A stretch of DNA of 61,819 nucleotides from Vicinamibacterales bacterium (GTDB lineage Bacteria; Acidobacteriota; Vicinamibacteria; Vicinamibacterales; Fen-181), in the NCBI GenBank assembly GCA_036504215.1, contig DASXVO010000061.1, positions 1-61,819 on the forward strand. Direction: 5' to 3'. The position numbers and the translations under genes were made by a program. Numbering within the stretch: the first letter of the stretch is position 1; each line of letters begins with the position of its first letter. Under the pieces are notes generated by a model. That model made no database searches, was not told the DNA's origin, and saw only the letters and a list, made by a program, of their open reading frames with translations. Positions 1 to 61,819 of this stretch are shown here, piece by piece.

Positions 1-1
1 G

Positions 2-154
2 CCGGAGGGCGTGGAGATGGTGATGCCGGGCGACAGCACGAGCATCCGGGCGGAACTGATCACGCCGGTCGCGATCGAGAAGGGCTCGAAGTTCGCCATC
101 CGCGAAGGCGGACGCACGGTGGGCGCGGGCACGGTGACGGAAATCCTGGAATAG
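2..154 (+). CDS. tuf: Elongation factor Tu, C-terminal end (partial, 50 residues)
   Basis: The window opens inside this gene. Reading from base 2 gives the last 50 residues of EF-Tu, domain 3, including the typical closing segment [18 protein letters not shown] before TAG. EF-Tu is the GTPase that carries aminoacyl-tRNA to the ribosome. It heads the usual order tuf, rpmG, tRNA-Trp, secE, nusG. A second tuf begins at the far end of the window, so the chromosome has two copies about 61 kb apart in the same orientation. Only the tail is visible, so identity between the copies cannot be judged here. Confidence 0.97.
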
Positions 155-172
155 GCGGAGATTCAGGCGCAG

Positions 173-192
173 GGGCGGTTCGCGAACCGCCC
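173..192. repeat. REP-like perfect palindrome
   Basis: A perfect 20-base palindrome, arms GGGCGGTTCG and CGAACCGCCC, followed by GTAC. It is one of several GC-rich palindromes in this window that end in a C-run plus TAC (others near 1450, 3333, 3385 and 59009). It lies between tuf and rpmG and may also act as a transcript hairpin. Confidence 0.6.
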
Positions 193-221
193 GTACCAGG
201 CGTCAGGACCGGGCGGTGCCC

Positions 222-242
222 GAATCCCGAATCCTGAATCCC
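222..242. repeat. Heptanucleotide tandem repeat, three units
   Basis: Three back-to-back 7-mers, GAATCCC GAATCCT GAATCCC, in the tuf-rpmG spacer. Similar degenerate heptamer tracts occur near 532, 15104, 38544 and 51986, so this looks like a dispersed repeat class of this genome. Confidence 0.6.
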
Positions 243-279
243 GGCCCCTGTTAGAGACCGAAGCGAGCGAGTAGCAGTT

Positions 280-429
280 ATGCGTGACATCATCATCCTG
301 GCGTGCACCGGGTGCAAGCGCCGGAACTACAACACGACGAAGAACAAGAAGAAGACGACCGAGCGTCTCGAGCTCAAGAAGTTCTGCCCGTTCTGCCGCA
401 CGCACACGGCGCATCGGGAGACGAAGTAG
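280..429 (+). CDS. rpmG: 50S ribosomal protein L33
   Basis: Encodes 49 residues starting [22 protein letters not shown], a typical L33. It is a small protein of the large ribosomal subunit near the E site. It has two cysteine pairs, CTGC near residue 9 and CPFC near residue 36, so it is the zinc-binding (C+) form. Its place between tuf and the tRNA-Trp/secE/nusG block is conserved in many bacteria. The ATG is the only start that gives the full N-terminus. Confidence 0.95.
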
Positions 430-434
430 CGCAC

Positions 435-510
435 AGGCCAGTAGCTCAACTGGAAGAGCACCGGTCTCCAAAACCGGGGGTTGGGGGTTCGATCCCCTCC
501 TGGCCTGCCA
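435..510 (+). tRNA. tRNA-Trp (anticodon CCA)
   Basis: A full cloverleaf can be drawn. The acceptor arm AGGCCAG (435-441) pairs with CTGGCCT (500-506), discriminator G507 is followed by an encoded CCA (508-510), and the anticodon stem CCGGT/ACCGG (461-465, 473-477) closes the loop CTCCAAA with anticodon CCA at 468-470. A T-arm with GGTTCGATCCC is present. tRNA-Trp before secE-nusG is a common bacterial arrangement. Confidence 0.96.
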
Positions 511-531
511 CTTACGTCGGGCAGGGATCGG

Positions 532-594
532 GGATCAGGGCTCAGGGTTCAGGGACAGCCCCCTGACCCCTGATTCCTGACCCCTGATCCCCTG
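532..594. repeat. Heptamer repeats arranged as a long inverted repeat
   Basis: On the left arm three GG-N-TCAG units (GGATCAG, GGCTCAG, GGTTCAG; 532-552). On the right arm four units CCCTGAC, CCCTGAT, TCCTGAC, CCCTGAT (561-588). The arms are roughly complementary and can fold into a long hairpin between tRNA-Trp and secE. It may help separate tRNA from mRNA, but no function is shown. Confidence 0.6.
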
Positions 595-622
595 ACTCGT
601 TTTGAAACGCTAGGAACCGGCG

Positions 623-880
623 GTGAAGACCGTGGCCATCATCGATAACGTCAAGGATGCCGGCGGCAATGTCACTGGATGGATGGGGAATTTCCGGACG
701 TTCCTCACCGAGGTCCGCAACGAGCTCAAGCGCGTCACCTGGCCTTCCCGCAAGGAAGTCTACGCCACGACGCTCGTCGTGATTCTCACCTCGATCTTCT
801 TCGGTCTCTACCTCTTCGCGCTGGACGGTGTGTTCAACATCGGAATCCAGTGGATCTTCAAACGATTTGGTGTGGCATGA
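623..880 (+). CDS. secE: Preprotein translocase subunit SecE
   Basis: An 85-residue single-span inner-membrane protein that clamps SecY in the Sec translocon. The diagnostic motif [13 protein letters not shown] spans about residues 33-45 and is followed by one membrane segment at about 49-71. Start is GTG, preceded by a weak AGGAACC-type site. Its stop overlaps the nusG start in an ATGA, so the two are translationally coupled. Confidence 0.95.
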
Positions 881-1419
881 CCGACGACCGGACGAAACAG
901 TGGTACATCGTCCACACCTACTCGGGGTTCGAGAAGAAGGTGTCCGAATCGCTCCGTCAGCGTGTACAGGCGTACGGGCTGCAGGACGAAATCGGTGAAA
1001 TCCTCATTCCGACCGAAGTGGTGGTGGAGATGCGCGGTGGGCGCAAGGTCGAGACGCCCAAGCGCTTCTTCCCCGGCTACATCCTGGTCGAAATGCACAT
1101 GTCCGACAACGCCTGGCACGTGGTGAAGAACACCCCGAAGGTCACGGGCTTTGTCGGCGCCGGCGCACGGCCCACGCCGCTCACCCGCGAGGAGGTCGAC
1201 CAGATCCTCCTCCAGGTGACGGCCGCGGCGGAGAAGCCGAAGCCGAAGTACTCGTTCGAGAAGGGCGAGCGCGTTCGGATCAACGAGGGGCCGTTCACGA
1301 GTTTCGAGGGCATCATCGACGAGGTGAATGCCGACCGCAACACGTTGAAGGTCATGGTCACCATCTTCGGCCGGGCGACGCCGGTCGAACTGGATTTCAT
1401 GCAGGTGGAGAAGGTCTAG
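877..1419 (+). CDS. nusG: Transcription termination/antitermination factor NusG
   Basis: Encodes 180 residues. The N-terminal NGN domain begins [15 protein letters not shown] and contains [11 protein letters not shown]; the C-terminal KOW domain is about residues 125-178 with [16 protein letters not shown]. NusG binds the RNA polymerase clamp, raises elongation rate and links polymerase to Rho or the ribosome. The ATG lies inside the secE stop (ATGA), which fixes the start. Length is normal. Confidence 0.96.
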
Positions 1420-1449
1420 AAGGGGCGGGTCTCGTGCCTGCCCGTGCAT

Positions 1450-1470
1450 GGGCGGCCACGAGGGCCGCCC
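1450..1470. repeat. REP-like palindrome ending CCCTAC
   Basis: Stem GGGCGGCC (1450-1457) and GGCCGCCC (1463-1470) with loop ACGAG, followed by TAC. It sits in the nusG-rplK spacer. Loop and flank match the element at 59009-59029 (GGGCGACC, ACGAG, GGTCGCCC, then CTAC). Confidence 0.65.
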
Positions 1471-1494
1471 TACGGAATCGTTGGGACAGGACTT

Positions 1495-1920
1495 ATGGCC
1501 AAGAAAATTCAGGCGGTGGTGAAGCTCCAGATTGCGGCGGGCAAGGCAACGCCCGCGCCGCCGGTCGGCACGGCGCTCGGCCCGCACGGGCTGAACATCA
1601 TGGACTTCTGCAAGAACTTCAACGCGAAGACCGCCAAGGACGAGGGGCTCATCATTCCCGTCGTGGTCACGGTCTACGCCGACCGGAGCTACACCTTCAT
1701 CACGAAGACGCCTCCGGCCGCGGTCCTGTTGAAGCGGGCCGCCAACATCGCGAAGGGGTCGGCCGAACCGAACAAGAACAAGGTTGGAACCGTCACCGCG
1801 AAGCAGGTCGAGGACATCGCCAAGCTGAAGATGCCGGACCTGAACGCCGAGAGCCTCGATGCCGCCGTCAAGACGGTGTCCGGCACGGCGCGGTCGATGG
1901 GGTTGGACGTCATTGGGTGA
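1495..1920 (+). CDS. rplK: 50S ribosomal protein L11
   Basis: Encodes 141 residues starting [18 protein letters not shown], with the conserved [19 protein letters not shown] segment. L11 binds 23S rRNA at the GTPase centre, where factors EF-G and EF-Tu act. An in-frame GTG/ATG extension upstream reads through the palindrome and has no family match, so the ATG at 1495 is chosen. Confidence 0.97.
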
Positions 1921-2081
1921 CCGATGGGCGGGCGCCAGGCCCGAGCCTTCGATGATGGCGACACGGTCGGCGTAGGGGAGGCGCTTGCGGCCGCCCGGAC
2001 ACACCGGTCGTTGTGGCATGGTGTCGGGAATCACGCGTGGGAGGGTCCGACGGTCGGGCCCGTTGACCACAGGGAGGGTCG

Positions 2082-2786
2082 ATGAGGAAAGCGGGGAAGA
2101 AGTTCACCGCCGCGAAGGCGGAGGTGGGCGACCGGCAGTTCAATCTCGACGAAGCCGTGCCGCTCGCCCAGAAGGTCAAGTTCGCGAAATTCGACGAGAC
2201 GGTCGAAATCGCATTCCGGCTCGGCGTGGATCCGAAGCACGCCGACCAGATGGTGCGCGGCACCGTCGTCCTGCCGCACGGCCTCGGCAAGACCAAGAAG
2301 GTGCTCGCGATTGCTGGCGGCGAGAAGCAGAAGGAAGCCCAGGAGGCTGGCGCCGACATCGTGGCCGGCGAGGAGATCGTCGAGAAGATCCAGGGTGGCT
2401 TCATGGACTTCGAGGCCGTCGTCGCCACCCCGGACATGATGAAGTCGGTCGGGCGCCTGGGAAAGGTTCTCGGCCCGCGCGGTCTGATGCCGAACCCCAA
2501 GACCGGCACGGTGACCTTCGACATCGGCAAGGCTGTTCGCGAGATCAAGGCCGGCAAGGTGGAGTTCCGCGTGGACAAGACCGGCATCGTGCACGCGCCG
2601 GTCGGCAAGGCCTCATTCCCGACCCAGAACCTGCTGCAGAACGCCACCGCGCTGGTGGAGGCGATCGTGAAGGCGAAGCCGGCGGCGGCCAAGGGCAAGT
2701 ACCTGAAGAGCATCGTCCTCTCGACGACGATGGGGCCGGCGATCAAGATCGATACGGCCAGCGTCGAGTTGGCGATGAGGAAGTAG
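2082..2786 (+). CDS. rplA: 50S ribosomal protein L1
   Basis: Encodes 234 residues with the L1 signatures [15 protein letters not shown] and [21 protein letters not shown]1 forms the mobile stalk near the E site and in many bacteria represses its own operon. A strong AGGGAGGG ribosome-binding site precedes the ATG. The preceding 160-base spacer holds no gene I can recognise. Confidence 0.97.
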
Positions 2787-2799
2787 GGGTGCAGCAGTC

Positions 2800-3327
2800 A
2801 TGGCATTGACCAGAAACGAAAAGACGGCCGCGGTCGAGCAGTTCGCCTCCGCGTTGCAGAACGTGGACAGCGCGATCCTGTTCGACTACAAGGGCCTGAA
2901 CGTACCCCAGGTGACCGAACTCCGGCGTCAGGTTCGCGCGGCGAAGGGGCAGTACCGCGTCGTCAAGAACACGCTGGCCCGGCGCGCGCTGAAGGGCACC
3001 GAATTCGAGCCGCTCGTGGAGTTCTTCCAGGGGACGACGGCGATTGTCTACACCCGGACCGATCCGGTGGCGCTCGCCAAGACACTGACGACGTTCGCGA
3101 AGACGGCCCCGGCGCTCACGATCAAGGCGGCGGTGGTCCAGGGACGGAAGATTCAGGCTGCGGAGGTGACCGAGCTGGCGGCGCTGCCGGGCAGGCCGGA
3201 GTTGTACGCGAAGCTGCTGTTCCTCCTCAATGCACCGATGGTACGCCTCGTCACGGTCCTCAACGCGGCCCCACAGGCGCTGTTGAACGTGCTCACGCAG
3301 GCAGAGAAGAAAAAGGGCGAGGCATAG
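2800..3327 (+). CDS. rplJ: 50S ribosomal protein L10
   Basis: Encodes 175 residues, the stalk base that anchors L7/L12 dimers to 23S rRNA. The start MALTRNEKTAAVEQF, the VVKNTLARRAL segment and the alanine/glutamate-rich C-terminal helix fit the family. It follows rplA by only 13 bases, so there is no room for the L10-binding leader seen in other bacteria. Confidence 0.96.
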   Translation: MALTRNEKTAAVEQFASALQNVDSAILFDYKGLNVPQVTELRRQVRAAKGQYRVVKNTLARRALKGTEFEPLVEFFQGTTAIVYTRTDPVALAKTLTTFAKTAPALTIKAAVVQGRKIQAAEVTELAALPGRPELYAKLLFLLNAPMVRLVTVLNAAPQALLNVLTQAEKKKGEA

Positions 3328-3332
3328 CACTT

Positions 3333-3405
3333 GGCGGGTCGACGACCCGCCCTACACCGCAGGGCTCCGGTCCTGCACCCGTAGGGCGGACCACACCGGT
3401 CCGCC
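3333..3405. repeat. Paired REP-like palindromes (REPIN-like unit)
   Basis: Two palindromes face each other in the rplJ-rplL spacer. The first is GGCGGGTC/GACCCGCC (3333-3351) followed by CTAC; the second is preceded by GTAG and is GGCGGACC/GGTCCGCC (3385-3405). The CTAC...GTAG ends point inward, as in bacterial BIME/REPIN pairs. Each can also form an RNA hairpin, which could tune the rplJ:rplL ratio. Confidence 0.65.
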
Positions 3406-3437
3406 AATGGGTCTTCAATTGAGCGAGGAGAACTGAC

Positions 3438-3824
3438 ATGTCGGAACTGAATCAGCAGCAGGTCATCGATTACATCAAGGGCATCAGCGTCCTCGAGCTG
3501 TCGCAGCTCGTGAAGGCCCTGGAGACCGAACTCGGCGTGTCCGCGGCGGCGGCGATGCCGATGATGATGCCCGCGGGCGGCGGCGCGGCGGCGGCGGCCC
3601 CGGTCGAGGAGAAGACCGAGTTCAACGTGATCCTGACCGAGGTGGGCGACAAGAAGATCAACGTCATCAAGGTGGTCCGCGAGGTCACGAGCCTCGGGCT
3701 GAAGGAAGCCAAGGACCTGGTCGAGGGCGCTCCGAAGCCGATCAAGGAAGGCGTGCCCAAGGACGAGGCCCAGGCGATCCGCAAGAAGTTCGAAGAGGTC
3801 GGCGCAAAGGTCGAGATCAAGTAG
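3438..3824 (+). CDS. rplL: 50S ribosomal protein L7/L12
   Basis: Encodes 128 residues: an N-terminal dimerisation domain (about 1-35), an Ala/Met/Gly-rich hinge (about 36-55) and the factor-binding C-terminal domain with [21 protein letters not shown]. It recruits translational GTPases. GAGGAG precedes the ATG at good spacing. Confidence 0.97.
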
Positions 3825-3872
3825 TCGACCCGCGTCCCTTCCGCTGCAGAGTTGCAGCGTCCCGATCGAGCG

Positions 3873-3901
3873 GCTTCAGGCCGCAGCCTGCGGCCTGAAG
3901 C
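3873..3901 (+). promoter_or_regulatory. Strong hairpin in the rplL-rpoB spacer
   Basis: A perfect 13-bp stem, GCTTCAGGCCGCA (3873-3885) and TGCGGCCTGAAGC (3889-3901), closed by a three-base loop, 55 bases before rpoB. In E. coli the rplL-rpoB gap contains an attenuator and a processing hairpin; this one could play that role. There is no T-run, so complete termination is unlikely. It could also be a second type of REP element. Confidence 0.5.
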
Positions 3902-3956
3902 GCGGCCATCCGTCGCGCCCCGTCCGGCGGGGTGCTGTAGTTGGGATCTTCACAGG

Positions 3957-8258
<4,302 letters not shown>

Positions 8259-8267
8259 GACACCCTT

Positions 8268-12476
<4,209 letters not shown>

Positions 12477-12528
12477 TGTCAGTCGGAACTGACGCAGTCA
12501 GTCGATGCACGAGATAGCCAGTCGGTTC

Positions 12529-12558
12529 AGGGGCGAGGGTCGCAGGATCTTCGCCCCT
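12529..12558 (+). terminator. Possible terminator after rpoC
   Basis: Eight-bp stem AGGGGCGA (12529-12536) and TCGCCCCT (12551-12558) with a 14-base loop, followed by TACGTTTGT. It lies 50 bases past the rpoC stop, where the rpoBC transcript should end since the expected rpsL operon is absent. The loop is long and the T-run poor. Confidence 0.35.
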
Positions 12559-12685
12559 TACGTTTGTACTGTGCGACCCGTCGGGCGGTGCCGTCGCGGT
12601 CGAGGCGCGCCCGCGCGGGCGATCCATCCCCGGTGACGTCGCGTCTTGGGTTCGTCCCTGCCGGGTGTTGCGGTATGCCACAGGC

Positions 12686-13438
12686 ATGAAGAGCTTCTTC
12701 GTCCACAACGGCGGGGTCGCCGTGCACGTGCTGGACAACGGCGTCGAATCGCCCGCGACGCCGTCGTTGCTGGTGGTGGGCGGGCTGTGGGAGCCCGCCG
12801 AGCGGGCGATTCCGCTGCTGTCCGGGTTGCGGAGCCACACGGTGGCGCTGAGCTTCCGCGGACGGGGCTTGAGTTCGACTCCGCCCGCCGGCTACGACCT
12901 CGCCGACCACCTGTCCGACATTCACGCGGTCGTACAGCACTGCGGGCTCCGGGAGTACTGCGTTCTGGGCTTCTCGCGAGGCGCATCCTACGCGCTCGGC
13001 TGGACCCTCGAGCACCAGCGGGAGATGCGCGGCCTCATCCTCGTCGACCAGCCTCCGGTGCATCAGCGGCCCGGGCCGGGGTACGTCGAGTTCTGGTCGA
13101 ACCTCGTCTACCTCGGCGTGCCGGTGCTCAATTTCATGCGGCGTGCGGCGCTCGAAGGGCTCGAGCGCGAGGCGATGGCGGTGGACTTCTCGGCGCGGCT
13201 GTCGGAGTTGCAGATTCCCGTCACCGTCTTCGTCGGTCGGAATGCGGGTGCCGGGATTCCGTCCGATCTCCCGGACGATGCGGTCAAGCTCTATGCGAGG
13301 ACGATCCCGTCGTGTCGGATCGTCGAGTTTCCACGCTCCGGGCACATGATCCCGGACGAGGAACAAGAGAGGTACATCGCAGCGGTCGCGGCGTTTGTCG
13401 AGAAGGTCGGACGAAATCACTCAGGGAGAGGGATCTGA
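12686..13438 (+). CDS. Alpha/beta-hydrolase family protein
   Basis: About 250 residues. The nucleophile elbow GFSRGAS, an oxyanion-type LLVVGGLWEP early on and GHMIPDEEQ with the catalytic His near the end are standard for alpha/beta hydrolases; the acid is probably in the VFVGRNAGAG region. The FRGRGLS segment after strand 4 is as in small-molecule esterases and haloperoxidase-like members. The substrate cannot be told. A GTG at 12665 could add seven residues; ATG 12686 is preferred. It converges with the next operon, ten bases away. Confidence 0.8.
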   Translation: MKSFFVHNGGVAVHVLDNGVESPATPSLLVVGGLWEPAERAIPLLSGLRSHTVALSFRGRGLSSTPPAGYDLADHLSDIHAVVQHCGLREYCVLGFSRGASYALGWTLEHQREMRGLILVDQPPVHQRPGPGYVEFWSNLVYLGVPVLNFMRRAALEGLEREAMAVDFSARLSELQIPVTVFVGRNAGAGIPSDLPDDAVKLYARTIPSCRIVEFPRSGHMIPDEEQERYIAAVAAFVEKVGRNHSGRGI

Positions 13439-13448
13439 CGAAGGTCGG

Positions 13449-14357
13449 TCAGCGCCGGCGTGCCGGACGCTCGGTGCGACCCCTGATGGTGATCGTGCCC
13501 GTGAAGGTCTCCAGGTCCAGTCGGGACGCGCCGGTTCCAAGGACGAAGCTGAACCGCTTGCTGCGGGCGGCCGCGCTCGGTAGCTCCACCGCCAATCTGG
13601 CCCGGAAGACCCCCTGGTACGCGCGAACGTTCACCGAGACGCTGGCCTGCGGGTCGAGCGAGACGTCGATTCCGCCACTGTGGGTGGCGAACTGGTATCG
13701 CCCGCCAGGCGTCATCGTGCCGTCCCAACTGATGTCCCCGCCGACGGTGCTGACCTCGACCGTCGCACCCTCGACCCGCTCGAGCGTGACCTCACCGTTC
13801 ACGGTCTCGGCGACGAGATCGCCCTTCACCCCGGTCGCCCGGATTCCACCCTCGTTGACGGCGTGCAACTCGACCCGCCCGCGCCCGTCGTCGAGCGACA
13901 CCTGACCGTCCACGGACTTCAGCACGATCGTGCCGGCGCCGCCGACGACCTTGATGTCGCCGCGGACGGTCTCGGCGGTCACATCTCCTCGTGTCCCTTC
14001 GATTGACACGTCGAGATACGTGCCGCCGACGGTGATGGCCATCCACGAGGGCACGTCGATCGTGAAGTCGATCGCGTGAGGGGCCCCACCAGCGGCTCGC
14101 GTCCGGACGGTCAAGGCGTCCCGAGCCGTGGCGATCTCGATCGTGTCCAACCGGAAGTGCGTCGCCCTGACCCGGACGGCATCCTTGTCCCAGGCGCGAA
14201 CCACGACCTCGCCACCGAAGAGCCGGACGTCGAGCCGCGTGCCTTTCGACACCGGGACCGTGCGATCGAACTCGGCGGCCGGCGCGGCTCCGGCGGCGCC
14301 AACCACGAGCGCCACAGCCGCCACCAACTGCGTCAACCGCATTCCGGTCATCTGCAT
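13449..14357 (-). CDS. Exported DUF4097-type beta-helix protein
   Basis: 302 residues with a signal peptide (MRLTQLVAAVALVVGAAGA, cut near APAAE). The rest is a run of short beta-strand repeats of the type GDVTAETVRGDIKVVGGAGT, as in DUF4097 adhesin-like domains that form a right-handed beta solenoid. It ends with a positively charged tail (RGRTERPARRR). It is the third gene of an operon with an ECF sigma factor and its anti-sigma factor, an association I know from Acidobacteriota, so it is probably an envelope protein made in response to that sigma factor. Molecular function is unknown. Confidence 0.8.
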   Translation of the reverse strand: MQMTGMRLTQLVAAVALVVGAAGAAPAAEFDRTVPVSKGTRLDVRLFGGEVVVRAWDKDAVRVRATHFRLDTIEIATARDALTVRTRAAGGAPHAIDFTIDVPSWMAITVGGTYLDVSIEGTRGDVTAETVRGDIKVVGGAGTIVLKSVDGQVSLDDGRGRVELHAVNEGGIRATGVKGDLVAETVNGEVTLERVEGATVEVSTVGGDISWDGTMTPGGRYQFATHSGGIDVSLDPQASVSVNVRAYQGVFRARLAVELPSAAARSKRFSFVLGTGASRLDLETFTGTITIRGRTERPARRR

Positions 14358-14380
14358 CAGCGTCGAACCCCGATCTTGGA

Positions 14381-15094
14381 TCAGTTGCTGCCGCCCGCGG
14401 CCAGCGTCGCCGCCTGCCGGAGCACCTCGAGCTTCTGTTCCCGCGCCGCCTTGAACCGCCGCTGCAGGTGCGAGTCTCCGGGCTGCTGCGACAATGCCTT
14501 CCTGTAGTCCGCGATCGCGACATCGAGCCGGGCCAGATTCCTCTCGAGATCCACCACGACGTGCGGGTCGTAGGTCAGATGAGTACGGACGACGCGCTGG
14601 AGTCCTGCGATTTCGACCTCGTATTCACGGTCGGCGGCCGTCGGCGGCGTGGCCACCTGTGAGACGGATATTGTGTCGGTCGTGTCTTCGCCGGCGGGAG
14701 CGCGCCGGAGCCACCAGCCAAGCGTCGCGGCGCAAGCCAGGACGACGGCCGCTGCGGCGGCCAGCGCTGGCGCCATCCACCGCGGTCTCCTTCGCACCTC
14801 TTTCGGGCGGCCGACTGCCGTCGGAACGGCGATCGTCGCGCGAGGGGTCAGGCGGCGTGCGACGGCTGGCCACAGGTCCGTTGTCGGCTCGGAGTCAGCA
14901 CGCATCCGACCCCCACGAGCCGAAACCTGTCGCAGTTCGTCCAGTACCGTCCGGCACTCGCTGCAGGTCGACAGGTGTTCTTCGACCTGGCGACACTCCT
15001 CCGCCTCGAGTAGTTCCCGATCGAGATACTCGGACAGGCGGTCACGCCACTGATGACAGTCCGCCGTGCCGCCTCGTCCGTCCTGCCCCTTCAT
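14381..15094 (-). CDS. Zinc-finger anti-sigma factor (membrane)
   Basis: 237 residues. The N-terminal zf-HC2/ZAS domain reads CRQVEEHLSTCSECRTVL (about residues 34-51, HxxxCxxC), the hallmark of zinc-binding anti-sigma factors that hold an ECF sigma factor. A single membrane helix lies at about 106-128 (WMAPALAAAAAVVLACAATLGWW). The C-terminal part is a periplasmic helical region rich in Arg/Leu. Its ATG overlaps the sigma stop (ATGA), indicating coupled translation. It should sequester the upstream sigma factor until an envelope signal acts. Confidence 0.88.
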   Translation of the reverse strand: MKGQDGRGGTADCHQWRDRLSEYLDRELLEAEECRQVEEHLSTCSECRTVLDELRQVSARGGRMRADSEPTTDLWPAVARRLTPRATIAVPTAVGRPKEVRRRPRWMAPALAAAAAVVLACAATLGWWLRRAPAGEDTTDTISVSQVATPPTAADREYEVEIAGLQRVVRTHLTYDPHVVVDLERNLARLDVAIADYRKALSQQPGDSHLQRRFKAAREQKLEVLRQAATLAAGGSN

Positions 15095-15651
15095 GGTTTC
15101 CTCGGCTCCAGGCTCCGGGTTCCAGGCGCCGGGCCGGCGCCCAGGTGCTGCCTGAGGATCATCCGTGCCCGATGCAGTTGCCCCTTCGAGGTTCCGGAGG
15201 TAATGCCAACGAGCGCCGCCACCTCGCGGTGCTTGTAGCCCTCCACGTCGTGGAGCATGAACACCTGCCGCGCGCCTTCCGGCAGCCGCTCGACCGCTGC
15301 CTCGAAGTCTATGCCGAATCCGGCGATTTGCGGCGCGGCCACCGCACCATCGACCGCCTGCTCATCGTCAGCCTCGTGGCGCTGCCGTCGGGCGTGGACC
15401 CGCTGGTACTCGAGCACCAGGTTGACCGCCAGACGATGAAGCCAGGTGCCGAACTGGGATTCGCCGCGAAAGGTGTGGATCTTCTCCCAGGCGCGCACGA
15501 ACACATCCTGGGTCAGCTCGTCGACCGCCTCGGACCCGGCCATCCGGCGTACGAGACCATGGATCCGCGACACGTGGCGGCGGTAGAGACGTTCGAACGC
15601 ACGCTCGTCGCCTTCACAGGTCAAGGCGACGTCGGCGCGCTCGTCGCTCAT
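15091..15651 (-). CDS. ECF RNA polymerase sigma factor (RpoE-like)
   Basis: 186 residues. Region 2 contains DERAFERLYRRHVSRIHGLVRRM and ELTQDVFVRAWEKIHTFRGE; region 4 has LPEGARQVFMLHDVEGYKHREVA and a helix-turn-helix ending GTSKGQLHRARMILRQHL. The start at 15651 has a near-perfect upstream site (GTGGAGGGA directly before ATG); the longer upstream reading is not needed by the family. The last residues, PAPGTRSLEPRKP, are encoded by four tandem heptamers (15104-15131), so a repeat has grown into the 3' end. Confidence 0.9.
   Translation of the reverse strand: MSDERADVALTCEGDERAFERLYRRHVSRIHGLVRRMAGSEAVDELTQDVFVRAWEKIHTFRGESQFGTWLHRLAVNLVLEYQRVHARRQRHEADDEQAVDGAVAAPQIAGFGIDFEAAVERLPEGARQVFMLHDVEGYKHREVAALVGITSGTSKGQLHRARMILRQHLGAGPAPGTRSLEPRKP
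15104..15131. repeat. Heptamer tandem repeat inside the sigma factor 3' end
   Basis: Four contiguous 7-mers: GGCTCCA, GGCTCCG, GGTTCCA, GGCGCCG. They encode (on the minus strand) the C-terminal tail of the ECF sigma factor just before the ATGA junction with its anti-sigma factor. Confidence 0.65.
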
Positions 15652-15741
15652 TCCCTCCACGGTCCACGGTTCAGTCAGGCATACCTCGCTTCGGCTGAGA
15701 CTCTCGTCCCTCTGCCGGATTAGATGTCGGACCCGGGCCCT

Positions 15742-15764
15742 GGGTTGGAACCCTCTCCCAACCC
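15742..15764. promoter_or_regulatory. Inverted repeat in the divergent sigma/repeat-protein promoter region
   Basis: Perfect 7-bp arms GGGTTGG (15742-15748) and CCAACCC (15758-15764) with a 9-base spacer, in the 236-base gap between two divergent genes. A GGAAC, the usual -35 core of ECF promoters, overlaps its left arm at 15747 and recurs at 15772, but I cannot see a convincing -10 partner. It is the best regulatory candidate in this gap. Confidence 0.3.
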
Positions 15765-15887
15765 TTCGGAGGGAACGGCCATCCAAGAAGTTGATGACGA
15801 ACGTTGTTCGAGCAGGCCGCCCCCATTTCAGTTGCCAGCCGGAGGAATGTGGGCGAATCTTCACCTCTCGTTGAAAGGTACGACGCC

Positions 15888-17348
15888 ATGTTGAGACAGA
15901 GACTGATACTGACGGTATTCGTGGTTACGGCGATGGGCCGTCTTGCGGTGGGCCAGGCGCCGGGTGCCACTGCCGTCGGCCCCGTGCGGGGCGAGTGGAC
16001 GGCCCAGGTCTTCAGCGACGAGATCCACCTTCAGTTGAGGACGGGGGATGTGGAACGCCGCCGCGAACAGGATAGTCGATGGCGGGGCGAATGGAACTTC
16101 GGCCAGTCCTACCCGCTGGCGGCCCTCGCCGGGCTCCCGAGCGGTGGCGAGCACCTGACGGCGGAGAACATCCAGTTCGAGATGAGCCGCGAGGCAGGCA
16201 CGCTGCACTTCCAGGGCAGCTTCAGGGAGGGCCGCGGCGCGGGGTTGTTCAGCTTCAGTCCGCGCGCCGCGTACGAAGGTGAGATGAAGGCGCTCGGCTA
16301 CACGCTCACCGACCAATCGGCGGCCGGGTCGTTCCGCATGGCGGCGTTCGACATCGGACCGCGCCTCATCGGGGAGCTCAAGTCTCTCGGCTTTGCGAAC
16401 CTCCCGCTCGACATGGTCGTGCGGATGCGCACCCACGGCGCCGGCACCGAGTACATCAAGGAACTGCGGGCGCTCGGCTATCGAGACCTCACCGCCGAGA
16501 CGATTGTCCGCGCACGCGACCACGGCGCGACGGCCTCCTACGTGCGCGACCTCCAGGCGGCCGGCTACAAGGATCTGCCGCTCGATCAGGTCATCCGGGT
16601 GCGGGATCACGGCGTGACCAAGGAGGTCATCGAGGCGTATCGAGCCGCCGGCTACAAGGACCTGCCTCTGGACCAGCTCGTCCGTACGCGGGATCACGGC
16701 GTGACCAAGGAGTACATCGAAGCGCTGACGGCAAGTGGTTACAAGGGGCTCCCGCTCGACCAGATCGTTCGCATCAGGGACCACGGCGTGACGAAGTCGT
16801 TCATCGATGAGATGGCAGCGGCCGGCTACAAAGGGCTGACGATCGACGAACTGGTCGATGCGCGCGACCACGGGGTCACGCCGGAATTCAGCCGCGAGCT
16901 GAAAGCCATGGGCTTCGCCGTGCCACCGCTGGAGGGTCTCCGCCGACTGCGGGACCGCGGGTTGACTCCCTCCTACATCCGAGACCTTCGCTCGCTCGGC
17001 TACGACAAGCTGACACTCGACGAGTGCGTGATGCTCCGTGAGCGGGGCGTGACGTCCGGCTACATCAAGGAACTGGCCGGCCATGGCTACCAGAAGCTCC
17101 CGGTGGCCGACTTGGTGGAACTGCGCGAGCACGGCGTGACGCCGGACTACGTCGCCGACCTGAAGGATCTCGGGTACAAGTCGCTGTCGGTCAGCGAACT
17201 CGTCCGTCTTCGCGATCACGGCATCGGCCCGAGTTTCATTCGCCGGGTGCAGGAGCACGGCTACAAGAACGTCTCCCCAGACGAGTTGATTCGCCTCCGG
17301 TCGCAGGGCATCGTCAGGAACGACAGCCACTCTCCGCGGAGTCGCTGA
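15888..17348 (+). CDS. Exported protein of 29-residue repeats
   Basis: 486 residues with a signal peptide (MLRQRLILTVFVVTAMGRLAVG). From about residue 165 to the end there are roughly eleven units of 29 residues, consensus DHGVT-x2-YI-x2-L-x-A-x-GYK-x-LPLDQLVRLR. The two most similar units are 87 bases apart (16605 and 16692). Such repeats, probably helical solenoid, occur in Acidobacteriota exported proteins and after M56/BlaR-type peptidases. The gene is divergent from the ECF operon, suggesting it is a target. Function unknown; a protein-binding scaffold is likely. Confidence 0.75.
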   Translation: MLRQRLILTVFVVTAMGRLAVGQAPGATAVGPVRGEWTAQVFSDEIHLQLRTGDVERRREQDSRWRGEWNFGQSYPLAALAGLPSGGEHLTAENIQFEMSREAGTLHFQGSFREGRGAGLFSFSPRAAYEGEMKALGYTLTDQSAAGSFRMAAFDIGPRLIGELKSLGFANLPLDMVVRMRTHGAGTEYIKELRALGYRDLTAETIVRARDHGATASYVRDLQAAGYKDLPLDQVIRVRDHGVTKEVIEAYRAAGYKDLPLDQLVRTRDHGVTKEYIEALTASGYKGLPLDQIVRIRDHGVTKSFIDEMAAAGYKGLTIDELVDARDHGVTPEFSRELKAMGFAVPPLEGLRRLRDRGLTPSYIRDLRSLGYDKLTLDECVMLRERGVTSGYIKELAGHGYQKLPVADLVELREHGVTPDYVADLKDLGYKSLSVSELVRLRDHGIGPSFIRRVQEHGYKNVSPDELIRLRSQGIVRNDSHSPRSR

Positions 17349-17419
17349 GGGTGTCGGATTCGAGGGTCGGGCGGGGAGTTCGGGGACCGGCGCGCCGGTC
17401 GGGGACGCTGGGGCCGAGG

Positions 17420-17448
17420 TTGCTGATCGCGCCTGGAGTTGTTACGAT
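17420..17448 (+). promoter_or_regulatory. Sigma-70-type promoter candidate for the thioesterase gene
   Basis: TTGCTG (17420-17425), 17-base spacer, TACGAT (17443-17448); about 48 bases before the thioesterase ATG. Confidence 0.45.
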
Positions 17449-17495
17449 CAGTGGTCGTTCGTGCCCCGTGGTTTCGGTCTTCGGCTCGCACTCCC

Positions 17496-18023
17496 ATGCC
17501 CAACCCAGTGACTCGCAAGCAACCCAACTCACGGATGTGCCTCGTCTGCGGCCTCAAGAACGACGGCGGCCTGAATGCGTCGTTCTACGAAACCGGCCGA
17601 GGTGAGCTCGTTGCGCTGTTCACCCCTCGCGACGAGCATCAGAGTTACCCCGGACGCCTCCACGGCGGCATGATCACCGCGATTCTCGACGAGACCATCG
17701 GGCGCGCGATCATGATGAAGTACGAGGAGGAGGTGTGGGGCGTGACCGTCGAATTCACCACGCGCTTCAAGAAGCCGGTTCCGCTGGGCGTCGAGTTGCG
17801 GGTGGTCGGACGGATCGTGAGCGAGGCCGGACGCCAGTTCGAAGGCACCGGGGAAGTGCTGCTGCCGGACGGTGAGGTGGCCGCCACCGGCGTCGGCAAG
17901 TACGTCAAGCTGCCGCTCGACCGGATCGCGGACTTCGATGCCGAGGTACAAGAATGGCGTGTGGTCCGCACCGACGCGGACCCGGCGGAGATTGCGCTTC
18001 CGGACGCGAACTCCCAAACCTAG
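17496..18023 (+). CDS. Hotdog-fold thioesterase (PaaI-like)
   Basis: 175 residues. The hotdog signature HGGMITAILDETIGRAI (about residues 60-76) includes the catalytic-type HGG and the downstream acidic residue; strands VTVEFTTRFKKPVPLGVELRVVGRI follow. Such enzymes hydrolyse acyl-CoA thioesters in the cytoplasm. The N-terminus has a CLVCGLKN segment seen in many members. Its TAG stop interlocks with the TAG of the opposite gene in one CTAG. Confidence 0.85.
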   Translation: MPNPVTRKQPNSRMCLVCGLKNDGGLNASFYETGRGELVALFTPRDEHQSYPGRLHGGMITAILDETIGRAIMMKYEEEVWGVTVEFTTRFKKPVPLGVELRVVGRIVSEAGRQFEGTGEVLLPDGEVAATGVGKYVKLPLDRIADFDAEVQEWRVVRTDADPAEIALPDANSQT

Positions 18024-19195
18024 ACAGTTTCCTTCACTGGCTCTTCTTCGGCTTCGGCCTCCTCCGGTTCCTCCATGCGGTGGACGTGGGGGTGCCGCAC
18101 GAGGTGCATGTCCATCTCAGCCGATTCGGTCGGGGCGGCCAGGCGCACCGAGTACCACAGAGCGAACAGAACGACCGCGAGCGCGGTGAGGCCGAGCACG
18201 ACCAGCAACGACGTGGCTTCGGCCCGCACCGGAGCAAAGAGTTCTTCGTCGGCCTGTGAGACCGCGACGAGCCAGTTGAGATGCGGGTAGCTTGCCTTGA
18301 GCTGGCTCGCGGCCACACCGACCAGACGGGCGGAGCCGTCAGCCGCTGTGGCGCCGAAGTGCAGCGGCCCCTGCGGCTGGCCCTGCTGGATGGCGGCCAG
18401 CCGTTCACGAAGCATGTCGGCCGCGAAGAAACGGGCGTTCGCGGCGATCGGACGGAGGCCCAGCACGAACGAGCCATCCTCGTGGAGCAGGACCGCATCG
18501 CCCGTCTGTCCCATCCTCACGCCGCCCAATAGCGCGCCGACCTCTCGAATATCGGCCACCGCCTTCAGCACGCCGACCACCGACCCACCCGCCGGATCCT
18601 CGACCGGGGCCACGATCTCGATGCCCCAGCTCCGCGAGCTGTCGTCATACCGCGCGTCCCCCACGACCAGATGGCCGCGGACGCCATCGCCGAACCCCTC
18701 CCGCCACCATGGTTCGTCGGATTGCAGGTAGTTGCTGGTCGTGCCTGAGGCCGCCACGAGGCGGCCGTACCGATCCGTCAGCAGGAGTTCGCGATAGATC
18801 GGATTGATCGCCGCGACGTCCGCGAGGAAGCCCGAGGTCTTGTTTCCGAGGATCGCCCGGACGGTCGGCGGGGGTGCGCCCGCTTGCTGCCAGTCGCGGT
18901 CGTACACCAGCGCGGCGTTGCGATCGAACGCCTGCCGGCTGTCCGCGGCCGCAGCGTCACGCACCTGGGGAATGCGAGCCAGCACCGTGGCATCGATGAT
19001 GCGGCGGTAGACGTAGGCATCGACGGAGGCGGCCGTCTGGTCCGCCACCTGGCGAAGGTGGAGACCCCACGCGTCCCGCAGGCGTGCCTGGCCGACGCCG
19101 AGCACCAGGTAGCTGGCCACGACCAGCATCCCGAGGCCGACGACCAGGAACGCCGTAAAAACACGAAGATTCATCCGGAGAGTGGCAGGGCGCAC
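18020..19195 (-). CDS. Membrane protein with an extracytoplasmic cache-type sensor domain
   Basis: 391 residues. One membrane helix near the N-terminus (VFTAFLVVGLGMLVVASYLVL), a large outer domain resembling a double cache sensor (PIYRELLLTDRYGRLVAASG, WWREGFGDG, SRSWGIEIVAPV, GVLKAVADI), and a second helix (LLVVLGLTALAVVLFALWY). The cytoplasmic tail is short, acidic and His/Glu-rich with no kinase, methyl-acceptor or GGDEF output domain. The GTG at 19195 has AAGGAGGG five bases upstream and is preferred over ATG 19174. How it signals is unclear. Confidence 0.75.
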   Translation of the reverse strand: MRPATLRMNLRVFTAFLVVGLGMLVVASYLVLGVGQARLRDAWGLHLRQVADQTAASVDAYVYRRIIDATVLARIPQVRDAAAADSRQAFDRNAALVYDRDWQQAGAPPPTVRAILGNKTSGFLADVAAINPIYRELLLTDRYGRLVAASGTTSNYLQSDEPWWREGFGDGVRGHLVVGDARYDDSSRSWGIEIVAPVEDPAGGSVVGVLKAVADIREVGALLGGVRMGQTGDAVLLHEDGSFVLGLRPIAANARFFAADMLRERLAAIQQGQPQGPLHFGATAADGSARLVGVAASQLKASYPHLNWLVAVSQADEELFAPVRAEATSLLVVLGLTALAVVLFALWYSVRLAAPTESAEMDMHLVRHPHVHRMEEPEEAEAEEEPVKETV

Positions 19196-19309
19196 GTCGT
19201 CCCTCCTTGTGGGATCCGAGGGAAAAGGGACCCGTACGAGGCAAGAGCGTGTCTCCAATGTCGAACTGGAGACGGCCCCTGTCAAGGGGTGCGACCGCCG
19301 GAAGCTCGA

Positions 19310-19530
19310 CTATTCGTAGCGGAGCGCCCTCAGCAGGTCCGCCGCCGTGACGCGGCGCGCGGGCAGATAGCAGGCGATCGCCGCCACGACAGTCAGCAGG
19401 ACCGCCACCCCGACGATGGTCGTCGGATCGTGGGCCGCCACCACCCCGATGGCGAGGCCGGCGAACACGGGCCGCAGTCCCTGCACCACCAGCATCTGTT
19501 GCACGTCTCCGGGGCGCGCGCCGAGCGCCC
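19310..19530 (-). pseudogene. Remnant of an ADOP/MacB-type permease (C-terminal fragment)
   Basis: Minus-strand reading gives ALGARPGDVQQMLVVQGLRPVFAGLAIGVV, a short join, then VGVAVLLTVVAAIACYLPARRVTAADLLRALRYE and stop. This is the C-terminus of FtsX-like permeases of the ADOP/MacB family that abound in Acidobacteriota. The usual segment between them (the LL-x-LLFGV type helix) is missing, and nothing upstream encodes the remaining part of a permease of about 800 residues. It is therefore a decayed, internally deleted fragment. The 19196-19309 stretch holds no other gene. Confidence 0.7.
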
Positions 19531-19543
19531 TATCTTCGTCCCC

Positions 19544-19572
19544 TTGCACGGATTTGGCGTCGAGAGGATAAT
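19544..19572 (+). promoter_or_regulatory. Sigma-70-type promoter for the sigma-54 activator gene
   Basis: TTGCAC (19544-19549), 17-base spacer, GATAAT (19567-19572), a close consensus match. Transcription would start near 19579 and run into the activator gene. It overlaps the start of the permease remnant region on the other strand. Confidence 0.6.
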
Positions 19573-19649
19573 GGCGCGTTGCCGACCTAGTCTGGGTGTT
19601 GTGGCTCGCCGGGAACCCGGTTGGCCGTGTTCGAGGACCGAGGTGCGCC

Positions 19650-20909
19650 ATGGCCCTCTCCACCGGTCAGGACCCTCGTGGTTCTCGCGTCCGAGGACTC
19701 CCTGGGACAGTTCTGCACATGCCGAGTGTTGGGAACCCTGACCTGCTCCGGCCGTTGCCGCATACGCGCCCGCTGGGATTCCCAGACAGGCTGCCGCCCG
19801 ATCCGTCATCCACCATCCATGGTGCGTACAGCGAGGTCGCGCTTCGCGCCCGACACCTCGCGATCGAGGAGTGGGGAGCGGGGCGGGCCGTGGACATGAT
19901 CGGACAGCACCCGAGCTTCGTGGGCCTTCTCGCGCGCCTGCAGAAGGTCGCGGCCTACGACGAACCCGTGCTCATTACCGGGGAGAGTGGAACCGGCAAG
20001 GAGTCACTCGCACAGGCCATCTACCTGCTGAGCCCGCGACGAACGAAGCCCTACGTCTCTGTGAACTGCCCGCAGTACCAGGACGGCAACCTCACGGTCA
20101 GCGAACTGTTCGGGCACCGGAAGGGCAGCTTCACCGGCGCCATTGCCGATCGCAAGGGCTGCTTCGAGACCGGCGACGGCGGGGTCGTATTCCTCGACGA
20201 GATTGCGGATCTGCACATGAGCGCGCAGGTCATGTTGCTGCGCGCACTCGCGTCCGGGGAGTTCCAACCGCTCGGTGCCGACTTCCGCACGACGGTGAAC
20301 GTCAGGGTTGTGGCGGCCACCAACCGTCCGCTCGAGCAGTTGATGGTGGCGCAGCAGTTCCGCCACGACCTGTTCTTCCGGCTGCACTACTTCATGCTCA
20401 AGGTGCCACCGCTGCGCGAGCGCGGCGACGACTGGCTGTTCCTGCTGGACTACGCGCTCTTCCGCCTCCATCAGAAGTACGGCGTGGCGAAGAAGTTCTC
20501 CCGAGAGTCGCTCGACCTGCTGACGCCGTACCACTGGCCCGGCAACGTGCGCCAGGTGATCAGCGTGGCGACGATGGGATATGCGCTGGCCGACGGCGAC
20601 ACGATCAACCCACCCGATTTCGAGGCGCAACTCGGCTTCGGCGGCCTGAGCCGCGACGACTCGGCCGACGATCTGTTCGAGCGCGTGGTCGTCGGTGGCG
20701 GGGATTTCTGGACGGCGATCCACACGCCGTTCATGGAACGGGAACTCAACCGCTCGCAGGTGCGGGCGTTCGTGAAGAAAGGGCTTGCGGAGACTCGTGG
20801 CAGTTACCGTGACCTCCTGGTGCTTCTGCGCATCCCGACGTCCGACTACCAGCGGTTCATGGATTTTCTGCGGCATCACGACTTGAAACCCGACGGCGAC
20901 GTCCGGTAA
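19650..20909 (+). CDS. Sigma-54-dependent transcriptional activator (AAA+ enhancer-binding protein)
   Basis: 419 residues. The AAA+ domain starts near residue 85; Walker A GESGTGKE (111-118, Lys117), the sigma-54 contact loop GSFTGA (a variant of GAFTGA), Walker B GGVVFLDEIADL, and sensor region AATNRPLEQL. The C-terminal 45 residues (ETRGSYRDLLVLLRIPTSDY) resemble a Fis-type helix-turn-helix. There is no receiver, GAF or PAS domain; the first 80 residues are unrecognised. ATG 19650 has GAGGT five bases upstream; ATG 19719 is possible. A near-consensus -24/-12 promoter downstream at 21590 is the obvious target. Confidence 0.88.
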   Translation: MALSTGQDPRGSRVRGLPGTVLHMPSVGNPDLLRPLPHTRPLGFPDRLPPDPSSTIHGAYSEVALRARHLAIEEWGAGRAVDMIGQHPSFVGLLARLQKVAAYDEPVLITGESGTGKESLAQAIYLLSPRRTKPYVSVNCPQYQDGNLTVSELFGHRKGSFTGAIADRKGCFETGDGGVVFLDEIADLHMSAQVMLLRALASGEFQPLGADFRTTVNVRVVAATNRPLEQLMVAQQFRHDLFFRLHYFMLKVPPLRERGDDWLFLLDYALFRLHQKYGVAKKFSRESLDLLTPYHWPGNVRQVISVATMGYALADGDTINPPDFEAQLGFGGLSRDDSADDLFERVVVGGGDFWTAIHTPFMERELNRSQVRAFVKKGLAETRGSYRDLLVLLRIPTSDYQRFMDFLRHHDLKPDGDVR

Positions 20910-20930
20910 TTGCGGCTGGTCTGAAAGCGC

Positions 20931-20959
20931 TTGCTTTCTGCCGCCGTTGGGCTTATAAA
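20931..20959 (+). promoter_or_regulatory. Sigma-70-type promoter for the lipoprotein gene
   Basis: TTGCTT (20931-20936), exactly 17 bases, TATAAA (20954-20959); transcription would start near 20966, about 20 bases before the lipoprotein ATG, which has AGGGAG upstream. Confidence 0.6.
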
Positions 20960-20984
20960 CCAGACCACTGCGAGGGAGCCAACC

Positions 20985-21386
20985 ATGATCCAAGTTGCGC
21001 GTCTGGCGTGTGCGACGGCCGCAGCCCTCGTCGCTGCAGTGGCGATAACGGCCTGCAGCCAGGTGACCGGCCCCTCGTTGACCGTCTCCATCGAGACGCG
21101 GCAGCTGGCGCCATCGTCCACCGCGGTGGCGAATGCGGATACGATCTGCTGTTGCCACGTGCGGGGAACGGTCAAGAACACGTCCTCCATTCCCGTGCAC
21201 GTCGACATCCGGTTCCACGTCAAGGATTCGAGCGGCAACGATTTCACAGCGCTCGACTGGGTGCGCGACATCCCGGCGGGCGGGTCGAAGCCCTACGACG
21301 CAGCCGGCATCATCGCGCCGTGCAAACAGGTGACCACGATCACCAACGATCCGCTCGCGTACGGCCTTTACTCGTTGCCCAACTGA
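20985..21386 (+). CDS. Small predicted lipoprotein
   Basis: 133 residues. A lipoprotein signal peptide ends ITACS (lipobox with Cys near residue 22). The mature part holds a CCC run and a later Cys and reads like one small beta-sandwich (VRGTVKNTSSIPVHVDIRFHVKDSSGNDF, then DWVRDIPAGGSKPYDA), similar to FxLYD/DUF3426-type domains. It sits between the sigma-54 activator and the RiPP precursor with its own promoter. A role as immunity or anchoring protein for the peptide is possible from position only. Confidence 0.7.
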   Translation: MIQVARLACATAAALVAAVAITACSQVTGPSLTVSIETRQLAPSSTAVANADTICCCHVRGTVKNTSSIPVHVDIRFHVKDSSGNDFTALDWVRDIPAGGSKPYDAAGIIAPCKQVTTITNDPLAYGLYSLPN

Positions 21387-21492
21387 CGCCGAGCCGGTCC
21401 CGCCCGTCACGTCATCTACTTGCGATACGACGACCGTGGCTCCGTACGCCGTCGCGCCGCGGCCTCCGACCTGCGGCCGATTACAGCTTGCT

Positions 21493-21527
21493 GGAGGTGG
21501 GGCGCGCCAGAATGGCGCCCCGCCTCC
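21493..21527 (+). terminator. Strong hairpin between the lipoprotein and the RiPP operon
   Basis: Thirteen-pair stem with one G-U pair, GGAGGTGGGGCGC (21493-21505) and GCGCCCCGCCTCC (21515-21527), nine-base loop, then AAAG. It lies about 105 bases after the lipoprotein stop and 63 bases before the -24 element, so it would insulate the RiPP promoter from upstream transcription. No T-run is present. Confidence 0.5.
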
Positions 21528-21538
21528 AAAGTCGAGGC

Positions 21539-21554
21539 TGTCGGCACGCTGACA
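21539..21554 (+). promoter_or_regulatory. Candidate enhancer site for the sigma-54 activator
   Basis: TGT-N10-ACA with near-symmetric arms TGTCGGC and GCTGACA (one mismatch, two-base centre). It lies about 70 bases upstream of the start predicted from the -24/-12 element, the usual range for enhancer-binding proteins. The pattern resembles NifA-type sites, but the real binding motif of this activator is unknown. Confidence 0.35.
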
Positions 21555-21589
21555 CAGGATATCCATAGGGCTTTCTCGACATTGCAGAT

Positions 21590-21605
21590 GGGCACGCCAG
21601 TTGCT
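21590..21605 (+). promoter_or_regulatory. Sigma-54 (-24/-12) promoter of the RiPP operon
   Basis: GGGCACG-N4-TTGCT against consensus TGGCACG-N4-TTGCW, with invariant GG (21591-21592) and GC (21603-21604) exactly ten bases apart. Predicted start near 21616, giving a leader of about 60 bases with a small hairpin (CGGCTG/CAGCCG, 21625-21640) before the precursor ATG. The activator encoded just upstream supports it. Confidence 0.8.
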
Positions 21606-21676
21606 ATGGGTCTGTCCGACATCGCGGCTGGATTCAGCCGTCAAACCCCCAACCATGTTATGCGTGGAGGTGAAGC

Positions 21677-21982
21677 ATGACCGTTACCCGTGGACAGCTG
21701 CTGGACAAAATCGTTGAGCAGGCAGAGAGCAACCCGAAGTACTACGATCAGCTCGTCAAGGATCCGCGTGGCTTGATGTCCCGTCAGCTCGGGACCGCGA
21801 TCCCGAACAACGTCAACATCAAGGTCATCGAGGAGACGGCTGACACGTACTACTTGGTGCTGCCCTACAAGCCCAAGGAAGGCGCCGAACTGAGCGATTC
21901 GGATCTCGAGAAGGTCGCCGGCGGATTCCTGGACAAGACCTGCCAGGACAGCGTCCTGTCCACCGTGGTCAACCTGGGCTAG
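21677..21982 (+). CDS. NHLP-leader RiPP precursor peptide
   Basis: 101 residues. The leader is of the nitrile hydratase alpha-subunit-like (NHLP) family: YYDQLVKDPRGLMSRQLG, then IPNNVNIKVIEETADTYYLVLP. It ends ELSDSDLEKVAGG, with the double glycine at 82-83 that a C39 peptidase would cleave. The predicted core is FLDKTCQDSVLSTVVNLG (84-101): one Cys89, Thr88 and Thr96, Ser92 and Ser95, one Lys87. With one cysteine only one (methyl)lanthionine can form. GGAGGTG sits five bases before ATG. It is followed after 80 bases by the LanM gene and is transcribed from the sigma-54 promoter. Confidence 0.92.
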   Translation: MTVTRGQLLDKIVEQAESNPKYYDQLVKDPRGLMSRQLGTAIPNNVNIKVIEETADTYYLVLPYKPKEGAELSDSDLEKVAGGFLDKTCQDSVLSTVVNLG

Positions 21983-22062
21983 CCTCGCACGTTCTGGCGG
22001 CTCGCGGACGCCACCGTGCGTCCGCGAGCGCCCATCCGTTCCCACCTCTCGGAGCCTCCCTC

Positions 22063-25000
22063 ATGGGCCACACCGTGCGTTCGAATCCGCACGACGTCCC
22101 TGCCTCCGCGCACTGTATGTCCACGCTCATCGACATCGGCTGGCGCGCGGCCACACTCGACGAACGCCTGACTGCCACCGCAGGTTGTGGCGGCGCTCCA
22201 GAGGGCGACGAGGTGCGTGCACGCCGGGCGCGATGGGTGCGGCTGTTCAGCGGCGGCGACGAAATCGCGTGGACGCGGCGTCTCGCATGGGACGATCTGA
22301 CTGTGGATCGCCTGACGCCGGCGCTCACAGACCCGGCGCCAGCCATGCTCACGGCGCCGTGGGTCGACTCACTTCCGCGTCTGACAGCCCTGGCGGCGGC
22401 GTGTGCGCGCGATTACGGCACTGATGGATGGGAAACCGAGGTGCGGTCGCTCGGCGGTACGGACGAGGTCCCATTCGCCGATGTATGGCTGCCGTGCGCT
22501 CGGCTCTTCCGTGAACGGCTCGCGGAGTGCACGCACTCAGGCTTCCTGATGCCTGCCGCGCGTCTGGCGCTCGAGCACCAGCTCCTGTCGGAGATTTCCC
22601 GCGCGGGCGAGCAGATCCTGCTCGAACGGTACCGTGCCGCCAGAGCGGCCACGGCGGCCCGGTCCCACTCTGGGCCGGAGGCGCCCTCGGACCTATCGCC
22701 CGGGCGGGTGCCGCGCGACGTGTACGATGGGTTCGTTCGCGCCTTGTTGGAGAGCGGCCTGACGGATCTTTGGGACGGGTTTCCGGCGCTTGCCCGCCAC
22801 GTGGTCTGGCTCGTCCACAGCGCCGTCGTCGGGGCCGCGGAAATGCTCGAACGGCTCGCCACCGACGCGGCCGCGATTGCCGCCCACTTCGGTTTTGCGG
22901 CCGCCACCATCGCTCGCCTGAATCCCGCGCTGTCGGACCGCCACGACGAGGGCCGGCGCGTCGCCGTGCTGCACTTCCAGAACGGCCATCGCCTGGTGTA
23001 CAAGCCGCGGGACATCGCGCTCGAGTTCGCCTTCAACGAGTGCCTGGCGTGGCTGCGCCGCGGTGGGCTCGCCGACGTGCCGCGGTCGCTGACGGTGCTC
23101 GTCCGTCACGGCTACGGATGGGTGGAGTACGCGGAGCAGGCAGCCCAGCCTGATGCCGACGCCGTGCGTGCGTACTATCGCCGTGCCGGCGGGCTGACGT
23201 GCGTGGCGCATCTGCTCCGGGCGCGCGACCTGCACGGGGAGAACATCATCGCCACCGCTCACGGGCCATCGCTCGTCGACGCGGAAGCGCTCGTGCAGCC
23301 GGTCGGCCTCTCGGAAGGCGGGGAGGACGGCGACGACAGCACGTCGAGTTGCCTCTCCACCGGGTTGATCTCGCTCCGACATCAGGATGCAACGGGCGAG
23401 TACTACGACATCGGTGGATTTCGGCCGGCGCAGGCGCGCACGGCCGAGATCGGCCGCCTGGCATGGAGCGGCCTTCGCTCGGACGCGGTCGAGGCGACAA
23501 CGTGTCGTGAGACCGATCCGGTCCAGGCAAACGGAGTGACGTGCGGCGAAACCATCCAGGCGCCCGACGCGTTCGTGAACGACCTCGTCGAGGGTTACGA
23601 GGCGACGCACCGGTTCATCGACGCGAACCGGGACGAGCTGGCATCCGTGCTGATCGCGAGCCTGGCGGGCCACCCAACGCGTCTCCTGTTCCGGCCGAGC
23701 GACCGCTACGCGACGGTGCTCCGCGTGCTCGACGCGCCGGCCCACTGGCGGTCTGGCGTCGATCGCAGCATCGCGTTCGACGCGCTGAACCGGGTGTTCT
23801 GCCGGGAGCCGGCGCCGCCCCCGCTGTGGCCGCTCGTGGCCGAGGAGCGCCACGCGCTCGAGCGGGCCGACCTGCCCCGATTCAGCGTCTCGACGAGTGC
23901 CCGCGATCTCGTGGCTGCAGACGGCGGGCGGATCACCGGGCACTATCGCTCGAGCGGCGCCGAGGCCGTGGCTCGGCGCCTGGCGGAGATGAGCGAAGAC
24001 GATCTCGATCGACAGAGCGCCTCGATACGCGGGGCTCTTCGGCAACGGCGACCGGTCGACCTGACGATCGCGCCTCGCCACCAGGACGCACTGGTTGCCG
24101 CAGCGGAGGCCATCGGTGAGGAGTTGCTGGCCGCTGGCGTCGAGCGGGGCGGTGGCCTCGAATGGCCGGTGTTCGGACGTCGGCTCGACCTCTACGGCGG
24201 CGCGGCAGGGCCCGCGCTGTTCCTCTCGGCGCTCGCGGGCGTTTGTGGCTCACGATGGCTGGAGCCGGCACTCGCGTCGCTATCGACGCTCCGTACGCAT
24301 CTGGCGGATAATCCGTTGCGTGCCCGGGGCATCGACGGCGTGGGCGCGGGCAACGGCGTCGCATCCGTGGTCTATGCGCTGACGGTGTCGAGCGGGCTTC
24401 TAGGTGACCCGTCGTGGCTCGCGCCGGCGCGGACGCTGGCTGGCGAGTTGACCGACACCATGCTCGATGCGTCCGACGCCTTCGACCTGGTCGGTGGCCT
24501 CGCCGGTGCCCTGGTCGCGCTGCTCACGCTGCACGACGCGACGGGTGAATCCGAGTGGCTGGATCGGGCCGCGGGAGCGGGGCGGCTGCTGATCCGGCGG
24601 CAGCGGCGTGTGTCCGGCGACACGGCGGCGTGGGCCTCGCCCGACGGTCGGCTGCGCGCTGGATTCGCGCACGGGGCGGCCGGCGCTGCATACGCCCTGG
24701 CACGCCTGGCGACCGCAACCGGCTCCGCAGGTGCGGCCCGCGCCGCCGCGGACGCAGTATCCTGGGAGCGCGCGGTCTTCTCGCCGGCCGACGGCAACTG
24801 GCCGAGCGTGCGAAGCGACGGCGGGACGACGATGATGACCGCCTGGTGCCATGGGGCCGCGGGCATCGCGCTGGGGCGGGCGCTGATGCGGCCGATGGCC
24901 GCGTCTTGCGACGTCGATGCGCTCGATGCCGATATTCGGATGGCCGCCGAGACGACCGGACGCGCTGGCGCTTCACGGTTCGACCACCTGTGCTGCGGGA

Positions 25001-25269
25001 CGCTGTCGCGCGCCGAGGCCTTGCTCGTGGCGGGCCGCAGCCTGCAGATCGGAGCGTGGATCGACTCGGCCAGGCGTCTCGCCGAACCGATTGCCGTCCG
25101 TGTTCAGCGTCACGGCGCCGCGGGCGCGCACGTGGCCGGGTTCGAACACGGCACGTTCCAACCGGGGTTCTTCCAGGGGCTGTCGGGCATCGGCTTCGAA
25201 CTGCTTCGCGTGTCCGACGCTCCACTTCCCTCGGTGGCGGGCTTCGAAAGCGTAATGAGGAGGGCATGA
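22063..25269 (+). CDS. lanM: Type 2 lanthipeptide synthetase (LanM), CCG zinc-ligand type
   Basis: 1068 residues. The N-terminal two thirds is the dehydratase that phosphorylates and eliminates Ser/Thr hydroxyls: Lys314 in LVYKPRD, DLHGEN at 389-394 and DAE at 406-408 are the conserved kinase-like residues. The C-terminal cyclase (about 680-1068) has zinc ligand Cys929 in WCHGAAG and the pair Cys977-Cys978 in LCCGTLSRAE. Most LanMs have Cys-His (CHG) at the last site; CCG is the three-cysteine arrangement known from ProcM-like, often substrate-tolerant enzymes. It should act on the precursor at 21677. Its stop overlaps the next gene. Confidence 0.93.
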   Translation: MGHTVRSNPHDVPASAHCMSTLIDIGWRAATLDERLTATAGCGGAPEGDEVRARRARWVRLFSGGDEIAWTRRLAWDDLTVDRLTPALTDPAPAMLTAPWVDSLPRLTALAAACARDYGTDGWETEVRSLGGTDEVPFADVWLPCARLFRERLAECTHSGFLMPAARLALEHQLLSEISRAGEQILLERYRAARAATAARSHSGPEAPSDLSPGRVPRDVYDGFVRALLESGLTDLWDGFPALARHVVWLVHSAVVGAAEMLERLATDAAAIAAHFGFAAATIARLNPALSDRHDEGRRVAVLHFQNGHRLVYKPRDIALEFAFNECLAWLRRGGLADVPRSLTVLVRHGYGWVEYAEQAAQPDADAVRAYYRRAGGLTCVAHLLRARDLHGENIIATAHGPSLVDAEALVQPVGLSEGGEDGDDSTSSCLSTGLISLRHQDATGEYYDIGGFRPAQARTAEIGRLAWSGLRSDAVEATTCRETDPVQANGVTCGETIQAPDAFVNDLVEGYEATHRFIDANRDELASVLIASLAGHPTRLLFRPSDRYATVLRVLDAPAHWRSGVDRSIAFDALNRVFCREPAPPPLWPLVAEERHALERADLPRFSVSTSARDLVAADGGRITGHYRSSGAEAVARRLAEMSEDDLDRQSASIRGALRQRRPVDLTIAPRHQDALVAAAEAIGEELLAAGVERGGGLEWPVFGRRLDLYGGAAGPALFLSALAGVCGSRWLEPALASLSTLRTHLADNPLRARGIDGVGAGNGVASVVYALTVSSGLLGDPSWLAPARTLAGELTDTMLDASDAFDLVGGLAGALVALLTLHDATGESEWLDRAAGAGRLLIRRQRRVSGDTAAWASPDGRLRAGFAHGAAGAAYALARLATATGSAGAARAAADAVSWERAVFSPADGNWPSVRSDGGTTMMTAWCHGAAGIALGRALMRPMAASCDVDALDADIRMAAETTGRAGASRFDHLCCGTLSRAEALLVAGRSLQIGAWIDSARRLAEPIAVRVQRHGAAGAHVAGFEHGTFQPGFFQGLSGIGFELLRVSDAPLPSVAGFESVMRRA

Positions 25270-26207
25270 TGGAGCCGAACGTCAACATCCGGATCGTGCC
25301 GCTCGACGCGTCGCTGGCTGATGGCTGCGAGGCGATGACCTTCCCGCGGTTCCGTCACCTGCTGCTGATGTATCCCGCGCCCCGGTTTCCGAGTGAAGGA
25401 GACCGGCAGAACGTCCAATCGGTCGGCGTCGTGGCCATGCTCGGACGGCAGGCGGTTGGCCTGAGCCTGGCCGCCATTCCCGAGAACACGCCGGCGCAGG
25501 CGGAGATGCTGTCGCTCTTCGTGTATCCGGACCTGCGGGGACACGGCCTCGCGACCGAGTTACTCGCGGACACCGAGGCGGCGCTCGCCGCGAAAGGTGT
25601 CGACCGCGTGGACGGCACCTACATGACCGGGAAGGAATCGATCGTTGCGCTCGAGCGCGTCCTGGCCAAGCGCGGCTGGGATCCGCCCGTGTTGCGGACG
25701 GTGACGGTCCGCTTCACGCCGGAAGAGGCGCGGACCACGCCGTGGTACGGCCGCAATCTCGTTCCGCGCGGAGCTGAAATCGTGCCGTGGCGGACGGTCA
25801 CCACCGAGGAGAAGAAGCGGCTGTTCGACGCCAACGCGAAGGACCCGTGGATCGCCGAGGGGCTCGAGCCGTGGGCCCACGAGAAGCTCGGATACGAACC
25901 CGAGTCGAGCCTCGCGATGCGGCTTCGTGGCGAACTGGTGGGCTGGGTGATCAACCACCGGGTGTCGGCCGACACGGTGCGGTTCACGCTCAGCTTCATG
26001 CGGCCCGACCTGGCCCGCCGGGCCGCGATCCTCGCCCTCTACACGGCGTCCATCGAAAAGGTGGACCAGGCGGGCTACAGCTACTGCATGTTCATCACGC
26101 CGGTGAAGTACGAGGCGATGGTGGACTTCATCATGAAGCGCTGCAAGCCGTGGATCGGGTACGTGGGCGAGACGCGGGGCGTGTCGAAGGCGCTCAAGAG
26201 GGTGTAG
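25269..26207 (+). CDS. GNAT-family N-acyltransferase, probably RiPP-tailoring
   Basis: 312 residues. The first half has the GNAT acyl-donor loop in LFVYPDLRGHGLATELL; the second half looks like a second, degenerate GNAT fold (SLAMRLRGELVGWVINHRV). AGGAGGG lies five bases before ATG 25269; ATG 25266 would leave only two. It overlaps the LanM stop. GNAT enzymes in lipolanthine and selidamide RiPP clusters attach fatty acyl groups to a peptide amine, and the carrier-protein genes downstream make such a role attractive here. A plain N-acetyltransferase cannot be excluded. Confidence 0.8.
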   Translation: MEPNVNIRIVPLDASLADGCEAMTFPRFRHLLLMYPAPRFPSEGDRQNVQSVGVVAMLGRQAVGLSLAAIPENTPAQAEMLSLFVYPDLRGHGLATELLADTEAALAAKGVDRVDGTYMTGKESIVALERVLAKRGWDPPVLRTVTVRFTPEEARTTPWYGRNLVPRGAEIVPWRTVTTEEKKRLFDANAKDPWIAEGLEPWAHEKLGYEPESSLAMRLRGELVGWVINHRVSADTVRFTLSFMRPDLARRAAILALYTASIEKVDQAGYSYCMFITPVKYEAMVDFIMKRCKPWIGYVGETRGVSKALKRV

Positions 26208-26224
26208 CGCAGCAGGAGGGGTGG

Positions 26225-28468
26225 GTGGCCGAGGCGTCGCGCGATCAGACGGTCGTTCGTTCGCAGTTCCTCGAGGTGTTGCCGCTCGACACCGGCAACT
26301 TTCTCTGCCTGCAGACGCTCGTCCAGGCCCGCCTCGTCGTGAAGCCGGAGGTGCTTGCCATCCTGGATGCGTTCGCCGCGCCGCGCCGGCTCGGCGACGT
26401 CATCGACGAGTTCGTCCGCGATCGTCGCGGGGCCTCCGACCGGCTCCACCACGTGGTCACCGCTTTCGTCCAGAACCGGATGTTGTTCGCCGGCACGCAC
26501 GACGAGGAACGGACCCAGTACCTGGCGGTGCTCTCGCAGTGGTACGGACGCGATCCTGAGACCGCGCGTCAGGCGGCGCGACGATTCACCTCGCAGGCGG
26601 TGCCGCGGTTCGCCGCGCCCGTCGCGCGCGATCTCGACAGCTTCGTTCCCGCGGGACGCCGCCTCGACGTCGTGATGGTCGGCCTCTGCGACGTGCAGAT
26701 CGAGATGGACGTCCTGCGTGAGACGGCCCGCGAATTCGGGATCGATCTGCATCCGGTCGCGACGTTCGAGACGACGCTCGACGTGCTGCGCGACGGCGGG
26801 CACCACGCGGTGATCGTGGGTTCGCTCGGCGCTCGCCACGGGCATTGGCATCGTGCGGATGGCGGTGGCGACTTCTCGCCGTCCCGGTACGCCAGCGCGA
26901 TGCGGGACCTCCTGGTCCGCATCCGCGCGCTGACCGGCGTGCCGGTCCTGGTGCACAACCTCCCAGTGCCCACCTGCTCGCCGCTCGGCCTCGCCGAGCG
27001 CGGGGCCGACTCGGCGATCGAACGGTGCCGGCGCATCAATCGCGACCTCGTGGAAATCGCGGCGGAGTACCCGGACATCTACGTGCTCGACGTCGACGCC
27101 GCGCTGGCGTTCGAGGGCAAGCGGAGACTCCTCGACGACCGCGTCATGACCACCACGCACCTCGGTGGCCTCGGGTGGTGGACCATGATGGCGCGGCTCG
27201 AGGTCGCGAGCGTGCACGGAATCCGTCCGCCGGTCGAACGCCTGTCCGAACTTGGCGTGACCGATCCGTTCGAGTTCGATCGCGTGGTGGCAGCCGAGGA
27301 GTTGGCCATGTTGGCCGCCATCTTCGGCGTCGGCCGTCGCGATACGGTGGTGGTGGCACTCGACGGCACGCTGTGGCCCGGGGATCTGACGACCACGGGT
27401 TCGCCGTTCCCGGCGGGCGTGGACTTCGGCACCTGGTCGTTTCACGGCTTCTACCTGGGTGTGGCCGAGGCGCTGCGCGGACTCATCGGTCGCGGCCTGC
27501 GCCTGGGCGCGGTCACCCGCGGCGACGAGACGACCGTGCGCGCCCGATGGCGTTACCCGGGGCGAGCCCCCATCGATCGCCTCCTGATGGCCGACGATTT
27601 CGCCGCACTCCGGTTCGGCGTCTCCGATCCCCCGACGGCCGTGCGCGAGATTGCCGACGAACTCGAAACGACCGCGGCGCAACTGGTGTTCATCGCGTCG
27701 GACGCCGTTGACCGCGCGGCCGTTCGAGTGGCGCTTCCGGAGACGATGGTCCTCGGCGACAACCCGTTCGCCGTGCGCGGCGCCCTGCTGACGCACCCGG
27801 CGCTCCAGGTCGTGGCGGCGCGGCAGGAAGGTGTCGAACACCCGGCGATGATGGTGGCGCTCGCGCGCCGCGAGAAGGCGCGGAAAGGGGCCGGAGACGA
27901 GCGCGACTTCGTCGCGTCGCTCGAGATCCGCTGCGAGGTCGGTCACGGCGTCGAACCGGACGACCTCGATCGCGTCCATGATCTCGTCGTCCGAACGCGG
28001 CAGTTCACGACGACCGGACGTCAGTTCACGCGAGAAGCGCTCGCGGCCATGGACGGCGCCGCGGGCGGACGCGTGTTCACGTTGCGCGTCGAGGACCGCT
28101 TCGCCGACTACGGGCTCGTCGGCGTCGCGGTCGTCATCGGCTCGGTGCTCGAATTGCTCCTGCTCAGCTGCCGCGTCGTGGGCCTCGGCGTGGATCGGGC
28201 CTTCCTTCGCGTCATCCTCCAAGAGGTGTCGGAGGAACACGCAACCATACGCGCCCGGCTGCTGATGCTCGCCGAGAATGCGCCGGCGCGAGGGTTGTTC
28301 AGGAACAATGGCTTTCGTCAGGTGGACGACGGCACGTGGGAGATCGCACGCGACGGCATCCCGGCGCCCGGAGCACCGCCATCGCCGGAGGCCATCCGGG
28401 TGACGGTGCGCGGGGCCGTGTCGCCCCGGGATCTGGCACCTGGCGCGTCGCACGTGGTGGGAGACTGA
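26225..28468 (+). CDS. FkbH-like three-domain protein with degenerate HAD phosphatase site
   Basis: 747 residues; GTG start with AGGAGG five bases upstream. Domains: an N-terminal winged-helix-like region (1-120), an FkbH-type SGNH-like domain starting LDVVMVGLCDVQIE, a HAD-like domain (about 370-560), and a C-terminal GNAT-like domain (about 580-710). FkbH proteins normally load and dephosphorylate a glyceryl unit on an ACP. Here HAD motif I reads ALDGTLW instead of DLDNTLW (nucleophile Asp replaced by Ala), motif II TRGD instead of SKND, and the FLDDNP motif FIASDA. Phosphatase activity is therefore doubtful. Its partner is presumably the adjacent ACP. Confidence 0.82.
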   Translation: MAEASRDQTVVRSQFLEVLPLDTGNFLCLQTLVQARLVVKPEVLAILDAFAAPRRLGDVIDEFVRDRRGASDRLHHVVTAFVQNRMLFAGTHDEERTQYLAVLSQWYGRDPETARQAARRFTSQAVPRFAAPVARDLDSFVPAGRRLDVVMVGLCDVQIEMDVLRETAREFGIDLHPVATFETTLDVLRDGGHHAVIVGSLGARHGHWHRADGGGDFSPSRYASAMRDLLVRIRALTGVPVLVHNLPVPTCSPLGLAERGADSAIERCRRINRDLVEIAAEYPDIYVLDVDAALAFEGKRRLLDDRVMTTTHLGGLGWWTMMARLEVASVHGIRPPVERLSELGVTDPFEFDRVVAAEELAMLAAIFGVGRRDTVVVALDGTLWPGDLTTTGSPFPAGVDFGTWSFHGFYLGVAEALRGLIGRGLRLGAVTRGDETTVRARWRYPGRAPIDRLLMADDFAALRFGVSDPPTAVREIADELETTAAQLVFIASDAVDRAAVRVALPETMVLGDNPFAVRGALLTHPALQVVAARQEGVEHPAMMVALARREKARKGAGDERDFVASLEIRCEVGHGVEPDDLDRVHDLVVRTRQFTTTGRQFTREALAAMDGAAGGRVFTLRVEDRFADYGLVGVAVVIGSVLELLLLSCRVVGLGVDRAFLRVILQEVSEEHATIRARLLMLAENAPARGLFRNNGFRQVDDGTWEIARDGIPAPGAPPSPEAIRVTVRGAVSPRDLAPGASHVVGD

Positions 28469-28471
28469 TCC

Positions 28472-28789
28472 ATGCTCCGCTCGGACATCGAAGCGATCGT
28501 CCTCGAGACGATCCGCACGACGAACCTCGCGCGGGACCCCGGCCAGCAACTCGAGGTGTCGCCGGCTGCCCGGATCTTCGGCCGCGGATCGGCGCTCGAT
28601 TCGATGGGGCTCGTGACGCTCCTGCTGGACGTCGAGGAGGCCCTGGGCACGGCGGGTCAGGACATCACGCTCACGGACGACCGGGCGATGTCGCAGTCGC
28701 GCAGTCCCTTCCGGAGCGTTCCCGCGCTCGTGGAATACATCGCCGTTCTGCTGGGAGAAGCTCCATGTCCACCGGCCGCCGCATCCTGA
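28472..28789 (+). CDS. Acyl carrier protein
   Basis: 105 residues. The helix II motif ALDSMGLVTLLLDVEE places the phosphopantetheine attachment at Ser44. The final 25 residues extend past a normal ACP. It begins three bases after the FkbH-like gene and its 3' end overlaps the SDR gene by 25 bases. It is expected to carry the acyl group handled by the neighbouring ligase, SDR and GNAT. Confidence 0.85.
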   Translation: MLRSDIEAIVLETIRTTNLARDPGQQLEVSPAARIFGRGSALDSMGLVTLLLDVEEALGTAGQDITLTDDRAMSQSRSPFRSVPALVEYIAVLLGEAPCPPAAAS

Positions 28790-29466
28790 TTACCGGCGCC
28801 AGCCGAGGCCTTGGCCTCGCCATGGTTCGCCACCATCTGGACCGCGGGGACATCGTCCTCGGCTGCGCGAGGAGCGGCACCGAGGTGACGCACCCGGGCT
28901 ACAGCCACCTGCAGCACGACGTCTGCAAGGAATCCGAGGTCGACGCCCTCTTCAAGGAGGTACGGGCACGGGGCGGCCTGGACGTCCTCATCAACAACGC
29001 CGGCGTGGCCGGCATGAACGCGGTGGCGCTGACGACGGCCGACGCGGCCCGGCGGATCATCGACGTGAACGTGCTGGGGACGTTCCTGTGTTCGCGCGCG
29101 GCAATCCGGCTGTTGCGCGCGTCGCCGGCCGGGCGGATTGTGAACGTCACGTCGGTCGCCGTGCCGCTCCGGCTCGAGGGCGAGGCGATGTACGCCGCTG
29201 CCAAGAGCGCCGTCGAGACTTTCACGCGGATCATCGCCCGCGAGGTGGCGCCGCTCGGGATCACGTGCAACGCCGTCGGACCCTCGCCGGTCCGCACGCG
29301 GCTGACGGAAAGCGTGCCGAAGGAGAAGATCGAGGAACTGCTCGGGCGTCAGGCCATCCCGCGCTGGGGTGAACCGGCCGACGTCATCAACGTCGTGGAC
29401 TTCTTCCTCAGACCGGAGAGCGCCCTCGTCACCGGGCAGGTCGTCTACCTCGGAGGCGTCGGATGA
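28765..29466 (+). CDS. Short-chain dehydrogenase/reductase (3-oxoacyl-ACP reductase-like)
   Basis: 233 residues. Cofactor motif TGASRGLG at about 9-16, NNAG in VLINNAGVAG, catalytic Ser in VTSVAVP and Tyr-x3-Lys in MYAAAKSA. The C-terminus (FLRPESALVTGQVVYLGG) is FabG-like. It probably reduces an oxoacyl group on the ACP encoded just upstream, with NAD(P)H. GGGAGAAG precedes ATG 28765. The end overlaps the ligase gene in an ATGA. Confidence 0.88.
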   Translation: MSTGRRILITGASRGLGLAMVRHHLDRGDIVLGCARSGTEVTHPGYSHLQHDVCKESEVDALFKEVRARGGLDVLINNAGVAGMNAVALTTADAARRIIDVNVLGTFLCSRAAIRLLRASPAGRIVNVTSVAVPLRLEGEAMYAAAKSAVETFTRIIAREVAPLGITCNAVGPSPVRTRLTESVPKEKIEELLGRQAIPRWGEPADVINVVDFFLRPESALVTGQVVYLGGVG

Positions 29467-30833
29467 CGTGCGTGGACTTCCTGCTCGCGCGGATGGCGGA
29501 GCACGCTGATGCGCTGGCGGTTGCCGCCGGCGACACCACGTGCACGTATCGCGAGATCCTCGAAGAGACGGCGACCTGGCGTGAGCGCGTGGAGAAGGCC
29601 GGCGTGCCGCGCGGGGCCGTGGTCAGCGTCGAAGGAGATTACGGCGTCGGACCGATTGCGGCGTTCCTTGCACTGGCCGAGCGCGGCGCGGTGATCGTGC
29701 CGCTCTCCCCGGACTCGGCCCAGCACCTGGACGAGTTCCTGCAACTGGGTCAGGTCGAGTTCCGCCTTCGCGCGGCAGACAGCGCCGAGGCGCAGCCAAC
29801 CGGCCGCCGTGCGGGCCACGCCTGCTACGACACGCTCTGTCAGCGCCGGGTGCCGGGGCTCGTGCTGTTCACGTCGGGCTCCACGGGCCGTCACAAGGCG
29901 GCCGTGCACGACCTCGCTCGCCTGTTGAGAAAGTTCGAGACACGGCGCCACCGGCGCCGCACGCTGGTGTTTCTCCAGTTGGATCACATCGGCGGTGTGA
30001 ACACCCTCCTCTACACGCTCTCGAACGGCGGCGCCGTGGTCGCTCCACCGGATCGGTCCCCGGCGTCGGTCGCGGCCTGCATCGAGCGGTACGCGGTCGA
30101 ATTACTGCCCACGTCGCCGACCTTCCTCAATCTGCTCCTGCTGTCTGGCGAGCACGAACGTCGAGACCTGTCGTCGCTCACCCTGATTACCTACGGCACG
30201 GAGGCAATGCCGGAGAGCACCCTGCGAAAGGTGGCGACCGCGTTCCCCCGGGCGAAGCTGCAGCAGACCTACGGCCTCACCGAGGTCGGCATCCTGCGGT
30301 CGCAGTCGCGCGGTTCCGATTCGCTCTGGGTTCGCGTGGGCGGGGAGGGCTACGAGACCAAGGTGGTCGACGGACGGCTCTGGGTCCGGGCCGAGTCGGC
30401 CATGCTCGGCTACCTGAATGCACCGAGCCCGTTCGACGCCGATGGCTTTCTCGATACCGGCGACCGGGTGGAGGTGGACGGCGAGTGGCTGCGGATCCTG
30501 GGCCGCGAGAGCGAGATCATCAATGTTGGCGGGAACAAGGTGTATCCGGCCGAGGTCGAGGACGCGCTGCTCGATCTGCCCGGCGTGAGGGACGCGGTTG
30601 TGCACGCCGAGCCGAATCCCATCACCGGGCAGATCGTCGCGGCGACGGTCGTGCTCGACGACCGAAGCGAGCCGGTCTCCGCGTTCAAGCTGCGGATGCG
30701 TCAGGGGCTCAAGCCGCGCCTGCCGGCGTGGAAGATTCCAGCCAAGGTGATCCTCGCGGACGGCCCGCTTCACTCGTCGCGCTTCAAACGGATGCGGGGC
30801 GCGGCGTCGCGCGAGCAGGAAAGGACGCGTTGA
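29463..30833 (+). CDS. AMP-forming acyl ligase (ANL superfamily)
   Basis: 456 residues. The P-loop-like A3 motif is LFTSGSTGRHKAA, A5 is QTYGLTEVG, A7 is FLDTGDRVEVDGEW, A8 is RESEIINVGGNKVYPAEVE; the terminal lysine motif is weak (SSRFKRMR). Such enzymes adenylate a carboxylic acid and pass it to CoA or a carrier protein. Being last in a run of overlapping genes with an ACP, it is the likely loader of the acyl unit. It is shorter than typical acyl-CoA synthetases. The substrate is not predictable. Confidence 0.88.
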   Translation: MTCVDFLLARMAEHADALAVAAGDTTCTYREILEETATWRERVEKAGVPRGAVVSVEGDYGVGPIAAFLALAERGAVIVPLSPDSAQHLDEFLQLGQVEFRLRAADSAEAQPTGRRAGHACYDTLCQRRVPGLVLFTSGSTGRHKAAVHDLARLLRKFETRRHRRRTLVFLQLDHIGGVNTLLYTLSNGGAVVAPPDRSPASVAACIERYAVELLPTSPTFLNLLLLSGEHERRDLSSLTLITYGTEAMPESTLRKVATAFPRAKLQQTYGLTEVGILRSQSRGSDSLWVRVGGEGYETKVVDGRLWVRAESAMLGYLNAPSPFDADGFLDTGDRVEVDGEWLRILGRESEIINVGGNKVYPAEVEDALLDLPGVRDAVVHAEPNPITGQIVAATVVLDDRSEPVSAFKLRMRQGLKPRLPAWKIPAKVILADGPLHSSRFKRMRGAASREQERTR

Positions 30834-30839
30834 CAAGGA

Positions 30840-30880
30840 AAGGACGCGTCCTTGACACCTCGGGACCCACGTTGTAACCT
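30840..30880 (+). promoter_or_regulatory. Promoter with overlapping palindromic operator for the export operon
   Basis: A perfect consensus TTGACA (30852-30857), 17-base spacer and TAACCT (30875-30880). A perfect 14-base palindrome AAGGACGCGTCCTT (30840-30853) overlaps the -35. The 13-mer GGAAAGGACGCGT also occurs 19 bases upstream (30818-30830), just inside the ligase gene. This looks like a regulated promoter separating biosynthesis from export genes. Confidence 0.55.
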
Positions 30881-30959
30881 GCCCCGGGTCCGGCACAGCT
30901 TTGGGCTCAATCTGCACAAGTCAGTGTCAACGTCAGTGTCCGACACACGGAGGACGCTC

Positions 30960-32996
30960 ATGGTCTCCAAGCTCGCGCGGCTGGCGCTACCGACGGTGGT
31001 GGCGCTTGTTCTGCCGTGGTTGGCGTCGGCGCAGCCTGCCAAGCCGCAGGCGCAGCCATCCAAACCCGCCGTTGCCGCCCAGGCGCTTCAGGCGCCGGCC
31101 GCGGAGGGTGCCTACCGGCCTCCGGTCGTCCAGTTCGATCCCAAGGGCCTCTCACTGCTCGACGCGGTCCGCCTCACGCTGGTGAACGATCCGAACGTGA
31201 AGCTGCGTGACACGGATGTCGAGCGGCAGTTGGGGGTCTTCCGGGAGCAGCGTGGGTTCTTCGACCTGACGCTGAAAGGCAAGGGAGACTTCCAGTACGT
31301 GCGGAGCGAGCTGCGCGATACGGACAAGCGCAACGAGCAGTTCAAGCGTGACCAACTCGACGACGGGATTGCCCAGGGTCAGAAGCTGCTGGCGAGCCTC
31401 AACCCCGCCGTCACCAACCTGAACAACCCGAAGCTGGTGACCGATCCGAAATCGGTTGACCTGCAGGCGAACGTGTCCGACACGGACGTGAAGACGGAGC
31501 TGTCGATGATCCAGTCACAGCTCTTTCTGATCAAGGACATGCTCGACAAGACGACGGATCCGACCACCAGGAAGGATCTGACCGACCTGCGCGACAAGAC
31601 CATCAGCAACGGCCTGCAGCGGTTCAACGCGGCGCGGGACGCGACCAACAAGGCGGTCGCGGACACGATCGTCCTGCGCAGGAATCTGGGCGCCACGCCG
31701 CAGGATCGCTTCGACCGCAGCTCGAACGTCCGGTTGGACTTCACCAGGCCGACGCGCTCGGGCCTCGTGCTCAATCCGTTCGTGACGCTCAACTACACGG
31801 CGGCGAACTACGTCGGGAAGGACAGCTGGGACCCGAACTTCGGCGGCCTCGGCGTCAAGGACTTCTACAAGGGTGAGATCGGCTTCGACCTCACGGTGCC
31901 CCTGCTCCGCGGCCTGGGCAAGGACGACTCGGGAGCCACCGAGATGGCCGCGGCGCGCGACCTCGAGTCGGTGCGCTGGACGCTGGTCAACGAGAAGGCG
32001 CGGAGCGTGCTGAATACGGCGCTGGCGTACTGGGAAGCGCGGGCGGCCACCGAACTGGTGGACGTCGCGAAGCGGTCGGTGGACATGCAGTCCCAGATGG
32101 CGGACCTGGTGAAGAGGCTGGTGGCGGCGCAGGAGAAGGCGCGCACCGACGAGACCCGGGTCACGGCCAGTCTGGCCGATTCGCAGGCGCGGCTCGAGTC
32201 CGCCAACCGGCGCCTGGCCGAGGCGCGCGTGAACCTCGCGCGGGTGATCGGCGTGGCGGTGGGTGATGCCGGCTCGATCCCCCTCGCGGGCGATCCGTTC
32301 CCACGCCCTGGCGCGTTCACGGTGGACGCGGCGAGCCTCGCCGAGTTGACGAAGGCGGCGATCGCCGGGCGGCCCGACCAGATGGCGTTTGTCAAGACCG
32401 AGGAAGGAAGCAGGATCCTGTCGCGCGGCGCCAAGCTCGAGACGCGCCGGCAGCTGAACCTGAACCTGTCGGGATGGGGGAATTCGACGAGCGAGGATTC
32501 GCCAAAGTTCGGGCGCTGGGTGTTCCGGAGCGGCAGCGTGGGGCTCGACTTCGAGGTGCCGTTTGCGAACAACACGGCGCTGGGGCGTTACGACCAGGCG
32601 ATGGCGGCCCTCCACCAGGACTCGATCAATACCGCCGATTCCTCGCGCACCATTGCCCTCAGCGTCTACCGCGTGGCCGAATCGCTGCGGCTGGCCGCCG
32701 AGCGGGTGAAGTGGGCGGAAGAGGCGGCGCTCGCCTACGAGAAGACCATCCAGGACGAGCAGGCGCGGATGAAGATGGGCGACTCGACGCTCATCGATAC
32801 GATTCTCACCGAGCAGCAGACGACGGCGGCGCGGACCGCCTTCGTGCAGGCGCTGCAGGATTACGCGAGCCTGCTGGCCCGGCTGCGCTACGAATCGGGC
32901 ACGCTGATTCGCGACGTCAACGGCCAGACCTCCGTCGCGCTCGAAAACCTCCTGACGGTGCCGTTGTCGCTGCAGAAGACGTCTCCAGCGAGGTAA
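30960..32996 (+). CDS. TolC-family outer-membrane channel protein, first copy
   Basis: 678 residues with a signal peptide (LALPTVVALVLPWLASAQ). The N-terminal mature region is Ala/Pro-rich. Two TolC-type halves with long coiled-coil segments follow (LVKRLVAAQEKARTDETRVTASLADSQARLESANRRL) and the closing GDSTLIDTILTEQQTTAAR. It is longer than E. coli TolC (about 470 residues), with an extra helical insertion near 100-250. GGAGG lies before ATG 30960. It should form the outer channel for the HlyD/ABC exporter encoded downstream. Confidence 0.87.
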   Translation: MVSKLARLALPTVVALVLPWLASAQPAKPQAQPSKPAVAAQALQAPAAEGAYRPPVVQFDPKGLSLLDAVRLTLVNDPNVKLRDTDVERQLGVFREQRGFFDLTLKGKGDFQYVRSELRDTDKRNEQFKRDQLDDGIAQGQKLLASLNPAVTNLNNPKLVTDPKSVDLQANVSDTDVKTELSMIQSQLFLIKDMLDKTTDPTTRKDLTDLRDKTISNGLQRFNAARDATNKAVADTIVLRRNLGATPQDRFDRSSNVRLDFTRPTRSGLVLNPFVTLNYTAANYVGKDSWDPNFGGLGVKDFYKGEIGFDLTVPLLRGLGKDDSGATEMAAARDLESVRWTLVNEKARSVLNTALAYWEARAATELVDVAKRSVDMQSQMADLVKRLVAAQEKARTDETRVTASLADSQARLESANRRLAEARVNLARVIGVAVGDAGSIPLAGDPFPRPGAFTVDAASLAELTKAAIAGRPDQMAFVKTEEGSRILSRGAKLETRRQLNLNLSGWGNSTSEDSPKFGRWVFRSGSVGLDFEVPFANNTALGRYDQAMAALHQDSINTADSSRTIALSVYRVAESLRLAAERVKWAEEAALAYEKTIQDEQARMKMGDSTLIDTILTEQQTTAARTAFVQALQDYASLLARLRYESGTLIRDVNGQTSVALENLLTVPLSLQKTSPAR

Positions 32997-33002
32997 CGAA
33001 CC

Positions 33003-35117
33003 ATGTCACACATCCTTCTCCTTCTCCGACGAACGGGATGGGGTGTCGCATGGTTTGCGGTTGCGTGGCTGTCGGCCACCGCCGCGCCTGCGCAGACCCC
33101 GAAGGTCGTGAACCTCGATGAGGTGGTGAAGGCGACGCTCGACCGGTCTCCCGACGTGCTGGTCGCACGTGAGGATATCGCCGGGCGGACGGGCCGGCTG
33201 CGCGAGACGAAAGGGGCGTTCGACTCCACCCTGCACCTCGGCGCGACCTACCAGCACACCGACACCTACATTTCCGGCACCTGGTGGAACGAGGAGTACA
33301 AACGGCGGACGCAGTTCGAGCAGGCGCACGCGGCGTTGACGCTGATCCGCCAGCAACTGGCCGACGCCATTGCACGAGGATCGGCAGTCAAGCCGGTCTG
33401 CCCTCCCGGGTCGACCTTCGTGCCGCTCGACGCCACGGTGCCCGGTCAGCTCCCGCGGCCGGTCTGCACACCGGTGACGTCGGATCCGTTCGCGGCCGAC
33501 CTGTCGACACTCGATCCTGCGAACTTCGACATCACCAGGTTCTACATGCCGGCGTCGCCCACGCGCGACCCGATGTCGGCCCTCGAGTTCACCAGGAAGT
33601 ACGCGCAGATCAACGGCCTCCCGATCAACACGTTCGTCGAAGACTCGAAGCAGCGCGGCTATGACGAACTGCTGAAGAGCTACTCGCTCGTGAGCGAATA
33701 CGAACTGCGCACGCAGATGGGCCTGGATCGGCTCGGGCCGTTCCCGTCGTTCGAAGTCCGCAACACGGTCCGGCTCAACGGCGACTTCACCAAGCCGCTT
33801 CGGAGCGGCGGGTACGTGCAGGTCTCGGCGTACGTGGACGGCGTCGAGAACAGCTTCCGGGGGAAGCCGCTCGATCCGAAGTTCGGCGGCAAGGAGCTCC
33901 AGAATCGCTTCCGGGGTCACGTCGAAGGGGTGTGGTCCCAGCCGCTGCTCCGCGGCCGCGGAGCCACCAGCGTCATCGCACCCGAGCGGTCCGCCGCGGC
34001 GAACCTGCAGGCCGGGCGGTTCAGCTACCTGCACACGGTGTCCAAGAGCGTGCTGGACTCGACGATCGCGTACCTGGACCTGCTGGCGGCCGAGCAGTCG
34101 CTCGCGCTCCTGCAGGACTCGCTCACGGCGCAGCGGCGGATGCTCGACGCCAACACGCGGCTGGCGGCGGCGGGTGAGGTCGCGCGCAGCGACGTCAACC
34201 GTATGCAGGCGCGCGTGGCGGACGTCGAGGTGAGCGTCGCGCAGGCGCGCCAGGATCTGATCAGCAAGCAAACGGCGGTGGCGGTCAAGGCCGGCATGCG
34301 CGCGGAGGACATCGCCGCGCAGATCAAGGCGGGCGAGAAGTACCCGGACGAGCCGCTGCCGGTCGATGTGGACGCGGTCGTCCGGGCAGGAATCGTCAGC
34401 CGGAACGACATCCGTGCGGCCGATGCCTCGCGCCGGAGCGCGCGGGTGCTGCTCGACGCCGCCGTATTCGACGCGAAGCCGCGCCTCGACATGCAGGTGC
34501 GGGCGGGGATCACCAACGTCTACTACAGCCCGTACTTCCGCGTGTTGATTGACGAGTTCAACCGCTGCACGTCGGACTGGTCGGTCACGCGCGGGGTCTC
34601 GTGCTACGAGCCGAGGGATACGCCGGTCAACTACTTCAACGTCGTCGGCGTGGGGCGGGCCTACGGCACGCACTGGTCGCCGACGGCCGCGATCCAGTTC
34701 AAGTTCGAACTGCCGTTCGGCAACAACACGTTGATGGGCCGCGTGGAGAAGTCGCGGGCCGCCGTTCACCGCGCCGACATCCAGGTGATGGACCTCGGCC
34801 GCGTCGCGACCGAGAACATCGCCCAGAATGCTGCGTCGCTCCAGAAGGCCAGGGACGAGTGGGTGCGGCGCCGTGAGGCGGTGGAACGGTACACGACATC
34901 GTGGACCGACACCGACAAACGGCGGGCGGCGGGCGACATGACCCTGATCGACACCCTGCTCACCGAGCAGGATCTCACCAACGCTCGCCTGTCACTCGTG
35001 CAGGCGCAACACGACTACGCTGCCGCCCTGGCGCGCCTGCGCTACGAAACCGGCACGCTCGTCGTGGTGCGCAACGACCGGCCGGAACCTGATTTGAGCG
35101 GACTGGTCATCAAGTAG
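33003..35117 (+). CDS. TolC-family outer-membrane channel protein, second copy
   Basis: 704 residues with signal peptide (GVAWFAVAWLSATAAPAQ). It shares with the preceding gene the NLDEVVKATLDRSPDV-type opening, the LDPKFGG-type region and the ending GDMTLIDTLLTEQDLTNAR...LARLRYETGTL, so the two are paralogues. It differs by an insertion around residues 110-210 with two cysteines (CPPGSTF and PVCTPVT). It starts six bases after the first copy. Mixed or alternative channels for the same exporter are possible. Confidence 0.87.
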   Translation: MSHILLLLRRTGWGVAWFAVAWLSATAAPAQTPKVVNLDEVVKATLDRSPDVLVAREDIAGRTGRLRETKGAFDSTLHLGATYQHTDTYISGTWWNEEYKRRTQFEQAHAALTLIRQQLADAIARGSAVKPVCPPGSTFVPLDATVPGQLPRPVCTPVTSDPFAADLSTLDPANFDITRFYMPASPTRDPMSALEFTRKYAQINGLPINTFVEDSKQRGYDELLKSYSLVSEYELRTQMGLDRLGPFPSFEVRNTVRLNGDFTKPLRSGGYVQVSAYVDGVENSFRGKPLDPKFGGKELQNRFRGHVEGVWSQPLLRGRGATSVIAPERSAAANLQAGRFSYLHTVSKSVLDSTIAYLDLLAAEQSLALLQDSLTAQRRMLDANTRLAAAGEVARSDVNRMQARVADVEVSVAQARQDLISKQTAVAVKAGMRAEDIAAQIKAGEKYPDEPLPVDVDAVVRAGIVSRNDIRAADASRRSARVLLDAAVFDAKPRLDMQVRAGITNVYYSPYFRVLIDEFNRCTSDWSVTRGVSCYEPRDTPVNYFNVVGVGRAYGTHWSPTAAIQFKFELPFGNNTLMGRVEKSRAAVHRADIQVMDLGRVATENIAQNAASLQKARDEWVRRREAVERYTTSWTDTDKRRAAGDMTLIDTLLTEQDLTNARLSLVQAQHDYAAALARLRYETGTLVVVRNDRPEPDLSGLVIK

Positions 35118-35152
35118 CCGCCAACCGGCCGAGCGGTCGAGAACGGGTCGGC

Positions 35153-35172
35153 CGGGCGCCCTCGGGCGCCCG
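35153..35172 (+). other. Intercistronic hairpin before the HlyD-like gene
   Basis: Eight-bp stem CGGGCGCC (35153-35160) and GGCGCCCG (35165-35172) with loop CTCG, 38 bases before the next start. It could stabilise the upstream tolC message or attenuate. No T-run. Confidence 0.45.
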
Positions 35173-35209
35173 ACCGGTCACCCGGATATCCAGGGAAGGG
35201 GAGGAAGCC

Positions 35210-36307
35210 GTGCAAGGAGGCATGTTCCGCAAGGCTGCCATCGACAAGGTGTCTTCACCGGAACAGCTCGATCTGCTGATGCAGGTTACGTCTCCGATCG
35301 GCTGGCTCGCGCTCCTGACCGTCGGTGTGGTCCTGATCATCGCCGGCTTCTGGAGCGTGCTCGGGTCGATTCCGGAACTCGTGGACGGCAACGGCACGCT
35401 GTTCCGCGGCGAGCGCCTCATCGAGGTCAAGGCGCCGGCGTCCGGCCGGTTGCTGCAGTTCAACGTCAATTCCGGAATGAAGCTCCAGGCCGGGCAGGTC
35501 ATCGCAAAGGTGAAGCGAGACCAGGACAGCATCGAGCAGAAATCGGCCGACCAGCTCACGATCGCCAAGAACGAGGCGATGGTCGAGTCCAAGCGCGGCG
35601 AGATCGGCAACCTGCACCAGCAGCGCAACATGCAGGCGAGTCTGGTGGCCCAGGGCCTCAAGGCGGCCAACTCGCTGCTCGACTGGGACCGCCGCATCAT
35701 CCAGGCCGAGGGCGAGCTGAACTCCATCGAGAAGGAAACGCGCGTCCTCCAGGCGCGCATGTCCTCGACGACCGACATCACGACCCCCGAAGGCGGGCGC
35801 GTCGTCGAGGTCATCAAGACGACCGGGGACTCCATCCGCGAAGGCGAACCGATGCTGCGGCTCGAGCCCGACACGACGGGGTCGCGCCGGCAGTTCTGCG
35901 GGGGCAACACCCACGTGATCCTCTTCGTGCCGGCGCAACTGGCCGGGAAGGTGCGTCCCGGCCAGGATGCCCACGTGTCGCCGCTCGACGTGAAGAAGGA
36001 GGAGTACGGCTACATCGTCGGGAAGGTGGAGTGGATCTCGTCGTACGCCGCGTCGCCCGAGGACATGCGCGAGAAGCTGAAGAACGACCAGTTGGTGAAG
36101 TCGTTCAGCGGCTCCGGTCCGGTGTTCGAGGCACGCGTGTGCCTCGAGGCGGATCCGAAGAACAAGGCAAACGGCTTCCGGTGGTCGTCCTCGGGGCCGG
36201 ACAAGCCCATCGATACCGGCGGCGCGTGCACGGCGTCGCTGGTGGTGGACTCCAAGCAGCCCTACACCTACATCATCCCGATGGTCCGCCGCACGGTCGG
36301 CCTCTAG
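35210..36307 (+). CDS. NHLM-type secretion adaptor (HlyD/membrane-fusion family)
   Basis: 365 residues. One membrane helix at about 30-51 (GWLALLTVGVVLIIAGFW), then a barrel-sandwich half (LIEVKAPASGRLLQFNVNSGMKLQAGQVIAKV), a helical hairpin, and the second half (ITTPEGGRVVEVIKTTGDSIREGEPMLRL). This is the layout of the HlyD-like protein in NHLP peptide export systems. It bridges the inner-membrane ABC proteins and the TolC channel. GTG 35210 with GGGGAGGAAG upstream is used; ATG 35222 is possible. Confidence 0.87.
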   Translation: MQGGMFRKAAIDKVSSPEQLDLLMQVTSPIGWLALLTVGVVLIIAGFWSVLGSIPELVDGNGTLFRGERLIEVKAPASGRLLQFNVNSGMKLQAGQVIAKVKRDQDSIEQKSADQLTIAKNEAMVESKRGEIGNLHQQRNMQASLVAQGLKAANSLLDWDRRIIQAEGELNSIEKETRVLQARMSSTTDITTPEGGRVVEVIKTTGDSIREGEPMLRLEPDTTGSRRQFCGGNTHVILFVPAQLAGKVRPGQDAHVSPLDVKKEEYGYIVGKVEWISSYAASPEDMREKLKNDQLVKSFSGSGPVFEARVCLEADPKNKANGFRWSSSGPDKPIDTGGACTASLVVDSKQPYTYIIPMVRRTVGL

Positions 36308-36320
36308 GCGAAGGAGCAGC

Positions 36321-38537
36321 ATGAGCGGCGAGCCCGAGACACCGGCTGCCCCCGAGACGCCTGCGATTCCGAAACCGCCGAACCGGCGGGTGAAGGCGCC
36401 GACCCTCCTCCAGATGGAGGCGGTCGAGTGCGGCGCGGCGGCGCTCGGCATCGTGCTCGGCTACTTCGGGAAGACCGTGCCGCTCGAGGAACTGCGCGTC
36501 GAGTGCGGCGTGTCGCGCGACGGCAGCAAGGCGAACAACGTCCTCAAGGCGGCGCGCAAGTACGGCCTCACCGCGAAGGGTTTCAAGTACGACGAGCTGG
36601 CGAAGCTCTACGATCTGCCGCTCCCCATCATCCTGTTCTGGAACATGAACCACTTCCTCGTCCTGGAAGGGTTCAGGGGCGGAAAGGCGTACCTCAACGA
36701 CCCGGCCCAGGGGCCGCGCAAGATCACGATGGAGGAGCTGAACTCCTCCTATTCGGGCGTCGTCCTCACGTTCGAACCGGGGCCCGAGTTCTCCAAGGGC
36801 GGCGACAAGCCGAGCATGCGCCGCGCGCTCACGCGGCGGTTGTCCGACTCGAAGCTGGCGCTGCTCTACGTGATGCTCTGCGGCCTGTTTCTCGTGGCGC
36901 CCGGCCTCGTGGCGCCGACCTTCACGCGGATCTTCATCGACGACTACCTGATTGGGAACCGTGAATACGTCGTGAAGCCGCTTCTGTGGAGCATGGGCAT
37001 CACGACGGTCTTCATGATGCTCCTGACCTGGCTGCAGAAGTACTACCTGCTGCGCCTCGAGACCAAGCTCTCGCTGCTGCACTCCAGCCGGTTCTTCGCG
37101 CACCTGCAACGCCTGCCGATTCCGTACTTCGTCCAGCGGTACGCCGGGGAAATCGGATCGCGCGTGGCGATCAACGACCGGGTCGCGAACGTGATCGGCA
37201 CGAAGCTCACGAGCACGACGATCGACCTGTGCGTCGTGTTCTTCTACCTGGCGTTGATGCTCTGGTACGACGTGCCGCTGACGCTGGTCGTCGTGGCGGT
37301 CACCGCGCTGAACGTCCTCTCGATCAAGCTCGTCGCGCGGATCCGCACAGACGTCAGCCGCCGGCTGCTGCTCGACAAGGGCAAGCTGCAGGGCACGGCG
37401 ATGGGCGGCCTGCAGATGATCGAGACGCTGAAGGCGACCGGTGGCGAGGCCGAGTTCTTCGCGCGGTGGGCGGGCTATCAGGCGAAGTCGCTCCTTGGCG
37501 ACCAGACGCTGTCGCTGCTGTCCGAAACGACCTCCGCCGTCCCGGTGGCGGTCACCAGCCTCGCGACGATGACCGTCTACGTGATGGGCGGCTACCGCGT
37601 GATGAGCGGCGTGATGACCGTCGGCATGCTGGTCGCCTACCAGACGCTCGTCGGCAGCTTCACGCGCCCGCTCAGCAACCTCGTCAACTTCAGCGGCATG
37701 CTGCAGGAGCTCGAAGGCGACATGAATCGCCTGGACGACGTGCTGCGGTACCCGCGCGATCCGCAGTACACCCGCCAGATTCCCGAGCGAACGGCCCAGG
37801 ACGATTCCGCCGTCAAGCTGAGCGGCCGTGTCGAGCTGCGCGATATCGCGTTCGGCTACAGCCCGCTCGACCCGCCGCTCATCGAGGACTTCAACCTGAC
37901 CATCGAGCCCGGACAGCGCGTCGCGCTCGTCGGGGGCAGCGGCAGCGGGAAGTCCACGGTCGCCAAGCTCGTCTCGGGCCTGTACGAGCCTTGGAAGGGG
38001 CAGGTGCTCTTCGACGGCGTGCCACGCACGGAGCTGCCGCGCGCGCTCATCACCAACTCGGTGGGCGTCGTCGATCAGGAGGTGTTCCTGTTCGGCGGCA
38101 CGATCACCGAGAACGTGTCGATGTGGGACAACACGCTGTCGGCGAGCCGCATCGCCCAGGCGTGCCGCGATGCCGCGCTCGAGGACGTCATCGAGGGGCG
38201 CGAAGGGCGGTACGAATCGATCATCGACGAGGGAGGCAAGAACCTGAGCGGCGGCCAGCGTCAACGCCTGGAGATTGCCCGTGCGCTGGCCGGCGAGCCG
38301 TCCATCGTCATCCTGGACGAGGCCACGAGTGCGCTCGACCCGACCACCGAGACGCTGATCGACGAGAGTCTGCGCCGGCGCGGCTGCACCTGCATCATCA
38401 TCGCGCACCGGCTCAGCACGATTCGCGACGCCGACAAGATCCTCGTCATGCAGCGTGGCAAGGTCGTGCAACAAGGGACGCACGACGAGATGAAGGTCAT
38501 CGACGGCCCGTACAAGTCTCTGATCAGCGTCGGGTAG
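36321..38537 (+). CDS. NHLM-type ABC exporter with N-terminal C39 peptidase
   Basis: 738 residues. The C39 cysteine peptidase has Gln31, Cys37 (QMEAVECGAAAL), His111 (NMNHFLVLEG) and Asp127 (LNDPAQG), all catalytic residues present, so it should cut after the AGG of the precursor leader. A six-helix ABC transmembrane domain follows (about 180-460), then the ATPase: Walker A GGSGSGKST, signature LSGGQRQRLEIARAL, Walker B IVILDEATSALD. It is probably the translocating half for the modified peptide. ATG 36321 has GGAG upstream. Confidence 0.94.
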   Translation: MSGEPETPAAPETPAIPKPPNRRVKAPTLLQMEAVECGAAALGIVLGYFGKTVPLEELRVECGVSRDGSKANNVLKAARKYGLTAKGFKYDELAKLYDLPLPIILFWNMNHFLVLEGFRGGKAYLNDPAQGPRKITMEELNSSYSGVVLTFEPGPEFSKGGDKPSMRRALTRRLSDSKLALLYVMLCGLFLVAPGLVAPTFTRIFIDDYLIGNREYVVKPLLWSMGITTVFMMLLTWLQKYYLLRLETKLSLLHSSRFFAHLQRLPIPYFVQRYAGEIGSRVAINDRVANVIGTKLTSTTIDLCVVFFYLALMLWYDVPLTLVVVAVTALNVLSIKLVARIRTDVSRRLLLDKGKLQGTAMGGLQMIETLKATGGEAEFFARWAGYQAKSLLGDQTLSLLSETTSAVPVAVTSLATMTVYVMGGYRVMSGVMTVGMLVAYQTLVGSFTRPLSNLVNFSGMLQELEGDMNRLDDVLRYPRDPQYTRQIPERTAQDDSAVKLSGRVELRDIAFGYSPLDPPLIEDFNLTIEPGQRVALVGGSGSGKSTVAKLVSGLYEPWKGQVLFDGVPRTELPRALITNSVGVVDQEVFLFGGTITENVSMWDNTLSASRIAQACRDAALEDVIEGREGRYESIIDEGGKNLSGGQRQRLEIARALAGEPSIVILDEATSALDPTTETLIDESLRRRGCTCIIIAHRLSTIRDADKILVMQRGKVVQQGTHDEMKVIDGPYKSLISVG

Positions 38538-38543
38538 CCCTCG

Positions 38544-38560
38544 GCCCAGAGCCCAGAGCC
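38544..38560. repeat. Short heptamer repeat at the exporter junction
   Basis: Two tandem GCCCAGA units plus GCC, directly before the unusual start region of the FHA-ABC gene. Same heptamer class as near 222 and 51986. Confidence 0.45.
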
Positions 38561-38578
38561 AACGATGGAGTAACCGCC

Positions 38579-41500
38579 ATTTCCGTCACACAGGAACGCC
38601 TCCTTCGCATCGTGTCGTCCCCGCAGCCCGGGCGGGAAGGGTGGGAACTGCCCATTGGGCGCGACGGCGTCACGATCGGGCGGGCCGACGACTGCACCGT
38701 CGCGTTGGCCGACGGGCAGGTGTCGCGCCGGCACGCGCGCATCGAGTCGCGCCCGGACGGCGTGTTCCTGATCGACAATCAGAGCGGCAACGGCACCTGG
38801 GTCGGCGACGCGCAGGTGTCCGAGGTGCGTCTGGCGCACGGCACCCGGTTCCGCATCGGCGATACGGTGTTCGAGTTCGTGGCGCCGCCGCCTCTTGTTG
38901 AAGAACAAACGCTCGTCATCAGCCTGCCGGCGCAGCCCCCCATTCCGGTGGTTCCCGAGACCCACGCGCGCGAGTTCATCGTCAAGGTCGTGGCCTCCAA
39001 GGGTGGCGAGGCCGTGGGCGCCGAGTACCGCGTGACGGGCACGGCGACCATCGGGCGTGGCGACGACTGTGCGGTGGCGATCAAGGACAACAGTGCCTCT
39101 CGCCGCCACGCGACCGTCGAGGCGCTGGAGGACGGCCGCTTCCGCATCGTCGACGCGAGCAGCGTCAACGGCCTGTGGATGGGAGAGCGGCGCGTGAAGG
39201 ACGAAGTGATCGACGCGGGGCAGCAGTTCCGCGTCGGCAATACGTTCTTCGAATGCCAGCTCCCGGCGGCACCGACGCCCGAGTCCGAAGGCACGATGAT
39301 GATGGCGGACCTCGGCTCGCTGATGGCCAAGGTGGCCCAGCAGCGGATCGAGGACGCGGGAGAAGTGGTGTCGATTGCCGGCAACCAGGCGATCCTGCTC
39401 GACGATCAGCGCGTTGCCTACTACGTCGTCTCCGGCAAGGCCGAGGTGTTCACCGTCCAGGTCAAGGACGGGAAGCCGTTCGGCGCCCGCAGTCACTTCC
39501 TGACCGTCGATCACGGCGAGGCGTTCTTCGGCGTGACCCAGAGTTTCTCGGAGGATGGTTTCCTCGCCACCTCCAAGAGTGGTGTCGACATCCGGCGGAT
39601 ACCGCGCGAGGAACTGACCCGGCTCGCCGCCGAGGATGCGGACCTCGCCGCGCAGGTGGCCAAGCTGGTTGACGGCTGGGTGTCGGGCCTGTCCACCCGG
39701 CTCACGCGCGACATTTCGTCCAGGCCGTTCGCCGACGTCACGCTGCAGGCCGGCGCCCAGGCGTCGGTCGCGGCCGGGAATCGCGCGCGTCCGGGCGAAG
39801 GCGTGGCCTGGGTCCCGGCCGAACCCGACCGCCTGCTCTTCATCGGCCTCTCCACGCTCTCGCCGGACGAGACCGTCCTGTTCCCGCTCGGCGCCTCCAC
39901 GTGGATCGAACTGGCGGGCGAGGAAGCCGAGACCATGGCCGTGACGCCGGTTTCGACGACCGCCTTGCTGGTCAATCCGGCGCTGTGGACCGGCCTCGAC
40001 TACTTCCACCAGGTGCTGTGCGAGTGCGAGTTCATCAACAAGCGCCTCGCCCTGCTGGACGAATACGACCGCATCGGCCGAAAGAGCGACGAGTCGGATC
40101 GGGCGCGCAGCGACGCGATCGACGCGATCGGCGCCGTGCTCGCCGGCAAGCACACCGAGCCGAGCAGTCTGTCGAGGGTCGGCGGCGGCCAGCCGCTGGT
40201 CGAGGCGTGCCGGCTCATTGGCGATTGGCTGGGGGTCAAGATCGTCAACCCGGCCGGGGGAACTGCCGAGCGGTCGTTCGAGGATCACCTGAACGCGATC
40301 GCGAGCCACTCGCGGTTCCGCACGCGCCGGATCGCGCTCAAGGGCGAATGGTGGAGTTCGGACGCGGGCCCGTTCCTGGCCGCGCTCGACCAGGGCGGGG
40401 CGCCGATCGCCGTCATCCCGCGCCGGGCGGGTGGGTACGAGTGCATCGATCCGACGGCGAAGACGCGTCAGACCGTGACGGCCGAGGTGGCCGCGACGTT
40501 GGCGCCGTTCGGCTACTGCTTCTATCGGCCGTTCCCGTCGGGCGAACTCACGGGCAAGGCGCTCGTGAGGTTCGGGGCGAGGGGGTTGGCCTCCGACTTC
40601 CGCGTGCTGCTGGCCATGGGCGTGGTGACGGGCATCTTCGGTGCTGCGGCGCCGTACCTGACCGGCCAGATGATCGACAACGCGATCCCGCAGAGCAACG
40701 GACCGCTGCTGCTGCAACTCGGCCTCGGCATGCTGCTCGCGACCTTGGCGACCGCCGCGTTCAAGGTCACGCAGAGCTACGCCGTCGTGCGCGTGCAGAG
40801 CAAGATGGACTACACGCTGCAGGCTGCGCTCTGGGACCGGCTGCTGGACCTCCCGTCGGTGTTCTTCCGGCAGTACGGCGCGGGCGACCTCGCCGAGCGG
40901 GCGGGCGGCATCGACACGATCCGCGGCGTCGTGTCGAGGTCGGGCGTCACCGGCGTGCTCGGATCGATCAGTTCGGTGGCCTACCTCGTCCTCATGGCCA
41001 CCTACAGCTTCAAGCTGACGATGATCGCGATGGTGATCACGCTGGTGATCGTCGGCATGACCACCGCGGGCAATTACTGGCAACTCCGCTACCAGCGGGT
41101 CGAGAGCACGCAACGCGGCGCGATCTCGACGCTCGTCCTCCAGTTGATTGCCGGCATCGCGAAGGTGCGCGTCTGCGCCGCGGAGAATCACGCGTTCAAG
41201 GTGTGGGCGCAGAAGTTCTCGATGCAGAAGCGGACGGGATTCTCGATCGGCACCGTCACGAACGTCGTCGGCACCGCCAGTTCGTCGTTCAACATCCTGT
41301 CGTCACTGGGGATCTTCGCCGCGCTCTACTACTTCAAGCTGTCCGCGCAGCCCGGCGAACCGCCGCCCTTCACGACCGGCGAGTTCATCGCGTTCAACGG
41401 CGCGTTCGGGTCGTTCATCACCGCTGTGCAGTCGCTCAGTGACGCGTCGCTGGCGCTTCTCAAGGCCGTCCCGGTGTTCGAGCGCCTCAAGCCGATCATC

Positions 41501-42268
41501 ACGACGCCGCCGGAGACCGACGAGACGAAGTCGACGCCGGCGCGGCTGCGCGGCGAGATCTCCGTCTCGCGGCTGCACTTCAAGTACGTGCAGGACAGCC
41601 CCTGGATTCTCAAGGACGTCTCGTTCAAGATCAAGCCCGGCGAGTTCATCGCCTTCGTCGGCGGATCGGGCTGCGGCAAGTCCACGCTGCTGCGCCTGCT
41701 CCTCGGGTTCGAGAAGCCGCAACTCGGCGCGATCTACTACGACGGACAGGACCTGTCGAGCCTCGACAGCCGCGCGGTCCGCCAGCAACTCGGCGTCGTC
41801 CTGCAGGAGAGCCGGCTGCTGCCCACCGACATCTTCCGCAACATCGTCGGCACCTCGTCGCGCACGATGGCCGACGCGTGGGACGCCGCGACGATGGCGG
41901 GGCTGGGGGACGACATCAAAGCCATGCCCATGGGCATGCACACGGTGGTGTCGGAGGGCGGCGGCACGTTCTCCGGCGGCCAGCGGCAGCGCCTCCTCAT
42001 CGCACGCGCCCTGGTGAACCGTCCGCGAGTCATCTTCTTCGACGAGGCGACGAGCGCGCTCGACAACAAGGCCCAGAAGCAGGTGACCGACAGCATGGAC
42101 CGGATGGACGCGACGCGCATCGTCATCGCGCACCGCTTGAGCACGATCGTCAACGCCAGCCGGATCTTCTACTTCGAGGGCGGCGAGATCCGCGAACAGG
42201 GCACCTACGCCGAGCTGATGGCGAAGAACGGGCTGTTCGCGCTACTCGCCAAGCGCCAGATCGTCTGA
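38579..42268 (+). CDS. NHLM-type ABC transporter with two N-terminal FHA domains
   Basis: About 1229 residues. FHA1 (about 8-95) and FHA2 (about 135-215) both keep the phosphothreonine-binding residues: GR, SRRH and NG. A cupin/cNMP-like region typical of the second NHLM ABC protein follows, then an ABC transmembrane domain (about 670-960) and ATPase with Walker A GGSGCGKST (1028-1036) and signature SGGQRQRL. No ATG, GTG or TTG lies in frame between about 38450 and 38612, and the GTG at 38612 would cut the first FHA strand. ATT at 38579, with GGAG eight bases upstream, is the best start unless one base is missing. M. tuberculosis Rv1747 is a precedent for FHA-FHA-ABC. Confidence 0.88.
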   Translation: MSVTQERLLRIVSSPQPGREGWELPIGRDGVTIGRADDCTVALADGQVSRRHARIESRPDGVFLIDNQSGNGTWVGDAQVSEVRLAHGTRFRIGDTVFEFVAPPPLVEEQTLVISLPAQPPIPVVPETHAREFIVKVVASKGGEAVGAEYRVTGTATIGRGDDCAVAIKDNSASRRHATVEALEDGRFRIVDASSVNGLWMGERRVKDEVIDAGQQFRVGNTFFECQLPAAPTPESEGTMMMADLGSLMAKVAQQRIEDAGEVVSIAGNQAILLDDQRVAYYVVSGKAEVFTVQVKDGKPFGARSHFLTVDHGEAFFGVTQSFSEDGFLATSKSGVDIRRIPREELTRLAAEDADLAAQVAKLVDGWVSGLSTRLTRDISSRPFADVTLQAGAQASVAAGNRARPGEGVAWVPAEPDRLLFIGLSTLSPDETVLFPLGASTWIELAGEEAETMAVTPVSTTALLVNPALWTGLDYFHQVLCECEFINKRLALLDEYDRIGRKSDESDRARSDAIDAIGAVLAGKHTEPSSLSRVGGGQPLVEACRLIGDWLGVKIVNPAGGTAERSFEDHLNAIASHSRFRTRRIALKGEWWSSDAGPFLAALDQGGAPIAVIPRRAGGYECIDPTAKTRQTVTAEVAATLAPFGYCFYRPFPSGELTGKALVRFGARGLASDFRVLLAMGVVTGIFGAAAPYLTGQMIDNAIPQSNGPLLLQLGLGMLLATLATAAFKVTQSYAVVRVQSKMDYTLQAALWDRLLDLPSVFFRQYGAGDLAERAGGIDTIRGVVSRSGVTGVLGSISSVAYLVLMATYSFKLTMIAMVITLVIVGMTTAGNYWQLRYQRVESTQRGAISTLVLQLIAGIAKVRVCAAENHAFKVWAQKFSMQKRTGFSIGTVTNVVGTASSSFNILSSLGIFAALYYFKLSAQPGEPPPFTTGEFIAFNGAFGSFITAVQSLSDASLALLKAVPVFERLKPIITTPPETDETKSTPARLRGEISVSRLHFKYVQDSPWILKDVSFKIKPGEFIAFVGGSGCGKSTLLRLLLGFEKPQLGAIYYDGQDLSSLDSRAVRQQLGVVLQESRLLPTDIFRNIVGTSSRTMADAWDAATMAGLGDDIKAMPMGMHTVVSEGGGTFSGGQRQRLLIARALVNRPRVIFFDEATSALDNKAQKQVTDSMDRMDATRIVIAHRLSTIVNASRIFYFEGGEIREQGTYAELMAKNGLFALLAKRQIV

Positions 42269-42275
42269 GGTGGCC

Positions 42276-43439
42276 ATGGACCGCAGCTCCCTGTCCGTCC
42301 GCCAGGACGTGCTCCGCGCGTGTGGAGCGACCGCGGCAGACATGGACGAGATCCTCGCCTACACCAGCAATCCCTTCGACCTCTCGCGGCTGGACGTGGC
42401 CGCGCTTCCGCTGGCCGACGAACCCCACCTCGAGGCGTGGGACGAGTACAGCCGCGAGGCGCGGTCGGACGGCGTGTTTCGCGCGTTGACCGGGCGCCTG
42501 GTGCAGTTCCGGTTTCCAATCGAAGCGGGGATCAGCCAGACCGACGCCTATCGCGCGGCCACCCGGCGCGGCGTGGCGCCGGATCCCGATGCGCCGGGCC
42601 TCGTGCTCGAGCATCCGGAGTTGCTCGAGTTGACGCTGCACCCGACGCTGGCCGGGCGCATTCCCGTGTTGACGACCGGGAGCCGGACGGACTTCGTGTC
42701 GCTCGTCCGCGCCTGCTCGGCCCGCAACGAACCCGAGCCCGTTCCCAATTCGATGGGCGCCTGCATCGTCAACGGACTGAACAACTGGGACCGCGTCGGG
42801 CGCTACCGCCGCGCACTCGAGGCAGACCGCGGCGCGTTGTTCGACGAGGCGTCGTGGGGCGAGGCGTTCCGCGCGCTCGTCCCGCAGAAGGGCCTGTATC
42901 AGGACCGGTTCATCATCCTCAGCCGCTCTCCCTACAGCGCCGTGGCCGCGGCGGACGTCGGCATGGACGACGACGAGTGGCGCGCGCGGTCGGTCGTCAT
43001 CCGACGCGACCACGAGTGCACGCACTATTTCACGCTGCGGGCGTTCGGCGTCATGCGCAACAACCTCCTCGACGAATTCATCGCCGACTTCGCCGGGATC
43101 GTCGCGGCGTTCGGCCGGTACGATGCGCGGCTGGCGCTCCGGTTCCTGGGCCTCGAGTCGTTCCCCGCGTACCGGCCCGGCGGCCGATTCGAGAACTACC
43201 TCGGCGCCCCGCCCCTCTCCGCCCGTGCCGCCGACGCGATGAAGGCCGTCGTCGTTCGCGCGGCCCGCCAACTGGAAGGCCTCACGACGAACCTCGATCT
43301 CTCGACGCCGGGCTCCGCCTCGCGCCTCGTCGTCGCGCTCGCCGGCCTGACGCTGGAGGAGGTGGCGCACGGCATGCCTTCCCTTGACGGAGTCGCCCCC
43401 ATCGAGTACCGTTCGGCTGACTCAGATTGCACCGGGTGA
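42276..43439 (+). CDS. Putative HExxH zinc metalloprotease-like protein
   Basis: 387 residues, no signal peptide. The motif HECTH at 246-250 (RRDHECTHYFTLRAFG) followed 17 residues later by Glu267 in NNLLDEFIADFAG has the layout of a gluzincin metallopeptidase. I do not recognise the rest as a named peptidase family. It starts seven bases after the FHA-ABC gene, GAGG before ATG, so it belongs to the export operon. It may process the leader or trim the peptide, alongside the C39 domain. The role is inferred only from motif and place. Confidence 0.65.
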   Translation: MDRSSLSVRQDVLRACGATAADMDEILAYTSNPFDLSRLDVAALPLADEPHLEAWDEYSREARSDGVFRALTGRLVQFRFPIEAGISQTDAYRAATRRGVAPDPDAPGLVLEHPELLELTLHPTLAGRIPVLTTGSRTDFVSLVRACSARNEPEPVPNSMGACIVNGLNNWDRVGRYRRALEADRGALFDEASWGEAFRALVPQKGLYQDRFIILSRSPYSAVAAADVGMDDDEWRARSVVIRRDHECTHYFTLRAFGVMRNNLLDEFIADFAGIVAAFGRYDARLALRFLGLESFPAYRPGGRFENYLGAPPLSARAADAMKAVVVRAARQLEGLTTNLDLSTPGSASRLVVALAGLTLEEVAHGMPSLDGVAPIEYRSADSDCTG

Positions 43440-43507
43440 GCGGCTGACAGTCCGGGGCTCCGGCCGCCCGAGCGGCGGCGGCCCCGCCTTTGGAGCAGCG
43501 AGTCCCA

Positions 43508-44275
43508 ATGCCCGACCGTGCTTCGACGCGGACCGACCCACTGCCCGTCGTCTCGATATCGGAAGGCGCACGCGTCTTTCGCACGGGCGACCAGGCGGAT
43601 GCCTTTTTCATCATCCAATCCGGCGAAGTGGAACTGCTGCGTGCGAGTGACGACGGCCAGGAGCGCCTGGCGCTGCTCGGAGCCGGTGAACTGTTCGGCG
43701 AGGACGCGGTGGTCGAGGGACAGACCCGCACCTGCGATGCCCGCGCGATCGTCGCGGTCACGCTGCTCCGCCTCGAGCCTGCCGTCTTCACCGACCTCAT
43801 TCGTGTGAGACCGGACGTCGCGACGCGGGTCATCGGCCGCCTCGGGGCGCGCCTGAACGATGCGAGAGCGGCGTGTCTGGCGATGGCGCGGCCCGTCGCG
43901 CGACCTGCGGCCACGATGGCTGGCGCCGCTGCGCCGCCACCACCACCTCCTGCCATCGTGTCGCCCCGATTGGTCCATGTCGACACGGGTCGGCAGTTCG
44001 CCCTGCCCGCCGACGCGCTCGTTGGCCGGGCCGATCCCCGGACGAAGTTTCAGCCGGACATCGAGCTTTCGGCGATGGACACTCATCGCTCGCTCAGCCG
44101 GCGCCACGCCCGCATCACACGACAGCCAGACGGGTTCTTCATCGTCGAGGAGCCGCGGGTCGCCAACGGCACCTTTCTCAACGGGCGTCGGCTGACGCCC
44201 GGGGTGGCGACCGCGATGACGGATGGGGACGAGGTGTGTTTCGGGTTGATCAAGACGGTGTTCCGGGCGAGTTGA
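43508..44275 (+). CDS. Cyclic-nucleotide-binding plus FHA domain protein
   Basis: 255 residues. A CRP-like cyclic-nucleotide pocket (about 15-125: FIIQSGEVELL, GAGELFGE, EGQTRTCDARA with the phosphate-binding Arg) is joined by a Pro/Ala linker to an FHA domain (about 160-255: VGRADP, SLSRRHARI, NGTFLNG). There is no DNA-binding domain, so it is not a CRP regulator. It could link cNMP or another ligand to phosphothreonine recognition. A TTG at 43490 is a less likely start. Confidence 0.82.
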   Translation: MPDRASTRTDPLPVVSISEGARVFRTGDQADAFFIIQSGEVELLRASDDGQERLALLGAGELFGEDAVVEGQTRTCDARAIVAVTLLRLEPAVFTDLIRVRPDVATRVIGRLGARLNDARAACLAMARPVARPAATMAGAAAPPPPPPAIVSPRLVHVDTGRQFALPADALVGRADPRTKFQPDIELSAMDTHRSLSRRHARITRQPDGFFIVEEPRVANGTFLNGRRLTPGVATAMTDGDEVCFGLIKTVFRAS

Positions 44276-44287
44276 GAAGAGCCGACT

Positions 44288-44307
44288 GGCGGGCATGCAG
44301 GCCCGCC
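44288..44307. repeat. Small GC hairpin between FHA genes
   Basis: Stem GGCGGGC (44288-44294) and GCCCGCC (44301-44307), six-base loop, in the 112-base spacer before the coiled-coil FHA gene. It resembles the REP-like elements but lacks the CTAC end. Confidence 0.4.
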
Positions 44308-44387
44308 GCCCTCGAGTGGGCTTCACGCGGGCGAATCACACACCAGAGGCGGGCCAGAAGCGGCGAGCCGACGGCCCGATGGAGATC

Positions 44388-45482
44388 ATGGCCGACGATC
44401 TGAACAGCATCGACGTGTCGAACCTGGAAGGCCTCGCCAAGCTGGAAACGGATCAGCGCGGCCTGCGTGCGCTGTCCGAGAAGGCGGCGTGGCACCGGGA
44501 CAAGGTGGTCGAGGTCTATTCGAGGGTGGTGCGCGACTACGAGGCTCGCATTCGTGCCCTCGACGAACAGGCGGCTGCCCTGCGGGAGAAGGTTCGCGAG
44601 GATCTCGGCCGGCTGGAGCGGTTGTACGCCGCGAGCCGGGAGGCGATGGACCGGGCGCGCGTCGAGTTGCAGGAAAGTGAGTTCCGGTTCGAGATCGGGG
44701 AGTTCACGCGAGAGGAGTTCCAGAAGCGCCAGCAGGCCGCCGATCAGGCGATCGCCGAATGCCAGCAGGAGTTCGACGCCATCGGCAAGATGCGGGCACG
44801 CTACCTGGAGATCGTCCCCGCAACGCCCGAACCGGTGACTCCGCCGACTCCCGTGCCCGTGCCGGCACCGAACGTGAGTCAGGCGTCTTTGGCGCCGCTG
44901 CCGGGCCCGCCGCTGGCGACACCTCCGGCAGTACCGACGCCCGTCGACGCGCCGGCGCCCTGGCAGGCCGCAGCACCCGCGGTCGCGGAGGCCCCGATGA
45001 CCGTGGTGCCGGTTCCGGCCAGCCGTGAAGGTGAGACGAGCTTCATGCCGCCGCCATCGACGTCCGCCTTCAACACGCCGCTCCCGGTTGCGCCCGGCGT
45101 CGATCCCGGCGCCACGCAGTTCGTCGGCCTGCCGCCGGCCCCGGGCAGGCCGCCCGCGCCAGTGCCGGGCGAACCGTTCGGGACGATCGCCGTGACCCAG
45201 GCCATGCTCGTCGAGGACCGCGGGGGGCTGCCGGGCGCGCATCACAAGCTCGGCCTCCTGACGACCATTGGGCGGACGCCGGACAACCAGATCGTGGTGC
45301 CGGTTCGTGAAGTGTCGCGCAAGCACGCCGAGATCGCGTTGAACGAGGGAGGCTACTTCCTGAAGGACCTCGGATCGCCGAACGGGACGTTCGTGAACGG
45401 CCAGCGCGTCACCGAGCAGCGGCTCGAGGACGGCGATCGGATCGGCCTGGGTGGACAGGTCTTCGTGTTCAAGGCGCGATAA
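44388..45482 (+). CDS. Coiled-coil, proline-rich, FHA-domain protein
   Basis: 364 residues. A charged coiled coil (about 5-140: ALDEQAAALREKVREDLGRLERLYAASREAMDR), a Pro/Ala/Val linker (about 140-265) and a C-terminal FHA domain (about 270-364: TTIGRTPDNQIVV, VSRKHAEI, NGTFVNG) with all phosphothreonine contacts. No membrane segment. ATG 44388 has GGAG four bases upstream; ATG 44379 would add three residues. It is probably an adaptor that clusters phosphorylated partners. The STAS gene follows after three bases. Confidence 0.82.
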   Translation: MADDLNSIDVSNLEGLAKLETDQRGLRALSEKAAWHRDKVVEVYSRVVRDYEARIRALDEQAAALREKVREDLGRLERLYAASREAMDRARVELQESEFRFEIGEFTREEFQKRQQAADQAIAECQQEFDAIGKMRARYLEIVPATPEPVTPPTPVPVPAPNVSQASLAPLPGPPLATPPAVPTPVDAPAPWQAAAPAVAEAPMTVVPVPASREGETSFMPPPSTSAFNTPLPVAPGVDPGATQFVGLPPAPGRPPAPVPGEPFGTIAVTQAMLVEDRGGLPGAHHKLGLLTTIGRTPDNQIVVPVREVSRKHAEIALNEGGYFLKDLGSPNGTFVNGQRVTEQRLEDGDRIGLGGQVFVFKAR

Positions 45483-45485
45483 GAC

Positions 45486-46112
45486 ATGGAGATTCGCGAG
45501 GCACACGAAGGCGACGTGCTGGTGCTGGCGCCAGAGGGCAGCCTGACGAGTCCCGAGGACTGCTCGCCGCTCGAGAAGCGCATGGGGGTGGCCGTCAAGC
45601 AGGGCACCCGCTACGTGGTCCTGGACTGCGGCAATGTGTCGCAGATGACGGCGAACGCCATCCGGACGCTGCTGCCCGCCTCGCGGAAGCTCGGGCGCTT
45701 GAAGGGGCGCATCGTCCTGTGCGGGATGAGCGCGAAGCTGCAGAAGGCCTTCGCGATTTCCGGCTTCGACCGGGACTTCACGGTCGTTCCGACGCGGCAG
45801 GAGGCGGTGGCGCGAGCGCTCGAGCCGGTCGCGGCCGCTCCGTCGAAGCGTCCCGCCTCCGTGCCGGTCTCGGCCGGGCCGGCCGCGCCTGAGCCGCCCC
45901 TCCCCCCGCCTCCATCTCCGCCGCCGCCGGCTCCAGAAGTTGCTCCTCAGGCGCCCGATCCGCGCCTCGACATCGCCGACGCGCTGCTGCAGGCGCTCGG
46001 GGTCGAAGGACGTCTCAGGGCGGCCCCTCCCGTTCCCGGCGCAGCGACGCTGGCGGATGCCGACGCCGTCGCCGCGGTCGTGCTCGGCGCGCTGGCCGCG
46101 CGCTCGTCCTGA
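45486..46112 (+). CDS. STAS-domain protein with proline-rich tail
   Basis: 208 residues. The STAS fold is at about 1-115 (VLVLAPEGSLTSPED, YVVLDCGNVSQMTANAIRTLLPA). In anti-sigma antagonists the loop after the third strand reads D-S-S-G with the phosphorylated serine; here it is TANA, so the usual phosphoserine switch is missing. The tail is Pro/Ala-rich with a short helix (LDIADALLQALGVEG). It may be a structural partner of the neighbouring FHA and phosphatase proteins, not a classical switch. Confidence 0.82.
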   Translation: MEIREAHEGDVLVLAPEGSLTSPEDCSPLEKRMGVAVKQGTRYVVLDCGNVSQMTANAIRTLLPASRKLGRLKGRIVLCGMSAKLQKAFAISGFDRDFTVVPTRQEAVARALEPVAAAPSKRPASVPVSAGPAAPEPPLPPPPSPPPPAPEVAPQAPDPRLDIADALLQALGVEGRLRAAPPVPGAATLADADAVAAVVLGALAARSS

Positions 46113-46191
46113 ATGCCGGTACCCGTCGTTCGCCTTTGTAGTAGACTCCGGGCAAGCCGACCGAACTCTGTCACTGGCACATGGTGTCCTC

Positions 46192-46959
46192 ATGATGGAA
46201 GCCTTCGGGATTTCGGATCCAGGCCGCGTGCGGAAGGGCAACGAGGACAGTTACGTCTGCAACGAGTTGTTGCAGCTGTTCGTCGTTGCGGACGGAATGG
46301 GTGGCCATTCGGCCGGGGAAGTCGCGTCGCGACTCGCCATCGAGGCCGTCGAGGGATTCATCCGCCGGTCTCATGACGACTCCGACTTCTCATGGCCCTA
46401 CGGGGTCGATCCCCAGCTGTCGCTCGGGGGCAATCGCCTCCGGACCGCCGTCCATCTCGCCAACCGGCGTGTCTTCCGCGCCGCCGAGAGTTGCGACGAC
46501 TACACGGGGATGGGTACCACGCTCACGGCGGTGCTCATCACCGGCGATCGGCTGGCCTACGGGCACGTCGGAGACAGCCGGCTCTACACACTGAACGGCG
46601 AGGGCTTCCGCCAGATCACGCACGACGATTCGTGGGTGGCGACCATTCTCGCCAACGATCCGAACATCACGCCCGCCGAGCTGGCGCGTCACCCGATGCG
46701 CCACGTCCTCACCAACGTGCTCGGAGCGCGCGAGCAGGTGGAGGTCCAGCTCGCCGAGTTCCACCTCGCGCCTGGCGCGGTGTTCCTGCTCTGCAGCGAC
46801 GGCCTGCACGGCATGGTGAACGACGCGGGCCTCGAGCGGATCCTGCGGGAGGGCGGACCTCTCGACGCCATGGGACGACGGCTGATCACCGCGGCCCTCG
46901 AGGGCGGCGGCCACGACAATGTCACGGCGGTGTTGATCCGGACAGCCGCAGAGCCATGA
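46192..46959 (+). CDS. PP2C-family Ser/Thr protein phosphatase
   Basis: 255 residues, the full soluble PP2C core. Metal-binding motifs: KGNEDSY, VVADGMGGHSAGE, YGHVGDSRLY, LLCSDGLHGMV and GGGHDNVTAVL. It should reverse phosphorylation by the kinase whose gene overlaps its stop (ATGA). Double start ATGATG at 46192/46195. The 79-base gap before it carries no clear promoter. Confidence 0.94.
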   Translation: MMEAFGISDPGRVRKGNEDSYVCNELLQLFVVADGMGGHSAGEVASRLAIEAVEGFIRRSHDDSDFSWPYGVDPQLSLGGNRLRTAVHLANRRVFRAAESCDDYTGMGTTLTAVLITGDRLAYGHVGDSRLYTLNGEGFRQITHDDSWVATILANDPNITPAELARHPMRHVLTNVLGAREQVEVQLAEFHLAPGAVFLLCSDGLHGMVNDAGLERILREGGPLDAMGRRLITAALEGGGHDNVTAVLIRTAAEP

Positions 46960-49289
46960 CCCCAGGGGCCGGAGTCGGGCCACAGCCCGAGCGGATCGGG
47001 CGCTACAGAATCCTCCAGCGCATCGGGAAGGGTGCGATGGGGATCGTGTATAGCGCGCACGACGAGGTCATGGACCGCGTCGTCGCCGTCAAGGTCCTGA
47101 TGGCGGACCTCGAGGCCGAACCCGACACCCGTGCCCGTTTCTACCGCGAAGCCCAGTCCGCCGGCCGCCTCCTCCATCCCAACATCATCACGATCTTCGA
47201 CATGGGCGAGGAGGAGGGCCGCATCTTCATCGTCATGGAACTGTTGAAGGGTGACACGCTGGCGGAGTTCCTCAGACGGCCAGGCGGGGTCCCGCTCGAA
47301 CAGAAGGTCGCGCTGATGGTCCAGGCCTGCGAGGGGCTGGGCTCCGCACACGCGCACGGCATCTTCCACCGCGACATCAAGCCGGGCAACCTCTTCGTGC
47401 TGCAGGACGGGACGCTCAAGGTCCTCGACTTCGGCGTGGCTCGCCTGGCGAGTTCGACGATGACGGCGAGCGGGTTCATCATCGGGACGCCGGACTACAT
47501 GTCGCCCGAGCAGGCGCGCGGTCGTGAAATCGACCAGCGGTCCGACATCTTCTCCGCCGCCGGTGTCTTCTACTACATGCTCACGGGGCGCAAGCCGTTC
47601 GCGGCCCCGGACCTGCCGTCGGTGCTGCGCCGGGTGCAGATGGAGGATCCCGAGCCGCTTCCCGACGGAGACGTGCCGCAAGCGCTGGCGCGCGTGGTGA
47701 TGAAGTCGCTCGCAAAGGATCCGGCGCTCCGACACCAGTGGATGGCGGAGTTCAGCGCCGACCTGACGAAAGTACGCAGGTACTACGAGGCAGAGACGCG
47801 TCAGATCGCGGTGACTGCCCACGATCGCTACGAATCGATCAGCAACCTGCTGCACGAACGGGCGGCGCTCGCCGGGTGGCTGGGCCTGCCGGTACCCGAA
47901 GACGAGCCCGAAGCCGCCAGGCGGCTGCGCGATGAGCACGCGTCGTTCGTGGAGCAGCGACACGATTCCCTGCTCCTCGTACCCTTCACCCGACCGCACA
48001 TCGCGGAGATCGCGGCGTCGCTCTGCGCCGAGCACCAGCCGCTCTCCCGTGAGGTGGCCCGCCTGCGGGAGGTGCGCACGGTCGTCGATGCGGCGGTTCA
48101 GGCCCTGGCCGCCGGACGGGTGGACGAGGCCCGGCAGCGCCTCGAACAGATCGAGCCGGTGTTCGCCGACGCACCGCGCGTCGTCGAGGAGCGTGAACGC
48201 TGCCAGGCTGCGGCAATCGAGTTGGAGGCGCGCCAGGCACGGATGGCCGCCCTCATCGGCGAGATCCAGAGTGCGCTCGCGGTTTCCAACTGGTCGGTCG
48301 CCGTGGCGTTGTGCGACCAGGCCCTGGCGATTGAGCCGCAGGCGAGCCACGTCATCGCAATGCGCGTCCGAGCCAGGGACGCGGAAGACAGAGAAGCCCG
48401 GCAGCGCGAGCGCGACCAGCAGCGTGCCGCGGACCGCGCACGCCGCGCCATCGACGAGCGGAGATTCGATGCCGCCGAGCAGGAGCTCGCCCTGGCGCGT
48501 CAACTGGAAGCCCCGCACGATCGGACGGCGCCGCTCGCACAACTGCTGAGCGAGGCACGGGAGGCGGCGGTAGCCGAGGCGGCTCGGGCCCAACGTGCCG
48601 CCGAGACGCTCGCGACCGCGCGGGCACACTTTCAGGCCGGCCGGCGCGACGAGGCGATCGCGACGCTCGAAGCGTCTCTCGATGTCGAACCGGATGCGCC
48701 CGGTGTCCGCAGCGAACTCGGCCACCTGCGAGCCGAGGCGCGGCGTCGCGCAGAGGCGGAGCAGCGACACGCCGAGGCTGGCGCCCATTCAGCGCGCGCG
48801 GCCCTCGCGCTCGAGGCGGGCGACCATGCCACCGCCTCCCGTGAGGCGGACGATGCGCTCGCAGCCGAGCCAGGACACGCCGAGGCGGCGAGGATCCGGG
48901 CGGTCGCCCGGGCCACGATCCGCGAACGCGAGCGCCAGGAGCGCGAACGCCTCCGCCGGCGCGAACAGGATCTCAGGTCGGCTCGCCAGGCGCTGCGCGT
49001 GGAGAATGTATCCGAGTCGGAAGCCACCGTGGCCAGGATCCTCGCCGAGGATCCACACAATCGCGCCGCGCTCGATCTCGTTGCTGAGATTGCGGGCGTC
49101 CGCTCGAGGCTGGACGCGGTGGCACGGGAGAAGGAAGACGACACGGTGGCCATGGCGGCCCCGGTCGGCGTCGATGACGACGACACGGTGAGGATGTTGC
49201 GTGCGGAGGCCGAGGGCGACAAGTTGGTGAGCCGCATCGGCCAGCGCCTGCGGGGCATCCTGACCAAACGAGGGTCCGGTGCACCGTGA
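46956..49289 (+). CDS. Ser/Thr protein kinase with long helical/TPR-like tail
   Basis: 777 residues. The Hanks-type kinase domain (about 15-275) has IGKGAMGIVYSA, catalytic Lys46, HRDIKPGN with Asp140, DFG 158-160 and an activation segment with SSTMTAS. The remainder (about 300-740) is Ala/Arg/Glu-rich and helical, with TPR-like units (ARAHFQAGRRDEAIATLEASLDVEPDAPG). No membrane helix is seen, so it is probably cytoplasmic. It overlaps the phosphatase gene, a typical kinase/phosphatase pair. Substrates may include threonines recognised by the FHA proteins here. Confidence 0.93.
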   Translation: MTPGAGVGPQPERIGRYRILQRIGKGAMGIVYSAHDEVMDRVVAVKVLMADLEAEPDTRARFYREAQSAGRLLHPNIITIFDMGEEEGRIFIVMELLKGDTLAEFLRRPGGVPLEQKVALMVQACEGLGSAHAHGIFHRDIKPGNLFVLQDGTLKVLDFGVARLASSTMTASGFIIGTPDYMSPEQARGREIDQRSDIFSAAGVFYYMLTGRKPFAAPDLPSVLRRVQMEDPEPLPDGDVPQALARVVMKSLAKDPALRHQWMAEFSADLTKVRRYYEAETRQIAVTAHDRYESISNLLHERAALAGWLGLPVPEDEPEAARRLRDEHASFVEQRHDSLLLVPFTRPHIAEIAASLCAEHQPLSREVARLREVRTVVDAAVQALAAGRVDEARQRLEQIEPVFADAPRVVEERERCQAAAIELEARQARMAALIGEIQSALAVSNWSVAVALCDQALAIEPQASHVIAMRVRARDAEDREARQRERDQQRAADRARRAIDERRFDAAEQELALARQLEAPHDRTAPLAQLLSEAREAAVAEAARAQRAAETLATARAHFQAGRRDEAIATLEASLDVEPDAPGVRSELGHLRAEARRRAEAEQRHAEAGAHSARAALALEAGDHATASREADDALAAEPGHAEAARIRAVARATIRERERQERERLRRREQDLRSARQALRVENVSESEATVARILAEDPHNRAALDLVAEIAGVRSRLDAVAREKEDDTVAMAAPVGVDDDDTVRMLRAEAEGDKLVSRIGQRLRGILTKRGSGAP

Positions 49290-49324
49290 GTGCGGCGGCA
49301 AACCATGATGAAGAGTAGATCGGC

Positions 49325-50257
49325 GTGAACTACATACTGAGAATCAAGGACGGGCGGAGCGAGCACGAGCGACTCCTCGTGGGCGTCCTCTCCGTGGGAC
49401 GCGATCCCCGATGCGACATCAGCGACGCCGACCCGTTGTTGTCGCGTCGTCATGCGGAGTTCACGGACAGCCTGCAGGGCGTGGAGGTGCGCGACCTCGG
49501 AAGCCGCAACGGTCTGCTCGTCAACGGCAAACGCCAGACCGATGCCCTGCTGCGACCCGGAGACGTGGTGCAGATCGCCCACCTGGCAATCACCGTCCTC
49601 TCGGCGGCGAGCGCGGGGCCGGCACCGGCCGAGGTCGCCCCGTCGGACCCCCGGGCGGAACAGACAGTGGGCGAACGTCGGGCGCCATCGTCGTGGTCGG
49701 TGCAGGTGCAACACGACGACCGAACGAATTTCGTGCCGTCACCGGCGTTGAAGGCTCTGTCCATGACCCCGCTGCCCGCGCCCGGTCCCGCGATCGCGGG
49801 CGACGGGGAGGAGGACATCCCCACGCTGGTGCCGGGCCGTGTGACGGCGATCGCCGCGCCGGCCATCGTAGAACAGGAGATTCCGACCGTAGGTGACGCG
49901 CCACCGGGCGCGGTCGCGGTCGACGAGAGCAGCGTGGCGACGCCCGACGCAAGTGGCACGTCCACCCAGGATTCGGGCGCCCCGGCCCCGAGTGAACCGG
50001 CCGTGGACGCCCCGATCGCCGCACCCGTGCCGCGCGACGTGCGGATCGTCCGCTCCGTGGACCTGCTGGTGCTGACGTCACTTCTGAGCTTCGGCTTGGG
50101 CGTCGCGGCCGTGATGGCCTGGCAGGCTCTGCCCGGGACGCTTGCCGGGACGGCCGTGGCGTGGGCGGCGTCGGCTGGCGCCCTGGTGACAGCTCTCGGC
50201 TGCGCATTGCTGGCCGTGCGAGGGATTCGGCGGCGGATGAGGAGAATCGGCGGATAA
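49325..50257 (+). CDS. FHA-domain membrane protein
   Basis: 310 residues. N-terminal FHA domain (1-95: SVGRDPRCDI, LLSRRHAEF, SRNGLLVNG), a long Pro/Ala/acidic linker, and two membrane helices near 244-265 and 272-296 ending in an Arg-rich cytoplasmic tail (RRRMRRIGG). It would tether phosphothreonine recognition to the inner membrane. GTG start. Confidence 0.8.
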   Translation: MNYILRIKDGRSEHERLLVGVLSVGRDPRCDISDADPLLSRRHAEFTDSLQGVEVRDLGSRNGLLVNGKRQTDALLRPGDVVQIAHLAITVLSAASAGPAPAEVAPSDPRAEQTVGERRAPSSWSVQVQHDDRTNFVPSPALKALSMTPLPAPGPAIAGDGEEDIPTLVPGRVTAIAAPAIVEQEIPTVGDAPPGAVAVDESSVATPDASGTSTQDSGAPAPSEPAVDAPIAAPVPRDVRIVRSVDLLVLTSLLSFGLGVAAVMAWQALPGTLAGTAVAWAASAGALVTALGCALLAVRGIRRRMRRIGG

Positions 50258-50318
50258 TGTTGAGGCTGCAACTCGTTCGGCCGGCCTGCCGGCCGCCATT
50301 GACGCGAGGGAAGGTACC

Positions 50319-51980
50319 GTGCCCAGACTGGCGATCTATCGCGGAGAGACGTTCGATCGGGAGGTGGAGCTTGGGCAGGGGAGTGCGCGGATTGGTCGCG
50401 GCGATCAGAATGAGATTGCGCTGCCGGATCCAGCGAAGTCCGTTTCCCGCTTCCACGCCGAGTTGCGTTTCGAACAGGGCCGCTACGTCATCGTCGATCT
50501 GAACAGCCAGAACGGGACGTGGGTGGCGGGACGACGCGTGCAGCAGGCCCTGCTCGAGCCAGGCGTGCCGGTGATCCTCGGCACCTTTCGGCTGGTGCTC
50601 GTTCCCGACCCGGTACCGGAAGCGTCCGACGCGGGCGAAGCCACCATCGTCAGGCCCGGGCCACCCCGGAAAATGCCGGACGCGGCCTCCGCGGCCACGG
50701 CGATCTCGCCCGGCCGGGTCGTCACACCGCCCGAGCCGCCCGCATCCGCGGCGACCCTGATCGTCGCAAAGGCGCCGCTTCCCCCGCCCGCGGCGCCCAA
50801 GCCGCCCGAGCCGCCGGTGAAGCCAGCGGCGGAGAAGCCGCCCGTCGTCTCCGCTCCCGCGCCGTCCGCAGCGCCGAAAGCTGAGCCTGCCCCAGTGAAG
50901 TCGGCGCCCGCGCCTCCGCCGCCAAGCCCAGCGGCCGAGCCGCTTGCACCGCCCAAGGTGGAAGCTCCGCCTTCGAAGCCCGTGCCGCCGCCTCCGGCTC
51001 AGAAACCGGCGCCCGCGCCGACGCCGCCACCTGCCCCATCCGTGGCAGCCAAGCCCGCGCCGCCGGCCACGCCTGCGGCTTCCGCGGCGAAGCCTGCAGC
51101 GCCGGCGCCAAAGCCTGCGGCCCCCGCACCGAAGCCCAAGGCCGCCGGCAGGGGAGTGCCCAAAGTCGTGTTGTTCGGCGGGTTCACGGTGCTCGCGCTG
51201 GCCGTCGTCGCGGGTGTGATGTACTTCTGGCCGCTCCCGGCAAAACCGACAGAGACGGGGCCCGCGCCGGTCGAGCAGAAGGCGCCGGGCGCTCCTGAGC
51301 CAACCGCCCAGAAGCCGCCGGAGGCTGCGCCGGCAGCAGGACAACAGCCCGCGCCGCAGACGCCGCCCGTGCAATCGGCGGTCGAGAAGCCGCCCGCACC
51401 AGCCGGCGCCGGGGACAAGCCGGCGAGGAAACCGGCAACACCTCCAACCACCGCGCCCGGCGCCCGGAAGCCGGCCGAGCCGGCGGTTGATCCGAAGATC
51501 CGGGCGCGCGACCTCCCTGGCCTCTACGCGCAGGCCAAGGCGTCGATGATCAAGGGCGAGTATGCGCCGGCCATTGGCGCGCTCGAGACGATTGTCAAGA
51601 TCGACCCGAAGTACATGGATGCGGCCGGCATGCTGGACACCGCGCGGGCGGGAATCCGCAACGCGGCGCAGTTGGCCGTCGATGCCGGGAACCGGGCCGA
51701 GGCCAGCGGCGATAACTCTGGTGCGCTGAAGCAGTTCGAGAAGGCGCAGCAACTCGACCCGAACGTGAGCGCGGCGGCGGACGGCATCAAGCGTGTGCGC
51801 GCTCGGATGGCCGTTGAAGGCGAGGATGCGTTCAAGCGCGCCAAGCAGTACGACGCGCTCGGCCGGGTGTCCGACGCGGTCGGGATGTACGAGAAGGCGA
51901 TTCAGTTGCTGCCCCCGGACAGCCCGAACGCGAAGACCGCCAGGGAGCGAATCGCGGCGCTCAAATCGGGCGGGGCGTAG
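50319..51980 (+). CDS. FHA, transmembrane, TPR protein
   Basis: 553 residues. FHA domain at 1-95 (IGRGDQNEIAL, VSRFHAEL, NSQNGTW), a strongly Pro/Ala-rich linker (about 110-275), one membrane helix (about 283-305: VVLFGGFTVLALAVVAGVMYFW), a second Pro-rich stretch, then a TPR region (about 395-553) that would be periplasmic. It could carry a phospho-signal across the membrane or hold a periplasmic complex at the exporter. GTG start. Confidence 0.82.
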   Translation: MPRLAIYRGETFDREVELGQGSARIGRGDQNEIALPDPAKSVSRFHAELRFEQGRYVIVDLNSQNGTWVAGRRVQQALLEPGVPVILGTFRLVLVPDPVPEASDAGEATIVRPGPPRKMPDAASAATAISPGRVVTPPEPPASAATLIVAKAPLPPPAAPKPPEPPVKPAAEKPPVVSAPAPSAAPKAEPAPVKSAPAPPPPSPAAEPLAPPKVEAPPSKPVPPPPAQKPAPAPTPPPAPSVAAKPAPPATPAASAAKPAAPAPKPAAPAPKPKAAGRGVPKVVLFGGFTVLALAVVAGVMYFWPLPAKPTETGPAPVEQKAPGAPEPTAQKPPEAAPAAGQQPAPQTPPVQSAVEKPPAPAGAGDKPARKPATPPTTAPGARKPAEPAVDPKIRARDLPGLYAQAKASMIKGEYAPAIGALETIVKIDPKYMDAAGMLDTARAGIRNAAQLAVDAGNRAEASGDNSGALKQFEKAQQLDPNVSAAADGIKRVRARMAVEGEDAFKRAKQYDALGRVSDAVGMYEKAIQLLPPDSPNAKTARERIAALKSGGA

Positions 51981-51985
51981 CAGGA

Positions 51986-52018
51986 TTCTGGCTCCTGACT
52001 TCTGGCTTCTGACTCCTG
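51986..52018. repeat. Heptamer tandem repeat, four and a half units
   Basis: TTCTGGC, TCCTGAC, TTCTGGC, TTCTGAC, TCCTG in the spacer between the FHA-TPR gene and the next exported protein. The alternating GGC/GAC ends suggest a 14-base higher-order unit. Confidence 0.65.
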
Positions 52019-52033
52019 TTGATGGGGGCATTC

Positions 52034-52615
52034 ATGCTCAGGACGATTGCAGCTCTTTGCGGTACCGTGATGCTGGCCGGGACGCTGGTGGTCGCTCAGA
52101 CGCCGGCGCCGGCCGCCAAGCCAGCCCCCGACGCGTGGATGGCCCGGACCACCAAGACGCCGTTCCAGACGCAGAAGGCGCCGGACGCAAGTCTGCAGAT
52201 CGATGTGCCGAAAAAGGACTGGATGGCTCTACCGACCGGTGGAGCAACCGTGCTGATGGTCGCCAGCCGAAAGGGAGACGCGGTGGTGGCCATCGAGCGC
52301 TCCACCATGCGGCAGGCACTCGAAGCTGCGGACATCACGGACCTCTTCGCCCAGATTGAAACCGACGCCATCAAGGAGCGTCATCCGAAGGCCACCGACT
52401 TCCTGGCAAAGGTCATGGACTCGGGCGAGCGCCGGCTCGTGGCGGTGCAGTTCACGCGGCCGGGAGTGCTTGGCCTCGAGCGCGTTCGCCAGTACTCGAT
52501 TCCGGTCGGGAAGCAGTTGTATCGCATCACGTGCGTGAGCGCCGCGGCGCAGTTTGCCGCGTACGACCCGCTGTTCTCGCACATGGCTGCGTCGTTCGCG
52601 GTGACCGCCGGATAG
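52034..52615 (+). CDS. Exported protein of unknown function
   Basis: 193 residues. Signal peptide MLRTIAALCGTVMLAGTLVVAQ, then one compact domain (SLQIDVPKKDWMALPTGGATVLMVASRKGDAVVAIERS) resembling PsbP/Mog1-like lipoprotein folds. Likely periplasmic, and perhaps a partner of the PEGA/TPR proteins nearby. ATG 52034 gives the best signal peptide; ATG 52022 is also in frame. No specific function can be given. Confidence 0.65.
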   Translation: MLRTIAALCGTVMLAGTLVVAQTPAPAAKPAPDAWMARTTKTPFQTQKAPDASLQIDVPKKDWMALPTGGATVLMVASRKGDAVVAIERSTMRQALEAADITDLFAQIETDAIKERHPKATDFLAKVMDSGERRLVAVQFTRPGVLGLERVRQYSIPVGKQLYRITCVSAAAQFAAYDPLFSHMAASFAVTAG

Positions 52616-52679
52616 GGGGCAGGATGGAGGCCGTACTCGGTCAGCGGCCTGACGTGGGCACCAGGGAAAGCAGGGCCAG

Positions 52680-54458
52680 GTGACGAACCCCTCGAAAATC
52701 GGCCGCTACGAAATCATCGAGCGCGTGGGCCGCGGCGGCATGGGTGCCGTCTACCGCGGACGCGATACGATTCTCGATCGCGAGGTGGCCATCAAGGTGA
52801 TGTCCTCCGATTTCGCTGCGGACGAGACGTCGCGGCCGCGTTTCTATCGCGAGGCCCGCGCGGCTGCCAAGCTCCAGCACCGGAACATCGTCACGATCTT
52901 CGAGTTCGGCGAGGAAGACGAAACGCCGTTCATCGTGATGGAGTTCCTGCGCGGCCAGGATCTGTCCAAACGCATGCGCACGGAGCCGCCGCTCACGCTC
53001 GAAGAGAAGATCGAGGTCATCGCCGAGTTGTGTACCGGCCTGCACTTCGCTCACGAGCAGGGTGTCATCCATCGCGATGTGAAGCCGGCCAACATCTGGC
53101 TGGTGCCCGACGGTTCGGTCAAACTCCTCGACTTCGGCATCGCCAAGTTCGCCTCGTCCACGATGACGAAGCAGGGATCGGTGTTCGGCAGCATTTCCTA
53201 CATGTCGCCCGAGCAGGTGACCGGCGGCGAAGTGGATGGCCGCGCCGACGTCTTCTCCGCGGGCGTGGTGCTCTACGAGTTGCTCACAGGCAAGAAGCCG
53301 TTCGCGGGCGATTCGCCCACCGCCGTGCTCGCGCGGATCATGGACGACGAGCCGGCACCGCTGCAGGACCTCTCGCCCGAGATTCCAAGGCCGTTGATTG
53401 CGGCGCTGGCCAAGGCGCTCCAGAAGGACCGTGAGAAGCGGTACCGCCACGCGGCGGATTTCGGGGCCGACCTGCGCCTCGTGCGGTCGGCGATCGCGGC
53501 TTCCACCGACGCGATTGCGGCGGAGGTGGATTTCGCCGAGACGATGCTGTCCGACCAGAAGCCGAAGTCCGGCGACATCTCCGCGAATCAGCCGGCCGGC
53601 CAGTTCGTGGTCTCGCGGACTGCCAGCCTCCCGATGCCTGAGCCCGCGGCCGAGATCCTGCCGAAGACCGGTGGGCGGACATGGCTCGTGCCGGTCCTCG
53701 CCGTGCTGCTGGTGCTCGCCGCGGCCGGCGGGTACCTCGTCTTCGGGCGCGGTCCATCCACTTCGGACGCCGGTGAGAAGTCGACGGTCGCAGCCGCGCA
53801 GGTCGCGCTGAAGATCGAATCCGAACCAGCGGGCGTCAGCATCGTGGTGGACAACGTCGACACGGGTCGGGTGACGCCGGCTGAAATCACCGTGGGTCCT
53901 GGCCGGCTGCCGACGATACGTCTCGCGCGCGCCGGGAAGCCGCTCGTGGAAGACCGCGTGACCGCTGCCGACGTACGCGCCGGGCGATGGTACCGAAGAG
54001 TCGCCGCGGAGCCGGCGCGTCAGCCGGTCCAGACACCCCAGAACCCGCCCGCCGAGTCGAGGACGACCGTGATCGCGCGGGGAAGCTACCCGTTCGAGGT
54101 GGTGGACGAGCGGGGACGAACGGTGTCGGCGTCTTCCGATGCTCACCAGTTCTCGGTGGCCGGCCGGCGCACGCTGCGGCTGGTGAACCAGGATCACTTC
54201 CTCGATAAGGCCGTGACGGTGGATGGCAGCGGCCGACCGGTGAACGTCGAGGCGCCGGGTCTCGGTACGCTCGATCTGCGCTCGCCGTTCGAGACGTGCC
54301 GGGTGATCATCTCGGGTCGCGACCTCGGCGAGCCGCCTGTCACGGTGCAGTTGGCCGAGGGGGGCTACACGGCGCAGATGTCGTGCCCCGATGGCCAGAC
54401 GCGACGCGCGTCGTTCAGGATTGCGGCAGGGCAGAAGCAGGCAGTCAGGATACAGTGA
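52680..54458 (+). CDS. Membrane Ser/Thr protein kinase with PEGA-like outer domain
   Basis: 592 residues, GTG start. Kinase domain about 8-270: VGRGGMGAVYRG, Lys39, HRDVKPAN with Asp133, DFG 151-153, activation segment SSTMTKQGS. A membrane helix at about 335-356 (LVPVLAVLLVLAAAGGYLVFG) places the C-terminal 230 residues outside the cytoplasm; they hold PEGA-type beta repeats (KIESEPAGVSIVVDNVDTG). This is a transmembrane receptor-like kinase. Its activation loop closely matches that of the kinase at 46956. Confidence 0.93.
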   Translation: MTNPSKIGRYEIIERVGRGGMGAVYRGRDTILDREVAIKVMSSDFAADETSRPRFYREARAAAKLQHRNIVTIFEFGEEDETPFIVMEFLRGQDLSKRMRTEPPLTLEEKIEVIAELCTGLHFAHEQGVIHRDVKPANIWLVPDGSVKLLDFGIAKFASSTMTKQGSVFGSISYMSPEQVTGGEVDGRADVFSAGVVLYELLTGKKPFAGDSPTAVLARIMDDEPAPLQDLSPEIPRPLIAALAKALQKDREKRYRHAADFGADLRLVRSAIAASTDAIAAEVDFAETMLSDQKPKSGDISANQPAGQFVVSRTASLPMPEPAAEILPKTGGRTWLVPVLAVLLVLAAAGGYLVFGRGPSTSDAGEKSTVAAAQVALKIESEPAGVSIVVDNVDTGRVTPAEITVGPGRLPTIRLARAGKPLVEDRVTAADVRAGRWYRRVAAEPARQPVQTPQNPPAESRTTVIARGSYPFEVVDERGRTVSASSDAHQFSVAGRRTLRLVNQDHFLDKAVTVDGSGRPVNVEAPGLGTLDLRSPFETCRVIISGRDLGEPPVTVQLAEGGYTAQMSCPDGQTRRASFRIAAGQKQAVRIQ

Positions 54459-54465
54459 GCAGGAC

Positions 54466-55956
54466 ATGAACAGCGCACGAAGGGTGATCGCGATTGCCGG
54501 GTTGGCGCTGGCCGTGCTGGGCGGCGTTGGCTGGGCACAGGACGAGGAGTTCGCACGTCGGCAGTACGAGAGCGGCCTCGCCTTCCTGCGAGATCAGAAG
54601 TTTGCCGAGGCGCTCAAGGACTTCCAGTCGGTGGTGGACGCGTACCCGAACAGCCGCGTCGCGTCCGCTGCGCTGCTGCAGATCGCCACCTACCAGCTCG
54701 ATACCGCCGGTGACGTGGCGGCGGCGCAGGTGGCCATCGACACGATCCAGAAGAAGTACGCGACGTCGGAGAGCGCGCCAATGGCCCTCGTGATGGCCGG
54801 GCGCGTCGTGATCGCCAAGGGGCGGACTCCGGCGGAGGTCGAGACGGCGCTGGCGAGTTACGAGCGCGTGTCGCGGCTGTTCCCGGGGGCGGATGCGGTG
54901 CCGGCGGCTGTCTACCAGGCTGCCGAGGCGCTGCGCCTGGTTCATCGCGAGGACGAGGCCGCCCTCCGCTATCGCCAGGTGTCCACCGACTACCCACAGT
55001 CGGCGTGGGCCCCGCGCGCGCTGCTCGGCGAGGCGCGGTGCCTCGTGATCACGGGCAAGCCCCTCCGTGCGATGGAACTGCTGCAGCGTGTGCGGCAGCG
55101 CTTCGGCGCCACCCCGGAGGCCGTCACCGCCGTCTCCTGGAACACCATTCTCTATCGCCTGTACCTGCGCGCGCCGTCGCAGCCGCCGTATGCGTATTCG
55201 GGCCGCGCAATCGCCGGCACGGCCGGTAAGATCAAGGACATCGAGATGCTGGCCGTCGACCCGCATGGCACGGTCCTGGCGGCCACCCGGAGCGCGATCA
55301 TCCCGTTCGACCCGCTGGGCAAACCGCTGCCGCTCATATCGGCGAACGAGTGCCGTGGCGTGACGTTCGACCGGGCCGGCCGACCGGTCGTGTTTCACCG
55401 CGGCGGCGTGCTGATGCCGGGCGGAGCGTCGGTCCTGCTGGCCGTTCCCAAGCCCGACGGCTCGCTGCGTGCGTTCGACGAGATTCCGGCCGGCGTCCAG
55501 ACGTCGCTCGGCGACCTGCTGGTCGCGGACAAGAACGCGAAGACGATCGTGCGATTCGCGGCGGGCGGACGCTACCTCGGGTCGTACGCCACCCTCCTGC
55601 CCGCCCGGATGGTGATCGACGACACCGATCGCGTGATCGCACTCGATCAGGACGACAGTGTGGCGATCCTGGAGGCCGACGGGCGGCTGCGGGTGAAGAT
55701 CCCGGCGCGCGGGCAGGGCTACACATTCGACCGGCCGCTCGACGTGTCCGTCGACGCCTTCGGCCACGTCTACGTGCTCGATCGCGGCCAGGTCTTCGTC
55801 TTCACGAACCAGTTGCAGCCGAGACTGCTGTCCTCGTTCAGCGTGCCGGCGAAGATGCCGGGCAACTTCCGCAAGGCGAAGTGCTTCGGCCTCGATGGCG
55901 CGGCGCGTTTGTATATCTACGACGACGACGCCGAGAAGATTCAGGTGTACCAATGA
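54466..55956 (+). CDS. Exported TPR plus beta-propeller protein
   Basis: 496 residues with signal peptide (VIAIAGLALAVLGGVGWAQ). The N-terminal TPR/outer-membrane-assembly-type repeats (about 25-215: QYESGLAFLRDQKFAEALKDFQSVVDAYPNSRVA) resemble BamD/YbgF scaffolds; the C-terminal half (about 255-496) has NHL-like propeller blades (RPLDVSVDAFGHVYVLDRG). Probably periplasmic or surface-facing. Begins seven bases after the kinase and overlaps the next gene by ATGA. Confidence 0.78.
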   Translation: MNSARRVIAIAGLALAVLGGVGWAQDEEFARRQYESGLAFLRDQKFAEALKDFQSVVDAYPNSRVASAALLQIATYQLDTAGDVAAAQVAIDTIQKKYATSESAPMALVMAGRVVIAKGRTPAEVETALASYERVSRLFPGADAVPAAVYQAAEALRLVHREDEAALRYRQVSTDYPQSAWAPRALLGEARCLVITGKPLRAMELLQRVRQRFGATPEAVTAVSWNTILYRLYLRAPSQPPYAYSGRAIAGTAGKIKDIEMLAVDPHGTVLAATRSAIIPFDPLGKPLPLISANECRGVTFDRAGRPVVFHRGGVLMPGGASVLLAVPKPDGSLRAFDEIPAGVQTSLGDLLVADKNAKTIVRFAAGGRYLGSYATLLPARMVIDDTDRVIALDQDDSVAILEADGRLRVKIPARGQGYTFDRPLDVSVDAFGHVYVLDRGQVFVFTNQLQPRLLSSFSVPAKMPGNFRKAKCFGLDGAARLYIYDDDAEKIQVYQ

Positions 55957-58124
55957 TGCCCCTTCGACATCGAGCCGTTCTGGTGACGATGGTCCTGGCG
56001 GTCCTGGGGACGGCTTCGTGGTCCGCGGCGCAGGTGGCCACGCCCGAATCGCAGTTAGCCGATGCCAAGCGTCTGTTCGACGCCACGAACTACGAGGGTG
56101 CTGCGGCGGCGCTCGACACGCTCGTGACCGCTCTCGAACCGCAGTCGGGCAAGGACGCAGCCATCGTGAAGGTCCTGACGATCGCGCTCGAGCTTCGGGC
56201 GCGGGCGCGGTTCTTCCTCGGCAACGCGGAGGGGGCCCGGTCGGACTTCCGCGCGCTGTTCAAGCTGTCCCCGGGCTACACGCTGACGACGCAGGTGTCG
56301 TCGCGCGTGCGTGCGGTGTTCGATGAGATCCAGAAGACGACGGTGGGGAAGATCGTGCTCAACCTCACGCCCGTCGACGCCGAATTGGCGCTCGACGGGG
56401 CGCCGTTCACCGCGGCGCCAGGTTCGATTCCGATCGTCGCCGGCACGCATACGTTGAGCGGCAAGCGCGCCGGATGCCGTTCCGCCGCGCAGTCGTTCAC
56501 GGTGGCACCGAACGCCACGACCGAGGTGGTGCTGGCGCTCGAGCGGATCTCCGCGTCGCTCGCGCTCGTCACGTCGCCACCGGGAGTGGACGTGCTGGTC
56601 GATGGCGTGTCGCGCGGCCGTACCGAGGCCGGTCCCCAGCCTCCACAGTGGGTCGAATCGGTGGCCAAACTGGGGGTGCCGGCGAGCGACGTATCCAAAC
56701 CGCTCATCCTCGATGACCTCGGTCAGGGCACGCACATGATCGAGTTCCAGCGGGAGTGCCACACGAAGGCCGAGCGCCGGGTGGTCATCGACAAGCCCGC
56801 CGACTTCCGCCTCGATCCGGTCAAGATCGAGCGGGCGATCGCGTCGATCTATCTCGACTCGAAGGCGAGCGGCGTGACGGCGCTGCTCGATGGCGCGCCC
56901 AAAGGCACCGTGCCGCTCTCGCTGGACGACGTGTGCGAGGGAAGCCACGTCGTCGAACTGCGATCGCCCTGGGGGCGCTACGTCGAGCGCGTGACCACGA
57001 AGACGGGCGACAAGCTGACGGTACAGGGGGTGATCAAGCCGGCGGTGGCGCTCCTGTCGGTGACCGGCCTGCCAGAGGGCTACCGGGGCACGGACCTTCG
57101 GCTGGACGTCGAGCGCGCGTTGACCGGTGCGAAGTCGATGACCTTCTTCGCCCCGCCCGCGGACAAGGTGCAGCAGGCCATGCGCGCCGAGTCGCTGTCG
57201 CCGGGCTGGCTGGCCTTCGACCGGTGGCGTCGTCCGATTCGGCCCGCGGCTGCCGCCATCACGCCGTCGGCGCGGCTCGAAATCTCGAGGAGGCTCGCCA
57301 AGACGCTCGAGGTGCAGGGGCTCGCGGAGCTGACGGCACGCCCTGGCGGTGACCGGAACGACTTCTTCCTGACGGTGCTGTCCAGTGAGAGCGCCGAGCC
57401 CGACGTGTTCGAACTGACGCTCGACGAGCCGGCGTCGACTGGTGCGGCCGTCACGCGCCTCGATACGCTGCCCGGCATGTATCGTCCAACGTCGGGCCTC
57501 ACCGTCGTCGATGTGCTCGACGTCACCGGCGGAGTGGTGGTCGGTGTCGAGAACACAGTGGCCGCAGCGGCCGGCTTCGTGGCGGGCGACGTCATCACCG
57601 GGATGGGCGATCAGCCCGTGACCGACGGCACCTCCTTCAACACGATGGTCACGCAGCGCAAGGCCAACGACAAGCTGGCCATCACCGGGAAGGACCGGGC
57701 TGGCGCACCCAAGCAGGGGGAGTTGATGGTGATGCTCGCGCCGCGGCTGGTGGCGATGAACGACCAGTCGCTGGCGTTCAACGCGCTGGCACTCTCGCTG
57801 CGTGCCCAGTTGGCGCCCGGTGGCGGCGATCTCGCCGCCGAACCGGTGACGCGCCTGAACCTCGCGGTTGCGCTGATGCGGCTGGGGAACTGGACTGCCG
57901 CGCGGGCCGAGCTCGAGAAGGTCCACCTGACGGCTGGTCCCGGCGTGTCGAACGGGACCGTCCAGTACCTGCTGGGGCTGTGCCACGAGGCGCTCGGCCA
58001 GGCGGCCGAGGCCGAAAGGGCCTGGCGTGCAGCCGCGACCGACGCGGACGCGCTGCTCACCGAGGAAGGGCCCTCAATCAAGGAACTGGCGGAACGGAAG
58101 CTCGCCGGCGGCGGACGGCAGTAG
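55953..58124 (+). CDS. Exported PEGA, PDZ and TPR protein
   Basis: 723 residues with signal peptide (VLVTMVLAVLGTASWSAAQ). TPR-like start (20-110), several PEGA-type beta domains (LALVTSPPGVDVLVDGVSRGR; ASIYLDSKASGVTALLDGAPKG), then a PDZ-like module (about 500-590: VVVGVENTVAAAAGFVAGDVITGMGDQPV) and closing TPR units. It probably works with the PEGA outer domain of the kinase in the same operon as a sensing or assembly module. Last gene before the terminator-like hairpin. Confidence 0.75.
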   Translation: MMPLRHRAVLVTMVLAVLGTASWSAAQVATPESQLADAKRLFDATNYEGAAAALDTLVTALEPQSGKDAAIVKVLTIALELRARARFFLGNAEGARSDFRALFKLSPGYTLTTQVSSRVRAVFDEIQKTTVGKIVLNLTPVDAELALDGAPFTAAPGSIPIVAGTHTLSGKRAGCRSAAQSFTVAPNATTEVVLALERISASLALVTSPPGVDVLVDGVSRGRTEAGPQPPQWVESVAKLGVPASDVSKPLILDDLGQGTHMIEFQRECHTKAERRVVIDKPADFRLDPVKIERAIASIYLDSKASGVTALLDGAPKGTVPLSLDDVCEGSHVVELRSPWGRYVERVTTKTGDKLTVQGVIKPAVALLSVTGLPEGYRGTDLRLDVERALTGAKSMTFFAPPADKVQQAMRAESLSPGWLAFDRWRRPIRPAAAAITPSARLEISRRLAKTLEVQGLAELTARPGGDRNDFFLTVLSSESAEPDVFELTLDEPASTGAAVTRLDTLPGMYRPTSGLTVVDVLDVTGGVVVGVENTVAAAAGFVAGDVITGMGDQPVTDGTSFNTMVTQRKANDKLAITGKDRAGAPKQGELMVMLAPRLVAMNDQSLAFNALALSLRAQLAPGGGDLAAEPVTRLNLAVALMRLGNWTAARAELEKVHLTAGPGVSNGTVQYLLGLCHEALGQAAEAERAWRAAATDADALLTEEGPSIKELAERKLAGGGRQ

Positions 58125-58127
58125 AGA

Positions 58128-58154
58128 CGAAGGCGCCAGACCCGGGCGCCTTCG
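58128..58154 (+). terminator. Hairpin ending the kinase/FHA operon
   Basis: Ten-bp stem CGAAGGCGCC (58128-58137) and GGCGCCTTCG (58145-58154), seven-base loop, three bases after the last stop and before a new promoter. It is G+C-rich with no T-run, so Rho may assist. Confidence 0.6.
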
Positions 58155-58197
58155 AGGGACCTGAGCCCTCCGGGACGCGCCGATTCGGGCGAGTCTC

Positions 58198-58226
58198 TTG
58201 CATTGCGCGAATGACCGTGCTATATT
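58198..58226 (+). promoter_or_regulatory. Promoter of the rpsL-rpsG-fusA-tuf operon
   Basis: TTGCAT (58198-58203), 17-base spacer, TATATT (58221-58226). It lies in a locally AT-richer stretch. Transcription would start near 58233, about 350 bases before rpsL. Confidence 0.7.
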
Positions 58227-58232
58227 CGTCAG

Positions 58233-58582
58233 GTTCTCCGGCGCTAGGAAACCCTATCTAGCGTCTGGACCGCGCGAAGCGGGCGGCCAGGACACGAACG
58301 TCGCGGTGTCCGGCACCCCTTCCTTTCGAGGTTTTGCTCGTTTTCGTGACGATGCCAAGGCCTGCGGCGTTACAACAATTTCCTATAGGGTAACCGTTCC
58401 GGGTGCCAAGCGCCGGCCAGAGAATGCCGGCAGCCGCTTCTAGGCCTGGGACAACGTAAGGCCAGTCTCGCCGAAGCTCGCGTCGCGGGCGCCGGCGGAC
58501 GGCCGTTCTCGTTGGGGGAGCCGCGAACCATTGTGTTCGCCAGCCGCGAGCGGCGGCAGCGTTTCCCGAGGACGGAGTGACC
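58233..58582 (+). promoter_or_regulatory. Long structured 5' leader of rpsL
   Basis: About 350 bases without a gene. Three hairpins follow each other at the 5' end: CGCTAG/CTAGCG (58242-58263), CTGG-CCGC/GCGG-CCAG (58265-58290), GGACAC/GTGTCC (58290-58311). Later there is a T-rich stretch and a TATAGGGTA-like sequence near 58383 that could be a second promoter. A ribosomal-protein-binding autoregulatory leader is a reasonable guess. Confidence 0.45.
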
Positions 58583-58957
58583 GTGCCGACTATTAGCCAG
58601 CTGGTTCGCAAAGGCCGCGCGAATATCGCGGTCAAGACCAAGAGCCCCGCCCTGCAGGACAACCCGCAGAAGCGCGGTGTGTGCGTGCGCGTGTTCACCC
58701 AGACGCCCAAGAAGCCGAATTCGGCCCTCCGCAAGGTCGCCCGCGTCCGGCTCACCAACGGGATCGAGGTCACGACCTATATCCCTGGTGTCGGGCACAA
58801 CCTGCAGGAGCACTCGCTGGTGCTCATCCGCGGCGGACGCGTCAAGGACCTCCCGGGCGTGCGCTACCACGTGGTGCGCGGAACGCTCGACGCGGTCGGC
58901 GTGCAGGGCCGCAAGCAGGGCCGGTCGAAGTACGGCGCCAAGCGGCCGAAGGCGTAG
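58583..58957 (+). CDS. rpsL: 30S ribosomal protein S12
   Basis: 124 residues. GTG 58583 gives the family start (M)[15 protein letters not shown] five bases upstream supports it over GTG 58577. KKPNSALRK and the [13 protein letters not shown] loop keep the lysines whose change gives streptomycin resistance, and the Asp modified by RimO in other bacteria. S12 is the decoding-centre protein. Confidence 0.97.
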
Positions 58958-59008
58958 AAGGGGCAGGCCCGGTGCCGGCGACGCCGATGGGTGTCACCGC
59001 CGCCGAAC

Positions 59009-59029
59009 GGGCGACCACGAGGGTCGCCC
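59009..59029. repeat. REP-like palindrome ending CCCCTAC
   Basis: GGGCGACC (59009-59016), loop ACGAG, GGTCGCCC (59022-59029), then CTAC. It has the same loop as the element at 1450-1470. It lies in the rpsL-rpsG spacer. Confidence 0.65.
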
Positions 59030-59074
59030 CTACGTGGACCGCGGCCACGATTCTGACTAGCGTAAGAGAGCCAT

Positions 59075-59548
59075 ATGCCACGCAGACGAGAGATTGCCAA
59101 GCGGGAAATTGCGCCTGATCCGGTCTACAGCAGCGCGCTGGTGACGAAGTTCGTCAACACCGTGATGAACGCCGGCAAGCGGAGCACGGCGGAGCAGATC
59201 CTGTACCGCAGCTTCGACATCATCAAGGAGCGGACCGGCGACGACCCGCTCAAGGTGTTCAAGAAGGCGGTCGACAACGTCAAGCCGACGCTCGAGGTCA
59301 AGTCCCGCCGCGTGGGCGGCTCGAACTACCAGGTGCCGATCGAGGTCAACCCGAATCGCCGCCTGTCGCTCAGCATTCGCTGGCTCGTCGGCTACGCCCG
59401 GTCGCGTGGCGACGGCAAGACGATGGAAGAGAAACTGGCCAACGAGTTCATGGATGCGGCCAATCTTCGCGGCGGCGCCGTGAAGAAGCGTGAGGACACG
59501 CACCGCATGGCCGAAGCCAACAAGGCGTTCGCGCACTATCGCTGGTAG
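59075..59548 (+). CDS. rpsG: 30S ribosomal protein S7
   Basis: 157 residues starting [20 protein letters not shown], with [18 protein letters not shown] and the [15 protein letters not shown] loop. S7 nucleates the 30S head and lies near the E site. Normal length; it follows rpsL after a 117-base spacer with a REP-like element. Confidence 0.97.
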
Positions 59549-59556
59549 TACTGCCG

Positions 59557-61662
59557 ATGCCTCGTTCAGTCCCGCTCGATCGCACTCGGAATATCGGCAT
59601 CATGGCGCACATCGATGCCGGTAAGACCACCACCACGGAACGGATCCTGTTCTACACCGGGATTACGTACAAGATTGGTGAGGTCCACGAGGGCACGGCC
59701 GTCATGGACTGGATGGAGCAGGAGCAGGAACGCGGCATCACGATTACCTCTGCCGCCACTACCTGCCTGTGGCGCGATCACCGCATCAACATCATCGACA
59801 CGCCCGGCCACGTGGACTTCACGGCGGAAGTCGAGCGGTCGCTGCGCGTGCTCGACGGTGCGGTGGCTGTGTTCGACGCGGTCTCGGGCGTTGAGCCGCA
59901 GTCGGAAACGGTCTGGCGCCAGGCCGACAAGTACCGGGTCCCGCGCCTCTGCTTCGTCAACAAGATGGACCGCGTTGGCGCCGACTTCCGTGCCACGCTG
60001 GAGCAGATCGAGCGCAAGCTGCAGGCGAACCCGGTCGCGGTTCAGCTCCCGATCGGCTCAGAGGAACACTTCGCCGGCGTCATCGACCTCATCGGCATGC
60101 GGGCCATCCGCTACAAGGACGAGACGCTCGGCGCCGAGTACCTCGTCGACGACATCCCCGCCGATCTGCTCGACGAAGCCAAGCACTACCGCGAAATCCT
60201 CATCGAGAAAGCCACCGAGACCGACGACGCGCTGCTCGAGAAATACGTGGCCGGCGAGCCGATCAGCGAGGATGAGATTCGCGCGGCCATCCGCACGCGT
60301 TCCACCCGGTCGGTCCGCCACGAGAAGCGCCCGTTCGTGCCGGTCATCTGTGGTTCCGCCTTCAAGAACAAGGGCGTGCAGCCGCTGCTCGACGCGGTCG
60401 TCGACTTCCTCCCGTCGCCGCTCGACATTCCCGCGGTGATTGGCCTCGACCCGCGCAAGACCGAGGAAGTCCAGGTGGAGCGTCCGGCCGACGACTCGGC
60501 GCCGTTCTCCGCGCTGGCGTTCAAGATCATGACCGACCCGTTCGTCGGCCAGTTGGCGTTCATCCGGGTGTACTCCGGCGTGATGTCGTCCGGCTCGATG
60601 GTCTACAACGCGACGAAGGGCAAGACCGAGCGTGTTGGCCGCCTCCTCAAGATGCACGCGAACAAGCGCGAGGAGATCAAGGAGGTCTACGCGGGCGACA
60701 TCGCCGCCGCCGTGGGTCTCCGGAGCGTGACGACGGGCGACACGATCTGCGACGAGAAGAAGCCGGTCGTGCTCGAGTCGATGGTCTTCCCCGAGCCGGT
60801 CATCACGCTGGCGATCGAGCCGCGCACCAAGGCCGACCAGGAGAAGCTCGGTCAGGGACTCGGCAAGCTGCAGGCCGAGGACCCGACCTTCCGCGTCCAG
60901 ACCGACGTCGACACGGGCCAGGTCGTCATCCGCGGCATGGGCGAGCTCCACCTCGAGATCATCGTCGATCGCCTGAAGCGCGAGTTCGGCGTCGAGGCGA
61001 GCGTCGGCCGGCCGCAGGTCGCCTACAAGGAAACGCTCACGCAGCCGGCGCAGGCTGAAGGGCGCTACGTGCGCCAGACGGGCGGCCGCGGGCAGTACGG
61101 CCACGCGAAGATCCGCCTCACGCCGCGCAAGCCCGGCGAGGGCTTCGAGTTCGTCAACGCGATTGTCGGCGGCGCGATCCCGCGCGAGTACATCAAGCCC
61201 GTCGAAGAGGGCATCCGCGAGGCGCTGTCCGCCGGCGTGCTGGCCGGCTATCCCGTCGATGACGTCGGCGTGACCCTGTACGACGGCTCGTACCACGAGG
61301 TGGATTCGTCGGAGCTCGCATTCAAGATTGCCGGCTCGATGGCCTTCAAGGAAGCCGCGAAGAAGGCGGGGCCGGTGCTGCTCGAGCCCGTGATGAAGGT
61401 CGAGGTGGTGGTGCCCGAGGAATACATGGGCGACATCATGGGCGACCTCAGTGCCCGTCGCGGCCGGATCGTGTCAATGGAAGCGCGCGGTGGCACGCAG
61501 ATCGTCAACGCGCGAGTGCCACTGTCCGAGATGTTCGGGTACGCCACCGACCTTCGGTCGCGCACCCAGGGTCGTGCCACCTACACGATGCACTTCGAAC
61601 GCTACGAACAGGCGCCCCAGAACGTGAGCGAGGAAGTCGTCGCACGGATCCAGGGCAGATAA
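59557..61662 (+). CDS. fusA: Elongation factor G
   Basis: 701 residues. GTPase motifs: G1 [11 protein letters not shown]2 region [11 protein letters not shown]3 DTPGHVDF, G4 NKMD; then domains II to V with [14 protein letters not shown]. It is the translocase of translation. ATG 59557 lies eight bases after rpsG. No second EF-G-like gene is in the window. Confidence 0.98.
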
Positions 61663-61678
61663 GCGGAGACATACTTCG

Positions 61679-61819
61679 ATGGCGAAAGAAAAATTTGACC
61701 GCTCGAAACCGCACGTGAACGTTGGGACGATTGGCCACATCGACCACGGCAAGACCACCTTGACGGCGGCGCTGACGAAGGTGGCGGCGGACAAGGGGTG
61801 GGCGAAGTATGTGTCGTAT
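61679..61819 (+). CDS. tuf: Elongation factor Tu, N-terminal part (partial, 47 residues)
   Basis: The gene runs off the end. It starts [20 protein letters not shown], with the P-loop GHIDHGKT. It closes the usual str operon order rpsL-rpsG-fusA-tuf and is the second tuf in the window. Confidence 0.97.

Follow-up and report, generated by a model that had tools for sequence, protein, structure and literature searches.

The window, that is, the whole 61,819-nucleotide stretch of DNA that we analysed from a Vicinamibacterales bacterium (Acidobacteriota), carries on its plus strand a predicted lanthipeptide cluster and, further downstream, a second group of signalling genes (Table 1). A LanM synthetase and an NHase-like, double-Gly precursor place the first group, by sequence, among the class II NHLP clusters with a predicted lanthipeptide product. 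The three-gene NHLM exporter lies at 35210-42268, where TIGR03794, TIGR03796, and TIGR03797 are linked and all exceeded their cut-offs. Other genes on the same strand comprise an FkbH/ACP/SDR/AMP-ligase group and two TolC-like proteins.

Table 1. Features of the lanthipeptide cluster, its FHA-bearing exporter, and the adjoining island
Feature	Position	Strand	Evidence
Sigma-54 activator, conserved in fused clusters	19596..20909	+	PF00158
NHLP-type lanthipeptide precursor, double-Gly leader (VAGG), core FLDKTCQDSVLSTVVNLG	21677..21982	+	NHase_alpha (PF02979) 41.7 bits, cut-off 27.2; sequence
LanM class II lanthipeptide synthetase	22063..25269	+	TIGR03897 566.5 bits, cut-off 304; matches LicM2 and CylM structures
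HlyD-like NHLM adaptor	35210..36307	+	TIGR03794 231.7 bits, cut-off 156.2
NHLM ABC1 exporter subunit with C39 peptidase	36321..38537	+	TIGR03796 1055 bits
NHLM ABC2 exporter subunit, N-terminal FHA-FHA, 1229 aa	38579..42268	+	TIGR03797, PF00498 x2, PF00664, PF00005
FHA1, residues 7-104, canonical residues for predicted phosphothreonine binding	38597..38890	+	PF00498; model pLDDT >90; GarA/OdhI FHA best structural match
Thr111, FHA1-FHA2 linker (EEQTLVIS), candidate phosphosite	38909..38911	+	Linker sequence; pLDDT <50, residues 107-127
FHA2, residues 131-230, canonical residues for predicted phosphothreonine binding	38969..39268	+	PF00498; model
Thr239, linker after FHA2 (SEGTMMMADLG), candidate phosphosite	39293..39295	+	Thr motif position; pLDDT <50, residues 233-242
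Tandem cyclic-nucleotide-binding-like domains, residues 262-455	39362..39943	+	Model pLDDT 95; Foldseek E about 1e-6
Domain preceding membrane part, residues 539-655	40193..40543	+	Model
DUF7005 protein	42270..43439	+	PF22541 453 bits
cNMP-binding + FHA protein (cNMP-FHA), conserved in fused clusters	43490..44275	+	PF00027, PF00498
Coiled-coil + Thr-motif linker + FHA protein (ccFHA), conserved in fused clusters	44295..45482	+	PF00498
STAS-domain protein, conserved in fused clusters	45486..46112	+	PF01740
PP2C phosphatase, first gene of separate conserved island, outside NHLM system	46192..46959	+	PF13672 56 bits
Island remainder: Kin1, FHA-TM, FHA-TPR, 52019 protein, Kin2-PEGA, TPR/NHL, PEGA/PDZ	46956..58124	+	Pfam

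The initial annotation had described the ABC2 gene as an NHLM-type transporter that opens with two complete FHA domains, and this description held. Its product passed the TIGR03797 equivalog model (880 bits, cut-off 709.4, model positions 1-686) and contains two PF00498 stretches (E=1e-30), in both of which the GR, S-R-R-H, and N-G residues are intact; the ABC membrane domain (678-946) is followed by the ATPase (1011-1159). The exact start of the protein is uncertain because the start codon is ATT rather than ATG, GTG, or TTG, with GGAG 8 bases upstream. An AlphaFold model covering residues 1-662 (mean pLDDT 88.5) starts with FHA1 and FHA2, each followed by a disordered linker. Next come a pair of beta-rich domains and a long helix, and one more domain precedes the membrane part. 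The pLDDT falls below 50 in both linkers, and this last domain is probably C39-like. Both FHA domains have the sequence signature (GR, S-x-x-H, NG) and the modelled fold expected of a predicted phosphothreonine binder. The best structural matches of FHA1, in alignments whose rows mostly cover the FHA1 portion of ABC2, were the FHA domains of GarA, OdhI, and DgcB (Z about 17). The matched DgcB structure had been solved with the protein's own phosphorylated N-terminal peptide. Modelled separately, region 244-524 (pLDDT 95) resembled PKA/PKG regulatory subunits and CRP-like proteins in Foldseek (E about 1e-6). This middle region also aligns with non-fused NHLM ABC2 proteins, and the FHA part alone is extra. 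Judged by these sequence matches, the gene encodes a true NHLM ABC2 subunit within a class II (LanM) NHLP lanthipeptide cluster.

We then searched for homologues with N-terminal FHA domains, the check that the initial annotation had proposed. TIGR03797 exceeded its cut-off in 24 of 396 acidobacterial genomes, and 11 of these NHLM loci, the window included, encode an FHA fusion. A scan of the genomes of 84,980 species returned 80 related loci, and the two sets combined gave 20 distinct FHA-fused proteins, all acidobacterial where a taxon was given. Thus, about 20 species of Acidobacteriota carry one or two FHA domains on NHLM ABC2, and their canonical FHA residues are conserved across species; only the window, L065, L049, L076, and L083 have two. 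An open reading frame artefact or a unique case was rejected on the strength of this shared architecture. A tree built from the ABC2 core placed every one of the 20 fused proteins in a single clade (SH-aLRT 99-100), together with unfused ABC2 proteins of L074, L071, L080, and the Verrucomicrobiota loci L081 and L082; the sequences of L079, L085, and L113 end before the FHA position. L080 bears its FHA domain on ABC1, so the attachment of FHA to the exporter arose there by a different fusion, and L071 and L074 have it on neither subunit. The roughly 70 other NHLM exporters tested were all unfused. The fusion was also absent from the 9 NHLM exporters of 331 Myxococcota genomes and the 10 of 289 Verrucomicrobiota genomes, in a search that recovered 11/11 known fused loci as a positive control; the idea that such fusions are widespread was therefore rejected.

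Fused loci also differ from non-fused ones in their neighbours. We compared the wide flanks of 11 fused and 18 non-fused acidobacterial NHLM loci, which are phylogenetically non-independent and several of which, in both sets, lie on contigs too short for a full view. The sigma-54 activator gene was found at 9/11 fused loci (window included; relatives 54-60% identical) versus 1/18 non-fused ones, cNMP-FHA at 8/11 versus 0/18, the STAS gene at 6/11 versus 0/18, and ccFHA at 10/11 versus 0/18, with only the FHA part aligning in 2 of the 10. LanM was encoded at 9/11 fused loci (the other two contigs were too short) versus 0/18. As a separate observation, a LanM gene lies about 10 kb from the non-fused NHLM locus of G386 (= L074). 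The DUF7005 gene, to whose product an NCBIfam scan assigned no family, occurs at fused loci and at some non-fused ones. The cNMP-FHA protein scored 24.3 bits against TIGR03896, the cyclic-nucleotide bacteriocin-transport family (cut-off 161), and falls outside it. The association of further FHA genes with the exporter was borne out: an unfused FHA gene lies nearby at 8/11 fused loci versus 0.75 expected from each genome's own FHA density (P about 4e-8, computed over phylogenetically non-independent loci).

The same cannot be said of the kinases and the phosphatase. The initial annotation had read the same-strand block to 58124, with four more FHA proteins, a PP2C phosphatase, and two Ser/Thr kinases, as one set with the exporter; the inventory stands, and the single set does not. 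Comparison with relatives instead divides the block into two adjoining gene sets. One of them is an island (46192-58124) that contains the PP2C gene, the two kinase genes, and, of the four additional FHA genes, FHA-TM and FHA-TPR. All or a large part of this island recurs, with its genes similarly arranged, in G419, G269, G167, G116, G054, and G400, genomes of the same taxonomic order, where it has no NHLM neighbours. A profile search for TIGR03797 found no match in the G116, G054, and G167 genomes. The island copies are 53-61% (PP2C) and up to 58% (Kin1) identical to the window genes, and in G419 the island directly precedes rpsL-rpsG-fusA, as it does in the window. Because the island is kept without NHLM in relatives, the evidence for a linked kinase and phosphatase is explained by juxtaposition, and their membership in the NHLM system was rejected, since at least six species have the island with no adjacent NHLM genes. 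Outside the window, a kinase lies within 15 kb of the exporter at 4/10 fused loci versus 1.5 expected (P 0.04), and a PP2C gene lies near it at 1/10 (G090). As kinases are only weakly enriched near fused exporters, the kinase probably acts in trans, which is plausible since the genomes with fused exporters encode 7 to 104 kinases.

The flexible linkers contain candidate target sites. A Thr with hydrophobic residues after it, lying 7-30 residues N-terminal to the conserved domain, was present in 12/20 fused versus 5/54 non-fused proteins, a comparison tilted to the fused set by the shorter tails of many non-fused proteins; it was present at that position in none of the closest non-fused loci (L071, L074, and L080). 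Relative to shuffled linkers, [DE]xT-hydrophobic motifs were enriched in the linkers of ABC2 (8 vs. 2.0 expected, P 0.0006) and ccFHA (11 vs. 2.1 expected, P 0.0002), statistics drawn from mutually related fused proteins. The Ser version of the motif occurred at chance level, the ccFHA linker of L083 has four DAT-hydrophobic copies, the cNMP-FHA linkers showed no Thr-motif enrichment, and 4/20 fused ABC2 linkers lack a T..hydrophobic site. Since the pattern was chosen after the sequences had been viewed, we take the enrichment as support rather than proof.

By analogy with characterised FHA proteins, we propose with moderate confidence that these loci of soil bacteria represent an acidobacterial NHLM variant for a LanM-made lanthipeptide in which the exporter would be controlled or clustered in a phosphothreonine-dependent manner. 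ABC2 has acquired one or two FHA domains predicted to read phosphothreonine. A Ser/Thr (Hanks) kinase, whose gene often lies elsewhere in the genome, would phosphorylate acidic-x-Thr-hydrophobic sites in two flexible linkers: the one joining the FHA and cNMP-like domains of ABC2, and the one in ccFHA, where such sites are repeated. The FHA domains may then bind the phosphorylated sites, in cis or between proteins, so that ABC2, ccFHA, and perhaps the cNMP-FHA protein would be joined and the exporter gated or clustered, and a PP2C phosphatase would reverse the phosphorylation. We infer the phosphorylation of the sites, the identity of the kinase, and whether export is opened or closed. Export control by phosphothreonine appears likely. 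The fusion in about 20 species, the FHA domain on ABC1 of L080, the retained FHA residues, the match of FHA1 to GarA, OdhI, and DgcB, the linked FHA and STAS genes, the Thr-motif enrichment, and the precedents of Rv1747 and the type VI Fha protein speak for it; the lack of a consistently linked kinase or PP2C (those of the window belong to the other island), a post hoc motif counted over related proteins, the absence of enrichment in cNMP-FHA, and the FHA-less L071 and L074 speak against it.

The analogy is offered chiefly by Rv1747 of M. tuberculosis, an FHA-ABC transporter that is positively modulated by PknF (PMC3908365) and in which phosphorylation makes the N-terminal region more prone to condense (PMC9312465). 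Like ABC2, Rv1747 combines two N-terminal FHA domains, a disordered linker, and an ABC exporter, and its FHA folds match those of ABC2 (6ccd, Z 14.3; 6cah). However, its order is FHA-linker-FHA-NBD-TMD (PMC9312465), whereas that of ABC2 is FHA-FHA-tandem cNBD-like-TMD-NBD, with the TMD preceding the NBD; nor does the window hold a dedicated adjacent kinase of the Rv1747 type, its kinases residing in the NHLM-independent island. The GarA/OdhI switch resembles ABC2 in its FHA fold, the closest to FHA1, and in having a Thr motif on a flexible tail close to that domain. In those small soluble regulators the Thr precedes the FHA domain, whereas ABC2 is an exporter whose motif follows it. The type VI PpkA/PppA/Fha pathway likewise ties an FHA reader to a secretion machine, and the Fha protein is reported to bind phosphothreonine of TssL (PMC3953482); here, a type I-like ABC exporter carries the FHA domain, there is no conserved linkage to a kinase or phosphatase, and no type VI genes are among the annotated genes of the window. 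All three exporter subunits pass curated models of the NHLM exporter of Haft et al. (2010, PMC2887384), whose Nostoc NHLP/LanM cluster, like the window, has an NHLP precursor and LanM. FHA domains go unmentioned there, whereas the ABC2 class of the window has one or two, along with linked FHA, STAS, and sigma-54 genes. The view that an FHA-built NHLP lanthipeptide system is undescribed agrees with our full-text literature search, which found no description of an FHA-fused NHLM exporter; as most subscription journals were outside its reach, prior notice elsewhere is possible.

Three other readings of the FHA domains were weighed. They may be docking modules that bind constitutively phosphorylated partners and so hold the exporter, LanM, and accessory proteins in a complex, with no export switch. 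We consider this unlikely: it suits the coiled-coil and cNMP domains of the FHA partner proteins (fit for scaffolding), the lack of a conserved linked kinase/phosphatase pair, and the presence of LanM at every fused locus with sufficient contig, but the Thr-specific acidic linker motifs suggest regulated sites, and the closest studied FHA-ABC protein is under the control of its kinase (PMC3908365). Ordinary domain shuffling in an FHA-rich phylum, with little effect on export and coincidental kinases nearby, seems quite improbable. The independence of the window's kinase/PP2C island from NHLM and the weak kinase linkage at other loci would fit it, yet the FHA residues kept across deep divergence, the ABC1 FHA of L080, and the linked FHA and STAS genes argue for selection.

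LanM phosphorylates Thr/Ser and then eliminates the phosphate. It is very unlikely that the lanthipeptide precursor itself bears the phosphothreonine read by the FHA domains, with the exporter retaining or sorting phosphorylated LanM intermediates, and about equally unlikely that export would thereby become a quality check on peptide maturation by a phosphopeptide-sensing RiPP exporter. Fused exporters are indeed LanM-linked, unlike most of the non-fused NHLM loci in the phylum, phosphopeptides accumulate in CylM elimination-residue mutants (PMC4550811), the LanM of the window has Ser where CylM has T512 (read from the LicM2 alignment), and several precursor cores have a Thr and then hydrophobic residues at their end. 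However, the same alignment shows that this LanM retains the kinase residues and the R506 equivalent, and therefore the phosphate should be removed; moreover, FHA-less LanM-linked NHLM exporters exist (L074, L087, and L088), and no role with the peptide is evident for ccFHA or the cNMP-FHA protein.

If phosphothreonine-dependent control of the exporter is correct, a natural-product export machine would be coupled directly to signalling by Ser/Thr kinases; in the literature that we found, such a connection is described for one ABC exporter of mycobacteria and for type VI secretion, not for RiPP export. The FHA Arg/Ser residues, Thr111, and Thr239 would then provide a testable handle on the timing of peptide release. 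The cluster is now set apart from the adjoining PP2C/kinase/FHA/PEGA island, which could otherwise be mistaken for part of it, and FHA-fused TIGR03797 can serve as a search key for a clade of acidobacterial lanthipeptide clusters.

The ABC2 exporter gene of the window lacks a suitably placed ATG, GTG or TTG start; translation likely begins at an ATT codon (38579-38581), which is preceded by a well-spaced GGAG. At one related locus, the FHA domain is carried by ABC1, the C39 peptidase subunit, and not by ABC2 (L080:6661-9897), and is joined to it via a long Pro-rich linker. A gene for a DUF7005 protein adjoins the FHA-fused NHLM exporters and some of the non-fused ones. In L106, a non-fused NHLM locus from Riflebacteria, an FHA gene lies downstream together with two genes for kinases.

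Features of the window
Feature	Coordinates	Remark
LanM	22063-25269	lanthipeptide synthetase
GNAT-like, FkbH-like, ACP, SDR and AMP-ligase genes	25200-30833	inside lanthipeptide cluster
ACP gene	28472-28789	
DUF7005 protein	42270-43439	HECTH motif
PP2C/kinase/FHA/PEGA island	46192-58124	conserved, NHLM-independent

At the other occurrences of the PP2C/kinase/FHA/PEGA island in relatives, no NHLM genes lie beside it. In the window, as in the relative G419, rpsL-rpsG-fusA is located directly 3' of the island. The rpoC gene and rpsL-rpsG-fusA are commonly neighbours in bacteria; here they are separated by approximately 46 kb (span 12476-58577), and this interval contains the lanthipeptide cluster as well as the kinase island.

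The cyclase part of LanM contains WCHG and LCCG, with Cys at the site of His in many, a ProcM-like pattern; the enzyme also has Ser where CylM has T512. The precursors of four relatives (L148, L155, L157 and L158) share a core with a single Cys and a common end, VEI(N/K)ASLF, after a conserved Thr. Among fused relatives, the loci compared yielded no FkbH, SDR or AMP-ligase homologues. In the window, the GNAT-like, FkbH-like, ACP, SDR and AMP-ligase genes suggest that the lanthipeptide is decorated with an acyl or glyceryl group.
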